Source: Armatimonadota bacterium
GTDB lineage: Bacteria > Armatimonadota > Fimbriimonadia > Fimbriimonadales > Fimbriimonadaceae
Direction of reading: 5' to 3'
Length of the DNA stretch: 64,000 nt
Assembly (NCBI GenBank): GCA_016125185.1
Contig: WGMG01000009.1
Location: 98,314-162,313, forward strand
In this document: positions 1 to 64,000 of the stretch, piece after piece
Layout: each line of letters opens with the position of its first letter
How positions within the stretch are numbered: the first letter of the stretch is position 1
Notes under the pieces: generated by a model
Told to the model about the DNA's origin: nothing
Databases searched by the model: none
The model's input: the letters and a program-made list of their open reading frames with translations, nothing else
Program-made: the position numbers and the translations under genes

Positions 1-142
1 GCCCATCAAACCCGAAAGTTGAGAGCATAAAGCCAGGCATTGCCCAACTCAGAAGAGCGCCAATGATCACAAGTCCGGTTAATACGAAGGTGACGGGCGA
101 CGCTTGGCGTCGAAACCACTTCATCGGATCTTGGACGGCCAT
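1..142 (-). CDS. N-terminal fragment of a membrane protein (possibly rhomboid-like)
   Basis: Reading the minus strand from an ATG at 142 gives 47 residues before the window edge, starting MAVQDPMKWFRRQASPVTF. A short basic stretch (KWFRR) precedes a hydrophobic run (FVLTGLVIIGALLSWAMPGF) that looks like a first transmembrane helix. Some rhomboid-family proteases begin this way, but no catalytic Ser or His region is inside the window, so the family is a guess. It is divergent from queC with a very short spacer, so the two promoters must lie close together or overlap. The frame is open to the edge. Confidence 0.5.
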   Translation of the reverse strand, partial: MAVQDPMKWFRRQASPVTFVLTGLVIIGALLSWAMPGFMLSTFGFDG

Positions 143-158
143 ACAATCATTATGACGT

Positions 159-872
159 TTGGTCTATCCTCATTTAGGTTTGAAACAAAAGGCTGTCGTC
201 CTTCTCTCTGGCGGACTCGACTCCGCGACCGCCCTCGCCCTTGCCCGAACCCAGGGTTTTGAGTGCTATGCCATCTCCTACGACTATGGTCAGCGGCACC
301 GGGTCGAGCTAACCTTGGCCGCCGAGCAGGCTCGACTCCAAGAAGTGGTGAAGCACATCGTCGTCCAAGTCGACCTTCGCCAAATCGGCGGCTCCGCCCT
401 CACCGACGACATCGCCGTTCCCAAGGACCGCGACGAAAGCGCAATGAGCGCCGATATCCCCATCACGTACGTCCCCGCTCGCAACACCGTCTTCCTCTCC
501 TATGCCCTCGCGTGGTCCGAGGTCCTTGGTGCAAACCACATCTTCATCGGCGTCAACGCCCTCGACTATTCCGGCTATCCCGACTGCCGCCCAGAGTTCA
601 TCGAGGCGTTCGAGCGAATGGCCAACCTCGCAACCAAGGTCGGCGTCGAAGGCGCCAAAATGACGATCCACACCCCCCTCATCTCGCTCACCAAAGCCCA
701 AATCATCGAGCAGGGCCTGGCGAATGGCGTCCAATACGACCTCACGAGCAGTTGCTACGACCCCGCCCCGGACGGCAAACCCTGCCGCCACTGCGACTCC
801 TGCCTCTTGCGCGAAAAAGGCTTCGCCACCCTCGGCCAAACCGACCCCTTAGTCGCGAAATTCGAACAATGA
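159..872 (+). CDS. queC: QueC, 7-cyano-7-deazaguanine (preQ0) synthase
   Basis: Converts 7-carboxy-7-deazaguanine to preQ0 using ATP and ammonia, in cytosolic queuosine tRNA-modification precursor synthesis. Near the N-terminus is the PP-loop motif SGGLDS, followed by YDYGQRH. The C-terminus holds the four-cysteine zinc site (SSCY, then CRHCDSC) and the ending LREKGF typical of the family. About 237 residues is normal. The start is uncertain: this frame opens at TTG 159, but another TTG at 180 gives [15 protein letters not shown], closer to most family members; neither has a clear ribosome-binding site. queE lies about 0.8 kb downstream on the same strand, which supports the assignment. queD is not in the window. 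Confidence 0.95.
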
Positions 873-915
873 ACGCTGGTTGGCGAAAAGACGACTCTTG
901 CGTTACAATCTCCGT

Positions 916-1305
916 ATGAGCAGGACCGGAACCATCGTCCGCTCGATCGTTGTTGCTACTTTGACAGCAACAGTTCATTGGCACCAGGCGATAGCCGTTC
1001 TGCTAGGCATCCTCTGCGGTAGCATTGACGCCTACTATTCTTGGGGCAAACCGTCCGGCTGGTCGGCAAAGCAACTGATCGCCGAACCCAAGAGATTGCC
1101 CCGCACGATCCTGAGCATTTTGTGGAGTACGTCGGTGTGTGACATCCTTCTCTTCTTCTCGATCCGTGCTCAGTCGCTATTTACGTTCCTACTTGCATGC
1201 ATGGCCGGGTTTATTGCCCAACAAGCCATCCAAGACTTCCCCGGATTTACGAAAAAACCATCGGTCGTACCTGCCGGTGGTGGCCACTTCCACACTCGGG
1301 CATAG
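916..1305 (+). CDS. small hypothetical membrane protein
   Basis: A 129-residue protein from ATG 916 (MSRTGTIVRSIVVATL). The frame extends back to a TTG at 880, but the ATG gives a better N-terminus with a basic residue before a hydrophobic segment. I see three or four hydrophobic stretches: around residues 8-20, 22-36, 64-80 and 82-100. The tail is polar and contains GGGHFHTRA. I recognise no family. It lies between queC and queE on the same strand, with only about 40 bases after queC, so it may be co-transcribed with queC; nothing in it suggests a role in queuosine synthesis. It could be a small integral membrane protein of unknown function. Confidence 0.6.
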   Translation: MSRTGTIVRSIVVATLTATVHWHQAIAVLLGILCGSIDAYYSWGKPSGWSAKQLIAEPKRLPRTILSILWSTSVCDILLFFSIRAQSLFTFLLACMAGFIAQQAIQDFPGFTKKPSVVPAGGGHFHTRA

Positions 1306-1481
1306 CCCACTTCCTTTCACTTAACGGAAGCGTAGACACTCATCCAAAGGACCTCAAACGAGGTCGGCCCATTGGGAGTTGTGAGCACCACGAAGTTCCC
1401 GCCGCGGGGAAATGTCTACGATTTCGAAAGGCGAAGCAGAGCGAATCAGGACCGTTCACATAACGAAAGACCAATTGGGGG

Positions 1482-1500
1482 CCCAGGCGTCTCGCCTGGG
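1482..1500. repeat. perfect stem-loop in the spacer before queE
   Basis: CCCAGGCG, loop TCT, CGCCTGGG: a perfect 8-bp stem. No T-run follows on the plus strand, so it is not a convincing intrinsic terminator. The rest of the roughly 400-base spacer 1306-1702 holds no gene that I can support. Confidence 0.55.
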
Positions 1501-1647
1501 TAAACGTCGCAAGGATGACAGGCTGCAAAAGCAGAGACTAACATGCCAAAGCCTCGCGGGGCCCGTATAGACGAAAGCTATGCGCAAATTCGACCAACCC
1601 AAATCCCTCCCACAAGAAGTGGAGATGAAGCAGGGCCAGCCTACCAA

Positions 1648-1693
1648 CCCTGTCGCCCTTCACCACAAGTCCCTGTCGCCCTTCACCACAAGT
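1648..1693. repeat. two tandem copies of a 23-bp unit upstream of queE
   Basis: The 23-base unit running from CCCTGTCGCC to CACCACAAGT occurs at 1648-1670 and again, identically, at 1671-1693. It ends 10 bases before the preferred queE start. It is in frame with the long version of the queE frame but encodes a low-complexity stretch, so it is more likely untranslated leader or slipped-strand duplication than protein. Confidence 0.8.
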
Positions 1694-1702
1694 CCCACCC
1701 CA

Positions 1703-2425
1703 ATGCTTCAAAATAACAACAACGCATTGACCGCCAAACTACGAATCGCTGAAATCTTCCACTCCGTCCAAGGTGAGGGCATCTGGGCCGGAATCCCGTC
1801 CACCTTCATCCGTGTCAGCGGGTGCAACCTCCGCTGTGTCTGGTGCGACACCCCCTATGCCTCTTGGAACCCCGAAGGCCCCACCCTCACCATCGACGAA
1901 ATCCTCGACCAAGTCCGCCAAGCCGACCTCGATCATGTCGTCCTCACCGGCGGAGAACCGATGCTTTTCGACGCCATCGAGCCTCTCGCCTGTCAACTCA
2001 AAGCCGAGGGCAAAACCATCACCATCGAGACCGCCGGCACCCTCTACCGCGACCTCCCCTGCGATCTCATGTCGATCAGCCCCAAGCTCGCCCACTCGAC
2101 TCCCACCGAAGACCTCGCCTGGGCCAAGCGCCACGATGACCTCCGCCTCCAACCCGACATCCTTCGGCAACTGATCGCGAGCTACCCCTTCCAGCTTAAG
2201 TTCGTGGTCTCCTCACCCGACGCCCAGGAGATCGACGAAATCGAACGCCTCCTCGACCAAATCGGCCCCGTCGAGCCCAGCAAGGTCCTCCTCATGCCCG
2301 AGGGTCGCGACCAAGCGACGCTCTGGCAGAAGGCCCGCCTTCTCATCCCCGTCGTCACCGCCCGAAATTGGCGGCTTGCCCCCCGCCTCCAGATCGACCT
2401 CTTCGGCGACACCCGCGGCACCTAA
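1703..2425 (+). CDS. queE: QueE, 7-carboxy-7-deazaguanine synthase (radical SAM)
   Basis: Radical S-adenosylmethionine enzyme that contracts 6-carboxytetrahydropterin to 7-carboxy-7-deazaguanine, the step before QueC. Near the N-terminus FHSVQGEG is followed by the cluster motif GCNLRCVWCD (CX3CX2C) that binds the 4Fe-4S cluster, then LTGGEP, the SAM-binding glycine motif. ATG 1703 is preferred because it gives MLQNNNNALTAKLRIAEIF and a 240-residue protein of normal size; the frame reaches back to 1580 through a tandem repeat. The last 12 codons overlap one arm of a 41-bp direct repeat whose second copy lies at 7301-7341, so the 3' end of this gene is the integration point of the neighbouring cassette while the gene itself stays intact. 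Confidence 0.95.
   Translation: MLQNNNNALTAKLRIAEIFHSVQGEGIWAGIPSTFIRVSGCNLRCVWCDTPYASWNPEGPTLTIDEILDQVRQADLDHVVLTGGEPMLFDAIEPLACQLKAEGKTITIETAGTLYRDLPCDLMSISPKLAHSTPTEDLAWAKRHDDLRLQPDILRQLIASYPFQLKFVVSSPDAQEIDEIERLLDQIGPVEPSKVLLMPEGRDQATLWQKARLLIPVVTARNWRLAPRLQIDLFGDTRGT
2385..2425. repeat. left direct repeat of the cassette (queE 3' end)
   Basis: Forty-one bases ending at the queE stop codon match 7301-7341 with one mismatch (A at 2391, G at 7307); the inner 34 bases 2392-2425 are identical. This is the left boundary of the helicase cassette and looks like a duplicated target or attachment site. Confidence 0.92.
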
Positions 2426-2546
2426 CTTGATCAACTCCCGAGCTTTACTCACGCAAAAGATTCGTCTAGAATAACGATATCCGAAATCGAACTTTACAGC
2501 ATTGTGGATTCGCGGATGAAGTCTCAATCGAGACATTTGGTGTTGT

Positions 2547-5500
2547 GTGGCAGGTCAGGATAATTCAATTAGATCGGCATATGAAGCTCTTCGCAAAAAA
2601 TTGGTTGATACCACGATGCGGAATCGCCTTATCAACTATCGTCCCTCAAAGACAGTAGGGGTCGAAATAGTCGAGGAATCGTCTGAGAGCCTCTGGAGAA
2701 TTCTAGTCGTCGAGGGCAAAAAGATGGGGTTTACAGGTCCCCCAGATCCTCCGAAGTCGAAGCGTGACGACGAAGACCAAGATAACCCTCTCATCCAGGC
2801 TGACTTCTTCCAAGAGGAACCGCAGGTTGGGAAAATCGATACAGAGGACTCTTTACTCAACACATCGGTAACTCACACAAAGCTTCAAATGCGTCTCCTT
2901 CAGACCTGGAGGCAAGCGACGACACAGCTTGACGAGCAAGGAATCAATACTCTCTTTCTGGCTCTTGGAATGCTCGAATGGAAGCCGAGCGATTCGGCGG
3001 AAAAAACCGCGTTCGCACCCTTGATACTGATCCCTGCAGTTTTGGAGAGAACCGTAAAGGGAAGCTTCAAACTGGTTTACGACGAAAACGACATTGGCAC
3101 AAATCTCAGCCTTAGCGCGGCCCTAGCCGAACAGCATATCAAACTGCCTGAAATCCCTTCTGACTTAGCCAATTTCTCGGTCGAAAAGTATTTTGGAGAT
3201 GTTAAAGGTGTACTTAAGAACAGACCAGATTGGTCCATTCACAAAGACAAGGTCGCCTTAGGCTTTTTTAGTTACGCTAAGATAGTTCTTTACCAGGACC
3301 TTGACATTCAAAGATGGCAAGAGGGGCATGATCCGACGAGCCATACAGATGTATCCGCATTCTTGGGGGTTGGTTACGAATCGAGTGAAGGCACTTCCGA
3401 CGAGATTGAACAAGTCGATAACGTACGTTCTCCACTTGACTCTTTCGAAGTATTCAGCGCCGATAGCTCTCAGATCAAGGCGATCATGGAAGCCAATCGC
3501 GGAATTTCCATGGTCGTAGAGGGTCCTCCTGGTACAGGTAAGTCTCAGACCATTGCCAACCTTATTGCAGAGTGCATTAGTAAAGGAAAAAAGGTCCTGT
3601 TTGTCTCAGAAAAAATGGCGGCGCTTGAAGTGGTTCATCGACGCCTGAAACTCGAGGCGGGATTGGATGAGGCTTGCCTTGAACTGCACAGCCAAAAGGC
3701 CAACCGAAGAACATTCTATAGTTCAATCGACCAGACTTGGAAATTAAAGAGCCGACTTCCCGACGCGGCAAGTCAGCTTGAGAGACTAGCAGACCTTCGT
3801 CAAAGTCTGAATCAGTATGCCGATGAAATTCACCGCCCCTTGCCGATGCAAGGGGTGTCCCCAAGATTTCTCATCGGAAAGGCCATTTCGTTGCCTGATG
3901 TAGAAGAAGAAGACCTCGATGCTCCATATCAGGGTGTCGGCCTTGCCAAGCTGTCTTGGCAAGATTTAGAACGAAGACTGCCGCTCATTGAAGCAATCCA
4001 AGCTAAGATAACGCAGATTGGAGTTCCCGCACAACATCCATTCTTCGGATGCTCGCTCACTTATCTCGGCCCCTCAGAGAAGTTAGAGTTGGAAAGGTCG
4101 ACTAGATTAGCAAGACAGCTATTGGCGGAGGCTTTTGACCTTGCTGAGGACCTCTCAAAACATCTCTGTGTTCCATCCCCTATTTGCCCTGAAGACATTA
4201 CTAGCTTGACGCATTGCGTGGATATTGCTGTCTCAGCGCCCGAACTGGATGGTGTAGCTGTAAAGGCTGGAACCTGGCAACAAGAATCCAAGAGGCTTTC
4301 GGAAGCTATTCATAATTTGAGACGTCTTCAGGAGCTCCGGTCGAGACACAAGAACAAGGTTATTGAGCAGGCGTGGGGAGCTGATGTCGTCTCCGCTCGA
4401 GCGGCTTACGAGCAGAACGCCGACAAGTTTCTAAAGTTTCTGTCTGGCGACTATCGGAAAGCAAGAACGCAACTGGCTGGACTGCTGACAGCACAAGGAC
4501 CCACTACTCCACTAGAACAGAGAGAACTACTCAGGGAATTAGTTGAATTCTCCGGGCTCCGAAGTCAGCTAGCTGAAGTCCAACCGGTCGTAGAGCGTCA
4601 CTTCGGAGTCCAATGGCAGGGAGAAGTGTCGAATCCAGATAGTTTAGACCGCCTCCTTCGTTGGGTTCTCGATTTGGAAGGGCAGGTCAAAGATGGACTC
4701 ATTCCGAAGAGCCTGCTTGATTTCTTTACTGGTGCCATCCGAGCGACAGGCCTGGCTGAAAGGTCGCGCACAACTTCCGAAGCGATGGCGAGCGTCCTGG
4801 AGAAGATTCGTCACCTTGACGCACAACTTAAGCTGAACAGAGAATCTTCCCTCGAAAGTTGCCGTTTCGAGGCTCTCAAGTCGCAAATCCAAAGTTTTGA
4901 CGAGAATATTGAGAGGCTTTCTGAAATTGTTGAGTGGAACTTAATCGCCGAAGAAGCGACCGAAACGGGCCTTCAAGAAATCCTATCCTTTGCCAGCGCT
5001 TGGCCAAGGGCCGGTAAGGACCTGAAGCACCACATTCTCAGGATCTGGCTTCATGCGGGAATCAAGGAGGGCTTTGAAACAAGATCGGCTCTGCGAAAAT
5101 TTGAGCGAGCAACCCACGAAGAGGCAATCAAAGAATTCAAACGACTAGACGACGTGCTCATCGAACATAATCGGGCTCGTGCTTTGCACTCACACCTTCA
5201 GGGTATCCCTTCGACGTCACAGCTTGGACTGAGTGCAGAGCTTTCAAAGCAATGTAATTTGCGCAAGGGCCACAAGCCCATTCGATGGGCATTTGAGCAG
5301 TTCTCAGAATTTCTTCTTAAAATTAAGCCCGTCGTCATGATGTCGCCAATCTCTGTGGCGACATTCCTTCCGAACTTCAAGGAGATGTTCGATGTCGTCA
5401 TTTTTGATGAAGCCAGTCAAATCAAGCCCGAGGATTCGCTAAGCTCCATTGCGAGAGCAAAGCAGGCCATCGTTGTCGGGGATACAAAGCAAATGCCCCC

Positions 5501-7298
5501 CACCAGCTTCTTCGACAATCAAATCGACGATGACTCCACAGATGAGGAGGCTGGCTACGACACGGCGGTTGGAAAAATGGAGAGCATACTCGCGCTCTTC
5601 AACTCAATAGCTGAACCCTCAGGTAGGAAGACGGACTTACGATGGCACTACAGGAGTCTACATCAGGCCCTCATCCAACCATCAAATAGGCTCTTCTACA
5701 ATGATCGACTAGTCGTCTTCCCGAGCCCCATCTACGCAACAAACGAACGAGATAGCGATCTTGGAATGCGGTTTCGTTACGATCCGACAACGATTTACGA
5801 TCGTGGGTCGGCTAAGAAGAAAAACAAAAAGCAAGCCGCGGCAGTTGCGGATGCAATCGTAAAACATATGGCGGAAAGGCCACATGAGTCCCTCCTGGCC
5901 GTTGCTTTCAGCAAGCACCAGCAAGAAGCGATCCAGGACGAACTCGAGGTAAGACAGCAGTCGGACCCTGGCCTCTTTAGTTCGTTTAACCAGATGCACC
6001 AGACTGAGCCGCTACGAATAAAGAATCTGGAAACCGTTCAGGGCGACGAGCGCGATGTCATTCTCATCAGTGTCGGATATGGTCCAGATGAGAGTGGAAA
6101 TACGTCCATGAATTTTGGCCCAATCAACAAGGAGGGGGGCGGAAGAAGGCTAAACGTACTAATGAGTCGAGCCAAAAAGCGTATCGAAGTTTTCACTTCG
6201 ATGCGTTCCGGCGACATTCGCATTGATGGTGACAATGAAGGTCTTTCCGCATTCAAGACCTTTCTGGAATTCGCTGAGACTGGAATTTTAGACATCCCAA
6301 ATCCGACCGGCATGGAACCAGAAAGCATCTTCGAAGAAGAGGTTATGTCAGCCCTAACGCACAGAGGATATAAGATTGACCCTCAAGTGGGCACGCTCGG
6401 ATTCCGAATCGACCTAGCTGTTCGACACCCAAAACGACCCGGTCGATACGCGATAGGGATTGAATGTGACGGAGCAACCTACCATTCGGCAAAGAGTGCG
6501 AGGGATCGCGACAAGTTGCGAGAAATGGTATTGGTGGCAAGAAATTGGAAACTACACAGGATTTGGAGTACGGATTGGTGGCGAGATAGAGAAGCTTGTC
6601 TCAAAAGGTGTGTCTCCGCAATCGAAGGTGCCATTGAAGCAACGGACGAGGAAGAAGAACTTGCTCTTGTCGATAATTCGAGATCCGATGAATCCATTTC
6701 TATTGAGATATGGAAAAGTGATGCTGACCAGCAAAACCCGCGAGGCAAGCCCTACGCAAAATGGACGACGCCGTTCGAGCTTTCTGGCATAGCACTTGGG
6801 GATCTTCCTCCTTCCAAGATGGCAAGTGCGGTCGTCAAAGTAACAGCGTTTGAAGGTCCGATTCATCGGAACATTCTGGTGAAAAGAATTCGAGAGTCCT
6901 GCCGTCTAGCCAGATCCGGTTCAAGAATCCAATCGGCAATCGATGCCGGTATTTCTTATGCACTGCAAAATGGATTTGTCCGTACCAAAGAGGATTTTGT
7001 TTACCAATTCGATCAGACGGAGTTCGTTGCCCGCGATCGAAGTAGCTTGGATTCTTCGGAGCGATTGGTCGAGTACATTTCACCTGAAGAATTTGACCTT
7101 GCTATTCGAGAGATACTTTGCGCATCCATGGCGGCATCACAAGACGAAATTACCTCTGGTATTCGTGAGTATTTTGGTTTCGGACGCACTCCTGAAAATC
7201 TGCCAACTGTGGTGGCCGCTCGATTGGCCCAACTTGAAAGGGACGATTTAGTTTCCAACGATGGGCGTTTTAGGTGGTCAGGAGCGATCGACAATTGA
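2547..7298 (+). CDS. DUF4011 / SF1 helicase / Vsr-like nuclease / DUF3320 protein (predicted defence)
   Basis: A 1583-residue protein starting at GTG 2547. Reading along it: an N-terminal DUF4011-like region (about 10-220, with LRKKLVDTTMRNRLINY); a superfamily 1 helicase of the COG1112 type with Walker A GPPGTGKSQ near residue 326, a long helical insert (about 400-900), Walker B FDEAS near 953, GDTKQMPP near 977, and a motif-VI-like NVLMSRAKKR near 1203; a Vsr/PD-(D/E)xK-like nuclease domain (about 1262-1352) with FRIDLAV and IECDG; then a DUF3320-like C-terminus from about 1400. Helicase-Vsr fusions of this kind are known from defence islands and are thought to unwind and cut foreign nucleic acid; activity here is inferred. 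It is the only gene of the queE cassette and its composition differs from its neighbours. Confidence 0.85.
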   Translation: MAGQDNSIRSAYEALRKKLVDTTMRNRLINYRPSKTVGVEIVEESSESLWRILVVEGKKMGFTGPPDPPKSKRDDEDQDNPLIQADFFQEEPQVGKIDTEDSLLNTSVTHTKLQMRLLQTWRQATTQLDEQGINTLFLALGMLEWKPSDSAEKTAFAPLILIPAVLERTVKGSFKLVYDENDIGTNLSLSAALAEQHIKLPEIPSDLANFSVEKYFGDVKGVLKNRPDWSIHKDKVALGFFSYAKIVLYQDLDIQRWQEGHDPTSHTDVSAFLGVGYESSEGTSDEIEQVDNVRSPLDSFEVFSADSSQIKAIMEANRGISMVVEGPPGTGKSQTIANLIAECISKGKKVLFVSEKMAALEVVHRRLKLEAGLDEACLELHSQKANRRTFYSSIDQTWKLKSRLPDAASQLERLADLRQSLNQYADEIHRPLPMQGVSPRFLIGKAISLPDVEEEDLDAPYQGVGLAKLSWQDLERRLPLIEAIQAKITQIGVPAQHPFFGCSLTYLGPSEKLELERSTRLARQLLAEAFDLAEDLSKHLCVPSPICPEDITSLTHCVDIAVSAPELDGVAVKAGTWQQESKRLSEAIHNLRRLQELRSRHKNKVIEQAWGADVVSARAAYEQNADKFLKFLSGDYRKARTQLAGLLTAQGPTTPLEQRELLRELVEFSGLRSQLAEVQPVVERHFGVQWQGEVSNPDSLDRLLRWVLDLEGQVKDGLIPKSLLDFFTGAIRATGLAERSRTTSEAMASVLEKIRHLDAQLKLNRESSLESCRFEALKSQIQSFDENIERLSEIVEWNLIAEEATETGLQEILSFASAWPRAGKDLKHHILRIWLHAGIKEGFETRSALRKFERATHEEAIKEFKRLDDVLIEHNRARALHSHLQGIPSTSQLGLSAELSKQCNLRKGHKPIRWAFEQFSEFLLKIKPVVMMSPISVATFLPNFKEMFDVVIFDEASQIKPEDSLSSIARAKQAIVVGDTKQMPPTSFFDNQIDDDSTDEEAGYDTAVGKMESILALFNSIAEPSGRKTDLRWHYRSLHQALIQPSNRLFYNDRLVVFPSPIYATNERDSDLGMRFRYDPTTIYDRGSAKKKNKKQAAAVADAIVKHMAERPHESLLAVAFSKHQQEAIQDELEVRQQSDPGLFSSFNQMHQTEPLRIKNLETVQGDERDVILISVGYGPDESGNTSMNFGPINKEGGGRRLNVLMSRAKKRIEVFTSMRSGDIRIDGDNEGLSAFKTFLEFAETGILDIPNPTGMEPESIFEEEVMSALTHRGYKIDPQVGTLGFRIDLAVRHPKRPGRYAIGIECDGATYHSAKSARDRDKLREMVLVARNWKLHRIWSTDWWRDREACLKRCVSAIEGAIEATDEEEELALVDNSRSDESISIEIWKSDADQQNPRGKPYAKWTTPFELSGIALGDLPPSKMASAVVKVTAFEGPIHRNILVKRIRESCRLARSGSRIQSAIDAGISYALQNGFVRTKEDFVYQFDQTEFVARDRSSLDSSERLVEYISPEEFDLAIREILCASMAASQDEITSGIREYFGFGRTPENLPTVVAARLAQLERDDLVSNDGRFRWSGAIDN

Positions 7299-7300
7299 TT

Positions 7301-7341
7301 GCCTCCGGATCGACCTCTTCGGCGACACCCGCGGCACCTAA
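7301..7341. repeat. right direct repeat of the cassette (queE 3' end remnant)
   Basis: Second copy of the queE 3' end, including its TAA in the same codon phase (reading L-R-I-D-L-F-G-D-T-R-G-T where queE has L-Q-I-D-L-F-G-D-T-R-G-T). It lacks any upstream queE sequence, so it is a remnant. The helicase stop codon ends at 7298, two bases before it. Confidence 0.92.
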
Positions 7342-7387
7342 TTTCTAATAACAACCGGCCGTGGGAACATGGTAAAACGCGCTATCC

Positions 7388-8686
7388 ATGCGTACTTATT
7401 CACTCGCGCTCCTCGCGTTGGGCCTCGCTTCGGCCGCCCATGCGCAAAGCGCGGATTTTGCGATTACCGGCGCAAAGGTCTTCATCGGCGACGGCAAGGT
7501 GCTCGATAGCGCCACTGTCGTCGTCAGGAATGGAAAGATCGACTCCGTTTCGACCGACGCCGCCCCGGCGGGCCTCACCGCTATCGATGGGAAGGGCAAA
7601 GTGCTCTATCCCGGCTTCATCGATGCCTACTCGACGCGGCTGACCAAGACCCCGCCCAACCCCTCCACCGACGGAAAGCCGGACATCGGCGTCGAAGCCC
7701 CGCCCTACATGTGGATCGGCAACCACAAGGGCATCTATTCCGACTTCCCCTCCGCCCCCAATCTCGACTTCGACAAGGACACCAGCGCCTGGGATAGCGG
7801 CATCACCGCCGCCCTCGTCATCCCTCGCCAAGGAAGCATCCGAGGGGCCGGAGCCGTCATCAACATTCTTCCCGCCGCCGAAAAGGACGCCCGCGTCCTC
7901 GACGATTCGTTCGGCTTCGGCATGAGCTACCGCAATGGAGGCGGCGAAGGCTACCCCTCCAACATTCTCGGCGTCATCGCTCTCATGCGGCAAACCCTCG
8001 CCGATGCAAAATCCCTCGCCGACGGGGCCAAACTCGCCAAACCCGACGACAAAGCCCCTTGGAAAAAGGCTCTGGAGGACCTCAAGCCGCTGGTCACCGG
8101 CCAAAAGCCCGCCGTCTTCGAGCTCAACATGGACCGCGAAATCGCCCGGACCTTCCACATCGCCGACGAATTCGGGTTCAAATTCATGGTCGCCGGTGGA
8201 CGCGATGCCTACAAAATGATCCCCGATCTCAAGGCGCGCCAGATTCCCATTCTCTACACCATCGATAACCTCATCGAACCGTCCGTCGAACCTGATAAGG
8301 CCGACACCGACCCCGCCGACGTCACCCCCATCGAATACAAAAAGGAACGGCACGACCGCTGGGAAGAGCAGATCAACGGCATCGCCGACATCGCCAAAAG
8401 CGGTCTTCCCTTCGCCTTCGGCACCAGCTCGGCCCCGGCCCAATACCTTGAGAGCATTCGCGGCTTCATCAAGCACGGCCTCGACAAAGACCTCGCCCTC
8501 AAAGCCATGACCATTAACCCGGCAACCATCCTCGGCGTCCAGTCCAAGCTCGGCACCATCGAGACCGGTAAGCTCGCCAGCCTCGTGCTCATGTCGGGCG
8601 AATTCACCGACGAAAAGAGCAAGGTCGAACGCGTTTGGGTCGCCGGAAAACCGGTGGTCGAACCCAAGAAGGAGGGCGGCAAGTGA
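7388..8686 (+). CDS. secreted amidohydrolase-like protein lacking the metal HxH motif
   Basis: 432 residues with a signal peptide (MRTYSLALLALGLASAAHAQ). The fold signature of the imidazolonepropionase-type amidohydrolases is clear: the N-terminal beta-sandwich strand with GKVLYPGFIDAYST, and the C-terminal part with AMTINPATILGVQSKLGTIETGK. The HxH metal pair normally found after PGxxDxH is absent (AYST instead), so this copy probably has no metal-dependent hydrolase activity. It is followed by, and overlaps by four bases (GTGA) with, a longer gene of the same family, so the two are translationally coupled. A structural or regulatory partner role is possible. Confidence 0.85.
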   Translation: MRTYSLALLALGLASAAHAQSADFAITGAKVFIGDGKVLDSATVVVRNGKIDSVSTDAAPAGLTAIDGKGKVLYPGFIDAYSTRLTKTPPNPSTDGKPDIGVEAPPYMWIGNHKGIYSDFPSAPNLDFDKDTSAWDSGITAALVIPRQGSIRGAGAVINILPAAEKDARVLDDSFGFGMSYRNGGGEGYPSNILGVIALMRQTLADAKSLADGAKLAKPDDKAPWKKALEDLKPLVTGQKPAVFELNMDREIARTFHIADEFGFKFMVAGGRDAYKMIPDLKARQIPILYTIDNLIEPSVEPDKADTDPADVTPIEYKKERHDRWEEQINGIADIAKSGLPFAFGTSSAPAQYLESIRGFIKHGLDKDLALKAMTINPATILGVQSKLGTIETGKLASLVLMSGEFTDEKSKVERVWVAGKPVVEPKKEGGK

Positions 8687-11370
8687 AGCGTCTCGCACTC
8701 CTCCTCGTCGGCCTCGCCAGCTTCGCTCACGCCCAATTCCCGTTCGAATTGGAATCGGATCGCAAGCCAAAGACCGTCACCGACGGCAACTGCCTCATCA
8801 AGGGCGGCCGCATCCTGACCGCCACCCACGGCACGCTGGAAAACACCGACATTCTCGTCCAAAACGGCAAAATCGCCAAGGTCGGACGAAATCTCGTCGC
8901 TCCGTCCGGCACCATCGTCATTGACGCGAAGGGCAAAGTCGTTTGCCCGGGCATCGTCGATGCCCACTCGCACCGAGCCGCCGACGGCACCAACGAAGGG
9001 GCCGAAAGCATCGTCGCCGAGGTTCGGATGCAGGACATCCTCAACCCCTCGGCCCTCTCGGTCTGGCAGGCCCTCGCTAGCGGACATACTTCCGCGATGA
9101 TCCTCCACGGCAGTGCCGACTGTGTCGGCGGCCAAAGCGTGGTCATCAAGTACAAGTACGGCGCGACGGCTGATGAAGTCCGGATTCCCGATGCCCCGCG
9201 CATGATCAAATTCGCCCTCGGTGAAAACGTCACCCGCAAGAGCAGTACCACCAACTCGCGCTTCCCCACCACCCGCATGGGCGTCGAATCGGTCTATCGT
9301 CACGCCTTTAACGAGGCCATTCAATACAAGAAGGATTGGGACGCCTACAAGGCGGGTCAGACCAAGGTCGAACCGCGACGCGACCTCCGACTAGAAACCC
9401 TCAGCGACATCCTTCAGAAGAAGATTTGGGTGCAGTGCCACTGCTACCGAAGCGACGAAATGCTGATGATGGTCCGCCTCAGCCAGGAATACGGCTTCAA
9501 GATCGGCGCGCTCCAGCACGCCCTCGAAGCCTACAAAATCGCTCCTGAGCTAGCCAAGGCCGGCATCGGAATCTCGATCTTCGAAGACGAATGGTCGTTC
9601 AAGCAGGAAGGCTACGACGCCATCCCGTGGAACGCCTACATCTGCAACAAGGCCGGCGTCAACGTCTCCATCAACACCGACGGCCTCAGCGGCACGACCG
9701 CCCTCAACATCGACGCCGCCAAGACCATGCGCTTCGGCGGATTCACCGAACAACAGGCGCTCCAGACCATCACCATCAACCCGGCGAGAGAGCTCGGAAT
9801 CGACAAGCGAACCGGAAGCATCGACGTCGGCAAGGACGCCGACATCGCAATCTGGGACGGCCACCCGCTCAGCGTGTACTCCAAGTGCGACCTCACCATG
9901 ATCGAGGGCAAGGTCTACTTCCAGCGTCGCGACGCCTTCGGCATCGATGGTGCCTCGATCACCAAGGCCGTACTCGACCGCAAGGTCAACGCCGCCGAGA
10001 ACACGAGCCTGCCCAAGTCGTCCAATATCTACGCCATCGTCGGAGCCACGATCCACCCGGTCGTTGGGGCCGACATCCAGGGCGGAACCGTCGTCGTCAA
10101 AGACGGCAAGATTCTGTCCGTCGGCAAGTCGGTCGATATCCCCCACGGCGCGTCGGTCATTCAAGGTCGCGGTCTGCACGTCTATCCTGGCTTCTTCGAC
10201 GGCCAATCCTCGATCGGCCTCAAAGAGATCAGCCCGATTCCCGTCATGAACGACAACCGCGAGTTCGGCACCTTCAACCCCGACCTCGACGCGCTCACCG
10301 CCGAATGGGTGGAAAGCGCCCACTTCGGCCCCGCCAAATTCAACGGCGTGACTAACGTGTTCTCGGCCCCGACCGGGGGAAGCATTTCCGGCCAGGGCGC
10401 GGTGATCAACACCGACGGCTACACCACCGAACAACTCGGCGTCGAACGCAAAGCTGGCCTCGTCGTCAACATGGCGGGCGGACGCGGACGTCCGAACTTC
10501 GACATGTGCGACATGGTCGACACGTCGATCCTCTTCGGCGGGCGCGGGGAGACCCCACAGATGGATGGCCGCGTCGGCGACGCTGATCTTTCGCTCAACC
10601 AACTCGAGGAATATTACGACTTCCTCGGTGGCCGCATGCCGTTCCAAGACGGCGGCGATGTCTTCGCCCAGGGCGGAAGCAACAGCGCCCTCGACAGCTA
10701 CTTCGACAAAGCGTCGAAGTACATGGACGCCCGCAAAGCCGACCCGAACATGCCGATCGACCTCGAAATGGAGGCGATGATCCCCTATCTCAAAGGTGAA
10801 AAGACCGTCGTTCTGTCGGCCCACTCGGCCAGCCAGATTCGCGACGCCGTCGCCTTCGCCCAAAAGTTCAAGCTCAAAGCCGCGATCTCTGATGGCTCCG
10901 AAGCTTGGCGCGAAGCCGCTCTGCTCGCCAAGGCCCGCATCCCCGTCATCCTCGCTCCCGCCGGTGCCAGCACCCTCGGCGCGAACAACACGGACCGAGC
11001 CTACGACCCCTACGACACGCCCTACGTGAAGGCGGGCCTCTTGGCCAAAGCCGGAGTCAAAATCTGCTTCCAAAGCGGCGACGGTTCGGAAACGATGATG
11101 CTCCCGTTCAAAGTCGGCGAGCACTGTGCCTATGGCCTTTCGCGGGAAGACGCCCTCAAGGCTCTGACCATCAATCCGGCGCAAATCTTCGGCGTAGCCG
11201 ACAAACTCGGCTCCATCGAGCCGGGCAAGATCGGCAACCTGATCGTAACCGACGGCGACCCATTTGAGCTCACGACGACGATGCGCTACGTGTTCATCGA
11301 TGGCCAGCCGCGCAGGCTCGAAAGCAAGCACACCATGCTCCGCGACAAATACCTCCAGCGCCTGAAATAG
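8683..11370 (+). CDS. secreted two-module amidohydrolase
   Basis: 895 residues from GTG 8683, chosen because it gives a signal peptide (MKRLALLLVGLASFAHA) and a four-base overlap with the upstream gene; the frame itself extends to 8635. Two amidohydrolase modules lie in tandem. Module one (about 30-410) keeps the metal and active-site signatures: VDAHSH, QCHCYRSDE, LQHALEAYK and NTDGLSGT. Module two (about 445-890) keeps the fold (LTINPAQIFGVADKLGSIEPGK) but has GFFDGQSS where HxH should be. The likely role is hydrolysis of a cyclic amide or peptide-like substrate outside the cytoplasm by module one. With the upstream gene this makes three related modules, one apparently active. Confidence 0.88.
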   Translation: MKRLALLLVGLASFAHAQFPFELESDRKPKTVTDGNCLIKGGRILTATHGTLENTDILVQNGKIAKVGRNLVAPSGTIVIDAKGKVVCPGIVDAHSHRAADGTNEGAESIVAEVRMQDILNPSALSVWQALASGHTSAMILHGSADCVGGQSVVIKYKYGATADEVRIPDAPRMIKFALGENVTRKSSTTNSRFPTTRMGVESVYRHAFNEAIQYKKDWDAYKAGQTKVEPRRDLRLETLSDILQKKIWVQCHCYRSDEMLMMVRLSQEYGFKIGALQHALEAYKIAPELAKAGIGISIFEDEWSFKQEGYDAIPWNAYICNKAGVNVSINTDGLSGTTALNIDAAKTMRFGGFTEQQALQTITINPARELGIDKRTGSIDVGKDADIAIWDGHPLSVYSKCDLTMIEGKVYFQRRDAFGIDGASITKAVLDRKVNAAENTSLPKSSNIYAIVGATIHPVVGADIQGGTVVVKDGKILSVGKSVDIPHGASVIQGRGLHVYPGFFDGQSSIGLKEISPIPVMNDNREFGTFNPDLDALTAEWVESAHFGPAKFNGVTNVFSAPTGGSISGQGAVINTDGYTTEQLGVERKAGLVVNMAGGRGRPNFDMCDMVDTSILFGGRGETPQMDGRVGDADLSLNQLEEYYDFLGGRMPFQDGGDVFAQGGSNSALDSYFDKASKYMDARKADPNMPIDLEMEAMIPYLKGEKTVVLSAHSASQIRDAVAFAQKFKLKAAISDGSEAWREAALLAKARIPVILAPAGASTLGANNTDRAYDPYDTPYVKAGLLAKAGVKICFQSGDGSETMMLPFKVGEHCAYGLSREDALKALTINPAQIFGVADKLGSIEPGKIGNLIVTDGDPFELTTTMRYVFIDGQPRRLESKHTMLRDKYLQRLK

Positions 11371-11378
11371 CCCAAACT

Positions 11379-11408
11379 CCGTCTCCCATTTCTTGAAATG
11401 GGAGACGG
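11379..11408. repeat. 13-bp perfect palindrome after the amidohydrolase gene
   Basis: CCGTCTCCCATTT, loop CTTG, AAATGGGAGACGG. It starts nine bases after the stop codon. There is no T-run, so it resembles the palindromes at 14291-14320 more than a classical terminator; a related degraded half lies near 14390-14412. Confidence 0.7.
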
Positions 11409-11604
11409 AGGGTCCGGTGAAACGGCAAAAGGCTTTCCGCTCCTTTGGGAGTGCTCATTTGAACTGTCTGTAGACCCCGCCGAGCTTGCGAGGGAAATGG
11501 AGCGGAATCGGGGCGAAGCCTGCTTCGCTGAAGCGAACTACGCAATCCCAGCGCAAAAGCCAGTGAGGGCACGACGAACCAGCCCACCCGGTAAACTCCA
11601 CCCC

Positions 11605-13038
11605 ATGAAACGCGAGGCCAGGCCGATCCCCCTAGGTCTCGTTTTTCTCTTCGCCTGCCTCCCCCTCATGGGCTGGTGGATGACCGGCCTCTTCGACATC
11701 GACGAAGGCTTCTACGGTGCCGTCGTCTCCGAGATGAACCGTCGCCACGAGTGGATCACCCCGTTCTACAACGGCAACCCTTGGTTCGAAAAGCCGATCC
11801 TCCTCTACTGGCTCGCCAAGCCCTGCATCGCCCTCTTCGGCGTTGATTTCGGGCCCCGTCTGCCGTCCGTCCTTTGCACCATCGCCCTCTTCGCTGTCTG
11901 CGCGTTCTTCGTCAAGAAACGCTACGGCGAGCGCACCCAAGCCCTGACCGTCTTCTGCCTCGGCTCCAGCATCCTCGTCATCGCCCTCGGACGACTGATG
12001 ATGACCGATGCGCCGCTCAACCTTTGCCTCACCACCGCCTTTCTCACCTTCTACGAATCTCTCGTCGGCGACCGTCGCTGGCGACTCCTGACAGCATTCT
12101 GTATTGGCCTGGGAGTCCTTGCCAAGGGCCCCGTCGCGATCGCCCTCTTCGTCTTCGTCGCGGGCGTCTCGCTTTGGCGCGACCCCTCCCTGCGAACCCA
12201 AATACGAGGCTATTGGCTCGCCGGCACCGCCATTCTCTTTGCCACCGTCGCCCTTTGGTACGTGCCCTGCTACCTCGCCAACGGTCAAGAATTCATCCAG
12301 AAATTCCTCATCGAGCAGAACGTCGGACGATTCCTTGGCGGCGACAAGGCTCACTCCCTTGGCCTCCTAGGGTTGCCCTTCTATATCCCCTTCGTCCTCA
12401 TCGCCGTCTGCCCGTGGGGCTGGATCGAGTGGCGCGCCGTCCTTCCCCAGAACCGCGACGACTCGTTCTCCCGCTTCCTGTTCGTCTGGGCCGCAACCAT
12501 CTTCGTCTTCTTCACCGCCAGCAACGCCAAGCTCCCGCACTACATCTTGCCGATGATCCCGCCGCTGGCCATGCTCGCCGCCAAGAAGATGGCCACCAAC
12601 CCCCGAGTCAACTGGTCCCCCATCTGGATCATGGGCATCTCGATGCTACTGACCCTCGGCATCATCGACCCCGCGCAGCGGATTTGGTACGCGAAGTCTG
12701 GCCAGCAGGAAGCTCAATACCTCGCCCGTAAGCATCCGGAAATCGAGGTTCTCTACCAACTCGGCCGCCAAGACAAAGCGCTGATGACCGGCACCACCCG
12801 TCTGCAGGAAACCAGCCTCCCATCGCTCCTGATGTATCTCAACCACGATGTGATCGAGACCGACAACAAGGACGACCTCATCGACCAACACCCGAAAATC
12901 GTCTACAGTGGCTCCGCCCACGTTCCCCCGATCCGCGCCCGCATCTTCTTCACCCGCCGCTCCCGACTAGCCGAATTGCCAACCCTCTCCCCAATCGAAG
13001 AAACGGAGAATTTCGGCGTCTACATGCTCAAGCTTTAG
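11605..13038 (+). CDS. GT39/ArnT-type integral membrane glycosyltransferase
   Basis: 477 residues from ATG 11605 (MKREARPIPLGLVFLFACLP). The longer frame from 11398 runs through a palindromic spacer and is unlikely to be translated. The protein has a first transmembrane helix and then the first-loop acidic motif DIDEGFY, as in dolichyl/undecaprenyl-phosphate-sugar-dependent PMT and ArnT enzymes, followed by WFEKPILLYWLAK. I see roughly nine to eleven hydrophobic segments and a soluble C-terminal part of about 100 residues. It is expected to move a sugar from a polyprenyl-phosphate carrier to lipid, glycan or protein on the outer face of the inner membrane; the acceptor cannot be told from sequence. 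Neighbouring genes give no help. Confidence 0.85.
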   Translation: MKREARPIPLGLVFLFACLPLMGWWMTGLFDIDEGFYGAVVSEMNRRHEWITPFYNGNPWFEKPILLYWLAKPCIALFGVDFGPRLPSVLCTIALFAVCAFFVKKRYGERTQALTVFCLGSSILVIALGRLMMTDAPLNLCLTTAFLTFYESLVGDRRWRLLTAFCIGLGVLAKGPVAIALFVFVAGVSLWRDPSLRTQIRGYWLAGTAILFATVALWYVPCYLANGQEFIQKFLIEQNVGRFLGGDKAHSLGLLGLPFYIPFVLIAVCPWGWIEWRAVLPQNRDDSFSRFLFVWAATIFVFFTASNAKLPHYILPMIPPLAMLAAKKMATNPRVNWSPIWIMGISMLLTLGIIDPAQRIWYAKSGQQEAQYLARKHPEIEVLYQLGRQDKALMTGTTRLQETSLPSLLMYLNHDVIETDNKDDLIDQHPKIVYSGSAHVPPIRARIFFTRRSRLAELPTLSPIEETENFGVYMLKL

Positions 13039-13061
13039 GCATAATCCCCCGACCAGGCCCA

Positions 13062-13127
13062 TTTCCTCTCCTCGTAGGAGAGGACCTTCGCGCGACGACA
13101 GGAGCATGCGAAGAGGTGAGGTAGGGA
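13062..13127 (+). repeat. dispersed intergenic repeat, copy 1
   Basis: About 65 bases starting TTTCCTCTCC and ending GAGGTGAGGTAGGGA, containing the palindrome CCTCTCCTCGTAGGAGAGG and the block CCTTCGCGCGACGA. Near-identical copies occur at 42851-42915 (inverted) and 47506-47570. All three sit between genes. Confidence 0.9.
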
Positions 13128-13170
13128 ATAGCAACCAACTCCCAACCAAATCAGATAAGCTTGCGACCAA

Positions 13171-14277
13171 ATGAGCCAGGGCCCATTGGCAAACATCGCC
13201 AAGCTCGTCGACGCGACGACGCATCGAATCTCCAGTTACGACCGATCCGGTGGAAACGGCGACAACATTCCAATTCCCGCCGGAACGACCGTCACTCTCG
13301 CCGAGATGGATCACCCCGGCATCGTCACCCACATCTGGTGTACGTTTCACCACGACGACCCCGACAGCCGCCGCAATCTGATCCTGCGCATGTACTGGGA
13401 CGACCAAGAGCACCCCAGCGTCGAAGCCCCCATCGGCGAATTCTTCGGCCAAGGCTGGGGCACCTGCTACGTCTATCAGACCCTCCCCCTCGCCGCCACG
13501 CCGGTCGAAGGTCGCTCTCTGGTCAGTTATTTCCCGATGCCGTTCCACAAGAACGCCCGCATCACCCTCGAAAACGACTCGGACGTCGACGTCAAGCACT
13601 TTTACTACTACGTCGACTACGAAAAGCACCCGTCCATCCCCGATGACGTCGCCTGCTTCCACGCCTGGTACCACCAAGAATCCACCCAACCCGAGGACGG
13701 CACTGGCAAGGAAAACGAGTGGGAAGTGTTCGGCAAATTCCAAAACAACCCTAGCGACGCCAACAACTACGTCTTCTGTGAACTGGAGGGGCACGGCCAC
13801 TTTGTCGGCGTCAACTACTTCATCCAAAGCGACACCCCGATCTGGTACGGCGAAGGCGACGACATGTTCCTCGTCGACGGCGAGCCCTGGCCCGGCTCCG
13901 CCCATGGGACAGGCACGGAAGACTACTTCAACCAGTCCTGGTGCCCCGACGAGGTCTTCATCCACCCCTACTTCGGCACCGCCCGCGCCCCCGGAAAAGG
14001 CAACGACTCGCCTCGCTACGGCTGGCTCGGACGCACCCACGTCTATCGCTTCCACTTCGAAGACCCGATCCGGTTCAAAAAATCCCTCCGCGCCAGCATC
14101 GAGCACGGCCACGCCAACTGCCTCGCCCTTGACCTGTGTAGCGTCGCCTACTGGTACCAAACCCTGCCATCCAAACCGTTCCCACCCCTCCCAACCCGCG
14201 AAGAACGCAAACCCAAACCCGAATTCGGAGCCGTCGACATGCACCGCCTCCGTTGCAAAGCCCGCGGAACGGATTAG
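13171..14277 (+). CDS. DUF2961 protein (glycoside hydrolase family 172-like)
   Basis: 368 residues from an ATG. The family features are visible: SYDRSGGNGDN near the start, the jelly-roll strand with HIWCTF, the middle block DGEPWPGSAHGTGTEDYFNQSW, and the late block RTHVYRFHFEDPIRFKKSLRASIEHGHAN. DUF2961 proteins are now placed in GH172, which includes difructose dianhydride and alpha-D-fructofuranosidase or alpha-D-arabinofuranosidase enzymes; the acidic GTEDYF region is the catalytic neighbourhood. The length is near the family norm. I see no signal peptide, so the protein may act in the cytoplasm. It is separated from neighbours by repeat-rich spacers and is probably monocistronic. The substrate is unknown. 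Confidence 0.9.
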   Translation: MSQGPLANIAKLVDATTHRISSYDRSGGNGDNIPIPAGTTVTLAEMDHPGIVTHIWCTFHHDDPDSRRNLILRMYWDDQEHPSVEAPIGEFFGQGWGTCYVYQTLPLAATPVEGRSLVSYFPMPFHKNARITLENDSDVDVKHFYYYVDYEKHPSIPDDVACFHAWYHQESTQPEDGTGKENEWEVFGKFQNNPSDANNYVFCELEGHGHFVGVNYFIQSDTPIWYGEGDDMFLVDGEPWPGSAHGTGTEDYFNQSWCPDEVFIHPYFGTARAPGKGNDSPRYGWLGRTHVYRFHFEDPIRFKKSLRASIEHGHANCLALDLCSVAYWYQTLPSKPFPPLPTREERKPKPEFGAVDMHRLRCKARGTD

Positions 14278-14290
14278 GATCGCGATGGGC

Positions 14291-14320
14291 CCTTCTCCCT
14301 TTTCTCGAAAAGGGGGAAGG
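14291..14320. repeat. long palindrome downstream of the GH172-like gene
   Basis: CCTTCTCCCTTTT, loop CTCG, AAAAGGGGGAAGG, a 13-bp stem with one G-T pair. It starts 14 bases after the upstream stop codon and resembles 11379-11408 in size and C/T-rich left arm. It may act as an RNA 3'-end structure. Confidence 0.65.
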
Positions 14321-14650
14321 GTTGGGATGGGGGTCCAATCAAAGTCCGAATCGACCGAGGTTCAAGGTGCGAGGCGACCCAATTTCCCTCTCCCATTTCT
14401 TGAATTGAAGGGTCCGCAGTTGTAACTGCCCCGAGCAAGCAAGGAAAGCCCGCGACTGCTACCTCAATGCCGAGGCACGGTGATTAATCCCGAATTTGTG
14501 AGCAGAGGTTCTGAGGTTCAAAAGTCATCATAGCGCCTCCAAAGGACCCACCGACATCCCGCTCACAAGGAATCCCATCCCTAAGGCAGTCTCCACCGAC
14601 AGCCAAGCCCTGACATAACATCGGCGCACTTACGAAAGCTAGCAGACGTA

Positions 14651-14784
14651 GGGCTGAAAGCCCGTTTCAAATTAGCCCAGCCCGCCAGGGCTGGGTAAAG
14701 CCAAATGAGACAAAGTCCAAGGAGTCCCGAGCGTCGGGACGACCCCGCCATTATGGCGGCCGATCCATGGGTCGCGCTCCCATG
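14651..14784. repeat. run of five hairpins in a 660-base spacer
   Basis: Successive perfect stems: GGGCT-gaa-AGCCC (14651-14663); CCCAGCCC-gcca-GGGCTGGG (14676-14695); GTCCCGA-gcg-TCGGGAC (14724-14740); CCGCC-attat-GGCGG (14745-14759); CATGGG-tcgcgct-CCCATG (14766-14784). No gene is supportable in 14278-14936. The spacer looks like accumulated palindromic elements, several of them degraded. Confidence 0.7.
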
Positions 14785-14880
14785 TCTCAAAGTGTACGTC
14801 CGCAGTTGGTACTGCGACAAAGGCAGGGTCAAAGGCCTCCAAACTCCGACCAGTGAAGGCTCCTCCACTCATGGGGAGGT

Positions 14881-14903
14881 GTCTTCCGCCCAAGGCGGAA
14901 GAC
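14881..14903. repeat. 10-bp perfect stem-loop just before a hypothetical gene
   Basis: GTCTTCCGCC, loop CAA, GGCGGAAGAC. It ends 33 bases before the ATG at 14937, so it would lie in the 5' untranslated RNA if transcription starts upstream. It could influence translation or be a leftover repeat. Confidence 0.6.
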
Positions 14904-14936
14904 GGAGGAGTTAACTCAAGCAGTAAAATCACGCCC

Positions 14937-15494
14937 ATGAAAGCCAAGAACGTGCAACTCACTGTGGCTTTCGCGTTGTTAGGCATCGTTTTGGTTGCCC
15001 TGCTAATGCCCAAGCATAGGCAACTCGATCCCCGATGGAATCAGTACGCGACGTTCTTGCGTGAGGCTGATACGGTCCAGACGGTAGCCACAACATTTGA
15101 TTTCTTTCCCTTCGATAATCCTCCGACCAACATCGAAAAGTATCTCTCTGAGAAAGAACCTGGAGGACGTCACAAGGTTCAAATCTGCGACGCCAAGATG
15201 CGCGAAAGAATCCTATCGTGCATTGCGCAGATCACGACTCAGCAAGACATGGCGTCATCGTGTTTTTGCCCCCATCACTTCGTGATTGCGACGAAAGGAA
15301 GCCAACGCGTGGTCCTCAGCATTTGTTTTTTCTGCCAGAGTTGCCTGACGGGCGGAAGCATTCAAGTCCAAGATAGCATCTCAAAAAGCGGAATCCACGA
15401 TACGGCCGAAGCCTTCGGTATCGATCTAGCATCGGACCTGGGGGATAAGCGTTGCTTCATCAACGATGGAGTGAGCGGCAAACTACCCGAGTAA
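14937..15494 (+). CDS. hypothetical membrane-anchored protein with a cysteine cluster
   Basis: 185 residues from ATG 14937, chosen because it follows the spacer hairpin and gives an N-terminal anchor (MKAKNVQLTVAFALLGIVLV). The frame extends upstream through palindromes, which is unlikely to be coding. The body is polar, with a central cysteine-rich region (SSCFCPHH, then CFFCQSCLTGG) that could bind a metal or form disulfides outside the membrane. I do not recognise a family. It is monocistronic by spacing: repeats lie upstream and 154 bases separate it from the next gene. It might be an extracytoplasmic metal-binding or redox protein, but nothing fixes this. Confidence 0.6.
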   Translation: MKAKNVQLTVAFALLGIVLVALLMPKHRQLDPRWNQYATFLREADTVQTVATTFDFFPFDNPPTNIEKYLSEKEPGGRHKVQICDAKMRERILSCIAQITTQQDMASSCFCPHHFVIATKGSQRVVLSICFFCQSCLTGGSIQVQDSISKSGIHDTAEAFGIDLASDLGDKRCFINDGVSGKLPE

Positions 15495-15648
15495 CGCAAC
15501 CAACCGCAAAAACCCCACCATATTCACCCTGAAACAAGGTCCCAATTTCCTCAGACCCCCGGTCTGAATCCCGCTCAAAAGCCTTCAAACTTCGCCGCCA
15601 AAGGGCTATCACTAGGGTGTCGACTACCAATCGACAACGGATCGCACT

Positions 15649-18087
15649 ATGACGAACGAACAACTCGAATGGCGAATTCAGACCTTGGAAACCGGGTTCC
15701 AGGGGATTCTGCATCGACTGACCGCCCTCGAAGATGCCGCCAAACCAGGACCGGCGCCCGCCCGATACATCCCGATCACCCCACCTCCGGTTATGACGCC
15801 CGAACCGCCCCGACCGGCCCCCAAAACCCAGTTCGACCTTCCCAAGCACATCTTGCCCGAACCGAAGGTCGATACGCCTTACCAACACCCTCGTCCCCAC
15901 TCCGCCCCAACCGACCCCGACGAACTCGAATACAAATTCGGCATCAACGGACTCCTGCGCGGCGGTGCGGCCGTCATCCTCTGCGCCGTCCTCTTCCTCG
16001 TTGCTCTCGCCCTCGGACGCGGATGGATCACCCCCACCATGCAGTTCGCTGGCGAAATCCTCCTCTGCCTCGGCTTCATCGCCATCGGCGTCTGGAAGCA
16101 CGACGAGCGCGAAGACTTCGGCCACCTCATGGTTGGCCTCGGCTCATTCGGACTCTATGCCAGCTTCGCCGGAGCCTACGCCTACAAACACCTCTTCGAA
16201 GGCGAGACCCTGGTCTCACTCTACATGCTCCTCAGTCTCGCCAACCTCGGCTACTCCCACTGGCGAGCCTCTAAAACCTTTCTCACCATCGGCCTCATTG
16301 GGGGTCTCGTCGCTGCCATCATGCCGATGCACCGCGACAAGGTTCTCCTCGATTTCGCCCTCCACTTCGCCATTCTCTTGCCCTGTTCCGCCATCATTCT
16401 CCGCAATAAGTGGCAACACATGGCGACCTTCATGTGGGTAGTCTCGACCCTCGCCCTCCTGCCCGCCGCGACCTCCAACTTCCATCAGGCCTACCGCGTC
16501 GGCGCGATCTACCTCAACTGCGCCATCGCCCTCTTCGTCGGCGGACGACTCTTCAAACCCTCTAAGTTCGACCCGCTCGCCGCAGTTCAATCCGTCATCG
16601 TCGTCCTCACCGGATGCCTCGCCGTCGGCATCGACGAAGGCCACAAAGGCTCCGTTCACGCCCTCGTCCTTACCGCCATCGCCGCCGGTGTAGGCTATCT
16701 TGTCAGCGTCAGCAAAGAAGCTCGAAACGCCACGTGGCTAGGCGCGCTCATCGTCGCCATGCTCGTCACTCCGCTCGGTTCGACCCAAGAAGTCGCCACC
16801 AGCTGGTACGCCGTCGAAGCCCTCGTCCTTGCCGCCGTGGCGCTCCGTGCCAACTCGATTCCCATCGCTGGAGTCGGAATCGCGACCTTCCTCGCGTCCG
16901 GTCTCGCCTACGTCTGCTCGCCCGCCCATCAGGACTTTCGCTTCGCGTTCCTCACGCGTCCTTGGGAGCTGTCCCTCCTCGCCGTCTACGTCGCCACGAT
17001 CGTGACCAATCTGATCTTCGTCCTCAAGCGTTCCACCAAGGACGTTGGCGAGATCACACTATTCTTCGGTGGAGCCCTCATCGTCGGAATCTTCGTCCGC
17101 GCCGCCAACGTCGCCCTCGGCTACGGCGCAACGCACCTCAATCCAGTGGATATTTCAGCCATCGCGCTCGCTTTCGCCAGCCTCGGTAGTCTGGGTTTCG
17201 CCGTCAAGACCCGTCACCAAGGCATCTTTGGCATCGCCGCGCTCTTCGGCTTCATCTCATGCATCCAGGCCATCCTCTTCGATCCCCTCATGAAGCCGAC
17301 TTGGGTAAGCCCCATGCTCATCGGCGTGACCGCGATCACCGTCGTCCTCGCCGCCGCCTACGTGGTCCGTACCGACAACGAGGTCAGCGGAAATGGGGCG
17401 ATTTTCCTCGCCGGGTTGATCCTATCCGCGTTCTTCGTACGGGTGCTCGCCCTCGCGGGGGCCAGCCACCTGCTGAGCCTCGACGACCACACCTACATCT
17501 CCTTTGGCATCGCGATCATCAACCTGGTTTGGACACTCATCTCCCTTTTCTCCCGAAGGGCGGGCTATCTTGTGCTTGGCTGGCTCTCGACCATCGCCGC
17601 CGCCCTAAACGGCCCTTCAAACCTCACCCTCCATGGCCCCCAATGGCTGGATATCTTCGCCCTCGCCGTCCCCATCGCAGGCACCGCTGCCGTTTATTGG
17701 ATAACGCCTCGCCCCAACGACGAAGAGGTCGCGCTGTCCGCGATCACCATCATCGCCGAATGGGTCCTGGTCACCTTCCTCATGGTCTACATCCTGACCC
17801 TTCCTTCGATCGGCATGGGTGCGATCGCCGCCACCACCGTCTCATGGGTCTCTGTCGCGATGGCCGCCATCGTTTCCGGCTTCATGCTGAAGCGACGACA
17901 TCTTCGCTATTGGAGCCTCGTCGTCTTCGCCGCCACCGTCGGAAAGGTGTTCCTCGTCGACCTCTCCACCCTCGACTCCTTCATCCGCGTCCTCATGCTC
18001 ATGCTCCTCGGCTTCGGCATGGTTGGCGGCGGCTACTGGTACATCCTGTGGCGACGCGGTCAAGAAAACCGGGAGAAGGCCGCCTAA
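15649..18087 (+). CDS. DUF2339 polytopic membrane protein
   Basis: 812 residues. The N-terminus is a short coiled coil (EQLEWRIQTLETGF), then a proline-rich linker (about 30-90) and then more than twenty hydrophobic segments to the end. This layout and the first membrane block (EYKFGINGLLRGGAAVILCAV) match DUF2339 proteins. Their function is not established. The C-terminus has the basic block LKRRHLRYWSLVVFAATVGK that recurs in the family. It is single, with a hairpin after it and a convergent gene downstream. Confidence 0.88.
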   Translation: MTNEQLEWRIQTLETGFQGILHRLTALEDAAKPGPAPARYIPITPPPVMTPEPPRPAPKTQFDLPKHILPEPKVDTPYQHPRPHSAPTDPDELEYKFGINGLLRGGAAVILCAVLFLVALALGRGWITPTMQFAGEILLCLGFIAIGVWKHDEREDFGHLMVGLGSFGLYASFAGAYAYKHLFEGETLVSLYMLLSLANLGYSHWRASKTFLTIGLIGGLVAAIMPMHRDKVLLDFALHFAILLPCSAIILRNKWQHMATFMWVVSTLALLPAATSNFHQAYRVGAIYLNCAIALFVGGRLFKPSKFDPLAAVQSVIVVLTGCLAVGIDEGHKGSVHALVLTAIAAGVGYLVSVSKEARNATWLGALIVAMLVTPLGSTQEVATSWYAVEALVLAAVALRANSIPIAGVGIATFLASGLAYVCSPAHQDFRFAFLTRPWELSLLAVYVATIVTNLIFVLKRSTKDVGEITLFFGGALIVGIFVRAANVALGYGATHLNPVDISAIALAFASLGSLGFAVKTRHQGIFGIAALFGFISCIQAILFDPLMKPTWVSPMLIGVTAITVVLAAAYVVRTDNEVSGNGAIFLAGLILSAFFVRVLALAGASHLLSLDDHTYISFGIAIINLVWTLISLFSRRAGYLVLGWLSTIAAALNGPSNLTLHGPQWLDIFALAVPIAGTAAVYWITPRPNDEEVALSAITIIAEWVLVTFLMVYILTLPSIGMGAIAATTVSWVSVAMAAIVSGFMLKRRHLRYWSLVVFAATVGKVFLVDLSTLDSFIRVLMLMLLGFGMVGGGYWYILWRRGQENREKAA

Positions 18088-18104
18088 AAAAATCGGAACG
18101 ATCT

Positions 18105-18133
18105 GCCCCGTACGCGCATTGCCAGTACGGGGC
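18105..18133. terminator. hairpin between convergent genes, possible bidirectional terminator
   Basis: GCCCCGTAC, an 11-base loop, GTACGGGGC. It lies 18 bases after the DUF2339 stop and eight bases before the end of the convergent gene. An A-run at 18087-18092 would give a U-run some 12 bases beyond the stem for minus-strand transcripts, which is not ideal spacing, so the terminator call is tentative. Confidence 0.45.
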
Positions 18134-18141
18134 GGCCACGA

Positions 18142-19155
18142 TTATTTTCGCTTCCAGACGCTGTATGTGACACCATCGCCCGGCGTTGATTGCAATTCAT
18201 TCGGTCGTCCCATTCCTACCGGCCCCATCGCGACCCGCAGAATTTCGCCGTCGAGTTCGTAGATGCCTTCTTGCAGTTTGTTTTTGTTCGGTCCCGACGC
18301 CACCAAGTAGTCGATGCGCCCTGGTGCCGGAATCTGGAAGAACACATCCACCATCTTCTGGCCGCCAAATACGACCGTCGTGCGCGAGCCCTCGCAAACC
18401 CGGCTTCCGTGGGACAAAAACTGCTTCGGCACCGCCGCCCCGCTGTTCACAATCTCCAGCGCCAGCCACTCGCCGTGCAAAGCCTCCATCTCCGGCGTTA
18501 CTCGCTCAAAGTCGGCCGGATCACCGGTTGGCAGTTCGGGACTCGGCCCCGGCGGGGTCGGCTCGATCACTGGCGCATCCGACGTCACTCGCCTCAAGGT
18601 CTCCAAGGCATGGCCCGTTCCCGGTCGAGAAACAAAATCCTCCGGCCGCGAAGCGCCGGTTAAGCCCAAGCAGATGATCAGTTCGTTCTTCTCCAGCCGG
18701 AAAATGCCGTACGACGAATTCCCCGCCTCTGGACCTTCGATGAAGTCGATATCGATCGTGGTCGGCGTCGCCTCCACGTCGATTTCGAATACTCCGAGGT
18801 AGTCAGCCTCTGGCGACAATGTGTTAAAGCGATCACCGTTGATGACCAGCTTCGAATGGGTCAGCGCCTCACCCGGAATCGTGTTCCCCTCGACCTGCAG
18901 CGTAACGAACACCCACGTTCCCTCCAATGCGTTCAGAGTCTCAACGTAGTGAACGAGCTTGGGCCAACTGGCAAACCCGCCCTGGCGAGCAACGACGAAC
19001 TGGGCATCGGCTAGTTTTGCCTTGTCGCTGTCGAGCCCCTGCTCGCGAAAAGCCGTAATGGCAACAGAGTCCTGCGACTGGAATTGGGCGAGAAGGGCCT
19101 TCGCCTGCCCCTTCAAATGATCGAGATTCGGCCGAGCCGGGAGTTTCTTATTCAT
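18142..19155 (-). CDS. TIGR03067-like two-domain protein
   Basis: 337 residues, ATG start with a good GAGG ribosome-binding site. The first 75 residues are a helical segment (LDHLKGQAKALLAQFQ) ending in GFASWPKLVHYVE, seen in front of such domains in other bacteria. Residues 76-190 match the TIGR03067 lipocalin-like pattern (LEGTWVFVTLQVEGN, then LVINGDRF, then FEIDVEATP, then YGIFRLEKNELIICLG, ending RPEDFVSRPG). A second, more diverged copy follows from about 226 (LHGEWLALEIVNSG to YSVWKRK). Such proteins are common in Planctomycetota and relatives; their function is unknown. No signal peptide is seen. Confidence 0.8.
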   Translation of the reverse strand: MNKKLPARPNLDHLKGQAKALLAQFQSQDSVAITAFREQGLDSDKAKLADAQFVVARQGGFASWPKLVHYVETLNALEGTWVFVTLQVEGNTIPGEALTHSKLVINGDRFNTLSPEADYLGVFEIDVEATPTTIDIDFIEGPEAGNSSYGIFRLEKNELIICLGLTGASRPEDFVSRPGTGHALETLRRVTSDAPVIEPTPPGPSPELPTGDPADFERVTPEMEALHGEWLALEIVNSGAAVPKQFLSHGSRVCEGSRTTVVFGGQKMVDVFFQIPAPGRIDYLVASGPNKNKLQEGIYELDGEILRVAMGPVGMGRPNELQSTPGDGVTYSVWKRK

Positions 19156-19260
19156 GGTTCCTCTATGCTTGTCCTGCGATCTGCCATCAGGTGCACAAAG
19201 GGAAAACAGGCCGTCGGCCCGTCAATTTCGTATGATAGGTGGGTTGAACCCTTCCCGCAG

Positions 19261-19289
19261 ATCAGGTGGCTTCCTATGAGCCACCTGAT
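19261..19289. repeat. 11-bp perfect stem-loop upstream of the TIGR03067-like gene
   Basis: ATCAGGTGGCT, loop TCCTATG, AGCCACCTGAT. It would lie at the very 5' end of the minus-strand transcript if the extended -10 next to it is used, so it may protect or regulate the leader. The remainder of 19156-19503 holds no gene that I can support. Confidence 0.65.
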
Positions 19290-19296
19290 TATAACA
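19288..19296 (-). promoter_or_regulatory. extended -10 promoter for the TIGR03067-like gene
   Basis: On the minus strand the bases read TGTTATAAT, a consensus TATAAT with the TGN extension. No good -35 is seen, as is usual for extended -10 promoters. The start codon is about 130 bases downstream. Confidence 0.5.
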
Positions 19297-19503
19297 TAGC
19301 CAAACAGCGGTAAATAAACGTCACCAAGAACCAAATTCTCTTCTTGGAAATTTGGAAGGCGGGAGGAGAAAATCCACCCATTTGGATTGCGAAAACCTGT
19401 TTTCGCTTTGGTCAGCGAAGCCTGCTTCGCTGAATGGGAGAGAGGAAGGAACGAACCGGGTGAGTCGCTTCCCCAAGTTAGCCTAGAGCTTCCGCCAAAA
19501 AGC

Positions 19504-21522
19504 CTAAAAAGACCACACCATCTTCAAGGTCACCGACCGTTGCGTCGTCGGACTATTCGGATCACCCAACAACACGAACATGTCGTTCCCCTTCCGCGTC
19601 CGATGACCGTACGAGAAGTACACGTTGGTCTTGCTGCCCTGGCTCACCATGCGACCCCCGAAGCTTTGCAACGGGTCGATGCGATACGTCCCCGTCAGGA
19701 TCGTTTGTGTCTGACTGTCGGAACCCAGCCGCAGATCGCCAAAACTCAGATCGAAAGAGAGCTGTTTGTTGGCCGCAAAGCCCTGGTTCAGCGCGGTAAA
19801 CCGATACGGCATATCCTGCCTCCGCCCAAAGTCCACGCTCAAACTCCCTTTGCTCAAAAGGCTCTTTTGGTTCCACAAAACCTTGCCCGAGAGCGATCGA
19901 TCCGCGTACTTCTCGCGACTGCCGAGCGTTAGGTCGACCCCATATCCCATACCGTTGCGCATATCGAACTCGCTTCCGGCATAGATATACCGATGAAAGA
20001 ACGAACCATCACAGTGGTTAAAGCTACTACCACTCAGGTAGAAATTTCGCTTTTCCACCGCTCCGTGATCGTAAACGTTGAACGTATTCAAATTCATTCC
20101 CACACCTTGTGTATTTGTTTCGTCCACCAATCCCAACGGATTATCGAACCCCGCATCAGTCTTGACAACATACAAGTTCCCGTTCAATTGGCCCTTTCCG
20201 GCATATGTATTAACGTTTGCAAATAAGCTTTGACCATGCTGTCCATTCCCTAGCCAAGCCTGCGTCGCGTTGGAAAAGAATCGGACGTTACGCATTCCCT
20301 TCGCCCAACCATAATAGGCGCGAACCTGCGCCACTTCGCCCTCCGAACCCGTCTGGTGACTGCTCAAGAAAGTCCCGCCCATGCCTGAATACTGCCCAAA
20401 CTGCTGATCGAATGTCGCCACATTCGCACTCTGCTTGTCCCCAATCGAAGACGAAGTGGAAAGCAAACCTAGAGTCGTGGGACCGTTCTTACCTGCCACC
20501 TTCAACCCAAAATCAACGTCCGCGATTCGCTGCGAATAGAACAGGAAGGAGTCGTCGATCACACCTCCACCCTCGGCAAAGAACGGCCTTCGGTCGGGCA
20601 CATACTTCTCCGTGTACGAAAAACTAATGTCCTGAACCGCCCCCTCGACGGTCTGAAAGTCCGGCTTGACCGTCGCAACTCCCGTAATCGACGTCGTCAG
20701 CGGATACTTCACATCCATGCCAAAACGTGCCGAAGTTCCCTGTCCCGTCGTCGCGAGCATATAGGGCGATACCGTCGGCTTAGGCGCATAGTACGGAGGA
20801 TTGATATCGTCAAAGTCGGTGGCATATTGCGCAATGCTGCCGGTATCGCTCTGCGGCGGCATATACGGCCAGCATGTAAAGTTCGATTCGTCTGGCTTGC
20901 GTCGCGCCACGAACATTCCAAACGAGTGCGCCCCTTTCGGATAATGCAAGAGTCGAAAGGGAATCGACATCTCGGCGATCCAGCCGTCGTCGCATCGGCT
21001 CGTCGCCGCGTGCCAGTCGCCCTGCCACGCCTGATTGTCCGCCACGCCGCCTTCCATCTCCTGAAGTTGGGTTCCAATCGCGTTGACCCAAAAGGCGCTT
21101 GAGTCGTGATGGAGAGATTGACTGTCAATAACAACGACCACTCTCTCGTCCTGATTCAGGTTGCCGTTTCGCTGGGTCTCCTTTGCCAGGATCGTGGCAG
21201 GATTTCGGTCCGTGCAGTGGAAAGCGAAGTATAGATTCTCCTTGTCCGCGCACATCCAAACCTCGGTCTGGTCCATCACCGGGTCGTTACTTAAGAGCCG
21301 GAAAAACCCTTTCCCGTGCGTCGCCGCCTTCCAGCACGCGTCGTCCAATTTGCCATCGATCTTCGGTGCCTGGTTGGTGTGGGCCAACTTCATCCGCCCT
21401 CGGTGCCATTGCCCTGCGGGAGGCGATGGCCGCCCGATCTGCGCGCTAATATCCGCTTGCCCGAAGGCGTTCGCCGCCCCCAGGGCGGCGAACAAGAGGA
21501 GGATGAGTCTAGATCGTCGCAT
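19504..21522 (-). CDS. DUF5916 protein with CBM9-like domain, secreted
   Basis: 672 residues with a signal peptide (MRRSRLILLLFAALGAANAFG). Residues about 45-235 form a CBM9-like domain as in hydrolases annotated carbohydrate binding family 9 (APKIDGKLDDACWKAA, then NLYFAFHCTD, then MSIPFRLL). The rest is a beta-rich DUF5916 region ending in an aromatic residue after alternating strands (VTLKMVWSF), which suggests an outer-membrane beta-barrel. The start overlaps the stop of the upstream DUF4097-like gene by 14 bases, so it is probably the last gene of the BlaI/M56 operon. The role in the envelope is inferred from signals and fold only. Confidence 0.82.
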   Translation of the reverse strand: MRRSRLILLLFAALGAANAFGQADISAQIGRPSPPAGQWHRGRMKLAHTNQAPKIDGKLDDACWKAATHGKGFFRLLSNDPVMDQTEVWMCADKENLYFAFHCTDRNPATILAKETQRNGNLNQDERVVVVIDSQSLHHDSSAFWVNAIGTQLQEMEGGVADNQAWQGDWHAATSRCDDGWIAEMSIPFRLLHYPKGAHSFGMFVARRKPDESNFTCWPYMPPQSDTGSIAQYATDFDDINPPYYAPKPTVSPYMLATTGQGTSARFGMDVKYPLTTSITGVATVKPDFQTVEGAVQDISFSYTEKYVPDRRPFFAEGGGVIDDSFLFYSQRIADVDFGLKVAGKNGPTTLGLLSTSSSIGDKQSANVATFDQQFGQYSGMGGTFLSSHQTGSEGEVAQVRAYYGWAKGMRNVRFFSNATQAWLGNGQHGQSLFANVNTYAGKGQLNGNLYVVKTDAGFDNPLGLVDETNTQGVGMNLNTFNVYDHGAVEKRNFYLSGSSFNHCDGSFFHRYIYAGSEFDMRNGMGYGVDLTLGSREKYADRSLSGKVLWNQKSLLSKGSLSVDFGRRQDMPYRFTALNQGFAANKQLSFDLSFGDLRLGSDSQTQTILTGTYRIDPLQSFGGRMVSQGSKTNVYFSYGHRTRKGNDMFVLLGDPNSPTTQRSVTLKMVWSF

Positions 21523-22912
21523 CCGTATCGCCCTTCGAGTCCTTCTTCAGGTTCTTCTCCATTTCCTTTTGGGCTTTTTCCATCGCTTTGCGAGCGGCTT
21601 CCATGGCTTTGCGAGTGATCGCTTCGATGTCGATCTTGATATCCTTTTGATCCCGCATCTGCGCCTTCATGTCCTTTTGAGCTCGCTCGACTTCCTTCAT
21701 CGCTTCGGCCATGGCCTTTTGCGCTTCTTTCATCGCGTCGCGGGTCATGGCGGCAATGTCGGCATCACTCATTCGCTTGCCATCCATCTCGAGCTTGATC
21801 TGGCCCTTGGCCTTCTCAACTTCCTTCTTGGCCTCTTCGATGGCTTTCTGGGCTTCCTTCATGGCATCGCGGATCGCTGACTTCACGTCGTCGCCGCTCA
21901 GCCTCTTGCCGTCCTGGTCGATCTCGATATCATCCCCGATATGCTCCATCGACTTGGCTGCGATCGACATGGCCGACTCAATGGTCTTGCTCAGATCCTG
22001 GCCGAGATCGCCGTCCGAGTCGATATCAATGTCGAGATTCAGGTCGCCGCCAGTATCGAACCGCTTCTCCGTCTTACCTTGGCTCAGGTTGATCGACCCG
22101 GTATCGACATTCAGCTTAAGGTTCGTTCCGCCCGATCCGACTCGAATGGTCTGATGCGCGCCGAGGCCCTTCTTCTTGTCGCTCGACTCGCCCGACACCT
22201 CGATATTTCCAATCCCAACCTGAGCATCTACACTTGCGTTACCCTTCAGGTCCAGCGAAATCTGGCCGACCCCAACGTCCAACTTGGAATCGCTGGACGG
22301 CGTCTTGGCAAGTTTCGCGTCGATCTCGCCCGCGCCGACGTTCATGTCCACAAACCGATCGCTGGACAGATTAACGGTCTCAAGCTGACCGGCGTCGACC
22401 TTCGACTTCAGTGACCGATAATCGCCTTCGATATGGACGGTGCCCGCATCGAGTTCAATGTCGGCGTCTAGCCCTCGCGGAACCGTAATTTCGATCTTGA
22501 TCTTCAGGTTGTGATTCTTCTTCGTCGAATTCGAGAAGAACTTCGGTCGGTCATTCGGCAACTCTTCGACAACAAGGTCGTCGCCCGAGCGCTTCGCTTG
22601 AATCCAGTGGCTGTCCAGCCACTTTCGCTCGTCGGCATCAACCGGCTTGCTGACTTCCTTGGTGATCTCGGCCGTCAGGTTAGACGTCGCGCCGCTCTTG
22701 ATGACGACCTCGCCAAGGGTCAGGTTCACCCGGAGTCGATGCGCTCCTCCCGCGGTGACGTTGAGGACCGAATGGTTCGTCTCACGGTCGTCGGAGGTGG
22801 GAAGCGCATATTGATGGTCAGAGGAGTCGCTGGCGATCTGGGCTCGGGCAATCGAGAGCCCGGCCAAGCCAACCGTGGCGAGTCCGATGATGAATGCTGT
22901 GGATTTGGTCAT
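21509..22912 (-). CDS. secreted DUF4097-like adhesin repeat protein with C-terminal coiled coil
   Basis: 467 residues with signal peptide (MTKSTAFIIGLATVGLAGLSIARA) and a strong AGGAG ribosome-binding site. Residues about 40-290 are beta-repeat sequence of the DUF4097 kind (LDADIELDAGTVHIEGDY, DVGVGQISLDLKGN, NLKLNVDTGSINLS). Residues about 330-460 form a long amphipathic coiled coil made of related blocks such as DAMKEAQKAIEEAKKEVEKA and DAMKEAQKAMAEAMKEVERA, very rich in Ala, Lys, Glu and Met. The upstream M56 protein has a similar extracytoplasmic coiled coil, so the two may bind each other. Probably co-transcribed with blaI/M56 genes 100 bases upstream. Confidence 0.8.
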   Translation of the reverse strand: MTKSTAFIIGLATVGLAGLSIARAQIASDSSDHQYALPTSDDRETNHSVLNVTAGGAHRLRVNLTLGEVVIKSGATSNLTAEITKEVSKPVDADERKWLDSHWIQAKRSGDDLVVEELPNDRPKFFSNSTKKNHNLKIKIEITVPRGLDADIELDAGTVHIEGDYRSLKSKVDAGQLETVNLSSDRFVDMNVGAGEIDAKLAKTPSSDSKLDVGVGQISLDLKGNASVDAQVGIGNIEVSGESSDKKKGLGAHQTIRVGSGGTNLKLNVDTGSINLSQGKTEKRFDTGGDLNLDIDIDSDGDLGQDLSKTIESAMSIAAKSMEHIGDDIEIDQDGKRLSGDDVKSAIRDAMKEAQKAIEEAKKEVEKAKGQIKLEMDGKRMSDADIAAMTRDAMKEAQKAMAEAMKEVERAQKDMKAQMRDQKDIKIDIEAITRKAMEAARKAMEKAQKEMEKNLKKDSKGDTDATI

Positions 22913-23010
22913 TTGTCTAATCTCCTTCTCTGGTCAAATCGTTAATTTCGGGCAAAGCGGTAGCTAAGGGGTCAATGCCCTGGGTTGTTTTTGAGTTGGT
23001 TCAGGCTAAG

Positions 23011-24717
23011 CTACTTTTTGCCCTTATCCTCGGAACCTTTGGCGTCCTTCGAGTCTTTCGAAACCTTGTCCGGTTTTGGCTTTGGCTTCGCCCCGTCGGC
23101 GGTCGCGTCATTCGGAATCTTGATGTCGATGTTGAGGTTCTTGGTGAAATCGCCCACCATCTTCAACGACATATCCGCGATCCCCTTGGCGAACTTCATC
23201 GAGGCCTTGGCGATCGCCTTCTGATCGACACCCATCTTCGCGTTGTCGATCTCCTTTTGGGCTTCTCGAATCTGCTTCTCCGCATCCTTTTGGGCGGCCT
23301 CGATCTGCTGGCGAACCTCGGGGTTAGCATTCGTCTTCGCTTCCGCGAACGACTGGCGCATTTCCCTCATCGCCGATTGAACATCGGCGCTGGCGTGGGC
23401 GATATCGTCGTCGTCCATCGAGATCGTGTGCCCCTGGCCATCCGAAATCCGCATGGAATTGCGATGTCCGTCGCCAGAAGTCGTCATGCTGACCGAACCG
23501 TTCGTCTTCGAATTCGTCGATGTTGAGATATTGGGACCAGTGCTGGCTTGAAGCGAAGCTGGTTCGTGAGGATTCACAGGCGTTACGGGCGGAGCCGTAG
23601 ACGTTTCCGTACGGTGATCAACGATCTGAGGATCGTTGACCGAAGCAGTCGGTGGGTTCACCTCATCAGACCCTTTCCAGTCCACCGTCCCGACCGAAGA
23701 GTCGAAATCTTTATTGAGAGTTTCGTCCGCTGGCTGAACCGGCGTCTTCGATTCCATATTGTCGGCGACAGGCATCATGATCGGGACGATCTGCCGGAAC
23801 GGCATCACAAAACCGGCCGCAAAAACCCCCGACAGCAACGGGCCGATCACAATCGTCCGCTTCCAACCTCGGATAGGACCGCGAGGAGTCCGTTCACTGA
23901 GGATGGCTCGCAGACGACCCTTCAGTCGTGGGCTTCGCGCCATCGTCACCGCTGGCAATCGCCCCGCCTGCGGTCGAAGCGACTTGGCTACTTCGAGAAT
24001 CCGCTCCGCGTACTCGGGAGCGTCAAAACCTTGGGCCAACACCAAGTCGTCGGCGGCCCGCTCGCTATCCTGCTCGAATAGCGCACGAAGCGCCCAGACG
24101 AGCGGATTGAACCAATACACCGCGCTCACGGCCCGGAAGCCAATCGACGTCGCCCAATCTCGGCGACGAATGTGCGCGTCTTCGTGCAGAACGACCGACC
24201 GGAACTGCGCCTCCGCCCAAGATTCCGATTCGTGCGGAAGTGCGATTCGCGGGTTCGTCACGCCCCACGTCATCGGTGGTTCGCCTTCTGGGCAAAGAAA
24301 GATGCGTCGTGCCCGCGCCGTCAGACCCTTGACCCGTTCAACCAAGGCGTGGGGTGCCGGTTCGAGACCGCGCTCGACCCTTCGAAATCGAGCAAGGACT
24401 ACGGCAACTCGAACCAGCAGAAGAGCCGCAATCACGACCCAACACCAACCCCATCCTAGAGAAATCCCGGCGCTAGCCGGGAGTTCGCTTGTAGAGGTCA
24501 AAGACGGATTCACCAGGACTTCGGTTTTGCCAATCGCGATTGGAAGGCGAGGTAGAAGCGCCATCGCCAGCGGCAATACCGCCAACGCAACCATCGTAAT
24601 AGCGAGCACCTTCGCCCGGGCTTGGGCCGACGAACGAATGAGTGCGAATCGGACGATCAGCCCCAGACTGGCGAGGATGACGGACCGAACGGCGAGTTCA
24701 ACAACGAACGCGTTCAT
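23011..24717 (-). CDS. M56 (BlaR1/MecR1-type) membrane metalloprotease with coiled-coil sensor region
   Basis: 568 residues. Membrane segments lie near residues 8-28, 38-58, 88-110 and 190-210. The zinc protease motif HEDAH is at 178-182, followed by NPLVWALRALFEQDSERAADD, which holds the third ligand glutamate. A further hydrophobic segment near 280-310 leads to a C-terminal tail of about 230 residues. In BlaR1 that tail is a penicillin-binding sensor; here it is a low-complexity linker followed by a coiled coil (REMRQSFAEAKTNANPEVRQ) and a Lys/Asp-rich end, so it does not sense beta-lactam the same way. Known relatives cleave the partner BlaI repressor. It overlaps blaI by four bases (ATGA), proving tight coupling. 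Confidence 0.88.
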   Translation of the reverse strand: MNAFVVELAVRSVILASLGLIVRFALIRSSAQARAKVLAITMVALAVLPLAMALLPRLPIAIGKTEVLVNPSLTSTSELPASAGISLGWGWCWVVIAALLLVRVAVVLARFRRVERGLEPAPHALVERVKGLTARARRIFLCPEGEPPMTWGVTNPRIALPHESESWAEAQFRSVVLHEDAHIRRRDWATSIGFRAVSAVYWFNPLVWALRALFEQDSERAADDLVLAQGFDAPEYAERILEVAKSLRPQAGRLPAVTMARSPRLKGRLRAILSERTPRGPIRGWKRTIVIGPLLSGVFAAGFVMPFRQIVPIMMPVADNMESKTPVQPADETLNKDFDSSVGTVDWKGSDEVNPPTASVNDPQIVDHRTETSTAPPVTPVNPHEPASLQASTGPNISTSTNSKTNGSVSMTTSGDGHRNSMRISDGQGHTISMDDDDIAHASADVQSAMREMRQSFAEAKTNANPEVRQQIEAAQKDAEKQIREAQKEIDNAKMGVDQKAIAKASMKFAKGIADMSLKMVGDFTKNLNIDIKIPNDATADGAKPKPKPDKVSKDSKDAKGSEDKGKK

Positions 24718-25109
24718 GATGGCTTTTGGCTCCTTTTAGCTTCTAAGATCAGCTTAGCTAACTGATCCAACTCTTCGTTCGAAATATTGGTTTCCGCATC
24801 GGAAAGGAATGTGCGGACAACACCCTCGATCCTTCCCCCAAAGAAGGTATCGACCACTTTGTGGACCGCGCTCTTAGCGGCATCTTGAGTGGATTCGGCG
24901 GCGCTGTACAGGTATCGCTTGCCGTCTTCCTGGTGGAGGGCAATGCCCTTCTCCACCAGGATTCCAAGCGTGGATCGGACAGAGGAATACGACGGCGGGT
25001 TCTCCATCTCATCGCAAACTTCCTGAACGCTCGCCCTGCCCAGCCGGTGGAGAATATCAAGAATCTCCCGCTCGCGGCGGCTGAGTCCCGACCCGAGCAT
25101 CCTAGGCAT
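24714..25109 (-). CDS. BlaI/MecI/CopY-family transcriptional repressor
   Basis: 131 residues from ATG 25109 (MPRMLGSGLSRREREILDIL). The frame is open to 25160, but that would overrun the candidate operator and exceed family length. The winged-helix DNA-binding region covers the first 75 residues (REREILDILHRLGRASVQEV, then YSSVRSTLGILVEKG, then KRYLYSA). The dimerisation and cleavage region follows (AVHKVVDTFFGGR). BlaI-type repressors bind an inverted repeat in front of their own operon and are released when the cognate M56 protease cuts them. The next gene on the strand is that protease, sharing ATGA. It is the first gene of a probable four-gene operon. Confidence 0.92.
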   Translation of the reverse strand: MPRMLGSGLSRREREILDILHRLGRASVQEVCDEMENPPSYSSVRSTLGILVEKGIALHQEDGKRYLYSAAESTQDAAKSAVHKVVDTFFGGRIEGVVRTFLSDAETNISNEELDQLAKLILEAKRSQKPS

Positions 25110-25129
25110 GCGCACGCTCCGAAAATTGT

Positions 25130-25155
25130 AACATGCTGAAAGATTAGCACATGTT
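25130..25155 (-). promoter_or_regulatory. candidate BlaI-type operator
   Basis: Imperfect inverted repeat with arms AACATG (25130-25135) and CATGTT (25150-25155), 21 to 46 bases upstream of the chosen blaI start. The position is right for autoregulation. The arms do not follow the TACA/TGTA consensus of staphylococcal operators exactly, so this rests on symmetry and position. Confidence 0.45.
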
Positions 25156-25283
25156 TCCATGAGATGTGTTAAGAAAGTGCGAAATTTTCCGCACTTTGGT
25201 TGCAGGTCGTGGAAAAAGTCCCGCTTTGAACCTAAAAAGCTACGGCCTTCACACTCCTATAAGATTCACCAACGCCTCCTCTT

Positions 25284-25304
25284 CCTTCCCAAAGATTGGG
25301 AAGG
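25284..25304. repeat. 9-bp stem-loop downstream of ppc
   Basis: CCTTCCCAA, loop AGA, TTGGGAAGG. It sits 80 bases beyond the ppc stop in a spacer that otherwise holds no supportable gene. No U-run follows on the minus strand, so it is at best a weak terminator. Confidence 0.5.
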
Positions 25305-25383
25305 TGGCGCGCCGAATGGCAGACCCGGAAGGGTCGTGCCGCGGACGGCGCGACGGAAGGGATGAACCTCGCACTCGCCCTGT

Positions 25384-28047
25384 CTAACCCGTACTCTGCA
25401 TCGCCGCCGCAATGCCGGCAATCGACTGAAGCATCGCCTCGCGCCAAGTCCCCTGCTTGTCCTCGTCCGACAAGTGCTCCCACCGATCCATCAGATGGAT
25501 TTGCAGTTTGTTGATCGGCAACGTCAGGGGGTTGCGGAACGCCACCGTCTGACGAATCACGCGCGAATTCTCCAGCAAGTCTTTCTCGCCCGTCACCGCC
25601 AAGAGCGACGACCGCGTCAGCTCAAACTCCTCACGAATCGTGTTCCAAATCGACTGGTCTTCGGCTCGCGAAGCATACAGCGCGGCGGTCTCCATGTGCG
25701 CCCGCACCAATTCCAACTGCGCATTGTCGATGACGGTTCGGAAGAACGGCCATTCGCGATACATCGTCTTCAGCGTCTCCTCGCCACCCTCGGCCAGGAA
25801 CGACGACAGCGCCGTTCCGACCCCGTACCAACCCACCAGCAATGCTCGGCTCTGCACCCAGGCGAAGTTCCACGGAATTGCGCGCAGACCCTCGACCCCT
25901 TCCGCCGCCGACCCAGGTCGATACACCGGCCGCGAGGCGATCGGCAAAAGGCTGATGTGATCGATCGGCGTCGCCTGCGTATAGAAGTCCCAAAATCCGT
26001 CGGTTTCGTAAACCAGCTTCCTGTACGCCGCCCGCGAGTCGTCGCCCAGACGATTCATCACCGTCTCGTATTCGGCGTCAAAGTCTCGCGCGTTCGGTTC
26101 GGCAGTGGCCAGCAAGCAAGCCGATACGATCTGCTCTAGGTGTCGATGCGCAATCGCCGGCAACGAATACCGGAATGAGATCACCTCGCCCTGCTCGGTG
26201 AACCGAATCTGGCCGTTGAACGCCCCTTGCGGTTGGCTCAAAATCGCTTGCGACGCGCGACCGCCGCCGCGACCAACCGTTCCTCCCCTGCCATGGAAGA
26301 GTCGAATCGGGATGCCGGTCTCCTTCGAGACCCCTGCGATGTCCCGCATCGCCGACTGAAGCGCCCAGTTCGCCGCCAGGTAGCCGCCATCCTTACTACT
26401 GTCGCTGTACCCCAGCATCACCTCTTGGTAGCCGATAGTGTCGAGGTACTTGCGGTAAACCGGCAACGCGAAAAGCTGACGAAGGAGCGGCCCGCAATGC
26501 TGGAGGTCGTCGACCGTCTCGAAGAGCGGCACGATGTTTGGCCGGTTAGCGAGCGAGCCTTCCTCTTTCAGGAAGAGCATCACCTCAAGCATGTCGCTGA
26601 CGGACGTCGACATCGACGTGATGTACGTGCCCATGCTCGGCTCTTGCGCCATCAGCGCGATCGGCCCGAGCACCATCGCCAACGCCTCGGAATCTGCGAT
26701 TCGAACCAGCGGGCGCGGATTCGCGATTTCGGCGGCCAAAATGGCCACCCGCTCGTCCTCAGACAAAGCGCTGTAAGCCTCGGGCGAATCCAAAATGCCG
26801 GCCTGAGCCAGCAGGTATCCCATCGCGCGCTCGTGAACTTTCGAGTGTTGGCGCAAGTCAATATTGGCCAGGTGCCGCCCAAACACGCTCAGGCGACGCA
26901 AGGTGTCCTGGATGCTGCTTCGGAACGACAGATGCTTCCCTTCTGTGCTGGCGATGGACGACTGGATGGTCGCCAATGCTTGTTCAACACCCGCCAGGTT
27001 CGACTCCTCGCCAAGGTAGCCGATGAGGCCGAGCAACAAAAGCACGTACGGTTCTTGGGCGTAGCGGTCCCGCTCAAACTGCTGGAGATACTGATCGAAA
27101 GCCTGAATCTCCTCCTTCACCGCGCCGGACTCGCCGACGAACTTGGTCGACTGCGTAAATTCCCACCGCAGTTTCTCTACCTCGCCGCGATGCCTCGGTA
27201 CCACCATGTTTCGCATCGTCTGCGAGGCGTCGGCCGTTGCCGCCGCCGTCACGTTTGGGTTGCCGTCCCGGTCTCCACCGATCCACGAATGGTAGCGAAT
27301 GATATTCGGCACCGTTATTCGCTCACCCGTCACCTCTTCGACCGCGTCCTCAATGTCGCGATAAAGCCACGGCACCACCTCGTAGATGGTTCGATCGAAG
27401 AAGTACAGTGCGTTGCGAACCTCCTCCTCGACCGTCAGCCGCTGGGAGCGCATCTCGTCCGTGTGCCAAAGCTCCAGCACCACGTTTTCAAGGGCGACCT
27501 CGCTGTCCGAACCCGCATCGAGGGGCGCGTTTAGATCGTTGGATCCACCCCGCTCCGCCAGCAAGTGCGAAACCTCGCGCAGTTTGTCCAACACGACCTT
27601 TCGCTTGGCTTCGGTCGGATGAGCGGTCAGGGTCGGCGCAATCCAAAGCCGATTGATCGACTCCAAAAGCTTCTCTTTACCGTGCCGGTCGTAAACCTTT
27701 CGGACGGTTTCGCGGATCGACTCTCGCCGCTCCCCGTTCTGGGTGCGGGCACGATTGACGCGAACGATCTCCTTCTGCTCCGCCGAGTTAATGAGTTGGA
27801 ACAGCATCGTGAACGCCTTGCCAAGCTCTCGCAAGCCTTCGGCGGTCTGAAGTTCGGCGCAATCGATGTCCGCGATCTTTGAATCCGGTTCGTGAACCAG
27901 CTTTCGCGCCGATTCCAAAATCCAGGGTCCTTCCTGCTCGCGTAGGACCTTACCCAGCACTCGATCCAGCAAGCGGATGTCGTCGCTCAGCTCTTTCGAC
28001 AAGCCGTACGACTCGGGATCAAGACCAAGAAATGCTTCGGAAATCAC
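25384..28047 (-). CDS. ppc: phosphoenolpyruvate carboxylase
   Basis: Adds bicarbonate to phosphoenolpyruvate to make oxaloacetate, refilling the TCA cycle in the cytosol. 887 residues, normal for the bacterial enzyme. Signatures: LTAHPTEAKRK with the catalytic histidine at 143; GYSDSSKDGGYLA; the phosphate-binding loop FHGRGGTVGRGGG; FTEQGEVI; and the C-terminal tail ending QSTG, where most family members end QNTG. The start is a GTG that overlaps the stop of the upstream M28 peptidase gene by four bases (GTGA), so the two are translationally coupled although their functions seem unrelated. No regulatory site is visible between them. Confidence 0.97.
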   Translation of the reverse strand: MISEAFLGLDPESYGLSKELSDDIRLLDRVLGKVLREQEGPWILESARKLVHEPDSKIADIDCAELQTAEGLRELGKAFTMLFQLINSAEQKEIVRVNRARTQNGERRESIRETVRKVYDRHGKEKLLESINRLWIAPTLTAHPTEAKRKVVLDKLREVSHLLAERGGSNDLNAPLDAGSDSEVALENVVLELWHTDEMRSQRLTVEEEVRNALYFFDRTIYEVVPWLYRDIEDAVEEVTGERITVPNIIRYHSWIGGDRDGNPNVTAAATADASQTMRNMVVPRHRGEVEKLRWEFTQSTKFVGESGAVKEEIQAFDQYLQQFERDRYAQEPYVLLLLGLIGYLGEESNLAGVEQALATIQSSIASTEGKHLSFRSSIQDTLRRLSVFGRHLANIDLRQHSKVHERAMGYLLAQAGILDSPEAYSALSEDERVAILAAEIANPRPLVRIADSEALAMVLGPIALMAQEPSMGTYITSMSTSVSDMLEVMLFLKEEGSLANRPNIVPLFETVDDLQHCGPLLRQLFALPVYRKYLDTIGYQEVMLGYSDSSKDGGYLAANWALQSAMRDIAGVSKETGIPIRLFHGRGGTVGRGGGRASQAILSQPQGAFNGQIRFTEQGEVISFRYSLPAIAHRHLEQIVSACLLATAEPNARDFDAEYETVMNRLGDDSRAAYRKLVYETDGFWDFYTQATPIDHISLLPIASRPVYRPGSAAEGVEGLRAIPWNFAWVQSRALLVGWYGVGTALSSFLAEGGEETLKTMYREWPFFRTVIDNAQLELVRAHMETAALYASRAEDQSIWNTIREEFELTRSSLLAVTGEKDLLENSRVIRQTVAFRNPLTLPINKLQIHLMDRWEHLSDEDKQGTWREAMLQSIAGIAAAMQSTG

Positions 28048-29405
28048 GGTCTCGGCATCATCTCGTCCGCGTTCGCAATGTTAAACGTCACGACCGCGAG
28101 ACTGGTCGCCACCTGCTTCAGGTACTCGGGAATCGCCTGGTCGTAGCGGTCGAACTGGGTGTGCCAGATGTGTAGGTACTGCTGGGTGCCCGCCTTACCC
28201 ATGAAGAATGAAGGAACACCCTTCGCCCAGAACGAAGCCTGGTCACTGCCGCCGCTGGCATCGTACTTCTCCACCGGGCTGAACTTCATCGGCATATCGG
28301 GGAACGCCTTCGTCATTGCATCGAACGAGTCGGCAAAGAACGGTGCCCACTTGGCGAGACCCGAGACGCCATTTTCGTAGTTCGAGCCACCGTCATCGAC
28401 GATGCAAGCGCTGACTTTCGAAATCTCGTCCGCGTGTTGCTTCACGTACTCGGTCGATCCCAGCAGGCCCTCTTCTTCACCCGAGAAAAGGATGAAGCGG
28501 ATGGTTCGTTTCGGCTTTAGACCACTTTTCATGATCAGTCGCGCGGCTTCGAGCGTAGATGAGGAGCCGGTCCCGTTGTCGTTCGCACCCTGCGAACCCG
28601 GCGAATTCCAGGAATCGAGGTGCCCGCCGACCACCACAATCTCGTCGGGATGCTCGGTGCCCTTGATCTCGGCCACGACGTTATGAACCTCGATCGGTCC
28701 CTTGATCCATCGGTTATCGATGTTGAACTCTGCGACGGTCTTTTTGCCCGCCTTCACGTTCTCGGCCAGCATCTCCCAGTTATCGTGTCGAATCTGAACC
28801 TCAATCGTTGTAGGGTGCTTTTCGTAAGTCTTATCCTTCCAGGTTCCGTGCGTCCACACGTTCTCGCCCGGGCAACCGTAGACGAATCCGAGCGCGCCGG
28901 CGTCGATGATGGCTTGGCGTGTCTCCTTATCTTCGGTCGAGGTATTGGGTCCTCGCATGGTCACTTTGGCGTCGTCGAGAATCCAGGCACCCTTGATCTG
29001 GCTTTTGACCTCAGCGAACTCGTCCATGTTGTGAGGAACCATCACCACCGGCCCTTTCTCCGGCCCCTTTGTGCCCGGCATCCAGCAATTCGTGGAGAAA
29101 ACGATGTCGGCCACCGACGGCTCCAGCATGCGCGCCGAGTTATTGGGGCCTCGCTCGAACCCGACCGGAACATCCGCCCATATCTCTAAGTGCGCATTCT
29201 TGAATCCAAACGACTGGAACTTCTTCAGCGCCCACTGCTCGGCCTTCTGCAATTGCGGCGAACCCGTCGGCCTCGCGCCGATGTTGAAGCACAGCTCTTT
29301 GAGGTTGAGCATCACGCGATTGTCTTCTTTACTGAGATCGATGATCTGTTGAGCGGGCGTCGGGCCCGCGATGTGCGAGAGAAGGACCAAAGAGAGCGCA
29401 AGCAT
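28044..29405 (-). CDS. secreted M28-family zinc aminopeptidase
   Basis: 453 residues with a signal peptide (MLALSLVLLSHIAGPTPA). The M28 zinc-site motifs are clear: VVVGGHLDSWNSPGSQGAND (histidine and aspartate ligands), LFSGEEEGLLGS (catalytic glutamate and ligand), and a later acidic ligand region VDDGGSNYENG. Between the N-terminal part and the peptidase core there is a PA-like insert (about 130-215). Enzymes of this class remove N-terminal residues from peptides or act as carboxypeptidases outside the cytoplasm. The last bases overlap the GTG start of ppc. It probably starts the operon: the nearest upstream gene on this strand is 166 bases away. Confidence 0.92.
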   Translation of the reverse strand: MLALSLVLLSHIAGPTPAQQIIDLSKEDNRVMLNLKELCFNIGARPTGSPQLQKAEQWALKKFQSFGFKNAHLEIWADVPVGFERGPNNSARMLEPSVADIVFSTNCWMPGTKGPEKGPVVMVPHNMDEFAEVKSQIKGAWILDDAKVTMRGPNTSTEDKETRQAIIDAGALGFVYGCPGENVWTHGTWKDKTYEKHPTTIEVQIRHDNWEMLAENVKAGKKTVAEFNIDNRWIKGPIEVHNVVAEIKGTEHPDEIVVVGGHLDSWNSPGSQGANDNGTGSSSTLEAARLIMKSGLKPKRTIRFILFSGEEEGLLGSTEYVKQHADEISKVSACIVDDGGSNYENGVSGLAKWAPFFADSFDAMTKAFPDMPMKFSPVEKYDASGGSDQASFWAKGVPSFFMGKAGTQQYLHIWHTQFDRYDQAIPEYLKQVATSLAVVTFNIANADEMMPRP

Positions 29406-29571
29406 ATGGCTCTAATATATCCGAGTCTGTAGTTTGCCGTCGGCAGTCTGGGGACATTCTAACTATTTGCCACTCCCACACGTCCGCAACATTCCCTGCC
29501 CTTCCATCAGCTGGCACACGCGCTTGGCATAAGGGTGAGCGCGTGGGAGGGGTTTAACTCCCAATTAAAGA

Positions 29572-30351
29572 CTAATTCATCAACCGCGCCAACAAGAAGT
29601 TAGTGACGTAGACCAGCACCATGCTAATGACGACCGTATTCGTAGTTGCCCGACCGACGCCGACCGCGCCGTTCTTCGTCCGCATGCCTTGTTGACACGC
29701 CACCAGCGCCACGATCAACCCAAAGACCGGCGTTTTGTAGAGGCCGCCCAGCAAGTCCGACGTATGCGTGAATTGGTTGATGGAGGTCAGGTATTCGCCG
29801 CTGGGCACGCCCTCGTTGGTCGCCACCAGCCACCCGCCAAACGAGCCCGCCCACATGCAGGTGAGCCCCAAAATCGGAAGCATGAGGATCGACGCCACCA
29901 CGCGCGGCACCACGAGGTAGTTGGTTGGGTGGACGCTCAGCATTTTCAGCGCGTCGATCTGCTCGGTGACCGCCATCGTTCCGATCTGCGCCGCCATCGC
30001 CGAGCCGCATCGCGCCGACACCATGATGCCCGCCAGCACCGGCCCAATCTCGCGCGTCATTGAGAGCGCAACCGTAGCCCCAACGAACGTCGTCGCGCCG
30101 TATTTCAGTAGGAACGTGCTGATGTACAGCGACAGAACCGCGCCGCTAAAAAAGCCGGTCAGGGCCACGATCGGCACCGAATTGACCCCCACGAACGCCA
30201 TCTGACTGAGGGTTTCACGGAATTCGAATCGGCTCGTGAAAATCCGCTTCAGCGCGTCGACGAGCAGAATCGTGATCTCGCCCACGAACGCGAAGAACGA
30301 GTCGAACGGCCGGACAATATCCGCTAACAGCCCTTTGTCCGCCCGTGCCAT
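29572..30351 (-). CDS. MlaE-family ABC transporter permease
   Basis: 259 residues with about five hydrophobic segments and the family motifs: FVGVNSVPIVALTGFFSGAV, then VALSMTREIGPVLAGIMVSA with the conserved REIGP and RCGSAMAAQIGTM, then TEQIDALK. MlaE-type permeases work with an ATPase (MlaF) and an MCE-domain protein (MlaD) to move phospholipids between membranes of diderm cells. Neither partner is in the window, so this permease is orphaned here and must be served from elsewhere. It is followed by the end of the M28 gene's upstream spacer and preceded by the alpha-galactosidase-like gene on the same strand, 30 bases away, with which it may be co-transcribed. Confidence 0.93.
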   Translation of the reverse strand: MARADKGLLADIVRPFDSFFAFVGEITILLVDALKRIFTSRFEFRETLSQMAFVGVNSVPIVALTGFFSGAVLSLYISTFLLKYGATTFVGATVALSMTREIGPVLAGIMVSARCGSAMAAQIGTMAVTEQIDALKMLSVHPTNYLVVPRVVASILMLPILGLTCMWAGSFGGWLVATNEGVPSGEYLTSINQFTHTSDLLGGLYKTPVFGLIVALVACQQGMRTKNGAVGVGRATTNTVVISMVLVYVTNFLLARLMN

Positions 30352-30381
30352 ATCGGTAAGGATAGCATTTAGGCGGGGCCG

Positions 30382-31887
30382 CTAGCCCCACCAATCGAAG
30401 TTGACCGGGACGCCGCCCAAGTTCCATTTCTGAGGCTGACGATCCGTCATCCAATCGATCGGCTCGCCGAGGCGAGTGTTGATGGCCGCAATCGAGAAGG
30501 CGTCGCGAAGCGCCGACAGTTGGTCGGGTCCGACCGCCTTCTGCTGGGCCGAAACGAACAGTGGCGTGCCGCTCCGCGAAACCAGTTCCAGCCACATCTT
30601 GATTTTCTCCCACGGCACATCGGTGGTGATGCCCACGCAGTCGGCATCGGCCCCAAAGAACGCGCCCTCCTGTACCCCGCGAAAGGCGAGCGTGTTGACG
30701 CCCATCTTCACGGTTCGCGGCCACTCACGCCCGCTGGTGTCGTCGCCGGTTCGCTGAAGCTCGAACAGCCCCGCCGTCAGGTGCCCAACCGTGTTGCACC
30801 CAATGATAAGCGAGTCGCCCGCCGCTCGGCGGATGGTCTGGTAGAAGTCGAGGAGGATTTCAGCCGTGGTGCGGCTTTGGTCGGCGAACGTTCGCCCCTT
30901 GCTACCCATGCCGTCGGTGAAGGAAAAGCCCCACTGGCTCGTCACATCGAAGGTCGAATAGTCGTGCTTGATCAGCTCGTAGCCCCAAACGTGGAGGCGA
31001 TGCACGTCATCGAAGACCTTGCCGAGCACGTCTTTGTTGCTTGGATCGAGCGTGTCCTTGGCCATGAACCACGACTCCGGGTGGGTCTCCGCCGAGTACA
31101 GCGGCCGCATCCAGATGCCTGGTCGGCACCCAAGCTCTTTCATCTTATGGGCGAGGTCCGGCATATCGCCAAAGCGCTGGTTTCCGCCGGTCCATTGCCC
31201 GCCTGAGGTGCCCGGCGGCAGTTGCCAGCCGTCGTCGATGACGGAAAACGGTCGGTTGGGACTCTCCGAAAGGTCCGAAACCCGCTTCGAATCCTCCAAA
31301 ATCACCTTCGCTGTGTTGTTGCCGTAGGCGTAGTACCAGTCGTTGGCACCGTACACCGGTTTGTCGGCCAGCCTCGGCTTCGGACACAGCGTCTTGAGGA
31401 AGGTGTGCAAGGTCGGATGCGGGTCGCCGCCTTCAAACCGATACACCGTCGCGAGTTCGATCGACCGGCCCGTCAGCAATAACGGACAACTGCCCGACCG
31501 AACGTCGAGGATGAGGCGAACCATTTCGACTCCCGCCCGCCAATGGGCGAGGGCTCGGCAACCGGTGTTGACGCCCCAGCAGGTGGTTTGGTGGTCGTGA
31601 TGCGCGGCGAAGTACCACGGCAGGACGCGGCTGTAGTCGTACTCGCCCCAATGCAGGGTGCCGTAGCTTCGCTCCCAATCGTCGCCCATGACCATCGCGC
31701 CCTCGGGGATGCCGTGGTTGTAGGTCGCCTCGATCTGATAGATCGGGTCGTCGGAGGCTTCGAGGGTGATGGTCCCTTTGTCGTCGGTGGTGATGCGGAC
31801 GCCGTGGCCTTCCCACGTGTCGCCCTTCTTGGCGAGGCCGAAAACGCCCTTCGACGTCGTGACCCAAATTCGATTCGGTTGATCCAC
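30382..31887 (-). CDS. alpha-galactosidase-like glycoside hydrolase (clan GH-D, GH27/GH36 type)
   Basis: 501 residues from GTG 31887, chosen for the GGGGAAAG ribosome-binding site just upstream; the frame also extends to ATG 31944, inside the divergent gene. The first 190 residues are a beta-sandwich; the barrel begins around VYGANDWYYAYGNN. Typical GH-D features follow: FSVIDDGWQL, CRPGIWMRPLYS, YELIKHDYSTFDV (the nucleophile aspartate in KHD) and the acidic region GADADCVG near the C-terminal side. It would hydrolyse alpha-galactosides or related sugars. No signal peptide, so cytoplasmic. A GH4 alpha-galactosidase-type gene lies nearby. Confidence 0.82.
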   Translation of the reverse strand: MDQPNRIWVTTSKGVFGLAKKGDTWEGHGVRITTDDKGTITLEASDDPIYQIEATYNHGIPEGAMVMGDDWERSYGTLHWGEYDYSRVLPWYFAAHHDHQTTCWGVNTGCRALAHWRAGVEMVRLILDVRSGSCPLLLTGRSIELATVYRFEGGDPHPTLHTFLKTLCPKPRLADKPVYGANDWYYAYGNNTAKVILEDSKRVSDLSESPNRPFSVIDDGWQLPPGTSGGQWTGGNQRFGDMPDLAHKMKELGCRPGIWMRPLYSAETHPESWFMAKDTLDPSNKDVLGKVFDDVHRLHVWGYELIKHDYSTFDVTSQWGFSFTDGMGSKGRTFADQSRTTAEILLDFYQTIRRAAGDSLIIGCNTVGHLTAGLFELQRTGDDTSGREWPRTVKMGVNTLAFRGVQEGAFFGADADCVGITTDVPWEKIKMWLELVSRSGTPLFVSAQQKAVGPDQLSALRDAFSIAAINTRLGEPIDWMTDRQPQKWNLGGVPVNFDWWG

Positions 31888-31932
31888 GGTCTTTCCCCTT
31901 TCCAAGGTACCCGTCGCCGGTAAGCTGGCGGC

Positions 31933-32742
31933 ATGACTTTCCATCGATTCGCCCAGGGCGATTACGAGGTGCTTTTGCTTCAGGCTCAGCCTCCTTTAGC
32001 GACCAAGACCGCTGATCTGTTTCCGGATGTCGATCCCGACGAACTGGCCGAAGCGGTGCGGATCGCGCCGGAGAGTTTTGTGAACGGAGGGGAGGAGATT
32101 TTCTTTGGGCAGACCATTGCTTTGGTGCGGGGCCATGGCAAAACGATTCTGTTCGATACCGGCGTGCCGGTCGATCATGAGCGGGCGACGCTGCTGAAAA
32201 GCCTGGCCGCCGCCGGACTAACGGCGGGGGACATCGACTTGGTGTTCCTGACCCACCGGGACTTGGACCACGTGGGTGGGAACCTGACCGATGGTCGTCC
32301 GACCTTCCCCAATGCGCGGTACGCGATGGCGAGGACCGAATACGAGAGCTACAAAGTCGATCCGGTGAGGAACCATTTTCCAACCTATGTCGGGCCGCTG
32401 GAGGAGTTGGGTGTGTTCGATGTCGTCGAAGACGATGCGGAGATTGCGCCGGGCGTTCGGCTGGTTTTGACGCCAGGACATCGGCCCGGGGCGGCGAGCG
32501 TGCTGGTGGAGGATTCGGTTTTGTTGGCGGCGGACACGTGGCATTGCCCGGCTCAGGTGACGTTCCCGAACTGGACGATCAAGTTTGACTCCGATCCGGA
32601 GTTGGCGGTGGCGACTCGTCGGAGCGTCATCGAGCAAGCGGCGACAGAGGGTTGGCAGGTGGCGGTTCCGCACACGTTTCGATTGGGTTTGGGGCGGGTT
32701 ATGGATGAGAGTGGTCGGATGCGCTGGGTTTCGAGTTTGTAG
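31933..32742 (+). CDS. metallo-beta-lactamase-fold hydrolase
   Basis: 269 residues. Metal-site motifs: THRDLDHVGG (the HxHxDH motif with Arg in second place), TPGHRPG (third histidine), then LAADTWH (bridging aspartate), and a late histidine in AVPHTFR. This layout resembles the lactonase or quorum-quenching branch of the superfamily, but substrate cannot be deduced. The gene is divergent from the alpha-galactosidase-like gene, with under 50 bases between the preferred starts. The first residue after the start (MTFHRFAQGDYEV) reads naturally, so the start is likely right despite a weak ribosome-binding site. No signal peptide. Confidence 0.87.
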   Translation: MTFHRFAQGDYEVLLLQAQPPLATKTADLFPDVDPDELAEAVRIAPESFVNGGEEIFFGQTIALVRGHGKTILFDTGVPVDHERATLLKSLAAAGLTAGDIDLVFLTHRDLDHVGGNLTDGRPTFPNARYAMARTEYESYKVDPVRNHFPTYVGPLEELGVFDVVEDDAEIAPGVRLVLTPGHRPGAASVLVEDSVLLAADTWHCPAQVTFPNWTIKFDSDPELAVATRRSVIEQAATEGWQVAVPHTFRLGLGRVMDESGRMRWVSSL

Positions 32743-32839
32743 GCTGGCTGTCGACTATCCCCCGGTTCACTCCGTTCACCGGCCCCTTTGCTAAGGGGCA
32801 TCTTGGCTTTATCCTCACCACACGGCTAGAACTCCTTGA

Positions 32840-32860
32840 CTAAAGGCTAAAGGCTAAAGG
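32840..32860. repeat. three tandem copies of a 7-bp unit
   Basis: CTAAAGG three times in a row, in the spacer after the metallo-beta-lactamase-fold gene and eight bases before the end of the convergent GH4 gene. Two hairpins, CCGG-ttcactccgttca-CCGG and CCCCTT-tgct-AAGGGG, lie just upstream. Confidence 0.7.
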
Positions 32861-32867
32861 CTTAGAA

Positions 32868-34403
32868 CTACTCCGTCATCCCTGCTTTATCCGACGCCTT
32901 GGCGGCTTTCTTCGCCGCTTCATCGGACTCCATTTCCTCGACCGACCGCGTATGCAATCGCGCGGCACCGGTGTTGCCTTCAAACCGGGCCAGGTTCGGC
33001 TCCAACGTCAGCGATTTCTCCACCAGCGGGATGGATTCCGTGTACTGAGGCAGCCAGTCCCGCAGAGCCACGAGCATGCGGTCGGCCATCTGCCAGACCT
33101 CGTTGGGGTTGCAGACGGCGCCGGTGAGCGGGTCCATCATCATCGCCTGCTTCAGCAGACCGATGTCGCCGCTAACGGCGGCCCCGACCGCCAGCCTCTG
33201 CACCGAAACCGACGCCTGGCACACCGCCGCACAGCCCAGCGGAAGGTCGCCCGCCAGCGGCATGTTGATGCCGTTGCCATCCACGTACCCCGGCGCTTCG
33301 ACGATGCAGTCATCCGGCAGGTTGGAGATGACGCCCTGGTTGCGCACATTGAAGTGCCCGCGGTAGATGCGTCCGGTCTCCAGGGACTCTAAAATATACG
33401 ACCCGTGCTCCAGGCCGCGGTCCTCGGGGTTGAAGGTGAACGGCTTGTCGGCCAGCCACTTGGGGTACTCGTGCTCGAACCAGTTGCGCCCCTCGGTGCA
33501 GACGCGCAGGTAGCCGCCGGTCTCGCCGTTGATCCAACTGGAAAGGTCGATCCACTGCTCGATCTCGTCTGGCCGTTTGCGGTACCACGGCACGTACTCG
33601 CTGAGGTGGCCGTTGGACTCGGTGGAGTAGTAGCCGAACCGGCGGAGCATGTCGATGCGGACCTTTTCGGTGCGCGCGTACTCGGGGTGCCGCTCGAAGC
33701 CCTCCAGTAGGTACGGCGTCATATCCTGCCCTTGGAACCGCACCTGCACGTACCACGTTTGGTGGTTGATGCCCGCGCACACGATGTCGACGTCTTTGCG
33801 CGTGACGACGCCGTCGGGCGGAATCCAGCCATTCTCGCGCGCCAAAAGCTGAATGACGGACGCCAGTTGGCCGTGGCCGCCGATGACGCCGTGGCAGAGG
33901 CCGATGGTGGGCACGTCGGTGTACTCGGAGCACGCCCAAGTGAGCATGGCCATGGGGTTGGAATAGTTGAGGAAGAGGGCGTCGGATTCGGCGACGGCTT
34001 CGATGTCGGCGCAGAAGTCCAGCAGGACGGGAATGCCGCGCTGGGCGTACATGATTCCGCCCGGGCCGAGGGTGTCGCCCACGCACTGATCCACGCCGTA
34101 GGCAAGGGGAATTTCGACGTCGTGGCGGAACGCTTCGAGCCCGCCCACGCGCACGAAGCTAAAGATATACTTGGCGCCGTCGAGGGCGGTTTTTCGGTCG
34201 AGGCTGGCGGTGATTTTGGTGGGGAGTCCGCTCTCGCGCACGTCTCGCTCCACCAGTTGCCGAACCATCTCCAGGTTGCGCGCGTCGATGTCGTGGAGGG
34301 CGATTTCGATCTCGCGAAGCTCGGGCACGCACAGAATATCGCGGATCATCGTCCGCGTAAACCCAACGCTACCCGCCCCTAATACCGCGATTTTTTGTAA
34401 CAT
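32868..34403 (-). CDS. glycoside hydrolase family 4 enzyme (alpha-galactosidase-type)
   Basis: 511 residues. GH4 enzymes use NAD+ and a divalent metal, working by oxidation and elimination rather than by direct hydrolysis. Visible features: Rossmann start KIAVLGAGSVGFTRTMIRDI; the acidic end of the second strand IALHDID; NYSNPMAMLTWA; the metal-binding IGLCHGV with Cys and His; and GINHQTWYV. The length is slightly over the norm because of an Ala/Lys/Glu-rich tail of about 40 residues (SVEEMESDEAAKKAAKASDK). Sugar preference cannot be fixed from sequence; the pattern is nearest to MelA-type alpha-galactosidases. It is divergent from the VanZ-like gene. With the GH-D enzyme at 30382 it gives two unrelated catalytic routes for alpha-galactosides in one neighbourhood. 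Confidence 0.88.
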   Translation of the reverse strand: MLQKIAVLGAGSVGFTRTMIRDILCVPELREIEIALHDIDARNLEMVRQLVERDVRESGLPTKITASLDRKTALDGAKYIFSFVRVGGLEAFRHDVEIPLAYGVDQCVGDTLGPGGIMYAQRGIPVLLDFCADIEAVAESDALFLNYSNPMAMLTWACSEYTDVPTIGLCHGVIGGHGQLASVIQLLARENGWIPPDGVVTRKDVDIVCAGINHQTWYVQVRFQGQDMTPYLLEGFERHPEYARTEKVRIDMLRRFGYYSTESNGHLSEYVPWYRKRPDEIEQWIDLSSWINGETGGYLRVCTEGRNWFEHEYPKWLADKPFTFNPEDRGLEHGSYILESLETGRIYRGHFNVRNQGVISNLPDDCIVEAPGYVDGNGINMPLAGDLPLGCAAVCQASVSVQRLAVGAAVSGDIGLLKQAMMMDPLTGAVCNPNEVWQMADRMLVALRDWLPQYTESIPLVEKSLTLEPNLARFEGNTGAARLHTRSVEEMESDEAAKKAAKASDKAGMTE

Positions 34404-34457
34404 TTGGTAAGAATATCTGGTGCGTTCGCGTGACGAAGCGTTATCATCTTAGGATTC

Positions 34458-34889
34458 ATGAAAATGAAGTCTTTGAAATTATTTTTTGTGTTGTGGGGAA
34501 TGTGGATGTATTTTTCCAGCGCCGTGGTCATCACACGGTTTGAGTTTGCGCGGGCGGTGGGCCGTCTGGTGCACTCTCGGCAGCCCCTCCTGATGCGGTT
34601 TACCGAAGGAACGTGGTGGATCACGGACCGGGTGTACCACGTGGTCGAGTTTACGATTCTGTCGATGCTGGCGCTGAAGCTTTCGCCTTACCTGCAGAAG
34701 CGACCGTTTGCGCTGATCCCGATGGCGTTGCTGATCGGGGCGGCGGACGAGTACCACCAGTTCCTGGTGAACGCCGGGGCGGCGCACACGTACGACGTGC
34801 TGATCGACGCGATCGGAGCGGGTGTGGTGCTGTGGGTGTACGTGCGCGGAAGCATTAAGCGAGAGTCGATGACGGCGATCGTGGCTTAA
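34458..34889 (+). CDS. VanZ-like membrane protein
   Basis: 143 residues with four hydrophobic segments. The VanZ pattern is visible: an N-terminal helix (LKLFFVLWGMWMYFSSAV), then VYHVVEFTILSMLAL, then ALIPMALLIGAADEYHQFLV with the conserved acidic DEYHQ, then TYDVLIDAIGAGVVLWVYV. VanZ in enterococci is an accessory teicoplanin-resistance protein, but most VanZ-like proteins have unknown function. A TTAGGA ribosome-binding site precedes ATG 34458; a second ATG two codons later is also possible. Monocistronic by spacing, followed by the hsd operon after about 117 bases. Confidence 0.85.
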   Translation: MKMKSLKLFFVLWGMWMYFSSAVVITRFEFARAVGRLVHSRQPLLMRFTEGTWWITDRVYHVVEFTILSMLALKLSPYLQKRPFALIPMALLIGAADEYHQFLVNAGAAHTYDVLIDAIGAGVVLWVYVRGSIKRESMTAIVA

Positions 34890-35006
34890 GATTCGGGAAG
34901 CCGGACACCTCAAGCCATAACGGATGGCGGTCGGTGATGTCTTTGCCGGATAAGTTTGGGGTAGTCAAAACTAGTCTCCAGATAAAATGTCTCGACAGGG
35001 AGGAGG

Positions 35007-37367
35007 ATGGACAAAAAAACACTTTCGGAAGCTGACATCCGCACCAAATTCATTTTGCCCGCCATCCTTGGACCAAACGGCGAAAAGTGGGATAACCGCC
35101 ATCAAATCCGCGAAGAGGTTCATTTCACGAACGGTCGCGTGATAGTCCGAGGAAAAATGGTCAGGCGTGGCGAGTCGAAGAAAGCCGACTACATTCTCTA
35201 TTACAAACCGAAGTTAGCATTAGCCGTCGTCGAAGCAAAAGACAATAATCACGAAGTCGGGGCTGGGATGCAACAAGCTCTCCAGTATGCCGAAATCCTC
35301 GACATTCCATTTGTGTACAGTTCCAACGGGGATGGGTTCCTGGAGCATGATCGAACCGTAACGGAGGGCTCGGTAACAAGAGAATTAGGTCTTCACGAAT
35401 TTCCATCCGCCGAAGAACTCTGGGCTCGTTACTGCAAAGCAAAAGGCTTAACGCCCGATCAGGAGGTTGTCACCACTCAGGACTATTACGATGATGGCTC
35501 CGGTAAAATCCCCCGCTACTACCAAGCAATTGCGATTAACCGAACCATCGAAGCGGTCGCCAAAGGGCAAGACAGAATCTTGCTGGTGATGGCAACCGGT
35601 ACCGGTAAGACCTACACTGCCTTTCAGATCATATGGCGACTATGGAAGTCCGGCGCAAAGAAGCGAATCCTGTTCCTAGTTGATCGCAATGTCCTCGCGG
35701 ACCAAACCAAAACCAATGATTTCAAGCCATTTGGTCAGGCGATGACCAAGGTCACCCATCGTACGGTTGACCCATCGTACGAAATCTACCTCTGTCTGTA
35801 CCAGGCAGTCACCGGGACCGAAGAAGATCAAAACATCTATAAGCAGTTTAGTCCGGGGTTCTTCGACCTCATCTTTATCGACGAGTGTCACCGTGGCAGT
35901 GCCGCCGCCGATGCCTCCTGGCGAAAAGTCCTCGAATACTTCTCATCAGCCACGCAAATTGGGCTAACGGCCACTCCTAAGGAGACCAAAGATGTCTCGA
36001 ACATCGACTATTTCGGCCAACCGATCTACACGTATTCGCTGAGACAAGGAATTGAAGACGGATTCCTCGCGCCGTACAAAGTGGTCCGAATCGGAATCGA
36101 CAAAGACCTTGACGGCTGGCGTCCCGAGGCTGGTCAAACCGACAAGTACGGTCGAGAGATCGAAGATCGAGAATATAACGAGCGAGACTATGATCGAAAT
36201 CTCGTCCTCGAAAAACGAACCGAACTCGTAGCGGCTAAGATCACCGAGTTCCTGAAAGCTACCGGTCGATTCTCAAAAACGATCGTCTTTTGTGAAAACA
36301 CAGACCATGCCGAACGCATGCGACAAGCTTTGGTGAACGCCAACCCTGACCTCGCCGCGGCTAATAGTCGCTACGTAATGCGGATCACGGGTGATGACAA
36401 CGAAGGGAAGCGTCAACTCGACAATTTTATTGATCCAGAATCGACCTTTCCCGTCGTTGCCACAACCTCTCAACTCATGTCGACGGGAGTGGATGCCCAA
36501 ACCTGTAAGTTGATCGTGCTCGATAAGCGGATCGAATCCATGACCGAATTCAAGCAGATCATTGGACGCGGTACGCGGATCAATGAGGATTACGACAAAC
36601 TCTACTTCACGATCATGGACTTTCGACGGGCAACGTCACTCTTTGCCGATCCCGATTTCGACGGCGAGCCAGTCCAGATTTACGAGCCAGGACTGGACGA
36701 AACACCTGTGCCACCTGACGACGAACCATTAACCGAAGAAATCGATGACGAGAGCGGTACCGACGAAACGGAGGATGAGGAGGATATGGTCCGCGAACGA
36801 ACCAAGCGGTACGTAGTGGACACCGTCGAGGTTCGGGTTGCCACCGAAAGGATTCAATATCTCGGGGCGGATGGAAAGCTCATTACCGAGTCCCTCAAAG
36901 ATTACACACGAAAGACGTTGCGTAAGACTTACGCTTCCTTAGACTCATTTTTGACGAAATGGAACGACGCCGAAAAGAAGCAAGCCATCCTCGAAGAACT
37001 TGCTAGTCAGGGGGTGTTCATTGATGAACTCTCCGAGCAAGTCGGGCGAGACTATGATGCCTTCGATCTCCTCTGCCACGTGGCGTTCGATCAGCCGCCC
37101 CTGACTCGGCGTGAACGCGCCGAGAGCGTGAAGAAGCGAAATGTCTTTGGGAAGTACGGTGATCAAGCCCGGGCTGTCCTCGAAAGCCTTTTGCAAAAAT
37201 ATGCCGACACCGGCATTGAGAGCGTAGAGTCGCTTGATATACTCAACGTGGACCCGCTACGGGCGTTCGGGACACCTGTTGAGATTGTCAGGTTGTTTGG
37301 TGGCAAGCCAGGTTACTTAGCTGCGATTCGGGAACTTGAGACGGCCTTATACGCGGGCGCTGCTTAG
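35007..37367 (+). CDS. hsdR: type I restriction enzyme R subunit (EcoEI-like)
   Basis: 786 residues, the short type typical of EcoEI-like HsdR. N-terminal nuclease of the PD-(D/E)xK kind with D61 (KADYILY) and E76-A-K78 (VVEAKD). The DEAD-like motor follows: Walker A ATGTGKT at 198-202, DECH at 292-295 (FIDECHRGS), SATQIGLTATP, and helicase C-terminal motifs (TSQLMSTGVDAQ, QIIGRGTRINEDYDK). An acidic linker near 560-590 leads to a helical C-terminal domain that contacts the methylase. It cuts unmethylated DNA after ATP-driven translocation. Strong AGGGAGG ribosome-binding site right before the ATG. hsdM starts three bases after the stop. Confidence 0.96.
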   Translation: MDKKTLSEADIRTKFILPAILGPNGEKWDNRHQIREEVHFTNGRVIVRGKMVRRGESKKADYILYYKPKLALAVVEAKDNNHEVGAGMQQALQYAEILDIPFVYSSNGDGFLEHDRTVTEGSVTRELGLHEFPSAEELWARYCKAKGLTPDQEVVTTQDYYDDGSGKIPRYYQAIAINRTIEAVAKGQDRILLVMATGTGKTYTAFQIIWRLWKSGAKKRILFLVDRNVLADQTKTNDFKPFGQAMTKVTHRTVDPSYEIYLCLYQAVTGTEEDQNIYKQFSPGFFDLIFIDECHRGSAAADASWRKVLEYFSSATQIGLTATPKETKDVSNIDYFGQPIYTYSLRQGIEDGFLAPYKVVRIGIDKDLDGWRPEAGQTDKYGREIEDREYNERDYDRNLVLEKRTELVAAKITEFLKATGRFSKTIVFCENTDHAERMRQALVNANPDLAAANSRYVMRITGDDNEGKRQLDNFIDPESTFPVVATTSQLMSTGVDAQTCKLIVLDKRIESMTEFKQIIGRGTRINEDYDKLYFTIMDFRRATSLFADPDFDGEPVQIYEPGLDETPVPPDDEPLTEEIDDESGTDETEDEEDMVRERTKRYVVDTVEVRVATERIQYLGADGKLITESLKDYTRKTLRKTYASLDSFLTKWNDAEKKQAILEELASQGVFIDELSEQVGRDYDAFDLLCHVAFDQPPLTRRERAESVKKRNVFGKYGDQARAVLESLLQKYADTGIESVESLDILNVDPLRAFGTPVEIVRLFGGKPGYLAAIRELETALYAGAA

Positions 37368-37370
37368 GCC

Positions 37371-38837
37371 ATGTCAAACGTTTCGGGAATCGTCAAGTCC
37401 ATTCAGGACATCATGCGGAAAGACGCCGGAACGTACGGCGATGCTCAACGGCTAGAACAACTCGGCTGGATGCTCTTCCTCAAGATTTTCGATGATCGCG
37501 AACAGGAACTCGAAATCCGCCGTGAGGATTACCAATCTCCCTTGCCCTCTCATCTGAGGTGGTCGGCGTGGGCCACCAATCCCGAGGGGATCACCGGCGA
37601 TCCGTTGCTAGATTTCGTCAATAACACGCTCTTGCCAAAGCTCAAGTCGATCACTACCGACAAAGATCAGTTGACCAAAGTCTTTCGGTCGACTTTCGAA
37701 GATGCCAACAACTACATGAAGAATGGCACCCTCATGCGGCAGGTCATCAATAAGATCAATGGTATCGACTTCAACGCCAGCGATGACCGCCACATGTTTG
37801 GCGACATCTACGAGAAACTTCTTCGCGACCTTCAGTCAGCGGGTAACGCGGGTGAGTTCTATACACCACGAGCCGTGACCCAGTTCATTGTTGACATGGT
37901 GAATCCGCAACTGGGTGAACATGTGATGGACCCCGCCTGCGGAACCGGAGGCTTTCTAACTTGCTCCATAGAGCATCTTCGAACGCAAGCAAAAACCGTG
38001 GAAGACGAGGCTATTATTCAAAGTTCTTTTTCCGGCATTGAAAAGAAAAATCTGCCTCATGTCCTCTGCATGACAAATTTGTTGCTGCATGGAATCGATA
38101 CTCCTTCCAATGTTCAGCATGGAAACACTCTCGCAAGACCACTAACCAGTTGGGGACCAAGAGAGCGTGTTGAAACTATCGTTACCAACCCACCCTTTGG
38201 CGGGATGGAGGAAGATGGAATTGAAGCAAATTTTCCCTCTGAGTTCCGAACACGGGAAACCGCTGACCTATTCCTTGTCCTCATCATGCGGCTCCTCAAA
38301 GATGGTGGCCGCGCAGGATTAGTTCTTCCTGACGGAACTCTTTTTGGTGAAGGTGTCAAAACTCGAATCAAGGAAGCCCTGCTAACCGAATGCAATCTCC
38401 ACACAATTGTGCGGCTACCCAACGGCGTCTTTAACCCTTACACCAGCATCCGCACCAACCTTCTGTTCTTCACGAAGGGTGTACCAACGAAAGAGGTTTG
38501 GTACTACGAACATCCATATCCAGAAGGAATTAAAAGTTACAACAAAGGAAAGCCGATTCGAATTGAAGAATTCAAACCAGAAAAAGACTGGTGGGGGGAA
38601 GAAGCCGATGGCTTCAAATCCAGAGTTGAAAACGAACGCGCCTGGCGAGTATCACTTGACCATGTTAAAGCTGGAAATTTCAATCTTGATCTTAAGAACC
38701 CGCACACTGTCGACAATGGCCCCGGTGACGTGAACTTTCTTTTGGATGAATATGAAAGCCTCCTCGCTAAGATCGCCAGTACGCGCTCCAAGCTAAAGCA
38801 AGAACTCAGTCGCGCTATTAGCGGAACAGTCGAATGA
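37371..38837 (+). CDS. hsdM: type I restriction-modification methylase subunit (N6-adenine)
   Basis: 488 residues. Methylates adenine at the recognition site, protecting host DNA. N-terminal helical domain (SIQDIMRKDAGTYGDAQRLE), then the SAM-binding motif DPACGTGGF at about 187-195 and the catalytic motif NPPFGG at about 273-278. TPRAVTQFIVDMV precedes the SAM site, as in all HsdM. The C-terminus is a coiled coil (YESLLAKIASTRSKLKQEL) for contact with HsdS. It follows hsdR with a three-base gap and overlaps hsdS by four (ATGA), so the three genes form one transcription and translation unit. Confidence 0.97.
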   Translation: MSNVSGIVKSIQDIMRKDAGTYGDAQRLEQLGWMLFLKIFDDREQELEIRREDYQSPLPSHLRWSAWATNPEGITGDPLLDFVNNTLLPKLKSITTDKDQLTKVFRSTFEDANNYMKNGTLMRQVINKINGIDFNASDDRHMFGDIYEKLLRDLQSAGNAGEFYTPRAVTQFIVDMVNPQLGEHVMDPACGTGGFLTCSIEHLRTQAKTVEDEAIIQSSFSGIEKKNLPHVLCMTNLLLHGIDTPSNVQHGNTLARPLTSWGPRERVETIVTNPPFGGMEEDGIEANFPSEFRTRETADLFLVLIMRLLKDGGRAGLVLPDGTLFGEGVKTRIKEALLTECNLHTIVRLPNGVFNPYTSIRTNLLFFTKGVPTKEVWYYEHPYPEGIKSYNKGKPIRIEEFKPEKDWWGEEADGFKSRVENERAWRVSLDHVKAGNFNLDLKNPHTVDNGPGDVNFLLDEYESLLAKIASTRSKLKQELSRAISGTVE

Positions 38838-41179
38838 ATATCGAGACATTTTTCGGAAGGTTCGACAAGTTGGCTAACTCCGTAGGATCAGTCGAAAATT
38901 TGCGTGAATTGGTGCTACACCTTGCCATAACCGGTCGACTAGCGGAGCCAGAGCCTGAAGACGGTCCGGTTAGCGAACTCCTTACTGCACTTTCGGCATC
39001 GGCTAATCGTCATGGGAAAAGTCGAGGACCAAGCATTGAATCTGTGATTAATTCAGAATCGATTGTTGACCGCCCTATTGCTACACCTACTCATTGGGCT
39101 TGGGTTCCACTAAATAAGATTGGACTAATTTCTGGAGGAATGACGCCATCAAAAAATATTCCTTCTTACTGGGATGGTGACGTGAATTGGTTTTCGTCGA
39201 AAGACATCAAGGCTGATGAACTGAACGAATCAGAACTCAAGATCACCCGAAAAGCAACGGGGGCCACAAGGCTCAATATTTATCCTCCTGGCTGTCTGGT
39301 TATGGTTGGTCGAAGTGGCATTCTTAAGCGGACTTTTCCCGTTTCGATACTGCGGGTTGAAGGCACCGTCAACCAAGATCTAAAGGTACTGTCACCGTTT
39401 GTTGCGGGAATGGAGCGTTACCTTCAAGTCATGCTTCGCAGCATGAAAAGCTTCATTCTCAAGTCGTTGGTGAAAACCGGAATGACCGTTCAGAGCTTGA
39501 AGTACGAAGAGTTTGAAATGCAAGCGTTTCCCCTACCTCCTATTGGTGAGCAGAAGCGGATCGTTGCGAAAGTTGACGAATTGATGGCTCTATGTGACCA
39601 ACTGGAAGCACAACTTCGTGAAAGGGAGGCGCAACAAGCCGAACTCGCCCGAGCCTCGCTTGCTCGCTTTGCAGCCGACCCAACCCCGGCCAATCTCGAA
39701 TTTCTTTTTCATCAGGCGTTCGACATTGACCCCGCCGATCTCCGCAAAGCTATCCTCACCCTTGCCCTTCAAGGGAAACTCGTCCCCCAGGAACCCAACG
39801 ACGAACCAGCCTTTGAAATCTTAAGTAGGGTAAGCAAACATAGGGAACAGCATGCAAAGGTGAAGGCTGAGAAGATGACCACACGCATTCATAAGCTAGG
39901 TAAAGACCAGAGATTTCACCAAATTCCTGCATCATGGACTTGGTGTCGGCTCGGTGATATAGTTCTTGAATTTCGTTACGGTACATCTCGAAAATGTGAT
40001 CGTAATTCAAAAGGCGTACCAGTCCTACGAATCCCAAACATCCAAAGTGGTCTGGTCGATGCGACAGACCTAAAATTCACAGATATGCCTGAAGCGGAGT
40101 TTGATAGCTTGAGATTGCGAGAGGGAGATCTGCTCCTAGTTCGCTCCAATGGAAGCGAGAGTTTAGTTGGACGAAGTGCAGTCGTTACTTCAACTGACGA
40201 AAAGTATGCCTATGCGGGTTACCTTGTTCGCGCAAGGATTCCAAGCGAGGAGGTTTCCGCGCACTTTTTGCAGATTGCGCTCAGTACACCCGCTGTGCGT
40301 TATCAAATTGAAGGACCTATTCGAACTACAAGCGGGGTGAAGAATATCAACACTAGCGAGCTATCGAATATCGCTTTTCCGCTTCCACCACTCGCGGAAC
40401 AGACACGGATCGTGGACAAAGTGGGGCTACTAATGGCTTTAGTGGACCAGTTGGAAGCCAAGCAGAAAGAATCAAGGGCCAAGGCTGAAGACCTTCTGGC
40501 AGCATTGGTTCATGCCATAACGGTCCCACAATCGCCCTCGCACGTTGCCGAGTCAGAACAGCCAGACTATCAAACCTTCATCCATCCAAGCGTCTTTCTC
40601 GCTGCCGAGATTACCGATCGTCTCCATGACCACAACACTTTTGGTCAAACCAAACTTCAGAAAGTCATTTACCTCGCAGAGTATTGCCTTCAACTTCCTG
40701 AGATAGAGAGTTCTTACGTTCGATACCAGCGTGGACCCTATGATCCAAACCTCATTGACAGGATCGAAGCAGGATTAGTGGAACATCAGTGGTTTGACGT
40801 GCAATCGAGATCGGAAGGTAAGGGAAGACAATACTCTCGACTGGATGGCGACGAACGTTACCATGACCTTGTTCGCCTTCAATGGCAAGACAAAGCGAAG
40901 GAGATTCGAGACCTTGTCGACATGTTACGGACTTGGTCGAGTGAAGACTGCGAAATCTTCGCCACTCTCTTTGCGGCTTGGAATGACTTCATCATTCATG
41001 GCGAAGAAGTCACCGACGACAAGATCATCAACGAAGTCTTGTATAACTGGCATGAAGAAAAGCAGCGAATCTCGAAACCCACTTGGCAGAAGAAACTCGA
41101 TTGGATGAAGGCCAAGGGATTTATTCCTGTCGGTTACGGCAAGCCGACAAAGAAGCCAGATCAACCAAAGTTGTTCTAG
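38834..41179 (+). CDS. hsdS: type I specificity subunit fused to a C-terminal Panacea (DUF4065)-like domain
   Basis: 781 residues, about 350 longer than usual HsdS. Target-recognition domain one spans about 80-235, closing with the conserved helix EQKRIVAKVDELMALCDQLEAQ. Domain two spans about 370-540, closing with EQTRIVDKVGLLMALVDQLE. These choose the bipartite DNA site. From about residue 583 comes a region not part of HsdS: FGQTKLQKVIYLAEY, then VRYQRGPYDPNLIDRIEAGL, the signature of Panacea/SocA-like antitoxin domains, continuing to about 720 and followed by a short tail. Such domains neutralise diverse toxins or act as adaptors for proteases. The fusion is in frame with no frameshift; a separate role for the tail is inference. 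Confidence 0.9.
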   Translation: MNIETFFGRFDKLANSVGSVENLRELVLHLAITGRLAEPEPEDGPVSELLTALSASANRHGKSRGPSIESVINSESIVDRPIATPTHWAWVPLNKIGLISGGMTPSKNIPSYWDGDVNWFSSKDIKADELNESELKITRKATGATRLNIYPPGCLVMVGRSGILKRTFPVSILRVEGTVNQDLKVLSPFVAGMERYLQVMLRSMKSFILKSLVKTGMTVQSLKYEEFEMQAFPLPPIGEQKRIVAKVDELMALCDQLEAQLREREAQQAELARASLARFAADPTPANLEFLFHQAFDIDPADLRKAILTLALQGKLVPQEPNDEPAFEILSRVSKHREQHAKVKAEKMTTRIHKLGKDQRFHQIPASWTWCRLGDIVLEFRYGTSRKCDRNSKGVPVLRIPNIQSGLVDATDLKFTDMPEAEFDSLRLREGDLLLVRSNGSESLVGRSAVVTSTDEKYAYAGYLVRARIPSEEVSAHFLQIALSTPAVRYQIEGPIRTTSGVKNINTSELSNIAFPLPPLAEQTRIVDKVGLLMALVDQLEAKQKESRAKAEDLLAALVHAITVPQSPSHVAESEQPDYQTFIHPSVFLAAEITDRLHDHNTFGQTKLQKVIYLAEYCLQLPEIESSYVRYQRGPYDPNLIDRIEAGLVEHQWFDVQSRSEGKGRQYSRLDGDERYHDLVRLQWQDKAKEIRDLVDMLRTWSSEDCEIFATLFAAWNDFIIHGEEVTDDKIINEVLYNWHEEKQRISKPTWQKKLDWMKAKGFIPVGYGKPTKKPDQPKLF

Positions 41180-41187
41180 TCCTGGTT

Positions 41188-41220
41188 CGCCAATTCTCAA
41201 TTTAGCAAGAATTGCAGGCG
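41188..41220. terminator. hairpin after the hsd operon, possible terminator
   Basis: CAATTCT (41191-41197) pairs with AGAATTG (41208-41214), extended by CGCC and GGCG on the outside with a two-base bulge. It starts nine bases after the hsdS stop. There is no U-run downstream, so a terminator role is uncertain. Confidence 0.4.
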
Positions 41221-41297
41221 GGTCCGATTGCCGGGATTGTTAATCCGCGCGGGACCGAAGTGAACCCTTTCCGTCCCTCATCGTTCACGCGTGACAA

Positions 41298-42815
41298 ATG
41301 GAAAGCAGCTATGGGCAACAGATGGGGGACCGACAGAAAGTGGCGCACCTGCTCCGTCGATTTGGATTTGGGGCGAGCGAGGCCGAGCTGGACTACTACG
41401 CCAAAGACGGCCACGCCGGCGCGATCGACAAGCTCCTTGACTACGAGAAGATCGACGACGTGGTGAACGTGGACCCCGACAGCTTTTCCAACGGCAAGAA
41501 CGTGGTGAACATGCGGGTGGCGCAGGGCATCTTCGCCATGCGGCTGGTGGGCACGATGCGCCCGCTGCAGGAGAAGATGACGCTGTTTTGGCACAACCAT
41601 TTTGCCACCAGCAGTCAGAAGGTTGAGAACGCCTTTGCGATGCTCCACCACGTGGACACCCTGCGCGCCAACGCCCTGGGCAAGTTCGAGGTCCTGCTGA
41701 AGGCCATCAGCAAAGACCCGGCGATGATCTACTGGCTGGACAACCAGGAGAACGTGGCCGAGCACCCCAACGAGAACTTTGCTCGCGAGGTGATGGAACT
41801 GTTCACCCTGGGCGTGGGCCACTATACCGAGAAGGACGTGCAGGAGGCGGCGCGATGCTTCACCGGGTGGAGCTACGGCCCTCCGCGCCGAGGTCCGGCG
41901 TTTGCGGCTCGGCCCACCGTCAACCGCGGGCCCAACCGGTTCGAGGTGTACAAATTTGTGGAGGGCAACCACGACGACCGGTCCAAAACCGTGCTGGGGC
42001 AGACCGGCGACTTTGACGGCGACGACGTGCTTTCGTTGCTATGCCGCCAGAGGCAATGCGCCACGTTCATCACGCGGAAGCTGTGGAGCTGGTTTGGGTA
42101 CGAGAACCCGGAGGACGCGCTGATCGAGCGGCTGTCGGGGCGGTTTTACGCGTCGGGGCTGGACGTTCGGTCGTTGGTGCGCGACGTGATGGAGGCGCCG
42201 GAGTTCTATTCGGACAAGGCGGTGCGGCGCGTCATCAAGAACCCGATCGACTTTACGGTGGCGACCATCCGCCAACTGGGCATGGGTCAGACGATGCTGG
42301 AGCGGATGAAGGAGGCGATCGCCAATCCGCAGATCAACGATAAGAATGGGCTGAACATCGCCCTGGTGCGCGCGATGGCTCCGGCCCAGGCGGCGCTGTC
42401 GGCATCGACCTCGATGGGCATGGAACTGATGACCCCGCCGGACGTTTCGGGATGGCGGACGGGCGCGTATTGGATCACGTCGGCGACGATGGTGGAGCGC
42501 ATGAAGTGGGCCGACAAGCTGTTCGCCGGAGGTCCGGCGGGCGGGGCGGCAGGGCAGAATCCGCTGGGCGGTCAGCGCGGGGCCCAAGTGGGCGCACTGG
42601 CGTATCCGCTTTTTGCCAAGGACCCTTCGGCGGCGGGCGTGGTGGGGGTGCTGATGTCGGTTTTCGACGTCACATTGCCGGCGGCGAAGGTAGACGGCCT
42701 GGTGGCGGCGGCCGAAAAGGCGGGTGCGGGGTCGATGAATCCGCGCACGGCGAACGACGTGGCGCGCGAGGTTTGCAAGCTGTTGTTTGCGAGTCCTGAG
42801 TTTCAGATGTGTTGA
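41298..42815 (+). CDS. DUF1800 protein
   Basis: 505 residues. Family blocks are clear: VAHLLRRFGFGASEAEL at the start, LQEKMTLFWHNHFATSS, NFAREVMELFTLGVGHYTEKDVQEAARCFTGW, and the later PPDVSGWRTGAYWITSATM. DUF1800 proteins are often next to a DUF1501 gene, and both are thought to be exported and involved in surface or extracellular processes, but the function is not established. Here no DUF1501 partner follows; the next gene is on the other strand. No signal peptide is visible at the chosen ATG; another ATG lies eight codons in. A Gly/Ala-rich insert occurs near 410-430. The immediate upstream gene is hsdS, which is unrelated. Confidence 0.85.
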   Translation: MESSYGQQMGDRQKVAHLLRRFGFGASEAELDYYAKDGHAGAIDKLLDYEKIDDVVNVDPDSFSNGKNVVNMRVAQGIFAMRLVGTMRPLQEKMTLFWHNHFATSSQKVENAFAMLHHVDTLRANALGKFEVLLKAISKDPAMIYWLDNQENVAEHPNENFAREVMELFTLGVGHYTEKDVQEAARCFTGWSYGPPRRGPAFAARPTVNRGPNRFEVYKFVEGNHDDRSKTVLGQTGDFDGDDVLSLLCRQRQCATFITRKLWSWFGYENPEDALIERLSGRFYASGLDVRSLVRDVMEAPEFYSDKAVRRVIKNPIDFTVATIRQLGMGQTMLERMKEAIANPQINDKNGLNIALVRAMAPAQAALSASTSMGMELMTPPDVSGWRTGAYWITSATMVERMKWADKLFAGGPAGGAAGQNPLGGQRGAQVGALAYPLFAKDPSAAGVVGVLMSVFDVTLPAAKVDGLVAAAEKAGAGSMNPRTANDVAREVCKLLFASPEFQMC

Positions 42816-42850
42816 GTTAGGGCGAGGGCCATTAGTTGGGAGTTTGAAGT

Positions 42851-42915
42851 TCCCTACCTCACCTCTTCGCTAGCTCCTTCGTCGCGCGAAGGTCCTCTCC
42901 TGAAAGGAGAGGAAA
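42851..42915 (-). repeat. dispersed intergenic repeat, copy 2
   Basis: Inverted relative to copies 1 and 3. Reads TCCCTACCTCACCTCTTCGC to CCTCTCCTGAAAGGAGAGG on the plus strand. It lies between the DUF1800 gene and a convergent GNAT gene. The rest of the spacer 42816-43077 shows no gene. Confidence 0.9.
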
Positions 42916-43077
42916 TCGTGCCTTCATATTCCTGTCTCGACACAGAGGGTCGGATAGGGTAGCCCCGTCTTCGCCAAGAAGGCTTCTGCGGACATAATGG
43001 TGCCGAAGCTTAGCGTAGACCCTGGGGAAACTCGCAAAACATGAGAGTCCGAGGAGCGGAGCGACCCGGGCGAAGCC

Positions 43078-44031
43078 CTACCGAAAGTCCCTTCGCATAC
43101 TCAGGACCGCCGGTTGACGAACGAAACCCAGCCGCTCGTTGATGGCGAGCATCGGGGTATTGCGCGAGTCGTTATCGGTCTGAATCTCTTTGAGCCCGGC
43201 TTGTTTTGCCGCGATGATCTGCCTGATCTTCAGCGCGACGGCGATCTTTTGTCCCCGGGCGTCTCGGCGTACGGCAGTCAGCCACTGGTCAACGCGGCCG
43301 CTCGCCTGGTCGATGTACGCGCCGGTGAAGCCGACGAGGCGACCATCCTGCCAAGCGAAGAAGGTCAGACGGGGGGCAAAATCGGGTTCCTCGATGACCT
43401 GCTCATCGAAGAATTCGAACGAGATCGGGGTTGGCGGGGCGCTTCGCGGCACGTCGTGCCGGACCTCGCAAAAGAGGTCGTACCATTCGCGCCGAAATTC
43501 GGGCGAATCGACCTCGGCGAACGACTTGAATTCGATACTGGTCGGTGTTACCGGCAGTTCGGGGTCGTCGAGGGCAGTGAGGTCGAGGGTGGAGACGAAG
43601 TCGCGCTTTTGCTCCTTGTAGCTGCGCTTGCTGGCAAACCGTAGCGACGGCTCGTCGGCCCCGGAGACCTGAACCGCGATCGAGAGTACGTCGAGAATTT
43701 GGAGCTCTTGTTCGATGGCTTGATAGAGGGCTTCGCCCACACCTTGGTTGCGGAGGGTGGGTTCCACGCCAAGGTCGAGGACGAACTTTTGAGGATGGTA
43801 CATGCCTGCTATTCGCTGGGCGATGGCGTAGCCGATTGGCGCGCCGCACCGTTCGGCAATGAAGATGATGCGCTGAAGCTCAGGACCGAGGGTTTGCTCG
43901 TCGCGCAGGACCTCGTTCGCGCTCAGCTTGTGGGCCGGTGTGCAGGCGTTTTGGAGCCGAACGAGATTGGCAAGGTCACTCGGCTCGTAGCTTCGAATGG
44001 TTACGAATTCTTTGCTCTTTCCGCTTTCCAT
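43078..44031 (-). CDS. GNAT-family N-acetyltransferase, tandem domains
   Basis: 317 residues. The first GNAT domain (about 10-150) starts VTIRSYEPSDLANLVRLQNA and has the acetyl-CoA loop LGVEPTLRNQGVGEALYQA. The second (about 165-317) has FTGAYIDQASGRVDQWLTAV and the loop RRDARGQKIAVALKIR, followed by the family's substrate-side ending with AINERLGFVRQPAVLSMRRD. Tandem GNATs of this kind transfer an acetyl group from acetyl-CoA to an amine; the acceptor is unknown. The start overlaps a small upstream frame by 31 bases and is likely part of an operon with that frame and the esterase gene. Confidence 0.9.
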   Translation of the reverse strand: MESGKSKEFVTIRSYEPSDLANLVRLQNACTPAHKLSANEVLRDEQTLGPELQRIIFIAERCGAPIGYAIAQRIAGMYHPQKFVLDLGVEPTLRNQGVGEALYQAIEQELQILDVLSIAVQVSGADEPSLRFASKRSYKEQKRDFVSTLDLTALDDPELPVTPTSIEFKSFAEVDSPEFRREWYDLFCEVRHDVPRSAPPTPISFEFFDEQVIEEPDFAPRLTFFAWQDGRLVGFTGAYIDQASGRVDQWLTAVRRDARGQKIAVALKIRQIIAAKQAGLKEIQTDNDSRNTPMLAINERLGFVRQPAVLSMRRDFR

Positions 44032-44156
44032 TGTGCGAACTCGGCGGCTTCCACCTTTTCGCGGTCCACCTTCTCAGCGGCCCGAATCATCGCCTGCAGA
44101 GCAAGTCGACCTAACTCTTTCGGATTTGGCCGAGCTTGCGCATCTAAGTCTTTCAT
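44001..44156 (-). CDS. small hypothetical protein, 51 residues
   Basis: From ATG 44156 the frame gives a small, Ala- and charge-rich, mostly helical protein (MKDLDAQARPNPKELGRL), ending KAERAKNS. The frame also extends to 44225, inside the esterase gene. It begins 17 bases after the esterase stop and runs 31 bases into the GNAT gene, so it fits between two genes as a coupled unit. The composition (repeated Ala, Glu, Lys with a heptad-like pattern) suggests an amphipathic helix. I recognise no family. It could be an accessory or a chance frame; conservation in relatives would settle this. Confidence 0.4.
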   Translation of the reverse strand: MKDLDAQARPNPKELGRLALQAMIRAAEKVDREKVEAAEFAQWKAERAKNS

Positions 44157-44173
44157 CTCGTTGCATTCCGTGG

Positions 44174-45019
44174 TCACTTCTTCGGAAACAGATACGTAAG
44201 AATCGACGGAATGCGTCGTGACCATGCCAGTTCGTTATGCTCGGCGTTCTGCTCGATGTACAGCACCACGTCGGTGCGCGGTTTCCAGCCGTTCTGCACA
44301 TACGCGTCGTACAAATCTCGCGTGTCGCGAACCGCGTCGGCGCCTTCTTTTCCACCGATGTCGATCCAGACGCGAGGGCGGCGAACGCGTCGCTCGGTCG
44401 GCTTGATCAGCTTCAGCAGAATGCGGTCATCGACCCAAACCGACGGCGAAACCACCCCGAGGCGACCAAAGATTTCAGGATGAGTAGCCCCCAGGTAGCA
44501 GGTGGCCACGCCGCCAAACGAGGAGCCGATCAGGCCGGTATTGTCCGGGCCGGTCTTGGTTCGGTAGCGTTCATTGATGATCGGCATGATCTCGTCGGTG
44601 ATCATGCGCCCGTAGAGGTCGGCCTTGCCGCCGATCTCGCTGTTGTTCCACTTAAACTTGGTCGGCAGGTACTCGTTTGCCCGCTCCATCCCCGCGTTAT
44701 CGATGCCGACGATGATGAGTGGCTCGATCAGACCGGCTTCGATGAGGGCTTCCGCCGCCTCGTCGGCGCGCCACTCCTGGTTGGGAATGTAGCTCGTCGC
44801 GCCATCAAAAATGTTCTGCCCGTCGTGCATGTACACCACCGGGTACCGCGTCTTGGTGTCCTGCTTGTAGTTCGGCGGCAGGTATACGATGAGGTTGCGG
44901 CTGTTGCCGAGGATTTTGGACTCGAACCCGTCGATGCGCTCGATGTTGCCGGTGAGCGACGACATCCGCTGCGGCTGTTGGAGGAAGGTCGTAGCAAGCA
45001 GAAACGGGGCGAGAATCAT
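44174..45019 (-). CDS. secreted esterase, alpha/beta hydrolase (esterase D / PF00756 type)
   Basis: 281 residues. The N-terminus (MILAPFLLATTFLQQPQ) looks like a short signal peptide. The fold is that of the putative esterase family: LIVYLPPNYKQDTKTRYPVV, VVYMHDGQNIFDG, EIMPIINERYRT, then the nucleophile elbow GLIGSSFGGVA and the late histidine in EQNAEHNELAW. Enzymes of this kind cleave acyl esters from sugars, siderophores or glutathione adducts. The aspartate before it (WIDIGGKEGAD) is the likely third triad member. The gene is followed by a small frame and a GNAT gene on the same strand, probably one operon, and faces an unknown gene divergently. Confidence 0.88.
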   Translation of the reverse strand: MILAPFLLATTFLQQPQRMSSLTGNIERIDGFESKILGNSRNLIVYLPPNYKQDTKTRYPVVYMHDGQNIFDGATSYIPNQEWRADEAAEALIEAGLIEPLIIVGIDNAGMERANEYLPTKFKWNNSEIGGKADLYGRMITDEIMPIINERYRTKTGPDNTGLIGSSFGGVATCYLGATHPEIFGRLGVVSPSVWVDDRILLKLIKPTERRVRRPRVWIDIGGKEGADAVRDTRDLYDAYVQNGWKPRTDVVLYIEQNAEHNELAWSRRIPSILTYLFPKK

Positions 45020-45084
45020 GTGGTAATTCTACTAGGTACCACGATTCGGTGAACTCGAACACGACTCCTTCGTGATAGCGGAGA

Positions 45085-46029
45085 ATGATTATTGGCTCGA
45101 TTGTCTTCGGCCTTTTGGTGGGGCAGACCCAGGTCAACGCGATGCCAGCATTGGTCTTTACCAGCGGCCATGATTCGCCGCCAAAAGCCGCCCTCGTTTC
45201 GCAGTACGTAAAGCAGGGCGACCACATCGGTTGGAAAGTGGCCGACGACGGCTCGTTTGTATACGTTAGCCCAAGGCGCATGGCCTACATCTTTCGTTCT
45301 TCGGTTGGAAAGATCAACAATTTGCACGCACTCAAAGCGTTCTCGCAAAAGCTTTCGGGAAGCGAGCCATCCATGAAACTAACCTTTGGAGAATTGCCAG
45401 AGGACATTCAGGCTCGGCTCACAAAGTCGCTGGCTCAATTCGATTTTGAGCCTGATTCCGAGTTGCAACTATCGGCGACCGCCTCGACCAACGTATCGGC
45501 CATGGGACGGTCGTTTGCCATGCAAAGCGTTCTTCATGGAGCTGAACGGTCCATCCGTATGAAACTGACACCCATTCAGGAGAAAGCGGGAGCTCCCCAA
45601 CCCGGAGATTTGCCAGCGGTCGCCACTTATCAAATCTACTCGTTAGGACTGATTTTCGAGTCCGACACCTCGAACCTTGTCAAAGACGCGATAACCGAAT
45701 TCGACCAAGAAATCGGTCGCCAAACCATCGAGGTTGAGAAGATCCTTTTCGACCGATTCGGCTCGATCCAACCGATTCCCGATCTCAAGGCCCGAATCGG
45801 TCAGGGAGTCGATTTGAAAGCCGACCGAGACCACGTAGACCCCGTCACCGGAGCATTGGCCATCAACTTGAAACTACAACGAAATCGCCTCGGCTTTAGC
45901 GACGACAAAGACTGGGACGAGTTTTCTCAACAAGCGAAGATCGACTCGGTGGGCATCGGATTCAACCTTTCATTCTCGACCCTACGGGACGGACGAGAGA
46001 TACACACCAGCCTTTCCTTTCTTCCCTAG
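45085..46029 (+). CDS. hypothetical protein, possibly exported
   Basis: 314 residues from an ATG with a GGAG ribosome-binding site. The N-terminus has a weak hydrophobic stretch (MIIGSIVFGLLVGQTQVNA) that could be a short signal peptide. The body shows alternating polar and hydrophobic residues typical of beta-rich proteins, and no motif that I recognise. The C-terminus ends in alternating residues with Phe-Leu (LSFSTLRDGREIHTSLSFLP). It is convergent with the next gene, overlapping it by four bases at the stop codons, and divergent from the esterase gene. It is probably monocistronic. Function unknown. Confidence 0.65.
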   Translation: MIIGSIVFGLLVGQTQVNAMPALVFTSGHDSPPKAALVSQYVKQGDHIGWKVADDGSFVYVSPRRMAYIFRSSVGKINNLHALKAFSQKLSGSEPSMKLTFGELPEDIQARLTKSLAQFDFEPDSELQLSATASTNVSAMGRSFAMQSVLHGAERSIRMKLTPIQEKAGAPQPGDLPAVATYQIYSLGLIFESDTSNLVKDAITEFDQEIGRQTIEVEKILFDRFGSIQPIPDLKARIGQGVDLKADRDHVDPVTGALAINLKLQRNRLGFSDDKDWDEFSQQAKIDSVGIGFNLSFSTLRDGREIHTSLSFLP

Positions 46030-46376
46030 CCGCCCATCACCGACAGGTTTCCGCCGCACCAAGCGCATTTGGTTGGGTTGCGGGTGAGTACCTTGCGATG
46101 GCAGTTCGGGCACACCCGAGCGGCCTGAGTGATTTTGCCGTCCACCACGCCGTCGCGGGCGTCGACGTCGTGGATCGCCTTCAGCACTTCGTCCTCGGTC
46201 ACGTTAAATTTGTCCTTCAGGAGTTGAGCCAGGGCGGCGCAGGAAAGTTCGAGAGCCTCGATCCGCTTCTCCAGAATCAAGGTGGTCTCTTCGGCGATCA
46301 TTCGGGCGTCGGCCTGAGAAACCGAACCGGAATAGCCCGCTCCGAGGCGGGCGTCGGCAAGCATAAATCCTAACAT
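46026..46376 (-). CDS. small zinc-ribbon protein
   Basis: 116 residues. The C-terminal zinc ribbon is ARVCPNCHRKVLTRNP followed by CAWCGGN (two CxxC pairs). Before it comes a helical region with heptads (EETTLILEKRIEALELSCAA). The layout resembles adaptor proteins that pair a helical segment with a C-terminal zinc ribbon, but no function is established. A second ATG four codons in has an AGGA sequence just before it, though the spacing to it is very short. It is followed, convergently, by the unknown gene at 45085. Confidence 0.7.
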   Translation of the reverse strand: MLGFMLADARLGAGYSGSVSQADARMIAEETTLILEKRIEALELSCAALAQLLKDKFNVTEDEVLKAIHDVDARDGVVDGKITQAARVCPNCHRKVLTRNPTKCAWCGGNLSVMGG

Positions 46377-46412
46377 GGCAATACCATGATACGACCGGCG
46401 AGCCGATGAGGT

Positions 46413-46958
46413 TTATTGAATCTTGATCGTGACCTCGTTGCTGAGGAAGACGCCCTTCGGGGTTTTGTCGTAATGGCTCTTGAGGTTCATCTTTTGCTCG
46501 GCTTCTTTATCAGGCATCAGGGGACCGCCGAGCCATGCTTCAAAGACCGGCGTGGAATCGTACCGGAGGCGGATCGTGTAGGTCCCGGGCTTCCGCAGGC
46601 ACTCTTTGACTTCGTACTTGCTCCACGGCATGCCCTGAAGGATGTCGCCGGACTTGCCCTTTTCGATCTCCACGAAATCGGAGGCTTGGAGTGGGTTTGC
46701 GTTGCCGCATCGCCCGACTCCCTTCATCAGGAGCGGGTTCCACGTGCCGTTAGCCTGCTTGGCTTCGAGGACGCAGAAAGGGGCCTTACGCCCCCAATTC
46801 ATGCCGTCTCGCTCGGCCACCATCTCAATCGTCTCTTTCGTGTTGTTCTTCACGAGGGCCCGGAAGATCACCTCGTCGCCGCTGGCATACGTTGCTTTCG
46901 GCGCCGAAAGTTGAATGGCGATCGGTGCGCTGGCGAGGGCGAGGAGCAGGGGTCCCAT
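46413..46958 (-). CDS. hypothetical protein with a signal peptide
   Basis: 181 residues with a short N-terminal signal (MGPLLLALASAPIAIQLSAP). The next part (TYASGDEVIFRALVKNNTKE) resembles an Ig-like beta-sandwich as seen in secreted proteins that carry an intracellular-proteinase-inhibitor-like or DUF4625-type domain, but I cannot name it surely. Two cysteines (FCVLEA and GRCGN) could form a disulfide. It lies 37 bases upstream of the zinc-ribbon gene on the same strand, so they may be co-transcribed. Upstream is a long non-coding spacer with repeats. Confidence 0.7.
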   Translation of the reverse strand: MGPLLLALASAPIAIQLSAPKATYASGDEVIFRALVKNNTKETIEMVAERDGMNWGRKAPFCVLEAKQANGTWNPLLMKGVGRCGNANPLQASDFVEIEKGKSGDILQGMPWSKYEVKECLRKPGTYTIRLRYDSTPVFEAWLGGPLMPDKEAEQKMNLKSHYDKTPKGVFLSNEVTIKIQ

Positions 46959-47002
46959 ATTGCTTATGATGCGCGACCTTTGGTTTGGTTATGGGAGTTT
47001 TC

Positions 47003-47110
47003 GCTTTCTGCGACCCACTTCAGGGTCGTGATTCTAGCTGGCCCCTACCCTGGGTGCAGGCACCCAGGGCTAAGGTCTGCGACCCTTTCAGGGTCGAATC
47101 CGCAGAAAGC
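47003..47110. repeat. cloverleaf-like element: three hairpins inside an outer stem
   Basis: Outer arms GCTTTCTGCG (47003-47012) and CGCAGAAAGC (47101-47110) are perfect complements. Inside are CGACCC-acttca-GGGTCG, CCCTGGGTGC-ag-GCACCCAGGG and CGACCC-tttca-GGGTCG. The pattern of two CGACCC/GGGTCG hairpins around a CCTGG-type hairpin matches the elements beside the transposase at 58595-59769, though sequence similarity is partial. Confidence 0.75.
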
Positions 47111-47227
47111 CCATGTGAGTTCAGCCCATGTGGGAGAATGCGGACTTGTCCGGGATTTGTTTAGCGAGACTTGTCTCGCAGAATTAGAGGGCGGGTTTCA
47201 TAAAGCTCGCGCCAAACGGAGGTGAGC

Positions 47228-47380
47228 CTAGGGAGCGATCTGGACATCGTCGAAGCGCATGGCATTGTCATGGTGTAATCCATCTTAGGATCGCCCTTGG
47301 GGCCCAGATATCGGCAAACATGCAGGCAGGTGAACTGAAGGCCGCACCAATTCTCCCTTTCCCGCGTGGCCTTCGGCTAT
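47228..47380 (-). pseudogene. fragment of a broken coding region
   Basis: Reading minus, one frame gives a plausible stretch around TCLHVCRYLGPKGDPKMDYT, then a frameshift joins the frame HDNAMRFDDVQIAP and a stop at 47228. MRFDDVQI-type endings are seen in secreted concanavalin-like proteins. No full gene remains, so this looks like the 3' end of a decayed gene. The rest of the spacer 46959-47691 holds only repeats. Confidence 0.3.
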
Positions 47381-47505
47381 ACGAGCCACCCGAGGCTGGC
47401 GAAGTTTAGTGGAACCGCTCCCACCTGTTTACGTCGTTCCTCGTACACATCCACGTCGGTCTTGCCTTGCGGAGCCTTCGTTCGGCCAGTAAGGGAGAAT
47501 CGTGC

Positions 47506-47570
47506 TTTCCTCTCCTCTTAGGAGAGGACCTTCGCGCGACGAAGGAGCTTGCGAAGAGGTGAGGTAGGGA
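47506..47570 (+). repeat. dispersed intergenic repeat, copy 3
   Basis: Same orientation as copy 1. Begins TTTCCTCTCCTCTTAGGAG, includes CCTTCGCGCGACGA and ends GAGGTGAGGTAGGGA. It lies 60 bases beyond the ftsZ terminator. Confidence 0.9.
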
Positions 47571-47631
47571 TCGGCTAGCTCCAGTCTAATGGTGGGTTTG
47601 TCTCAGCCTCGCAGATGTCTTAACCACCCAC

Positions 47632-47663
47632 AAAAAAAGTGGCCCTGATTCTCGATCAGGGCC
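47632..47663 (-). terminator. intrinsic terminator of ftsZ
   Basis: On the minus strand GGCCCTGAT, loop CGAGA, ATCAGGGCC is followed after two bases by seven T residues. The 9-bp GC-rich stem plus U-run is a textbook rho-independent terminator, starting 28 bases after the ftsZ stop codon. Confidence 0.9.
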
Positions 47664-47691
47664 GATATGTGGCTGGAGAATGATAAAGTCT

Positions 47692-48876
47692 TTACTCGCC
47701 GAGTCGTTGCCTTCGCAGGAATGTCGGGATGTCTAGATCAATATCTTCAAGTTGCGGCGCCGCCAGTTGAGATTGGCTGCTCTCGGCGGTCGGCGAACTT
47801 AAAGGTACAGACGGCGTAATCGGCGAAATGGGCTCAGAAGAAATTCGCGATCGCGAATATTCCACCGGAATCGTCGGCTGGACAAAAACACTCGGGTCGA
47901 TCTTGGTCGCCACGGTCTGATTCTTCAGGTCCATACCAGCCGCCAGAAGCGTGATTTGCACCTCGCCCTCGCTGGTGTCCTTCATCACATGACCCATGAT
48001 GATTTCGGCCTCTTCTGCGTCGGTGAACTGAAGGATGTACTCCATCGCTTCATGAGCTTCGCCGATGCTGAAGTCCGGTCCGGCGGTCACGTTGACCAAA
48101 AGTCGCTTCGCGCCCTGGATATTGGTTTCCAGGAGCGGAGAGTTAGCGGCCGCTTGTGCAGCAAGCTTCGCTCGCTGATCGCCCACAGCACGGCCAAGTC
48201 CCATGAGGGCGACCCCCGCATTGCTCATCACCGACCGAACGTCGGCGAAGTCGACGTTGATGATTCCAGGAAGCAGGATGATATCGGAAATACCCTGCAC
48301 GCCCTGTCTCAGAACGTCATCGGCTTCGGCAAAAGCTTGCTGCATCGTCGTCTTCTTTTCGACGACGTCGAGGAGTCGGTCGTTGGGGACCGTGATGAGG
48401 GTATCGACCTGCTCGCGGAGCCGTTCGGCTCCGTCGTTTGCGAGCTTGCGTCGCTTGGGACCCTCGAAAAGGAACGGCTTGGTCACCACGCCAACCGTGA
48501 GAATGCCCATCTCTTTGGCGATCTTGGCTACAACCGGAGCTGCGCCCGTTCCCGTACCACCGCCCATTCCGGCGGTGATGAAGACCATGTCAACGTCTTC
48601 CAATTCTTCGCGAATGACGTCTTCGCTTTCCTTGGCCGACTTCTCGCCGACCTCCGGATCGCCGCCCGCGCCGAGCCCTCGAGTGAGGTCGGTGCCGAGC
48701 TGAAGCTTCTTAGGCGCCAGGCTCGTCGAAAGAGCCTGAGCGTCGGTGTTCATGGCCACAAAATGAACCCCCATCACGCCTTCGCGGATCATTCGATTGA
48801 CGGCATTGCTTCCAGCACCGCCGACGCCGATCACTTTTATAGTCGCTTGATTTTCAAACAAATTTTCCGGTCGCAT
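47692..48876 (-). CDS. ftsZ: cell division GTPase FtsZ
   Basis: 394 residues from ATG 48876 ([20 protein letters not shown]); the frame opens 14 codons earlier, but family length and alignment favour this start. The tubulin-like GTP-binding signature [13 protein letters not shown] and the N-terminal [14 protein letters not shown] are present, and the C-terminal peptide [10 protein letters not shown], which binds FtsA/ZipA/SepF-type partners, is intact. FtsZ polymerises at mid-cell to form the division ring. The usual neighbours ftsA and ftsQ are not next to it: ispA lies just upstream on the same strand. A strong intrinsic terminator follows. Confidence 0.98.
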
Positions 48877-49023
48877 TGTTTTCCAGATTTTGCCGTCCAG
48901 GCAATTTACACGCGACAATCCCTTGTTGCGTATAGGGACGGAAGGGAGGCGTCAAAAGACGCTCCCAATATCATTCAACCTGCTAAATGGGGACAAGTTT
49001 CCCGATTGGGGAAAACGTGGGGA

Positions 49024-49896
49024 TTAATTCAGGCGCTCGACGGCGTACTTTGCGAGGCCGACGAGCAGGTCTTGGTGACAAAGTCCCGCCACGTCTTGGA
49101 TGGCGGTTTCGACCAACTCTAATGCCTTTTTCCGACTCGCATCGAGGCCATACACTGCCGGGTACGTCGCCTTCTGTCGCTCACGGTCGCTACCCGCTGC
49201 TTTGCCCAACTGCTCGGGCGTTCCCGTCTCGTTGAGGATGTCATCGGCGATCTGAAAAGCGAGCCCAATGCTCTCACCATACTCTCTTAGTCGCTCTCGG
49301 TGGGCAGGGTCGGATCCGAAGATCGCGCCGATCTCGCAAGACGCCGCGATGAGCGACGCGGTTTTGCGGCGATGGATGAGTTCGAGGGTCTCGGCATCGA
49401 CCGGTTTACCCTCGCTGAGGATGTCGATCGTCTCGCCACCAACGACTCCGAACGTCCCCACGGCGTGGGTCAACGTCTTCAGGCATTCCACCGTCGCCGC
49501 CGGTTCCGAAGTCTGCTTACTGATGACCTCGAAAGCGAGCGCGAACAGCGCGTCACCCGCCAACAAGGCGATGGCCTCGCCGTACTTCACGTGGCAGGTT
49601 GGTCGGCCACGACGCAGGTCGTCGTCGTCGATAGCGGGCAGGTCGTCGTGGATCAGCGAAAAGCAGTGAATCATCTCGATGGCGCACGCGGCATCGAGGG
49701 CGGCCTTTTGCGAGCCGCCGGTCGCCTCGGCGCAGATGAGCGTCAGGACTGGGCGAAGCCGCTTGCCCGGCGCGAGGCAACTGTAGCGCATCGCTTCGTG
49801 AAGGAGCTTTGGTTCATCCTCGGACGAGGGAAGGAGCTGTTCGAGTCGGGAGTTCACTTCCAGGATGTAAGGGCGAAGCGAGGACTCGATATCCAT
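49024..49896 (-). CDS. ispA: polyprenyl (geranyl/farnesyl) diphosphate synthase
   Basis: 290 residues, normal for short-chain enzymes. Condenses isopentenyl diphosphate with allylic diphosphates to make geranyl and farnesyl diphosphate for isoprenoids and undecaprenyl carriers. First aspartate-rich motif DDLPAIDDDD (84-93), with the family context LIHDDLPAID; second motif IADDIL near 220; GKRLRP, the phosphate-binding stretch, near 45. The residues just before the first motif (MIHCFSLIHDD) indicate a short product. It lies about 150 bases upstream of ftsZ on the same strand, so both may share a transcript. Its start (MDIESSLRPYILEV) reads naturally. Confidence 0.94.
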   Translation of the reverse strand: MDIESSLRPYILEVNSRLEQLLPSSEDEPKLLHEAMRYSCLAPGKRLRPVLTLICAEATGGSQKAALDAACAIEMIHCFSLIHDDLPAIDDDDLRRGRPTCHVKYGEAIALLAGDALFALAFEVISKQTSEPAATVECLKTLTHAVGTFGVVGGETIDILSEGKPVDAETLELIHRRKTASLIAASCEIGAIFGSDPAHRERLREYGESIGLAFQIADDILNETGTPEQLGKAAGSDRERQKATYPAVYGLDASRKKALELVETAIQDVAGLCHQDLLVGLAKYAVERLN

Positions 49897-50049
49897 CTAG
49901 TTCTAGTTTACAGTTTGCGATGAGTGGGATGCTTACGTTCGAAGCTGAAAGAACCCTCAGAAGCTCTCCTTCTCTGATCGAACGGGCAACCTCACCCTCG
50001 CCACTGAGAGAGCAGTCCAGCAGAGCCCACGCGGTACCCTCTTAAGGCG

Positions 50050-50934
50050 ATGCCGAATCTGCTTTCCTTCCGGCCGTGGACGCTCCGGGACTGGAATCCC
50101 GAGGCGATCTCTCAACTGAAGAACCCAGAGCGTAAACCCGACGACCGTTCGCCGTTCGTCCGTTATGCGCGGGCGGCGGCGCTGTGGGCCGAGTGGACGC
50201 GCGAGGGCACAGTTGTCCAAGAGCACGAATCCAGCTTCCCGACCGTCGAAATGGGCGGCATCGAATTCAAGTTCGCGCTCGCGAGGATTCAGTCTCTCCG
50301 ACCGCTCGTCTCGGTGCCGCCTTCGGCCAAGGAACACTATCAGCGGCTTCTGGAAGGCACCCAGGTCTACATCGACCCGATCATCGTCGTCCCGTTTGGA
50401 GACGGCTATCAGGTGGTCGGCAACCATGAGGTTTTCGAGGCCGCCAAAGCCTATCAGAGCGACCTCGCCCGGCCAGGAAAGATCCGCAGTTCCGACTACT
50501 GCCTGGTGGCCATCGCCGATGAAAAACTGCTCGATTCGGTCCAGGTTCGCAAGCTGACATTCGACTCGAAAAAGACCGACGAAGATATCGTCAACGATTT
50601 GCTTCGCGCGAAGTACGTCCTAAGTCCTAGGGCCGATGCCCCAGACTCGATTCGAGTTGAGATCGGCGACAAAATCCTCGTAAAAACACCTGAGTCGGGT
50701 GGAGCCTGGAAGCAGACCTTGGCCGCCGCTATTGGGGCAAAAAGCCTGGACATAAGTTCAAAACCAAACGATTCGGGGTCAAACGTTTCAGGTAAAAAGA
50801 TCGTTCTCGCGTCACCAAAAATGTCGCGGAACGTCTTAGAAATCGGAACGGAATACCCGTTCGGGTCGGTCTACACGGAAATAGCTCCGCTATCTGGGGT
50901 TAAGATGTGGAGTCTGCGAGACTTTTCGAACTGA
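50050..50934 (+). CDS. uncharacterised protein with a ParB-like motif
   Basis: 294 residues, ATG with AAGG upstream. I recognise no full family. The middle contains VYIDPIIVVPFGDGYQVVGNHEVFEAAKAYQ-type sequence, which has the rhythm of the ParB/sulfiredoxin fold (a strand, then GDGYxVVxGHxxxxAA), but the conserved GxxRxxA of true ParB is not there. The C-terminal half is unlike ParB. The stop TGA directly abuts the ATG of a metallo-beta-lactamase-fold gene with no spacer, so the two are co-translated. It may be a DNA- or nucleotide-associated partner of that hydrolase; this is inference from layout only. Confidence 0.65.
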   Translation: MPNLLSFRPWTLRDWNPEAISQLKNPERKPDDRSPFVRYARAAALWAEWTREGTVVQEHESSFPTVEMGGIEFKFALARIQSLRPLVSVPPSAKEHYQRLLEGTQVYIDPIIVVPFGDGYQVVGNHEVFEAAKAYQSDLARPGKIRSSDYCLVAIADEKLLDSVQVRKLTFDSKKTDEDIVNDLLRAKYVLSPRADAPDSIRVEIGDKILVKTPESGGAWKQTLAAAIGAKSLDISSKPNDSGSNVSGKKIVLASPKMSRNVLEIGTEYPFGSVYTEIAPLSGVKMWSLRDFSN

Positions 50935-51741
50935 ATGAAAGTTCTATTGATGGGAACAGGCGGAGCGGACGGAATACCGGCCCTGTACGGGGACGACCGC
51001 GTCAGCAAATATGCTCGAGCCAATGGAGGCAGAGACCTCCGCACCCGTGCTGCCGCCCTCGTGGACCGCGATTTCAAAATCGACCTCGGCCCCGACACCC
51101 TCAGCCAAGTCCATCGCTTCGGCATCGACCCCCGCGACTGGTCGGCGCTGTTTGTCACTCATAGCGACGAAGACCACCTGTGCCTGAGCGAAATCCAGTA
51201 CGGCATGTTTCCGTTTGTGGAGTGCGAAAAGCTCGAATACACCATTTACGGAAACCCGATCGTGTGCGAACTGATCCGCCACCGCTACCCCGAGTGGCCG
51301 ATCGACTTGATCGAGCTGAAGAAGTGGCACACCGTGACCCACGAGGCCTACCAAGTGACACCGGTTCACGCCACCCACAAGGGCGACGAAGAGTGTCACA
51401 ACTTCATCATCGAAAAAGACGGCCGCCGGTTCTTTTACGCCACCGATACCGGCTTCTACCGTCAGGAAACATTCGACTTCCTCGCAGGCAAGGGACTCCA
51501 CGCGATGGTCATCGAATGCACGGACGGATTTCACAAAACGCCGTACGTGGGGCATATGGACATCGCCCAATGTGTCGAGCAGGTTTCGCGCCTGCGGGAA
51601 AATGGCGCGCTGGCAAAAGGCTCCCAAGTTTTCACCACCCATCACTCGGCGGGAGGCGGCGCGACGTACGAAGAATTGGAACAAGCGCTGTGTCCGTACG
51701 GCATCACGCCAGGATTTGACGGACTTTCTTTTGAAGTTTGA
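50935..51741 (+). CDS. metallo-beta-lactamase-fold hydrolase (PhnP/RNase Z-like)
   Basis: 268 residues. Starts with MKVLLMGTGGADGIPAL, the beta-strand and GTG-GG motif of the PhnP/RNase Z branch. Metal ligands: THSDEDHL (HxxxDH), ATHKGDE, YATDTG (bridging aspartate) and a late FTTHHS. PhnP cleaves cyclic ribose phosphates and RNase Z trims tRNA; the sequence does not decide which applies here, and the protein lacks the clear flexible arm of RNase Z. It starts right at the stop codon of the upstream unknown gene, implying a joint function. The next gene, a deacetylase, is 130 bases away. Confidence 0.85.
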   Translation: MKVLLMGTGGADGIPALYGDDRVSKYARANGGRDLRTRAAALVDRDFKIDLGPDTLSQVHRFGIDPRDWSALFVTHSDEDHLCLSEIQYGMFPFVECEKLEYTIYGNPIVCELIRHRYPEWPIDLIELKKWHTVTHEAYQVTPVHATHKGDEECHNFIIEKDGRRFFYATDTGFYRQETFDFLAGKGLHAMVIECTDGFHKTPYVGHMDIAQCVEQVSRLRENGALAKGSQVFTTHHSAGGGATYEELEQALCPYGITPGFDGLSFEV

Positions 51742-51873
51742 ATCCTTCGCTGGAAAAGAGCCGTCCGTATTAGAGCCAACGGATTGGCGGGCGCAATATT
51801 GGCCAGGATGGCCTACCTCTCTGTAACTCTTCGATTCGTTGTAAAATAGAGTTTCGGAGGCAAACACAACATC

Positions 51874-52749
51874 TTGGTTACCATTCTCGCCGGCATTCTC
51901 ACCTTTGGCCAGCACACCGCCCCGACTCCAACTCAAACCGCCGCAACCACGACCGTCGCGCGCGTCACCACCCGAAAAGCCAACACCATGGGCAAAGTCT
52001 TCGTGGTGATGTACCACCACATTCGCGAGGGCAAGAACCTGATGTTCCGCTCGCCGGAGAAGTTCCGAAAGGACCTCGAGCGCTATTACGACATGGGCTT
52101 TCGACCGGTCACGGTGTCCGAGTACGTCGGCAATCGGATGAACCTTGCGCCCGGCGCTTCCCCGATCGTCATCACCTTCGACGACGCCCATCCCAACCAA
52201 TTTACGATCCTCAAGGATGGCACCATCGACCCCAAATGCGCGGTCGGCGTTTGGCTCGATTTTGCCAAGACTCACCCCGACTTTCCGGTCAAGGGCACGT
52301 TCTATGTCCTGCCCGTACTGTGGGGCCAGCATAGCCTGATCCAAAAGAAGATCGACATGCTTCGCGGCTGGGGATCCGAAATCGGTAACCACACCTACGA
52401 CCACCCTTTCCTCAACCGACTGAGCGACGACAAGGTCAAGTACGAAATCGCCCGCATGAACGACCTGCTGGTGAAGTACGGAATCCCGCCCAACATGCCG
52501 TTCTGCCCGCCCTACGGCGAGTACCCCAAGAATCGGCAACTGGTGAAATCGTTCGAGTACAAAGGCAAAACCTACCGCCACTCATCGGCGAGCATGGCGT
52601 GGGACTCTCCGGCGGCATCGCCGAACGACACCAAGCACTTCGACCGATATCACTTCGAGCGCATCGGAGCGAATGGCGGCGAAATGGGCATCGACTGGTG
52701 GCTGAACAGGCTCAAAAATGGCAAAGTTCAAGTCTACGTCGCTCCCTAA
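51874..52749 (+). CDS. polysaccharide deacetylase family protein
   Basis: 291 residues from TTG 51874 with GGAGG 13 bases upstream. The N-terminus is a short hydrophobic stretch then a Thr/Ala-rich linker. The NodB-type motifs follow: VMYHHIREG, then TFDDAHPN (catalytic and metal aspartates), GNHTYDHPF (HxxxH metal pair) and FCPPYGEYP. Removes N-acetyl or O-acetyl groups from carbohydrate polymers such as peptidoglycan or chitin, outside the cytoplasm. The TTG start leaves some doubt: a start at the ATG 51988 would remove the signal region. Confidence 0.88.
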   Translation: MVTILAGILTFGQHTAPTPTQTAATTTVARVTTRKANTMGKVFVVMYHHIREGKNLMFRSPEKFRKDLERYYDMGFRPVTVSEYVGNRMNLAPGASPIVITFDDAHPNQFTILKDGTIDPKCAVGVWLDFAKTHPDFPVKGTFYVLPVLWGQHSLIQKKIDMLRGWGSEIGNHTYDHPFLNRLSDDKVKYEIARMNDLLVKYGIPPNMPFCPPYGEYPKNRQLVKSFEYKGKTYRHSSASMAWDSPAASPNDTKHFDRYHFERIGANGGEMGIDWWLNRLKNGKVQVYVAP

Positions 52750-52755
52750 GAACCC

Positions 52756-54072
52756 ATGACCGAAGGCTCCCCCCCAGGCGGCATCGGCCCGAACATTGCC
52801 ATTTCCATCCTGCTCCTCGTCGGGAGCGCGTTCTTCGTCGGCGGTGAGTATTCGCTGGTCTCGATGCGCCGTTCGCGCATGGAGGCGCTCGCTAAGAAAG
52901 GAAGCAAGAGCGCCAAAGACATCATTAAGATTTCGGAAAATCTTTCCCCCTTCATCGCCGGTACGCAGATTGGCATCACGATGATCGGCGTGGCGATGGG
53001 CACCTTCACCGAGCCGTTCGTCACCAACATCCTCACTAGCCAGTTTTCGGGCCTCGACCACCGCTTCACGCAGGTCATTTCATTCGCGCTCGTCCTCTTC
53101 TTCCTGGTCGTCTTGGGTGAGTTGATCCCCAAATACATCGCGCTGAAGTACCCCGAGCGGTACATCTTCGTCACGTACCGGCCCCTCGGCTTCTTCGTCA
53201 AGCTGTTTTCCGCCATCATCTGGTGCGCCCAGGGCGTCTCCCAGTTCTTGCTGAAGCCGTTAAAGATCGACATTCGGGAGACTGGCAAGGAGACCATCGC
53301 CAAGGAAGAACTGGTCATGATGATCCAGTCGACCACCACCGAAGGCGTGCTGGAAAAGGCGCACGCCGACCTCGTGTCGCGAGCCCTGCGGCTCGACGCG
53401 CTGGTGGCGCGGGACATCATGGTCCATCGCCTTGATATCAAGTGGCTGGACCTCGACCTCTCGGCCAGCGAGGTGATGTCCAAGATGTCACAGGTTCGCT
53501 ATTCGCGCGTACCCGTCTGTCGGGGTGATATCGACGACATCGTGGGCATTGTATACACCGTCGACCTTCTGCGAGCGTATTCGACGGCTGAATTCGACCT
53601 CGAAAGTCTGGCCCGGCCGTTCATCGCCATCCCGGAGAACCTGCCGATGGAGCGCATTGTGCAGACCATGCGTGAGAACAACACCCACGTCGTGATCGTG
53701 CTGGACGAATACGGCGGCACGAGCGGCCTGATCAGCCTGGAAGACGTGGTCGACGAAGTATTTGGCGAGCTCCAGGACGGCCCCGAAAGTGAGCGAGCGA
53801 CCATCGAAGTTCTCGCCAATGGACGCGTTTCTGCGCGGGCCGAGGTTCGCTACGACGAACTGGTGAGCCGCCTTGGCTTGGACCTGGACATCACAAACAA
53901 GACCGATTCGCTCGCGAACATGATCATCGAAAAGCTGGAACGCATTCCTCGTCCCGGGGACGCTATCGAGACCGACCTCGGCTCGCTTCGCGTCGAGAAC
54001 ATGGCGCGGAGACGCATCACCCGCGTCGGCATCACGATCAATCCTCAGCTTTTGGAAGAAAAATCGGGCTAA
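52756..54072 (+). CDS. CNNM/CorC-type hemolysin-family transporter
   Basis: 438 residues. DUF21 transmembrane domain (about 13-200) with four hydrophobic segments and the family blocks FVGGEYSLVSMRRSRMEAL, IGITMIGVAMGTFTEPF and LVVLGELIPKYIALKYPER. CBS domain pair about 215-340 (DIMVHRLDIKWLDLD, VIVLDEYGGTSGLISLEDV), then a CorC-type C-terminal domain (about 350-430). Members include CorC and CNNM Mg2+ efflux proteins; ion specificity here is not shown. It starts a few bases after the deacetylase stop, so it may be co-transcribed, and overlaps the convergent phoU by four bases. Confidence 0.9.
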   Translation: MTEGSPPGGIGPNIAISILLLVGSAFFVGGEYSLVSMRRSRMEALAKKGSKSAKDIIKISENLSPFIAGTQIGITMIGVAMGTFTEPFVTNILTSQFSGLDHRFTQVISFALVLFFLVVLGELIPKYIALKYPERYIFVTYRPLGFFVKLFSAIIWCAQGVSQFLLKPLKIDIRETGKETIAKEELVMMIQSTTTEGVLEKAHADLVSRALRLDALVARDIMVHRLDIKWLDLDLSASEVMSKMSQVRYSRVPVCRGDIDDIVGIVYTVDLLRAYSTAEFDLESLARPFIAIPENLPMERIVQTMRENNTHVVIVLDEYGGTSGLISLEDVVDEVFGELQDGPESERATIEVLANGRVSARAEVRYDELVSRLGLDLDITNKTDSLANMIIEKLERIPRPGDAIETDLGSLRVENMARRRITRVGITINPQLLEEKSG

Positions 54073-54713
54073 ACCCCAGGCGGCGGCTCGTCGATCATCT
54101 GCATGCGCTTGGCGATCGAGACTGCATGGTCCGACACATGCTCTAGCGCGTGGAACACTTCGATCGTCCGCACCAGCCCACCGGCGTTGTTCGCGTCTTC
54201 CTTGAACATCTCCAGCAGTTGGTCGCGGGCTCGACTGTAAGCCGAATCCACTTCGTTATCGCGATCCACAATCGACCGCGCAAGGTCAGGATCGAATTCG
54301 GAGTAGAGCCGCAACGCGCTCATGAACTGCAGGCGAGACACCTCGCTCAGCTCGTTCAGTTGCTTCTTCATCGTCGCCGGGAAGTTCGTCCCCAGCTTTA
54401 GGCTCCGCCGCGCGAGCTTGACCGCGTCGTCGGCGACCTCCTCGATCTCGCCGACCACGCCGAGGGTCGACACTAAAAAGCGAAGATCGGATGCAACTGG
54501 ACTCTCTTGGACGACGAAGGTGATCGCCTCCATGATCGTCTTTCGTTCGGCAACGTCGACAGCATCGTCTTCGCGAATAACTTCATTGGCCAGCCCCGGA
54601 TTCGAAGTAATCACCGACTCAGAGGCCTTGCGCACCATTTCGTGCGCTTGGTTCCCCATAGCAATTACATGGCTTCGAATGTCGAGCAGCCTTTCTTCGT
54701 AGTGAATTCGCAC
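54069..54713 (-). CDS. phoU: PhoU phosphate signalling regulator
   Basis: 214 residues, two three-helix repeats. Each carries the metal-binding acidic motif of PhoU: EEVADDAVKLARR in the first half and EHVSDHAVSIAKRM in the second. PhoU connects the Pst phosphate transporter to the PhoR kinase. Neither pst nor phoBR genes are near it; it stands alone beside unrelated genes. The stop overlaps by four bases with the CorC-type gene on the other strand. The start (MRIHYEERLLDIRSHVIAMG) is the family's usual beginning. Confidence 0.95.
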   Translation of the reverse strand: MRIHYEERLLDIRSHVIAMGNQAHEMVRKASESVITSNPGLANEVIREDDAVDVAERKTIMEAITFVVQESPVASDLRFLVSTLGVVGEIEEVADDAVKLARRSLKLGTNFPATMKKQLNELSEVSRLQFMSALRLYSEFDPDLARSIVDRDNEVDSAYSRARDQLLEMFKEDANNAGGLVRTIEVFHALEHVSDHAVSIAKRMQMIDEPPPGV

Positions 54714-54749
54714 CGTCTTTCTGTTCTTAACATTATGACGGTAGAAATC

Positions 54750-56099
54750 TTATTTGTATTGGGGTGAAAACAGCGGGGTCGCAAAGTTGCCGGAACTTCC
54801 GGTCAGATTCTTCACATCCGAGCCGTTACTCGTAGCGAGGAAAATCGCCTGCTTGCCGCCATCTTCCTTCACAAACGCGATCTGTCGTCCATTGGGGCTG
54901 AACGTTGGGTCGGTCACAATTCCCGGAACCAACAGCGACGCGCCCTGAATTCCGTTTTCGACAAACGGGCAGGAGTTCAGCGACGTGACCTCCATGTTGC
55001 CTTCGCCCTTGTACTTACCGGCCAGGAACATCATCGAGTTGCCGTCCGGCGAGACCACCGGCGACGCAAAGCATAACTCTTTGTTCGGGCTCGCGCCAAT
55101 CATCTGCATGCCAAGGTTGCCACCCTGATCGACGGTGCGGAGAATGGCGTTGCTAAATCCGTACTTGATGGGCTTGCCATCCGGCCCTTCGACCGGGTTG
55201 CCCTGATCGTCGAGGATCGGAAGCACGTCGGTGAGGGTGAAAACCAGTCCGCCCGAGACCGGATCGACTGCGATGTTGATCTTTTCGGCGATGAAGACGA
55301 GTCGCGGAGGTCGCATGCGCCCCTGATCATCCGGCTCCGAATCCTGCACGATCAGCGATTCGCCGCGGTCCTCGCGCTTCATAACCGCCGCGATGTAGCG
55401 GCGATGGCCGAACCAGCGGGCCGTCTTAAAGCTCTGGCCGTACCGCTTGTACAGCACTTCGAAGGTGCCCGTCTGGCCGCCCTCGGGATCCGAACTCGTC
55501 TGCTTGCTCGGCGGCATCACCGGCGTGCTCTTCGAGGTCTTCGGTTCAAATCGGTGCACGGTTCCCCGGACGATAACTAGGCCCATCAGGTCGCCCTTGC
55601 CGGTTTCCTGGGCGTCGAAGCTGAGGTCGCTTCGGCTGGCGCGGTCCACCGACCGCTGATCGGGGTCGCCGTTGCTGGCGGGGTTCCATCGGAAAATCTG
55701 GTAGCCGGAGTTCATCCGGTCGCTAATGAAGAAAAGTCGGTTGCCGTCCGGCTGCCAAGCGAGGTCGCGGTCGGTGTTTTCCGCCGTATAGCCGCTCGAA
55801 GCCGTCACCTTGCCGCTGGGGTCGATGACGACTGCCTGCGAACCCTCGTCCAGCTTGAGCGCCGCGATCATCTTCGAGGAATCGATCGGGAAGATGATGT
55901 CGCCCTTCTGGCCGACGAACCAATATAGGGCGTAACTGATGCCCACCAGCAAGATCGCCATGATCGCCAGTCGCTTGGCGGTTCGGGGCCGAATGCCTGT
56001 GCGAACCTTCTCTTCGACGGCGGATGCGGCCGGAGTCGGCTTGGGTTCTTCAGCCGCGGTTTCTTCGGCTGTTGTCGGCTCTTCTGTCGGTTCGCTCAT
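54750..56099 (-). CDS. membrane-anchored beta-propeller (TolB/PD40-like) protein
   Basis: 449 residues. An acidic, Pro/Thr/Glu-rich cytoplasmic tail (about 1-40), then one transmembrane segment (about 45-62, LAIMAILLVGISYALYWFVG) and an external domain of repeated beta-blades with WD40-like PD40 patterns: DLAWQPDGNRLFFISDRM, PDGNSMMFLAGKYKG, TFSPNGRQIAFVKEDGGK. Blades of this kind form a beta-propeller that binds other proteins. TolB is the best known relative, but this one is membrane-anchored. A role in envelope protein contacts is inferred. It is monocistronic: phoU and fmt lie on either side on the same strand with spacers. Confidence 0.8.
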   Translation of the reverse strand: MSEPTEEPTTAEETAAEEPKPTPAASAVEEKVRTGIRPRTAKRLAIMAILLVGISYALYWFVGQKGDIIFPIDSSKMIAALKLDEGSQAVVIDPSGKVTASSGYTAENTDRDLAWQPDGNRLFFISDRMNSGYQIFRWNPASNGDPDQRSVDRASRSDLSFDAQETGKGDLMGLVIVRGTVHRFEPKTSKSTPVMPPSKQTSSDPEGGQTGTFEVLYKRYGQSFKTARWFGHRRYIAAVMKREDRGESLIVQDSEPDDQGRMRPPRLVFIAEKINIAVDPVSGGLVFTLTDVLPILDDQGNPVEGPDGKPIKYGFSNAILRTVDQGGNLGMQMIGASPNKELCFASPVVSPDGNSMMFLAGKYKGEGNMEVTSLNSCPFVENGIQGASLLVPGIVTDPTFSPNGRQIAFVKEDGGKQAIFLATSNGSDVKNLTGSSGNFATPLFSPQYK

Positions 56100-56156
56100 G
56101 AGGTTCTACTAAGGGATTATGTCATCGTGGCGGAATTCGGTTCCAGATTCCGGTTC

Positions 56157-57065
56157 TCAGGCAAGGCTATCTCCCACCGCCAGACGCCTTCCCGCCGCCC
56201 ATGCGGCCCCGCTCATCGCGGGCTTTCCTTCGGGCTGCACGGTGTGGAGTTCCAGGCTTCCGCCCTCGAAGGCCACGGTCAAAGGGTTGAGGGCAAGAAT
56301 TCGGCCATTCGCTCCAGTCGCCTCGCCGCGCCGAGCCTCTTTGATCTTGAGCCGCCCCTGGTTTGTGTTGAGGAAAACGGACGGGGCCGGGGTGAACGCA
56401 CGGAAGCGGTTGTACTCCTCGACCGCACTCCGCTCGAATTGAAGTTCGGTCTCCGTTCGGTCAATTTTGTTTGCGTAAGTCGCCTGGTCGTGGTCCTGCA
56501 CCTCACGCGGATAGTTGCCGACCGCCAGCCGGTCGATCCACTCGACCACCAGATCGCGAGCGATCTCGCTCAGGCGTGTCTGAAGCTCGCCATAGGTTTC
56601 GTCTGGGCCGATGGGCGTCTTGGCGATGGCGATCATGTCGCCGGTATCCATGCCCTTGTCCATCTGCATCAGCGTTACGCCCGTCTCGGCGTCGCCGTTG
56701 AGGATGGACCGTTGGATCGGTGCCGCACCGCGATAGGCGGGCAGGATGGAGCCGTGCAGGTTGATGCCGCCGTTCTTGGCCGTCTCCAAAAGTCGAAGCG
56801 AGAGAATTTGGCCGTACGCCGCCACCACGTGGACATCGGCCTCCAGCGCTGCCACCTGCTCCACAAACTCGGCGGCCCGAGCCTTCTCTGGCGTCTCGAC
56901 CGGCAATCCCAATTCCAATGCGGCCTGTTTGACCGGGCTCGGGTGGAGCTTCATGCCGCGCCCAGACGGACGGTCGGGCTGGCTGACGACCAGCACCACG
57001 TGCGGAGCCAGCGCCCGCAGGGCGGGCACCGCGAAGTCATTGGTTCCGAAATAAACGATTCTCAC
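56157..57065 (-). CDS. fmt: methionyl-tRNA formyltransferase
   Basis: 302 residues. Adds a formyl group to initiator Met-tRNA. The catalytic set is intact: N102, H104 (NLHGSILPAYRG) and D140 (MDTGD). N-terminal Rossmann-type domain starts RIVYFGTNDFAVPAL; the C-terminal OB-like domain begins near residue 205. The order fmt-def matches the common bacterial pair, with def ahead of it on this strand and a four-base overlap (57062-57065), so the pair is co-translated. The start is fixed by that overlap. Confidence 0.97.
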   Translation of the reverse strand: MRIVYFGTNDFAVPALRALAPHVVLVVSQPDRPSGRGMKLHPSPVKQAALELGLPVETPEKARAAEFVEQVAALEADVHVVAAYGQILSLRLLETAKNGGINLHGSILPAYRGAAPIQRSILNGDAETGVTLMQMDKGMDTGDMIAIAKTPIGPDETYGELQTRLSEIARDLVVEWIDRLAVGNYPREVQDHDQATYANKIDRTETELQFERSAVEEYNRFRAFTPAPSVFLNTNQGRLKIKEARRGEATGANGRILALNPLTVAFEGGSLELHTVQPEGKPAMSGAAWAAGRRLAVGDSLA

Positions 57066-57589
57066 TCGGCGTCGAATTTGTCCGGGTCGGTCCAGTGCAG
57101 CGTCGCCAGATCGACCTTATCGGTGAAGAGGATTCCGTCGAGGTGGTCGATTTCGTGTTGCACCACCCGCGCCGGCATGCCTTCCAGTTCGAAAATCAGC
57201 TCGCGACCCTTGCGGTCCATCGCCTCGACCTCCACAAACTGTGCGCGCTTGACGTCGCCGTACAGGCCGGGGATCGAAAGGCACCCTTCCTGGCCGATCT
57301 GCTCGCCGTCGGCCTTGATGATTTTGGGATTGATGAGCGCGGTGGGCTTGAAGTCGAGCGGCGCGATGACGATAATCCGCTGACTGATTCCCATTTGCGG
57401 AGCGGCGAGACCGACGCCGTTGGCCTTTCGCATGGCGCGCATCATTTCGTTAATGATGAACTCGGTCTTTTTGCCAAGCTTGGCCTCGGCCGCGACCCTG
57501 CGCAGGACCGGATCGGGAATCTTGACGATGGGGCGCTCATCGTTGCGAACGTATAGGTGCTTATATTCGTCCGGAACGACGATCTCCAT
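57062..57589 (-). CDS. def: peptide deformylase
   Basis: 175 residues. Removes the formyl group from new proteins, using Fe2+ or Zn2+. The three family motifs are present: GVGLAAPQ (58-65), EGCLS (101-105, cysteine ligand) and QHEIDH (144-149, two histidine ligands and the catalytic glutamate). The N-terminus is about 20 residues longer than short forms. It forms a coupled pair with fmt. The transcript probably starts in the 40-base spacer shared with the divergent acetylxylan esterase gene. Confidence 0.97.
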   Translation of the reverse strand: MEIVVPDEYKHLYVRNDERPIVKIPDPVLRRVAAEAKLGKKTEFIINEMMRAMRKANGVGLAAPQMGISQRIIVIAPLDFKPTALINPKIIKADGEQIGQEGCLSIPGLYGDVKRAQFVEVEAMDRKGRELIFELEGMPARVVQHEIDHLDGILFTDKVDLATLHWTDPDKFDAE

Positions 57590-57629
57590 GCTCTCTATTG
57601 TGGCTTAAAAAAAGGGTTAAATTCCGGCT

Positions 57630-58583
57630 ATGCCGCTCGTGGACATGCCGCTCGACGATCTCCTCCAGTACAAGGGGAGGAACCCGCGTCCCAGCGATTT
57701 CGATTTCTTCTGGAACGACGCGCTCAAGGAGTTGGCCGACACCGCCCCCCTGCTGGAGATCACCAAGAAGGACTTCCCCTCCTGCTTTGCCGAGTGCTTC
57801 GAGCTTCGGTTTCGGGGCACGCGCGGCGGGAGCGTGTTCGCCAAATATGTGCGGCCCAAGGGCAAAAAGGAGTGCCCGGTGCTCCTGCGGTTCCACGGCT
57901 ACTCTGGCAATAGCGGCGACTGGCTCGGGCACCTCTCGTGGGCGGCGCAGGGCTTCGCAGTAGCGTCGATGGACTGCCGCGGGCAGGGCGGCTACTCGGA
58001 AGACACCGGTGTGTATTCGGGCATGACCCTTCGCGGTCACATCGTGCGCGGCCTGGACGGCCCGGCCGAGCAGATGTACTTCCGTAACGTGTTTTTGGAT
58101 ACGGCTCAGTTGGCGCGAGTCGTGGCCGACTTCGACGAGGTCAATCCCACGCGCATTGGGGCGACGGGCGGCTCGCAAGGCGGAGGGTTGACCTTGGCTT
58201 GCGCCGCGCTGGCGCCGGTCAAGAAGTGCGCGCCGGTCTTCCCGTTCCTGTGCGACTACAAGCGGGTGTGGGAAATGGACCTGGCCAAGGACGCCTACGA
58301 CGAACTGCGCTACTTCTTCCGCTCCTTCGACCCCCGGCACGAGCGGGAAGAGGAGATCTTTATGAAGCTGGGTTACATCGACAACCAGCACCTGGCGACG
58401 CGGATCAAGGGCGAAGTGCTGTTGGTGGGCGGCTTGATGGACACGATCACCCCGCCGAGCACGTACTTCGCGGCGTATAACCGAATCACGGCGAAGAAAC
58501 GGCACGTGATCTACCCCGACTTCGGCCACGAAGGTCTGCCGGGTAGCGACGACCTGATCTGGGAGTTCTTCGCGGATCTGTAA
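57630..58583 (+). CDS. acetylxylan esterase / cephalosporin-C deacetylase family
   Basis: 317 residues. Alpha/beta hydrolase of the AXE1 type: MPLVDMPLDDLLQYKGRN, then the loop with DFDFFWNDAL, PVLLRFHGYSG, SMDCRGQGG, the nucleophile elbow GGSQGGG, then DTITPPSTYFAAYN (acidic triad residue) and DFGHEGLPG (histidine). Enzymes of this group are hexameric and deacetylate xylo-oligosaccharides and other small acetylated sugars. No signal peptide, consistent with a cytoplasmic enzyme. The start has a weak ribosome-binding site. Downstream are the three-hairpin repeats of the transposase region. Confidence 0.92.
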   Translation: MPLVDMPLDDLLQYKGRNPRPSDFDFFWNDALKELADTAPLLEITKKDFPSCFAECFELRFRGTRGGSVFAKYVRPKGKKECPVLLRFHGYSGNSGDWLGHLSWAAQGFAVASMDCRGQGGYSEDTGVYSGMTLRGHIVRGLDGPAEQMYFRNVFLDTAQLARVVADFDEVNPTRIGATGGSQGGGLTLACAALAPVKKCAPVFPFLCDYKRVWEMDLAKDAYDELRYFFRSFDPRHEREEEIFMKLGYIDNQHLATRIKGEVLLVGGLMDTITPPSTYFAAYNRITAKKRHVIYPDFGHEGLPGSDDLIWEFFADL

Positions 58584-58594
58584 GGTCGAAGTTT

Positions 58595-58688
58595 GATGCG
58601 ACCCACAAGGGGTCGGTTCGGGGTCACGCCATCCAGGGTCTGAGCTACGCGCCGACCACCTGGCTACCAGATAGGACCCTCCGGGTCC
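58595..58688 (+). repeat. three-hairpin element, A-type copy 1
   Basis: Starts GATGCGACCCACAAGGGGTCG and ends GGACCCTCCGGGTCC. Hairpins: CGACCC-acaag-GGGTCG; a central imperfect one around CCAGGG to CCTGG; and GGACCC-tcc-GGGTCC. It is about 94 bases. A-type copies are inverse in orientation to B-type ones. Confidence 0.85.
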
Positions 58689-58765
58689 GCCCGCTCAATG
58701 AATCCAGAGTCAATCCAAGGGCTATCAAATTGCTAACCGATGGGAGTTCGCCTGCAGAATTCACC

Positions 58766-58851
58766 GATCCGAAGGATCGTATCTGGTAGCCAGGGTGTGC
58801 TTGCACCCCTGGACTTGCCACCCCAACAAAACGACCCGGATGGGTCGCATC
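58766..58851 (-). repeat. three-hairpin element, B-type copy 1
   Basis: Starts GATCCGAAGGATC, contains CTGGTAGCCAGGGTGTGC and CTTGCACCCCTGG, and ends CGACCCGGATGGGTCGCATC. Hairpins: GATCC-gaa-GGATC; CCAGGgtg-tgctt-gcacCCCTGG; CGACCC-ggat-GGGTCG. It is about 86 bases. Confidence 0.9.
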
Positions 58852-58970
58852 AAATCCCTCACAATTGTCGAACAATAGTGAGAAAGACGTCAGCGAAGCT
58901 GGGATTCACCTGTGCGATATCAAACCACAAACGCGCTTGACCACCAGAAACGTGCCTCACGACCGAGCCC

Positions 58971-59056
58971 GATCCGTAGGATCGTATCAGGTAGCCAGGG
59001 TGTGCTTGCACCCCTGGACGAGCCACCACAAAACCACGACCCGGATGGGTCGCATC
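58971..59056 (-). repeat. three-hairpin element, B-type copy 2, beside the transposase
   Basis: Same layout as copy 1 with GATCCGTAGGATC as first hairpin. It ends two bases before the transposase stop codon, so it lies directly at the 3' end of that gene. Confidence 0.9.
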
Positions 59057-59058
59057 AA

Positions 59059-59499
59059 TTAGTCCAAAAGAGCTTCATCGAACTCAATTCCGGCATACCG
59101 AAGGAGTTCGATGAATTCTTCTCGGAACGACTTTTTCTGATGGTGCTCGGCCTGATTCTCGATGTATTTCTTCACACCGCCAAGCCGTTCTGGACTTACC
59201 GAAAAGGCACCATAACCTTCTTGCCAGGCGAAATCCCGTTGGCGCTCGCGCATCCAGTGGGACGAAGCCTTTTTGACTTCCCTCACAAGATCTGAAACGC
59301 TCTGAGTCGTCCTCATTCCAAACAGGAGATGAACGTGGTCGGCAACCCCACCAACGATGACCGATTGCGCCCCGAGTCCATTGACCGTTCCACCGAGGTA
59401 GCGGTGAACCTCATCAATGACGTCGGGGTGGAACGACGGATGCCGCCCCTTGGTGCTATACACGACATGGACGTGGAGGCTGGCATATGTCGAAGGCAT
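59059..59499 (-). CDS. REP-associated tyrosine transposase (IS200/IS605 Y1 type)
   Basis: 146 residues. Metal-coordinating HUH motif is DHVHLLF (HVH) near 57. The catalytic tyrosine is in GGVKKYIENQAEHHQKK. The N-terminus MPSTYASLHVHVVYSTKGRH is the usual start, with the first conserved HVHVVYSTK. Length fits REP-associated tyrosine transposases (RAYTs), which lack the second gene of true IS605 and are thought to work on palindromic REP elements. Here structured elements of one kind lie on both sides: A-type 19 bases before the start codon, B-type two bases after the stop. No terminal inverted repeats, partner gene or target duplication is visible, so the gene is probably resident, not a free insertion sequence. 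Confidence 0.92.
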   Translation of the reverse strand: MPSTYASLHVHVVYSTKGRHPSFHPDVIDEVHRYLGGTVNGLGAQSVIVGGVADHVHLLFGMRTTQSVSDLVREVKKASSHWMRERQRDFAWQEGYGAFSVSPERLGGVKKYIENQAEHHQKKSFREEFIELLRYAGIEFDEALLD

Positions 59500-59517
59500 T
59501 GTTGGGACATGTTATCC

Positions 59518-59612
59518 GATGCGACCCACAAGGGGTCGATTTGGGGGCGTACTGTCCAGGGGTCTGCGCTCCGCGCCGACCGCCTGGCTACCAGATTGGA
59601 CCCTCCGGGTCC
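59518..59612 (+). repeat. three-hairpin element, A-type copy 2, beside the transposase
   Basis: Starts GATGCGACCCACAAGGGGTCG, ends GGACCCTCCGGGTCC, about 95 bases. It begins 19 bases upstream of the transposase start codon. Confidence 0.88.
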
Positions 59613-59682
59613 TTGAACTACATGAACACCCATTCAAACGTTATCGATGACCAAACAAGGGGATCCGTCACCGGATTGGACC

Positions 59683-59769
59683 GATCCGAAGGATCGAATC
59701 TGGTAGCCAGGGTGTGCTTGCACCCCTGGAACGGACACGATTACGGCCACGACCCGGATGGGTCGCATC
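59683..59769 (-). repeat. three-hairpin element, B-type copy 3
   Basis: Starts GATCCGAAGGATCG and ends CGACCCGGATGGGTCGCATC, about 87 bases, with the CCAGGGTGTGCTTGCACCCC block in the middle. It lies 65 bases before the sialate O-acetylesterase start. Confidence 0.88.
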
Positions 59770-59833
59770 AAATCACTCAAAATCTCAAACGACTCAACCC
59801 GCCAAACCTGAGCCATAATAGAGGAACACCAGG

Positions 59834-61762
59834 ATGGTCTTAGCCAATTTCGCCCTTGGCTTGCAAATGATGTTGCGCCCGGCGCCTCTTTTCGCCGACC
59901 ACATGGTGCTACCCCGAGGTTCCTCGGTTCCCGTATTCGGCCTCGGCATCCCCGGCAAGACCGTCGAAGTCCAATTCGGCACCTTCAAATCCCAAAGCCT
60001 CGTCCAGCCCGAGGGCACCTGGAAGGTCGTGCTTCCACCCCAAGCCCCCGGTGGGCCGTTCACGATGAAGATCAAGTCGGCCGGGCAGGTGACCACCATT
60101 TCCGACATTCTCGTGGGCGACGTGTGGCTGTGTAGCGGCCAAAGCAACATGGAGTGGCCCGTCTCGCGGTGCAAGGAGGTCGACGAGATGAAGACCAAAG
60201 TCGACTCCGAGATTCGCCAGTTCCGCGTCGTGCGACAGAGCGTCGAAGCTCCCCTGCGCGAGGTGCGCGGCAACTGGGTCGTTGGTTCGCCGTCATCAAT
60301 CGGCAATTGGTCGGCCATCGGCCTCGCCTTCGCCATCGAGGTCCACCAGAAGATCAAGATTCCCATCGGCCTGATCCAAGCCACCTGGGGCGGAACCCGC
60401 ATCGAAGCCTGGATGAGCCAGCGGTCGCTTGAATCCGATCCCCGCCTGAAACCGCTGATCGACGAGTACTACGCCAATCTCACCGGATTCCAGAGCCGCC
60501 TGAACCAATGGCAGTCCGCCGCCGACGCCTGGGACGCCAAAAACGAAAAGAAGGACCCCGGCAACGCGGGATTCGACAAAGGCTGGCACCGCCCCGAATT
60601 CAACGACAAAGACTGGGCCGACATCTCGCTCCCCGAGCCCTGGGAGCAGGACGAAACCAAGGACGTGGACGGCGCGAGTTGGTACCGATTCCACTTCAAG
60701 CTCCCCCGCGACTGGGAGGGCAAGGGTCTGCGCCTCGAACTCGGATTCATCGGCAACGACGACTCGACCTACGTGAACGGTCTCAAGGTCGGTGGCACAT
60801 TTGGAAAGCTGAAGGGCCGCTCGTACTACCTCGGCCCCGGAGTGATGCGCGAGGGTGAAAACGTCATCGCCGTGCGTGTGTGGAACCGCTCCGGCGAGGG
60901 AGGAATCCTTGGCCCCAACCTCAAGCTCGGACCCACCGACGGGGGCGCCTACATGGACCTCGCCACCACCTGGAAGACCAAAAACGAACTGGTCATCGAG
61001 CCGTCCGACGACCCCGCCAACAAGCGGCCAATCCGGCCGATGGGCCCCGGCGACCGCAACGCCCCCGCCGGAGCATTCGACGGCATGATCGCTCCGATCA
61101 TCCCCTATGGAATCAAGGGTGTTCTCTGGTACCAAGGCGAGAACAACGTCGGCCAACCCGACGCCTATCGCACCGCCTTCCCCACCCTCATCGACGACTG
61201 GCGCGCCCGATGGAGCAAACCCAATCTGCCGTTCTTCTTCGTCCAACTTCCTGGCTACTCGCGGGCGGGCGAGCCCGACAAAAAGCAGTGGGCCGAACTT
61301 CGCGACGCCCAGCTATCCGGCCTCAACCTGCCGTACGTCCGCATGGTCGTCAGCATCGACCAGGTCGATCCCGACACCATCCATCCGATCAAGAAATACG
61401 AGATCGGGCGGCGATTGGCCAACCTCGCGCTGGCCCAGGTGTACGGTTCCGGCGCTTACGCCTTCAGCCCCATTATTGGCTCGGTCAAGCTCAACGGAAA
61501 CTCGGCGCGACTGATCTTCGAAAATGCCTATCGCGGACTCAAATCCGCCGACGGAAACCCGATCCAGGGCTTCGAGGTCCTGGGCGACGACGGTGAATGG
61601 CATGCGGCCACCGCCGAGATCATGAGCCCCGCGGTGGTGGTGAAGGCCAAGGGCATCGACGACATCAAGGGCGTGCGCTACTGTTGGAGCGACGACCCGC
61701 GCGGCAACCTGGCCAACAGCGCCGGATTGCCAGCGGTGCCCTTCACCCGTCAGGGTTCCTGA
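59834..61762 (+). CDS. sialate O-acetylesterase-like protein (SASA)
   Basis: 642 residues. Block I is CSGQSNMEWP (nucleophile serine near 103). A later block is WYQGENNVG, and the late DPDTIHPIKKYEIGRRLA carries the DxxH catalytic pair. Between about 235 and 370 lies an inserted beta-sandwich (NDDSTYVNGLKVGG and ENVIAVRVWNRSGEGG), as in many plant-polymer-related members. Members remove acetyl groups from sialic acids or other sugars. The N-terminal 20 residues are hydrophobic (MVLANFALGLQMML) and may act as a weak signal. The 3' end overlaps the convergent PhoPQ-activated-type gene by 13 bases. Confidence 0.92.
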   Translation: MVLANFALGLQMMLRPAPLFADHMVLPRGSSVPVFGLGIPGKTVEVQFGTFKSQSLVQPEGTWKVVLPPQAPGGPFTMKIKSAGQVTTISDILVGDVWLCSGQSNMEWPVSRCKEVDEMKTKVDSEIRQFRVVRQSVEAPLREVRGNWVVGSPSSIGNWSAIGLAFAIEVHQKIKIPIGLIQATWGGTRIEAWMSQRSLESDPRLKPLIDEYYANLTGFQSRLNQWQSAADAWDAKNEKKDPGNAGFDKGWHRPEFNDKDWADISLPEPWEQDETKDVDGASWYRFHFKLPRDWEGKGLRLELGFIGNDDSTYVNGLKVGGTFGKLKGRSYYLGPGVMREGENVIAVRVWNRSGEGGILGPNLKLGPTDGGAYMDLATTWKTKNELVIEPSDDPANKRPIRPMGPGDRNAPAGAFDGMIAPIIPYGIKGVLWYQGENNVGQPDAYRTAFPTLIDDWRARWSKPNLPFFFVQLPGYSRAGEPDKKQWAELRDAQLSGLNLPYVRMVVSIDQVDPDTIHPIKKYEIGRRLANLALAQVYGSGAYAFSPIIGSVKLNGNSARLIFENAYRGLKSADGNPIQGFEVLGDDGEWHAATAEIMSPAVVVKAKGIDDIKGVRYCWSDDPRGNLANSAGLPAVPFTRQGS

Positions 61763-63006
61763 TGCCCGACGACCTGAATCGGCGTGCTGAGTGTGAAGCT
61801 CTTACCGTCGATCTTGTACTTCGCCTCGACGAACAACGCCGTCCAGCGGTTGGGGTCGAACTCGGTCGTCAGGTCGTGCTTCGGCTCTAATCGGGCCTCT
61901 TCCCACTTCGACGGTCGGAAGTCCTTGGTATCACTAGTCGCCTTCCAAATCACGGTCGAATCCGGCTTGGTCGAACCTTTATCGAGCTTGAAGGTTGCCC
62001 AGTTATGATCGCGATCCAGCGACATCGTCGCGCCCAGCTTCGGCATCTTGAACTGGCCTGACAGCGACCGGGCGAACGCGCCCACCGACGAAACCACGCG
62101 GCCCTTGTCCTCCAATCCGTGACCCGAGTTCGGAACCTCCAACAGCCACTTGGGCTGGTGCAGGTCCTTCCAGTAGACCGAAGTCGAGTTGACCGTCCAA
62201 TAAGGATCATTGGTGCCGTTCACGATGAGGGTCGGAACCTTGATCTTGTCGCGATAGGAATACGGGTCCACCATGTGCATCAACTGAGCGCCGTCCGGGG
62301 TCTCCAGCTTGGCCTGCAGCCCGCGGTGGGTGTAGTCCTTGATCATGTCGCTGTACTGCCCCCAGTCCTTCATCTGCTTCTCCATTTGGGAGTCGAACTT
62401 GAGATTGTCGAACACCATCGGCGCGATGCCCGCGATGCGCTTGTCGCCCGAGGCCGCCGTCAGCCAGGTCGTCCACCCGCGCTTGCTCGCGCCCGTGACC
62501 ACAAATTTGTCGAACGTCATGCCGTTCTGCTTGGCGACTTTCTGCACCACGTTCATCGACGAAACCGCCGCCTTCGTCATCGGGAACAGCAGGGGCCAGG
62601 TGTCGTCTTTGGTGTCCAAGAACTTCTCGAACGTGTGGGCGATCAGATCGTCTTCCTTCATGTCCCAAAGCGGCTGATTGGGGATGTTGAAGAGCATCGC
62701 GATGGGCATTCCCGTAGCCGCCGAAAGCAGGTTCAGGTCTACGTAGTCGCCCTTCTTGGGCCCGTCGCCGGTGATGTACAGAATGGCGGTTTTGTACTTC
62801 TCGGCGCCCTTCGGCACGAAGAGGAGAATCTTGTGAACCCACAGCGTTTCGTGCCATTTTTGGCTGGCAAACTCAATCACATAGGTCATGCCCTCCTTTG
62901 TGACTTTGGTCTCAGGCAAACCCCGTTCGGGAGCGGCGAGGAAGCGGTCCAAAGGGGACGGCGACGCCCAAGCAAAAGAGGCTAACAGTGCGATTTCGGC
63001 CAACAC
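61750..63006 (-). CDS. PhoPQ-activated pathogenicity-related family protein
   Basis: 418 residues with a signal peptide (MLAEIALLASFAWASPS). Family features: LDRFLAAPERG at the start, GMPIAMLFNIPNQPL, VVTGASKRGWTTWLTAA (the serine in GASKRG is the likely nucleophile), GIAPMVFDNL and VNGTNDPYWT. The domain has an alpha/beta hydrolase fold. Known members are induced by PhoPQ in Salmonella and Dictyostelium relatives occur; the biochemical role is not settled. It overlaps the end of the sialate esterase by 13 bases at the 3' end and has its own promoter region in the spacer 63007-63153. Confidence 0.9.
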   Translation of the reverse strand: MLAEIALLASFAWASPSPLDRFLAAPERGLPETKVTKEGMTYVIEFASQKWHETLWVHKILLFVPKGAEKYKTAILYITGDGPKKGDYVDLNLLSAATGMPIAMLFNIPNQPLWDMKEDDLIAHTFEKFLDTKDDTWPLLFPMTKAAVSSMNVVQKVAKQNGMTFDKFVVTGASKRGWTTWLTAASGDKRIAGIAPMVFDNLKFDSQMEKQMKDWGQYSDMIKDYTHRGLQAKLETPDGAQLMHMVDPYSYRDKIKVPTLIVNGTNDPYWTVNSTSVYWKDLHQPKWLLEVPNSGHGLEDKGRVVSSVGAFARSLSGQFKMPKLGATMSLDRDHNWATFKLDKGSTKPDSTVIWKATSDTKDFRPSKWEEARLEPKHDLTTEFDPNRWTALFVEAKYKIDGKSFTLSTPIQVVGHQEP

Positions 63007-63071
63007 GTTCCTTTAGACGTCCAATTAATAGGGGAATTTTTCACAACCCCGTCAAACTTAACCCTTTTTGC

Positions 63072-63101
63072 TTGACAATGGACGGTATCGGTGCGAAAAT
63101 A
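63072..63101 (+). promoter_or_regulatory. candidate promoter for the Ig-like secreted protein
   Basis: TTGACA at 63072-63077, an 18-base spacer, then AAAATA at 63096-63101. The -35 is consensus and the -10 weak. The ATG at 63154 is about 50 bases further on. Confidence 0.4.
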
Positions 63102-63153
63102 CAGCATCGGTTATGCTGTCTCACGATGGCAGGACTACGAGGAACTTAGGGGA

Positions 63154-64000
63154 ATGCTGAATCGCTTTACAAGCATTAAACGAACGATGGCATTGGCTGG
63201 TGCCGCCGCCCTCAGCGCGGGATCGTTCGCATTTATGTTCGATACGAACATTGTTATTGAACGTGCGCTTAACAGCCCGACACTGACGGTCAAGTACGAC
63301 GGAGCCAACGCTTCGCTCGTCGAGCTTCGCATCAACGGCGAAAGCTTCGCAACCAAGAACGTCAGTGCGACATCGAGCAAAGGAGAACTCTCCTTTACCT
63401 TGACCGTCTCCGACCTGAAGGACGGGGATAACGATGTTGAAATTCGACTTTACGACAAGACCGGCAAGGTCATCGGCTCCGAAAAGCAGACGATGGTGAC
63501 GGATCAGGGCAACAAGGGCCCGATCTACATCTCCTCGCCGAAGCAGGGCGCCAGCGTTCAGGGCATCACCGAAATCAAGCTTGGTTTCGGCCGCGAACTC
63601 AAGAACATCTGGGTCAGCTTCTTCGTCGATGGTGACCACAAGGACATCTCGAACACGCCGCCTTACGTGTACACGTGGGACACTCAGAGAGAGTCCAACG
63701 GATGGCACACCGTCGAGGCGTGGGCTGTCGATCCAGATTCCAACACCTACAAGTCCAAGCAGGTTCGCGTTTTCGTCAACAATCCTGGTGGCCGCACCAA
63801 CCGACATAGCCTCGGCACCACCGAGCCGGCTGTCGCTACGGGCACCAACAAGGCGACCGTAACTCCGCCGGAACCGGCCAAGCCGACCAAGGTCGATGCT
63901 CCGGCTAAGAACCCGGTCAAGGTTGACAAGCCGATCGAAACCAAGGTCAACCCCACCGCTCCGGTCGAGGTCACCCCGACGAAGAATCCTTCGAAGGCGA
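63154..64000 (+). CDS. secreted Ig-like domain protein, partial
   Basis: The frame from ATG 63154 stays open to the window edge (282 codons seen). AGGGG just upstream is a good ribosome-binding site. The N-terminus (MLNRFTSIKRTMALAGAAAL) is a signal-type sequence followed by an Ala/Ser cleavage area. Two Ig-like beta-sandwich units follow: NSPTLTVKYDGANASLVELRI to IGSEKQTM, and IYISSPKQGASVQGITEIKL to QVRVFVNN. After that comes a Pro/Lys/Thr-rich tail with repeats such as VDAPAKNPVKVDKP and VNPTAPVEVTPTKNP. It may be a cell-surface or cell-wall-associated protein. The 3' end is outside the window. Confidence 0.7.
   Translation, partial: MLNRFTSIKRTMALAGAAALSAGSFAFMFDTNIVIERALNSPTLTVKYDGANASLVELRINGESFATKNVSATSSKGELSFTLTVSDLKDGDNDVEIRLYDKTGKVIGSEKQTMVTDQGNKGPIYISSPKQGASVQGITEIKLGFGRELKNIWVSFFVDGDHKDISNTPPYVYTWDTQRESNGWHTVEAWAVDPDSNTYKSKQVRVFVNNPGGRTNRHSLGTTEPAVATGTNKATVTPPEPAKPTKVDAPAKNPVKVDKPIETKVNPTAPVEVTPTKNPSKA

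Follow-up and report, generated by a model that had tools for sequence, protein, structure and literature searches.

The described systems closest to the locus analyzed here are the BlaR1-BlaI and MecR1-MecI systems of Staphylococcus, in which the M56 metalloprotease carries HExxH and ExxxD motifs and staphylococcal BlaI is cut at Asn101/Phe102 (PMC9834060). A second point of comparison is the Toastrack (DUF4097/DUF2154/DUF2807) stress proteins, which are LiaF/LiaG and PSP partners; 4QRK and 4OPW are named as examples, the domain has been argued to be intracellular in its published contexts, and DUF2089 and its link to Toastrack have also been published (PMC11237479), with the words "M56" and "BlaI" absent from the main text of that paper. 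Pairs of BlaI and M56 proteins are found well beyond antibiotic resistance, which raises the question of how those lacking a penicillin sensor receive signals. No published description of an arrangement of blaI, M56 and a tail-matched partner was recognized among titles and abstracts, most subscription journals lying outside that scope, and DUF5916 was not mentioned in the literature searched; PMC12578637 was rejected as a relevant paper because its words "blaI" and "M56" do not denote these proteins.

The DNA analyzed (the window) is a stretch of 64,000 nucleotides from an Armatimonadota bacterium (GCA_016125185.1, contig WGMG01000009.1, positions 98,314 to 162,313). Its minus strand carries a unit, termed here the cassette, in the order blaI, M56 gene, Toastrack partner gene and DUF5916 gene, with the following features in window coordinates.

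25178..25193, minus strand: distal BlaI-type dyad TGCGGAAAATTTCGCA, 84 bp ahead of the likely blaI start
25134..25149, minus strand: proximal BlaI-type dyad TGCTAATCTTTCAGCA, 40 bp ahead of the likely blaI start
24714..25109 (listed ORF from 25160), minus strand: BlaI-family repressor (Pfam PF03965; MecI/BlaI alignment)
23011..24717, minus strand: M56 metalloprotease of BlaR1 type, without a penicillin-binding domain (Pfam PF05569)
24172..24186, minus strand: HExxH zinc motif HEDAH of the M56 protein (residues 178-182), with ExxxD at residues 219-223
23137..23409, minus strand: helical/coiled-coil tail of the M56 protein, residues 437-527 (model m7217df5373a3; partner-coil profile match)
21509..22912, minus strand: secreted Toastrack and coiled-coil partner, 467 aa, adjoining M56 in 6/6 genomes
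22061..22786, minus strand: Toastrack (DUF4097-type) beta-helix of the partner, residues 43-284 (structural matches 3PET, 4QRK, 4OPW)
21536..22006, minus strand: partner tail, a coiled coil covering residues 303-459 (low-pLDDT model helices; helical periodicity 3.58)
19504..21522, minus strand: DUF5916 protein, probable outer-membrane protein (Pfam PF19313; cassette-specific orthologues)

The compact order announced by the original prediction, with overlaps between the first two and the last two genes, was borne out: blaI and the M56 gene overlap by 4 bp, and the partner and DUF5916 genes by 14 bp, the latter overlap being conserved in the closest relative only. The genes assigned to the span 21509-25160 are real, but only three of the four lie inside it. 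The M56 and partner genes are separated by 98 bp in the window; no conserved element was seen in this gap (96-114 bp), promoter and terminator scans gave results at chance level, and an Rfam search matched no family.

Within the family Fimbriimonadaceae, blaI, M56 and Toastrack genes occur in this order in 6 of 85 genomes, the same six in which cassette-level matches to the M56 protein (E<=1e-40) and to the partner (E<=1e-19) were found, and the cassette is present in only 6 of the 291 genomes of the phylum. The flanks mostly differ among the six, and the first three genes are ordered alike in all of them. Separation of the four genes in relatives, raised beforehand as evidence against the unit, was not seen: DUF5916 follows the partner in five genomes, and the sixth (G019) retains a 49-residue DUF5916 remnant at that place. 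An initial search of contigs, using the partner as query, gave no relative. Because no Toastrack was detected near 80 M56 loci of other genomes (own profiles, E<=1e-3, available stretches), the coil version of the cassette looks confined to one genus here.

The BlaI protein matches Penicillinase_R (1.3e-24; 87.2 bits against a Pfam cut-off of 22.6), and its translation probably starts at 25109 (MPRM) rather than at 25160, because the longer ORF covers an operator. BlaI has a predicted cleavable site with Phe at P1′, formed by a Thr-Phe pair that aligns to the S. aureus Asn101/Phe102 cut position and is found there in all six cassette genomes. Two tandem dyads of the TGCTAA-N4-TTAGCA type, spaced by 42 or 44 bp, lie upstream of blaI in each of these genomes and are putative operators of the blaI operon, to which BlaI would bind. 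A BlaI-type dyad was also located near 27 of 70 BlaI genes across phyla; five of the 27 loci are cassettes, the source of the pattern itself, and two of the loci counted in this survey (L098 and L150) are the same contig. In the Longimicrobiaceae locus L130, a separate dyad stands where the DUF5916 gene begins. The degenerate dyad pattern matched five distinct places in the window's own genome, two belonging to the cassette and three elsewhere, inside ORFs, so that no further regulon members were found there; the reversed control pattern gave one match in that genome, and in the six genomes together the numbers were 40 for the pattern and 13 for the control. In the passages of PMC8457756 that were consulted, no operator description matching the cassette dyads was seen.

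The M56 protein matches Peptidase_M56 (Pfam, 9.2e-24) and, in a profile comparison, BlaR1 8EXS (2.8e-12), and the nearest structure to its model is BlaR1 8EXQ. The gluzincin site is present (HEDAH, E219xxxD223), its H, E, H, E and D being invariant in the six members, and the model contains helices at residues 2-25, 31-54, 87-116 and 285-303, to be compared with the four transmembrane helices of BlaR1. The stretch aligned to the Ser283/Phe284 autocleavage position of BlaR1, where the alignment is weak, shows no clear Ser-Phe. No penicillin-binding or other domain was found in the tail above the Pfam cut-off, and no transpeptidase, beta-lactamase or SxxK sensor domain at E<=0.1 (Pfam); the tail was modelled as helices (pLDDT about 58-74), in agreement with the original prediction of a coiled coil in place of a penicillin-binding domain.

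The best solved relatives of the partner are Toastrack/putative-adhesin structures, namely 3PET (Z 14.6), 4QRK (Z 14.1 over 160 residues; Foldseek 3.5e-7) and 4OPW (Z 13.4 over 197 residues). Its description as DUF4097-like is therefore right at the level of the fold, without a Pfam DUF4097 match: none was obtained at E<=1 in the window partner or, for the six members, among the best 25 of 46 families, where LiaF-like_C reached 0.15 in one of the six. Home-made Toastrack profiles gave matches at 1e-10 to 1e-17 in small sets. The protein carries an apparent signal peptide (by eye), and its coil helices were modelled at a pLDDT of about 50. The fourth protein matches PF19313 (5.3e-11; 42.4 bits, cut-off 22.6), with a weak N-terminal CBM9_1 match (7.8e-4) below the family cut-off, and has no solved relative at E<=1. 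It is a probable outer-membrane protein; for the putative barrel named in the original prediction, a strand-alternation test gave p 0.076, and the C-terminal Phe is present.

Sequence comparison supports a specific similarity between the M56 tail and the partner coil. With a profile of the M56 tails, all six partner coils outscored 1,200 shuffles and 780 other proteins, so that the likeness, foreseen as one of composition, exceeds it; in the opposite direction, the window M56 tail scored 32.1 bits against the partner-coil profile (best shuffle 14.0), and the similarity thus goes beyond shuffles both ways. The M56 tails of two of the six members (L045 and L047) did not outscore the best shuffle, blastp at E<=1e-3 did not report the tail pair of the window, the tail lengths of M56 and partner do not covary across the six genomes (by eye), and one further locus (L102) has an M56 protein with a coil tail and no Toastrack neighbor.

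Beyond what the original prediction proposed, tail matching is also found in other phyla. In 13 of 75 testable loci, a neighbor on the same strand carries a tail matching that of the M56 protein, the tail types being unrelated, against a mean of 1.2 and a maximum of 5 in a permutation control; the remaining 62 have no matching neighbor. Matches between tails and neighbors of other loci numbered 95, all but one inside a tail cluster. Several Poribacteria loci in this survey are mutually related, and the domains shared by tail and neighbor in Poribacteria bear a thioredoxin-like WCxxC stretch (by eye). The rows for L122 and L132 are to be discounted, as their neighbors are short and resemble M56 tails in decay. 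Five Sphingopyxis loci, additional to the 13, were picked by eye and then confirmed by blastp; the ORF picker had missed their partners, and other partners may therefore have been overlooked. All five consist of blaI, M56, a matching secreted partner and a large downstream ORF, which has a TonB plug match in the one tested. L130 shows the layout blaI, M56, matching partner and DUF5916, with different repeats, and an outer-membrane-type gene thus follows the matched pair in both Longimicrobiaceae and Sphingopyxis.

The original prediction, an envelope-stress sensor in which the two coiled coils pair and control cleavage of BlaI, is supported in part. We lean, by somewhat more than an even chance, towards a repressor-cleavage switch of the BlaR1/BlaI type in which a periplasmic coil tail replaces the penicillin sensor and is read via the co-encoded secreted partner, whose coil belongs to the same family. 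BlaI dimers on the two observed dyads would repress the whole operon; by homology to BlaR1, the M56 protein would cross the inner membrane, the zinc site lying in the cytoplasm and the tail outside. The partner coil would engage this tail, and the beta-helix may contact an envelope component, possibly the DUF5916 protein. A change in the envelope would alter the contact between partner and tail, M56 would cut BlaI and the operon would be induced, and the additional partner and outer-membrane protein would reset the switch; in this scheme the partner is guessed to restrain M56, not to activate it. Envelope stress is the presumed signal, on the basis of the Toastrack fold and of the contexts published for it, in which the domain is argued to be intracellular, whereas the partner has an apparent signal peptide. 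The same scheme, with tails of other kinds, is the likely reading for related loci in other phyla. More tentatively, and at somewhat less than even likelihood, the loci may represent a widespread, undescribed class of trans-envelope switch, made up of blaI, an M56 protein with an extracytoplasmic tail, a secreted partner with the same tail and an outer-membrane protein, in which homotypic tail pairing would set BlaI cleavage and hence the level of the outer-membrane protein, and in which the tail types (coiled coils, SSSDK repeats and helical repeats of about 35 residues) would be exchanged together between lineages.

Coils are common oligomerization modules. The partner and the outer-membrane protein could be outputs only. 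In that case BlaI-M56 would use its own tail for sensing, and the coil of the partner would be a duplicated module serving oligomerization or envelope attachment instead of signalling to M56; operon control by tandem dyads fits such a role, and the WCxxC-bearing domains of Poribacteria could act separately. We regard this as unlikely, if worth serious consideration, because several unrelated tail types match neighbors across phyla, more often than chance duplication of modules would predict. It is rather improbable that the DUF5916 or TonB-type protein is itself the receptor, bridged by the partner to the M56 tail as in FecA-FecR: a probable outer-membrane gene does close the unit in the cassette, L130 and Sphingopyxis, and DUF5916 directly follows M56 in L167 and L169, but G019 lost most of DUF5916 yet keeps the first three genes, the L149 and L170 stretches contain no outer-membrane-type gene, and DUF5916 occurs in 76 of the 85 family genomes, mostly without the cassette. 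The narrow spread of the cassette would suit neighbors brought together by chance, sharing nothing functional beyond co-transcription, but this is very improbable in view of the order kept between mostly differing flanks, the DUF5916 remnant in G019, the cassette-specific group formed by the cassette DUF5916 proteins and the recurrence of the layout in L130 and Sphingopyxis. That the unit is a conventional sensor for beta-lactam resistance whose penicillin domain has diverged is scarcely credible, even with BlaI and M56 belonging to that family, since the tail lacks the domains sought and no other cassette protein is a beta-lactamase (Pfam).

Because the same layout recurs with other matching tails in other phyla, the cassette switch favored here suggests a little-known route from the state of the envelope to a gene repressor. 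The matched tail offers a concrete, testable answer to the question of input, namely to seek a secreted neighbor whose tail is the same. The layout is present in a group with cultured members, as the Sphingopyxis loci show, and the dyad type, being shared, allows regulons to be predicted across phyla.

As in BlaR1-BlaI and MecR1-MecI, a BlaI gene adjoins an M56 gene with HExxH and ExxxD; as in BlaR1-BlaI, the Phe at the cut position is kept, and the C-terminal part of M56 would be extracytoplasmic. Unlike BlaR1 and MecR1, the cassette M56 has a coil tail instead of a penicillin-binding sensor domain, and, unlike BlaR1-BlaI operons, the cassette adds a secreted coil partner and an outer-membrane-type protein; its dyads, of the TGCTAA-N4-TTAGCA type, are a probable further difference from the staphylococcal operators. 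The partner shares with published Toastrack proteins a beta-helix fold and a link to a membrane regulator; it differs in its apparent secretion and C-terminal coil, and in its association with an M56-BlaI pair, the published proteins being linked to a two-component system, PspA, PspC or LiaI-LiaF-TM. Six DUF2089-Toastrack pairs were assigned by eye in the same phylum (L080, L081, L083, L085, L087 and L088); like the cassette, these loci place Toastrack beside an HTH protein, but no signal peptide was seen in them, and they have an N-terminal helical part, no M56 and no tail match. In FecA-FecR signalling, an outer-membrane protein, a periplasmic contact and an inner-membrane regulator encoded in one operon act on sigma factors. 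The proposed reading of the cassette joins the same three elements, a likeness of layout, and differs in having a protease and a cleavable repressor in place of an anti-sigma factor.

The four genes of the cassette lie in the following order in the window:

24714-25160, minus strand: BlaI, first gene
23011-24717, minus strand: M56 protease, second gene
21509-22912, minus strand: secreted protein of 467 residues (hereafter the partner), third gene
19504-21522, minus strand: DUF5916 protein, fourth gene

The BlaI and M56 genes overlap by 4 bp and the partner and DUF5916 genes by 14 bp, with 98 bp separating the M56 gene from the partner gene. The M56 protease contains HExxH and ExxxD, which are invariant across six homologues, and its nearest solved relative is Staphylococcus aureus BlaR1, both by profile (2.8e-12) and by comparison of its structural model (8EXQ, E 2.6e-3). 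In this model, the peptidase part is followed by a long low-confidence linker and three helices (437-527), and a domain search found no penicillin-binding domain in this C-terminal tail. Helical periodicity was detected in five of the six M56 tails (p 0.013 or lower), and not in that of L048, the cassette locus of genome G019 (p 0.207).

The partner, whose signal peptide was assigned by eye, is modeled as a confident beta-helix at residues 43-220 (pLDDT about 70-96, except for one ten-residue block at 51) and as low-confidence helices at residues 303-459. A VIA-align search with this model retrieved 3PET (Z 14.6), 4QRK (Z 14.1) and 4OPW (Z 13.4), the last two of which exemplify the Toastrack domain in PMC11237479. 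A Pfam search of the window partner did not find DUF4097; therefore, the Toastrack label rests on the fold and on home-made profiles. The C-terminal coils show helical periodicity in all six partners, and none of 300 shuffles was equally strong.

The M56 tail and the partner coil resemble each other. When the M56 tails were scored against a profile built from the partner coils of all six genomes, that of the window reached 32.1 bits; four of the six exceeded the best of 1,200 shuffles (14.0), and the other two were below or equal to it. In the opposite direction, a profile built from the six M56 tails placed every one of the six partner coils above 1,200 shuffles, the best of which scored 6.6, and above 780 background proteins, the best of which scored 9.5. 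Reversed tails scored 0.3-11.5. The highest-scoring background protein in the search with the coil profile (34.8 bits, above the window tail) is itself an M56 protease with a cassette-like coiled-coil tail (L102:378-2210, genome G027), which has no Toastrack neighbor. Coil similarity is not proof that tail and partner pair.

M56 matches (E≤1e-40) and partner matches (E≤1e-19) coincide in the same six of 85 family genomes, all of one genus. The order blaI, M56, partner is kept in all six, with DUF5916 next in five, and the flanks are mostly unlike one another. In G019, the last 49 residues of DUF5916 persist directly 3′ of the partner gene:

L048:11232-11378 (G019:C99:25231-25377): what is left of a deleted DUF5916 gene, adjoining the gene for the Toastrack partner on its 3′ side

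The five cassette DUF5916 proteins form a separate group (E≤1e-184 among themselves; next protein 4e-75). Wider searches of 113 and 291 genomes yielded no further cassettes, and none of ten more stretches around other M56 genes, from the window's own genome and related ones, contained a Toastrack-coil partner. Another M56 gene of the window's own genome (L094:3661-7080) encodes a very long, charged helical tail, has no blaI immediately 5′, and is followed by genes that, judged by eye, resemble those for sigma and anti-sigma factors. Six loci of the same phylum (L080, L081, L083, L085, L087 and L088) carry pairs of HTH (DUF2089-like) and Toastrack genes, apparently cytoplasmic.

Two 16-bp dyads, candidate BlaI operators, lie 5′ of blaI; the distance from start to start is 44 bp in four of the genomes and 42 bp in the other two. 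They start 82-85 and 40-41 bp 5′ of the assigned blaI start in five of the six genomes, the start being uncertain in the sixth (L046); the longer BlaI ORF (24714-25160) covers the proximal dyad. Among 70 BlaI genes whose upstream stretch is long enough, 27 have a dyad of this type, most commonly TGCTAA-N4-TTAGCA, near blaI; from the overall rate, 0.014 per stretch would be expected. The dyad-bearing BlaI loci hold 52 sites, 38 near a called BlaI start and 14 elsewhere, the latter including two 5′ of an M56 gene (L128) and a separate one where a DUF5916 gene begins (L130, 8777). BlaI-type dyads precede other genes in Poribacteria (L112:3097 and 3140; L136:2509), which are possible regulon members; the gene concerned in L112 (559 aa) has the M56 tail domain too.

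An M56-profile scan of named genomes retained 80 loci outside the cassette set, in which 76 M56 tails of at least 60 residues, from 75 loci, were surveyed (four tails had no same-strand neighbor). A same-strand neighbor with a matching tail (E≤1e-4) was found in 13 of these 75 loci, compared with a mean of 1.2 and a maximum of 5 in 1,000 permuted neighbor sets; two of the 13 (L122 and L132) may be decayed copies. The matching tails are spread over five of 30 clusters. Their types, named by eye, are unrelated: Acidobacteria (L149) and Pyrinomonadaceae (L170) have repeats of about 35 residues, Longimicrobiaceae (L130) have SSSDK repeats, Poribacteria have thioredoxin-like domains, and there are still other types. 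Five Sphingopyxis loci, overlooked by the ORF picker, were counted apart from the 13. The units are as follows:

L183:5989-10654, and likewise L172, L174, L176 and L181: Sphingopyxis unit of blaI, M56 with repeat tail, secreted partner and large ORF
L130:4984-11430: Longimicrobiaceae unit of blaI, M56, secreted protein with matching repeats and DUF5916

In all five Sphingopyxis loci, the partner carries the M56-tail repeats (own-pair blastp 3.4e-5 to 1.7e-12) and a large ORF lies downstream, that of L183 matching a TonB plug (5.3e-10); these loci offer a more tractable form of the cassette layout. In L130, DUF5916 (3.9e-55) follows the partner. At L167:635-5895 and L169:3-3853, DUF5916 comes right after M56, with no partner gene in between.

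The best-supported reading is that the cassette is a BlaR1-like switch, in which the signal would reach M56 via the tail-matched secreted partner, and which would regulate the operon that encodes it together with a probable outer-membrane protein. The analysis shows which genes are present and in what order, the dyads, the resemblance of the tails and the recurrence of the layout; the binding, control direction and signal of the switch are inferred. Alternatively, the partner might be an output only, or the outer-membrane protein might be the receptor. The components of the BlaR1-like switch are familiar: BlaI and M56 belong to known families, and the Toastrack fold is known as well. The literature searched, with most subscription journals outside its scope, contained no description of the BlaI-M56-Toastrack combination or of tail matching. 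Whereas BlaR1 has the defining sensor domain, the cassette M56 lacks it and is therefore not a BlaR1; it likely works in a BlaR1-like manner.

Follow-up and report, generated by a model that had tools for sequence, protein, structure and literature searches.

A DarG C-terminal-type domain on the specificity subunit of a predicted type IB restriction–modification system from Armatimonadota

DarG protects host DNA in two ways, as outlined in the account of the DarTG system given by PMC11481870: its macrodomain takes ADP-ribose off DNA, while its C-terminal domain (DarG-C) occludes the DNA groove of the toxin DarT by mimicry of single-stranded DNA (the latter citing Deep et al. 2023). DarTG sits within type I restriction–modification (R-M) operons, in EPEC between hsdS and hsdR (PMC12255303), and crosstalk or stabilisation of the locus has been raised as the reason (PMC5179494). 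Type I complexes can themselves restrain another effector: in EcoprrI, PrrC, which is coded by a separate nuclease gene, is kept sequestered in the type IC complex (PMC3874165). The EcoAI/EcoEI systems (type IB) combine an EcoAI-type HsdR with HsdM and with an HsdS containing two target-recognition domains (TRDs). Neither the classical EcoAI/EcoEI members nor the EcoprrI HsdS are known to carry a tail of the kind described below.

The window, a stretch of 64,000 nucleotides from an Armatimonadota bacterium (contig WGMG01000009.1, positions 98,314 to 162,313), contains hsdR, hsdM and hsdS as a tight operon, hsdR and hsdM lying 3 bp apart and hsdM and hsdS overlapping by 4 bp. The features of the operon and of HsdS are the following.

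35007..37367, + strand: hsdR, EcoAI/FtnUII-type (IB) restriction subunit, 786 aa (NCBIfam NF046051; Pfam ResIII and EcoEI_R_C)
37371..38837, + strand: hsdM, type I methyltransferase, 488 aa, without tail (N6_Mtase 4.7e-73, HsdM_N)
38834..41179, + strand: hsdS with C-terminal tail, 781 aa (open reading frame; Methylase_S; PADLOC PDLC03196 over residues 12-773)
39092..39622, + strand: TRD1, residues 87-263 (best Methylase_S stretch)
39917..40474, + strand: TRD2, about residues 362-547 (PADLOC and phmmer matches to HsdS models and EcoKI HsdS)
40379..40522, + strand: second conserved coiled coil, CR2 (PLPPLAEQ...DQLEAKQ...), about residues 516-563 (long helix 520-563 in the full-length model)
40526..40576, + strand: flexible linker, residues 565-581 (pLDDT below 50 in the full-length model)
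40586..41176, + strand: tail, DarG-C-type domain, residues 585-781 (AF2 model, 7yk3_B match, hhalign to DarG-C)
40652..40684, + strand: KLQKVIYLAEY motif, residues 607-617, in helix 2 of the tail (sequence; alignment of 11 tails)
40730..40750, + strand: RGPYDPN motif, residues 633-639 (sequence; alignment of 11 tails)

HsdR reaches 1204.6 bits on the EcoAI/FtnUII model NF046051, above the curated cut-off of 550, and the system is thus type IB-like; Pfam also places HsdM_N and N6_Mtase on HsdM and two TRDs on HsdS, as in the EcoAI (IB) family, to which the hsdRMS genes of the window are predicted to belong as a type I R-M system. Methylase_S is the sole Pfam family on HsdS, where it covers two stretches within the TRD part only, and no macrodomain was detected by Pfam on this chain. 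CR2 is homologous to CR1, and beyond it lie the about 200 extra residues, with the KLQKVIYLAEY and RGPYDPN motifs, which the initial annotation had pointed out. In the full-length model their folded part spans about residues 585-777 and is tethered through the low-pLDDT linker. The operon is flanked by a VanZ-like gene (34458-34889) and, 118 bp beyond the hsdS stop, by an open reading frame (41298-42815) which we take, by eye, to be DUF1800-like; no toxin gene adjoins hsdS among the flanking genes, in agreement with what had been noted before.

A search for HsdS proteins with the conserved coiled-coil motif, ranked by the tail, retrieved at least ten further HsdS with the whole tail; ten of these come from Acidobacteria, Pseudomonas (two), Sideroxydans, Chromobacterium, Rhodanobacter, Methylovorus, Xanthomonas, Chryseobacterium and Thiobacillus. 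Together with the window sequence they form an alignment of 11 tails with 18 invariant columns across the whole tail, including W-N, a C-terminal W..K and G-P-x-D, the last found in 11/11 and commonly as AAGPxD. Scans with the single protein and with two sequences had found little, and no Pfam model matched the tail, SocA_Panacea (PF13274) not even at E 10. The tail profile finds matches in other phyla with E down to 1e-85, a value in which the profile's own rows are counted, and with E of 1e-60 to 1e-78 in genomes outside its building set. PADLOC models of HsdS, HsdM and DarG match tails at 1e-6 to 6e-36: the type I methyltransferase model at 4.8e-36, over its last 180 positions, and two HsdS models at 3.6e-18 and 4e-17. 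The match to the DarG model is weaker and lies in its C-terminal half (4e-7); in another comparison the DarG model gave 1.1e-6 for the window tail. The tail is therefore not a chance extension, since the 11 tails align with these invariant columns and are matched by both the profile and PADLOC. The same tail is contained in PADLOC Specificity_I PDLC03196 and PDLC03088, on HsdS, and MTase_I PDLC03039, on HsdM, where it is neither named nor explained.

An AlphaFold2 model of the tail, built from the 11-row alignment, has pLDDT 93.7 and pTM 0.90. Its single outstanding structural match is 7yk3 chain B, deposited as 'DNA ADP-ribosyl glycohydrolase', from the DarTG complex of M. tuberculosis, where this chain represents the C-terminal domain of DarG: VIA-align superposes 167/188 residues with Z 14.3, rmsd 3.6 and 15% identity, while the next, unrelated PDB match has Z 6.5. 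Foldseek returns the same chain with probability 1.00 and an E-value of just 5e-3. A DarG from Armatimonadota also matches 7yk3 chain B by sequence, and hhalign of the tail against DarG-C gives 95.6-96.4%, in a colinear match that includes the KLQK and GP motifs. Profile comparison with 30 genuine Panacea proteins gives 92.4%, and with a smaller set 78.5%, the reversed and unrelated controls staying at 0.1-1.1%; this match is colinear too, with the GP motif and an N-terminal KL-K-Y helix. Free-standing relatives in Armatimonadota match the tail profile (E 5e-11 to 2e-15), and 3/4 of them also match PF13274 below its cut-off (0.0075-0.017), which makes them intermediates toward Panacea. SocA and PanA were not among the fold-search matches of the tail model; this proves nothing, because no PDB sequence matching the Panacea profile was found, and there is thus no solved Panacea reference for the comparison.

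The fold match, the profile links and these intermediates together place the tail in the DarG-C superfamily, with a distant relation to Panacea: very probably, it folds on its own as a member of the toxin-binding DarG C-terminal superfamily and is attached by a tether to the C-terminal end of a type IB HsdS. Judged from profiles and modelled structure, DarG-C is its nearest named relative and Panacea a more distant cousin. The initial annotation had called the domain Panacea/DUF4065-like and akin to antitoxin domains; the separate, antitoxin-related domain is borne out by the DarG-C fold and profile match, and the Panacea name holds as distant profile kinship (78-92%), whereas the curated model does not match and DarG-C is nearer by both structure and profile. 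Unlike Panacea proteins, the tail has an additional C-terminal helical part past the matched region and no linked toxin, the kinship being at the superfamily level only. Unlike DarG, the chain that bears it is an HsdS, with no macrodomain and with no DarT in the genome, but in both cases the domain sits at the C-terminus of a protein whose chemistry protects host DNA.

The bearer of the domain, among all those examined, is always a modification or antidote chain, or a free copy beside it, and never HsdR. In the Bacteroidota locus L234 it is a 718-aa HsdM with HsdM_N, N6_Mtase and the tail. The bearer in L049 is a DrmMI-like methylase with the domain as its C-terminal part; L245 instead encodes a related methylase with a complete DarT-DarG pair after it. 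DarG itself carries the domain in L050 and L245. Trans copies are found as well: in Nitrospira (L088), HsdR and HsdM are 78-80% identical to those of the window and HsdS has no tail, and the same tight operon encodes a free-standing 231-aa domain protein, matched by the PADLOC DarG model at 1.9e-21 and devoid of a macrodomain. In L207 an HsdS of 571 aa and an intact tail of 207 aa are separated by one in-frame stop with an ATG directly after it. L233 was not retained as a natural split, as its stop lies inside the coiled-coil part of HsdS, which makes a nonsense mutation or an error the better explanation; L004 and L048 were not retained as bearers, since they matched no more than a fragment, the C-terminal quarter of the tail, and the L003 match, near a phage gene and without a tail-like reading frame, was set aside as chance.

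Direct search with the full-length tail in 291 Armatimonadota genomes found the window's own copy only, while the more sensitive profile found relatives in 8 genomes of the phylum, most of them as free-standing proteins, as part of DarG or attached to a methylase. The tail is present in 15/299 Pseudomonas genomes, nearly every copy on HsdS, and in 13/395 Bacteroidota genomes, where the bearers are HsdS of several type I families, HsdM and free-standing genes. The genome sample searched by the coiled-coil motif, which is biased by that pattern, gave tailed HsdS in at least about 11/293, and tblastn of plasmids and phages with the tail gave Tunicatimonas alone. Tailed type I families include one with an HsdR about 29% identical to that of the window (L077). 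On the HsdR tree (72 loci), the distribution calls for 8 or more gains or losses of the tail, and the HsdRs nearest to the window's belong to tail-less loci. Most sampled relatives of the window system are tail-less, a difference from the window; of 69 loci whose HsdR shares 50% identity or more, 9 are tailed, in a sample ranked towards the tail. L129 is tail-less, yet on the tree its HsdR groups within the tailed Pseudomonas clade; this locus and the tail-less state of most near-identical HsdR/HsdM relatives show that HsdR does not need the tail. The gene after hsdS in L129 is NucS-like by Pfam.

In Pseudomonas, purifying selection acts on the tail where it is present, with a median dN/dS of 0.138, against 0.044 for HsdR and 0.051 for HsdM. 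Mean protein identity is 84% for the tail and 94-95% for HsdR and HsdM. Tail and HsdR distances in Pseudomonas correlate with r 0.94, a value that hangs on two divergent loci and is lost once these are removed, and was thus not taken as proof of coevolution; in wider taxa the tail follows HsdR weakly (r about 0.5). A cluster of HsdR changes around residues 560-600, specific to tail-less relatives, was likewise set aside, as the same stretch varies in tailed HsdRs also.

As to the partner, the window's own genome contains no match to DarT or PF13274 and none of 31 tail-bearing genomes contains DarT, which was rejected as the partner in these genomes and is unlikely as the partner of the tail. 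The survey of HsdS tails suggested earlier thus recovered the same tail elsewhere, in 3-5% of the sampled Pseudomonas and Bacteroidota genomes, but not this toxin. No extra gene is common to the tailed operons, whose neighbours are not conserved; they have KilA-N, FRG, Abi_2, AbiEii, an ATPase with an SduA-like stretch or, as in the window, none. Genes between hsdR and hsdM occur in 4/8 tailed loci vs 9/51 others (Fisher p 0.06). Net charge of the tails ranges from -5 to +7; a uniformly acidic, DNA-mimic character was not seen, and DNA mimicry is therefore not evident. No close viral fold match to the tail was found.

Because no extra gene is conserved and DarT is missing from the 31 tailed genomes, the most economical candidate is a partner within the R-M complex. 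The leading reading, to be taken as tentative, is that the tail may be an optional partner-docking domain, through which the methylase core would double as an inhibitor, perhaps of HsdR. By comparison with DarG, HsdM and HsdS would methylate host DNA in parallel to the chemical removal of the lesion by the macrodomain, and the tail would hold a DNA-acting partner in parallel to DarG-C on DarT, the simplest partner being its own HsdR. Restriction could thereby be damped for as long as the complex has not engaged unmodified DNA and the tail stays in place; the tail would then represent a second, physical level of control on the methylase complex. We infer from these parallels that the tail would bind a protein, that this protein may be HsdR and that binding would inhibit it. 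Taken as a whole, the identity of the tail together with docking and inhibition, the explanation is plausible, at somewhat less than an even chance.

The characterised relatives DarG, PanA and SocA are all antitoxins, and the tail might equally neutralise an unlinked or variable toxin, which a phage would free by disabling or altering the R-M complex, as in the sequestration of PrrC by EcoprrI. Toxin-like extra genes in some loci (Abi_2 in L070, with a similar reading frame in L213, FRG in L074 and AbiEii in L216), the excess of genes between hsdR and hsdM in tailed loci and the partner swapping known for Panacea (PMC8832971, PMC10440598) are in line with such a guard; nevertheless, the window lacks a toxin-like extra gene, tailed operons share none and DarT is absent from the genomes inspected, so that this alternative is rather unlikely. 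A DarG-derived origin, in which a DarG fragment fused to HsdS was kept after the loss of DarT and is now neutral or protective against incoming DarT, would account for the DarT/DarG pair adjoining the DrmMI-like methylase of L245, whose counterpart in L049 has the tail fused; purifying selection in Pseudomonas and the repeated appearance of the tail oppose a neutral relic, and the tails differ markedly from DarG-C in sequence, with 15% identity to 7yk3_B, which leaves it improbable.

Binding of a phage protein, for instance an anti-restriction protein, with a consequent change in the activity of the complex, is unlikely: the patchy gain and loss of the tail and its evolution faster than HsdR and HsdM, in identity and with a threefold higher dN/dS, would fit a sensor, and a sensory role of Panacea was proposed by the authors of PMC10440598, but a dN/dS of 0.14 is still purifying and the fold has no close viral match. 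Finally, the tail could hand HsdR to ClpXP for restriction alleviation, in the manner of SocA, which contains a Panacea domain and serves as an adaptor for ClpXP (PMC8832971); alleviation of EcoKI and of EcoA, the latter of the same type as the window HsdR, is reported to be ClpXP-dependent (PMC11109961). This proteolytic role is very unlikely, as tails are also found on type I families with an HsdR as distant as that of L077. EcoKI and EcoA, moreover, achieve this alleviation and are not known to have such a tail, which counts against an adaptor. Returning to docking and inhibition, a broader and more doubtful form of it is that type I methylase complexes repeatedly captured a toxin-binding domain of the DarG/Panacea kind, on HsdS or HsdM, the intact complex acting as antitoxin or inhibitor of a DNA-acting effector; if true, restriction would be coupled to a second, abortive line of defence.

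A literature search found no paper tying HsdS to Panacea or describing the tail, and publications on DarG, HsdS and type I restriction, as far as examined, dealt with DarTG or with neighbouring genes and gave no description of it. The tail is not unique to this HsdS: it recurs in 3-5% of the sampled Pseudomonas and Bacteroidota genomes and was already present, unexplained, in PADLOC models. A known enzyme and a known domain are thus found in an undescribed combination, whose functional interest is real but unproven, and a tail already included in defence-system models now receives a name. A grip domain of the DarG type, built into HsdS or HsdM, repeatedly gained or lost and, where present, maintained by selection, offers a direct lead on the association between DarTG and R-M systems, with two readings: either the kind of domain that holds toxins may also hold restriction subunits, or R-M complexes may act as antitoxins.

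A DarG-C-type domain, like that in the tail of the window HsdS, also occurs beside or on methylases in loci of other genomes (L-numbers; coordinates are those within each locus). In L245 (5934-11894), a DrmMI/Eco57I-type methylase is followed by a complete DarT-DarG pair, with a DruE-like helicase adjoining, and in L049 (6444-11183), from the same phylum as the window, the domain is fused to the C-terminus of a related methylase, which likewise adjoins a DruE-like helicase. In the Nitrospira locus L088, whose HsdS is tail-less, a free-standing DarG-C-like protein without macrodomain closes a run of seven genes:

3595-12796: hsdR-hsdM-hsdS; then three genes (124 aa, AlbA_2/HATPase and DUF3037); last, the DarG-C-like protein

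Free-standing tail proteins are found also in Bacteroidota, in a Tunicatimonas plasmid and two other genomes (L005 8091-9537, L239 6365-7697, L241 6222-7871), each preceded, after a gap of 3-28 bp, by a small gene, which in two of the three weakly resembles sigma-70 region 4. Elsewhere (L044 4757-6564, L045 4976-6822, L046 5946-7908), free-standing proteins related to the tail, of about 185-197 aa, directly follow an HD-domain gene, dGTPase-like in L044, and the two look like a two-gene unit; in L045 they lie between Mod and Res of a type III-like system.

In the window HsdR (35007-37367), the acidic linker preceding the C-terminal domain, at about residues 560-600, is highly variable; the HsdR of the tail-less locus L129 departs at ten columns from a residue that all tailed relatives share, and eight of these changes lie in this linker. 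Several Pseudomonas type I loci (L209, L210, L212, L214, L129) have, upstream of hsdR, a 295-aa gene (MPEAVNEDAPFALLERSELF...) for which no Pfam match was obtained. Finally, the hsdS genes of L081, L098 and L137 encode another, shorter C-terminal tail (...MKAPQTELVAPVRLGTPPD...APLATILARHNGEMSAKDLWQRFGGEIDAFYAQLK...), unlike the window-type one, and thus the HsdS C-terminus is a recurrent site of domain addition.

Follow-up and report, generated by a model that had tools for sequence, protein, structure and literature searches.

A three-hairpin REP-like element at the ends of subclass 1.2 Y1 transposase genes, of which the Acido-Lenti-1 RNA family is probably a part

The Y1 transposases of subclass 1.2 were described by Quentin et al. 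(2018, PMC6006769) as proteins near 148 aa in length that carry the motifs Y...Q..HH, DH[IV]H, and WQ. They were found mostly in Cyanobacteria and Bacteroidetes, at low copy number and with diverged copies, and were reported to be without REP and generally without the terminal structures of IS200. This lack of flanking structures is a published observation on the subclass and lies outside its protein definition. In REPs, GTAG guides cutting between C and T, and the Marinomonas Mb enzyme cuts between C and T and between C and A (PMC8266576). Acido-Lenti-1 was presented by Weinberg et al. (2010, PMC2864571) as a candidate structured RNA, rated "probably" RNA, and is catalogued in Rfam as RF01687, an sRNA of unknown function. 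Copies of Acido-Lenti-1 located downstream of Tannerella protease genes have been proposed to regulate those genes (PMC13298647). No earlier link of either Acido-Lenti-1 or subclass 1.2 to elements of the kind presented here was found in the open-access papers searched.

The window, which is the whole stretch of 64,000 nucleotides that was analyzed, comes from an Armatimonadota genome of 4.52 Mb in 13 contigs (G000). A cluster at 58592–59772 is composed of a Y1 transposase gene and five three-hairpin units in the order A, B, B, A, B, and its neighbors are an acetyl xylan esterase gene (57630–58583) and a SASA-type esterase gene (59834–61762). The transposase gene (59059–59499, minus strand) encodes a Y1 (HUH) protein of 146 aa and was assigned from the open reading frame, Pfam, NCBIfam, sequence motifs, and an AlphaFold model. 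Direct and inverted repeat searches returned two A and three B units, as claimed in the initial annotation, with the B units inverted to the A units; the units measure 91–99 bases. All five were recovered by R1, a covariance model constructed from 40 three-hairpin elements, one of which is B unit 2. The R1 scores were 33.2 bits for A unit 1 (58592–58689, minus strand), 36.4 bits for B unit 1 (58764–58854, plus strand), 36.6 bits for B unit 2 (58969–59059, plus strand), 36.5 bits for A unit 2 (59515–59613, minus strand), and 36.0 bits for B unit 3 (59681–59772, plus strand).

On the strand that reads GTAG, each unit consists of hairpin 1 (h1), a short linker, GTAG, hairpin 2 (h2), approximately 19–25 nt, hairpin 3 (h3), and CATC; in A unit 1, the order h1-GTAG-h2-h3 is read on the minus strand. 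In B unit 2, these parts are found at 58970–58984 (h1), 58991–58994 (GTAG), 58995–59017 (h2), and 59037–59052 (h3), followed by CATCAA. Hairpin 1 of the window units is either GATCC..GGATC or GGACCC..GGGTCC, hairpin 2 is of the CCAGGG..CCCTGG type, and hairpin 3 is CGACCC..GGGTCG. The gene is directly bracketed by one B and one A unit, as had also been claimed, with hairpin 3 innermost at both ends: B unit 2 abuts the stop codon, and A unit 2, at the upstream end of the gene, sits approximately 16 nt from the start codon with its hairpin 3 nearest to it. The sequence CTGGTAGCCAGG, with at most one mismatch, occurs 5 times in the window compared with 0.16 expected, and none of 100 shuffles reached 5. 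Folding of the units as single-stranded DNA gave better results than shuffles for four of them, with z values of −4.0 (B unit 1), −2.95 (B unit 2), −3.8 (A unit 2), and −2.6 (B unit 3). A unit 1 (58595–58689) folded no better than its shuffles (z = −0.55); its hairpin 2 is imperfect, and hairpins 1 and 3 are intact.

The window protein matches Pfam PF01797 (Y1_Tnp) with 79.8 bits (E = 2.4e-22). It contains the motifs DHVH (residues 54–57), FAWQ, and YIENQAEHH, the last with the catalytic Tyr112, and the AlphaFold model (mean pLDDT 87.6) places a helix after the tyrosine at residues 125–135. The DH[IV]H and WQ motifs, a length of approximately 148 aa, and a C-terminal extension are thus all present, and by its sequence, the protein is a TnpA_Y1 of subclass 1.2. 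The closest folds are the TnpA proteins of ISDra2 and IS608, followed by the E. coli REP transposase. The gene had been labeled a RAYT, and this label was rejected. The NCBIfam model for REP-associated transposases (NF047646) gave 19.4 bits, far below its cutoff of 80, whereas the IS200/IS605 model (NF033573) gave 59.3 bits against a cutoff of 55, and the protein carries Y...Q..HH instead of Y...NP. Among 86 sampled relatives, Y...Q..HH was found in 81, the exceptions being mostly truncated proteins, and Y..NP was found in none. In the protein tree, ordinary IS200 and class 2 each form one supported group, but the IS200 group, on a very long branch, falls within subclass 1.2, so that the latter may not be a clade. 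A RAYT-type trait is nevertheless present at this locus, namely a GTAG-tagged flanking hairpin with dispersed copies.

There are 13 Y1 genes in this genome, 7 short ones of the window type and 6 of class 2. The short paralogues have diverged, with 41–53% identity to the window protein where compared. Their flanks have the three-hairpin arrangement with sequences that differ gene by gene, and each paralogous gene appears to coevolve with its own version of the hairpins. One decayed subclass 1.2 gene (L026, G000:C6:790684-794001) contains stop codons and lies beside an element with an R1 score of 40.7 bits; here, the gene is decaying while the element persists. Some of the six class-2 genes (L027–L032), including L028, are flanked by different inverted repeats, such as GGGAGGGTGGGCTT, that resemble published TIRtrons.

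The general architecture around subclass 1.2 genes is hairpin 1, approximately 7 nt, xTAG, hairpin 2, approximately 21 nt, and a gene-proximal hairpin 3, with inverted copies flanking the gene. GTAG stands at the foot of hairpin 2 in the window units, and TTAG or ATAG is found there elsewhere. Genes flanked in this manner were found in at least nine phyla, with the architecture present in relatives from named genomes of Verrucomicrobiota, Planctomycetota, Acidobacteriota, Pseudomonadota, Myxococcota, Bacteroidota, Armatimonadota, Chlamydiota, and Sumerlaeota. An independent, strict parser that accepts only perfect stems in the order h1-xTAG-h2-h3 was applied to 85 usable flanks, from 80 loci chosen by protein similarity and 6 of this genome's own. 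The element was found in the expected orientation in 39 of 85 upstream flanks and, inverted, in 35 of 85 downstream flanks, compared with 9/85 and 3/85 in the wrong orientation. Shuffled flanks (0/85) and distant flanks (0/78) gave nothing, and these two controls rule out chance hairpins. Of 74 elements, 68 have 6–8 nt between h1 and xTAG, and 73 carry TTAG, GTAG, or ATAG as the tag; h2 and h3 are usually separated by 18–25 nt. Tandem arrays of h1-motif-xTAG-h2-spacer, with h3 on the last unit only, were observed at L267, L268, L279, and L156; they look as if new units had been inserted at the junction of hairpin and motif.

The covariance model was compared across transposase subclasses. In this genome, R1 matched beside every one of the 7 short Y1 genes, although some of these had contributed rows to the model; it also matched the flanks of 24 of 29 other loci in the order, with one of these (L176) not independent of the training set. 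Among further subclass 1.2 loci, 17 of 30 were matched, and the other 13 showed no element at threshold. All 20 of 20 subclass 1.2 loci from Acidobacteriota, outside the training set and drawn from genomes that also hold RF01687, were matched as well. No match was obtained at the class-2 Y1 genes of this genome (0/6) or at IS200 subclass 1.1 loci (0/7). The matches near genes are oriented, plus upstream (30 versus 4) and minus downstream (24 versus 1). Among the three transposase subclasses sampled, these matches link the element to subclass 1.2 only. The three-hairpin elements at the gene ends contradict the published lack of REP or IS200-like flanks in this subclass.

Copies of the element are not limited to the gene ends. 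R1 identified at least 65 places in this genome, a lower bound because 150 of 871 candidate places were scored, and RF01687 identified 46, for a union of 108. A genome-wide count of the B-type core had been suggested in the initial annotation. Full-length, near-identical copies of the B sequence of the window were found at no place outside the locus in the genome search; elsewhere in the genome, the copies have the architecture in common and have diverged in sequence. Copies favor the spaces between genes, with 20 of 30 R1 places examined being intergenic compared with 129 of 520 control positions (gene calls were crude). Two solitary copies are found in the window. The first (47004–47096, minus strand) is of the TTAG type and lies upstream of and between long open reading frames (R1 59.2 bits, fold z = −4.6). 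The second (14649–14745, plus strand) was found by R1, and its h1-TTAG-h2 is the best RF01687 match of the genome (14650–14695, minus strand, 50.3 bits). The proposal of a distinct class of larger, multi-hairpin REP-like elements tied to the transposase is upheld far beyond this locus, because the copies are not confined to it and track the transposase subclass across genomes; neither of the two outcomes that the initial annotation had named as refuting was observed.

A comparison of strains had also been suggested initially. Among related genomes, three congeners (G024, G026, and G031) lack the entire 1.2-kb cluster at the orthologous position. At the empty site, the two esterase genes are nearly adjacent, with 53–72 nt between the mapped ends in G024 and G026. 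A shared deletion could in principle produce the same site as an alternative to insertion. Gene-less pairs were found in other genomes. In a Pirellulaceae genome (G134) with 119 RF01687 matches, many of them paired approximately 158 nt apart, two inverted three-hairpin ends are joined at h3 to give gene-less units of approximately 200 nt that are repeated across the genome. This is the most numerous miniature family seen, and a gene matching it was not found in the incomplete assembly. At L279 (Acidobacteriota), three gene-less paired units of approximately 210 nt adjoin a gene and are very similar to its upstream end. The pairs in G134 and L279 have the form to be expected of miniature derivatives of the gene cassette. 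Mobilization by the transposase of the window would fit both the empty sites and the gene-less pairs. The paired elements of G134 (L247–L266) are often nested in an outer inverted repeat, GAAGTTGCA..TGCAACTTC, which seems to represent another family of repeats in G134. G022, from the genus of the window, has 42 Acido-Lenti-1 matches with no subclass 1.2 transposase gene detected; its repeats may be an orphan population or may be mobilized by something else.

These results bear on whether the locus is an ordinary IS200/IS605 insertion sequence whose subterminal hairpins have been over-read. The NCBIfam score above the IS200 cutoff and the fold closest to ISDra2 and IS608 TnpA are what such an insertion sequence would give. 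However, the ends are inverted with three hairpins at each, the genes are few and diverged within a genome (the 7 short paralogues above), gene-less copies are numerous (up to 119 RF01687 matches per genome), and R1 found none of the seven IS200 subclass 1.1 loci. We therefore consider this reading unlikely.

Alignments demonstrated that RF01687 corresponds to the complementary strand of h1-xTAG-h2, with h3 outside of the Rfam model. At 12 of the 20 Acidobacteriota loci, RF01687 was found at the gene ends, immediately upstream or downstream, with 9 of the 12 above the Rfam cutoff; these matches fall within the R1 matches on the opposite strand. The five window units are below the RF01687 gathering threshold of 37 bits, which is reached at 16 places of this genome and at one end pair of the sister paralogue L025. 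The structure is shared, but part of the element family escapes the Rfam model. An Rfam search of the window units and gene loci returned nothing credible for RNA families other than RF01687. RF01687 and the gene also co-occur across genomes. In this order, a subclass 1.2 gene was found in 18 of 22 genomes with RF01687 and in 14 of 91 others. Among 199 Acidobacteriota genomes, the gene was found in 35 of 47 with RF01687 and in 8 of 152 others (odds ratio 52, p = 3.6e-21), values that overstate the significance because the genomes share ancestry and are not independent; the gene was undetected in the remaining 12 of the 47. RF01687 was also found in 23 of 30 named subclass 1.2 genomes and in 0 of 14 control genomes.

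The element could instead be a structured noncoding RNA, as Acido-Lenti-1 is catalogued, that lies beside transposase genes by chance or regulates them. The Rfam listing and the "probably" rating of Weinberg et al. speak for an RNA, and expression could be regulated by hairpins that lie beside a start codon. However, the orientation of the element at one end of the gene is the reverse of that at the other, and therefore no single transcript strand serves both. The copies are repeated and paired in the manner of REPs, and the Rfam model spans h1 and h2 only and misses h3. Across 138 distinct elements, Watson–Crick pairs fill 2,475 of the 2,779 pair cells, with 28 A-C and just 59 G-T; the scarcity of G-T favors a structure at the DNA level, although the low G-T count may partly reflect the training of R1 on examples with Watson–Crick pairs only. 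No support was drawn from the A3 covariation counts, which are biased since their rows were picked by a parser that demands paired stems. We judge the RNA reading to be quite unlikely; the Acido-Lenti-1 "RNA" probably belongs to a mobile element made of DNA. The Tannerella copies of Acido-Lenti-1 may likewise be transposase-associated repeats. Finally, the hairpins could be transcription terminators or insulators that have built up in intergenic spaces independently of the transposase. This agrees with their mostly intergenic placement but is highly improbable, given that the hairpins of the window units are not followed by a T-run and that the fixed spacing, xTAG tag, paired motif, and restriction to one subclass are unexpected of terminators.

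A further feature of the elements is a repeated motif. Within one element, the short stretch between h1 and xTAG is similar to the one that immediately follows h3. The likeness is 3.78 of 6 matches compared with 3.15 ± 0.12 for permuted partners (0 of 5,000 permutations), and in a held-out set it is 3.48 compared with 3.14 ± 0.11 (9 of 10,000 permutations). The dinucleotide CA is at least 2-fold enriched both after h1 and after h3. This motif may mark the sites at which the transposase cuts.

Considering the architecture, orientation, subclass link, dispersal, gene-less pairs, empty site, and identity with Acido-Lenti-1, we propose that the five units are copies of a three-hairpin REP-like element that serves a subclass 1.2 Y1 transposase as its recognition ends, with a probability of roughly 0.78. 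The transposase would bind the element as folded single-stranded DNA, with xTAG at the foot of hairpin 2 in the guide role that GTAG has in REPs. Cutting would then take place at the CA-rich motif after h1 and h3, perhaps between C and A, one of the two dinucleotides at which the Marinomonas Mb enzyme cuts. Such cutting would spread either the gene cassette or miniature elements in which the two ends are joined and the gene is missing. The balance of the evidence leans toward a broader proposal, that subclass 1.2 is a further lineage of REP-forming single-strand transposases in many phyla with its own three-hairpin class, in which xTAG guides cutting at the motif repeated after h1 and h3, and that Acido-Lenti-1 is a DNA element and not an RNA.

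A transposase subclass that had been described without a substrate thus gains a likely one and, with it, a testable function. An Rfam RNA family that is still annotated in genomes and credited with possible regulatory roles is reinterpreted. Within the Y1 family, REP-like systems would not be restricted to the RAYTs but would extend to the IS200-like members, and the repeated motif in the more complex end of this element is a direct clue to the choice of cut site.

Relative to IS200/IS605 (IS608 and ISDra2, subclass 1.1), the system shares the TnpA fold, the HUH and tyrosine motifs, and hairpins with a 5' guide tetranucleotide. It differs in having inverted three-hairpin ends in place of single subterminal hairpins, many gene-less copies, and diverged short paralogues in place of a near-identical multicopy gene. 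Subclass 1.2 is also scarce on plasmids, with two clear cases among the best matches listed, both on Bacteroidota megaplasmids. TIRtrons and their TIRYTs (Di Nocera et al. 2013, PMC3733652) likewise have Y1 genes between long inverted repeats, some of them self-complementary, but their proteins are RAYT-like class 2 and their repeats are different; the class-2 genes of this genome are without an R1 match. Acido-Lenti-1 has h1, xTAG, and h2 in common with the element, on the complementary strand, but is catalogued as an sRNA, whereas the element is transposase-associated DNA and has h3 in addition. The subclass 1.2 of Quentin et al. agrees in protein motifs, length, low copy number, and diverged copies, but was described as having no REP and a narrower range, whereas the genes examined here have elaborate ends and are far more widely distributed. 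The REPtrons and REPINs with TnpAREP (RAYT) of E. coli and Stenotrophomonas also have a Y1 HUH gene of low copy number and diverged sequence between inverted palindromes, a GTAG-like tag at the 5' foot of the hairpin, and dispersed gene-less copies that are often paired. Those systems use a single hairpin and a class 2 protein with Y...NP, whereas the element presented here has three ordered hairpins, a TTAG, GTAG, or ATAG tag, a motif repeated after h1 and h3, and a subclass 1.2 transposase with Y...Q..HH.
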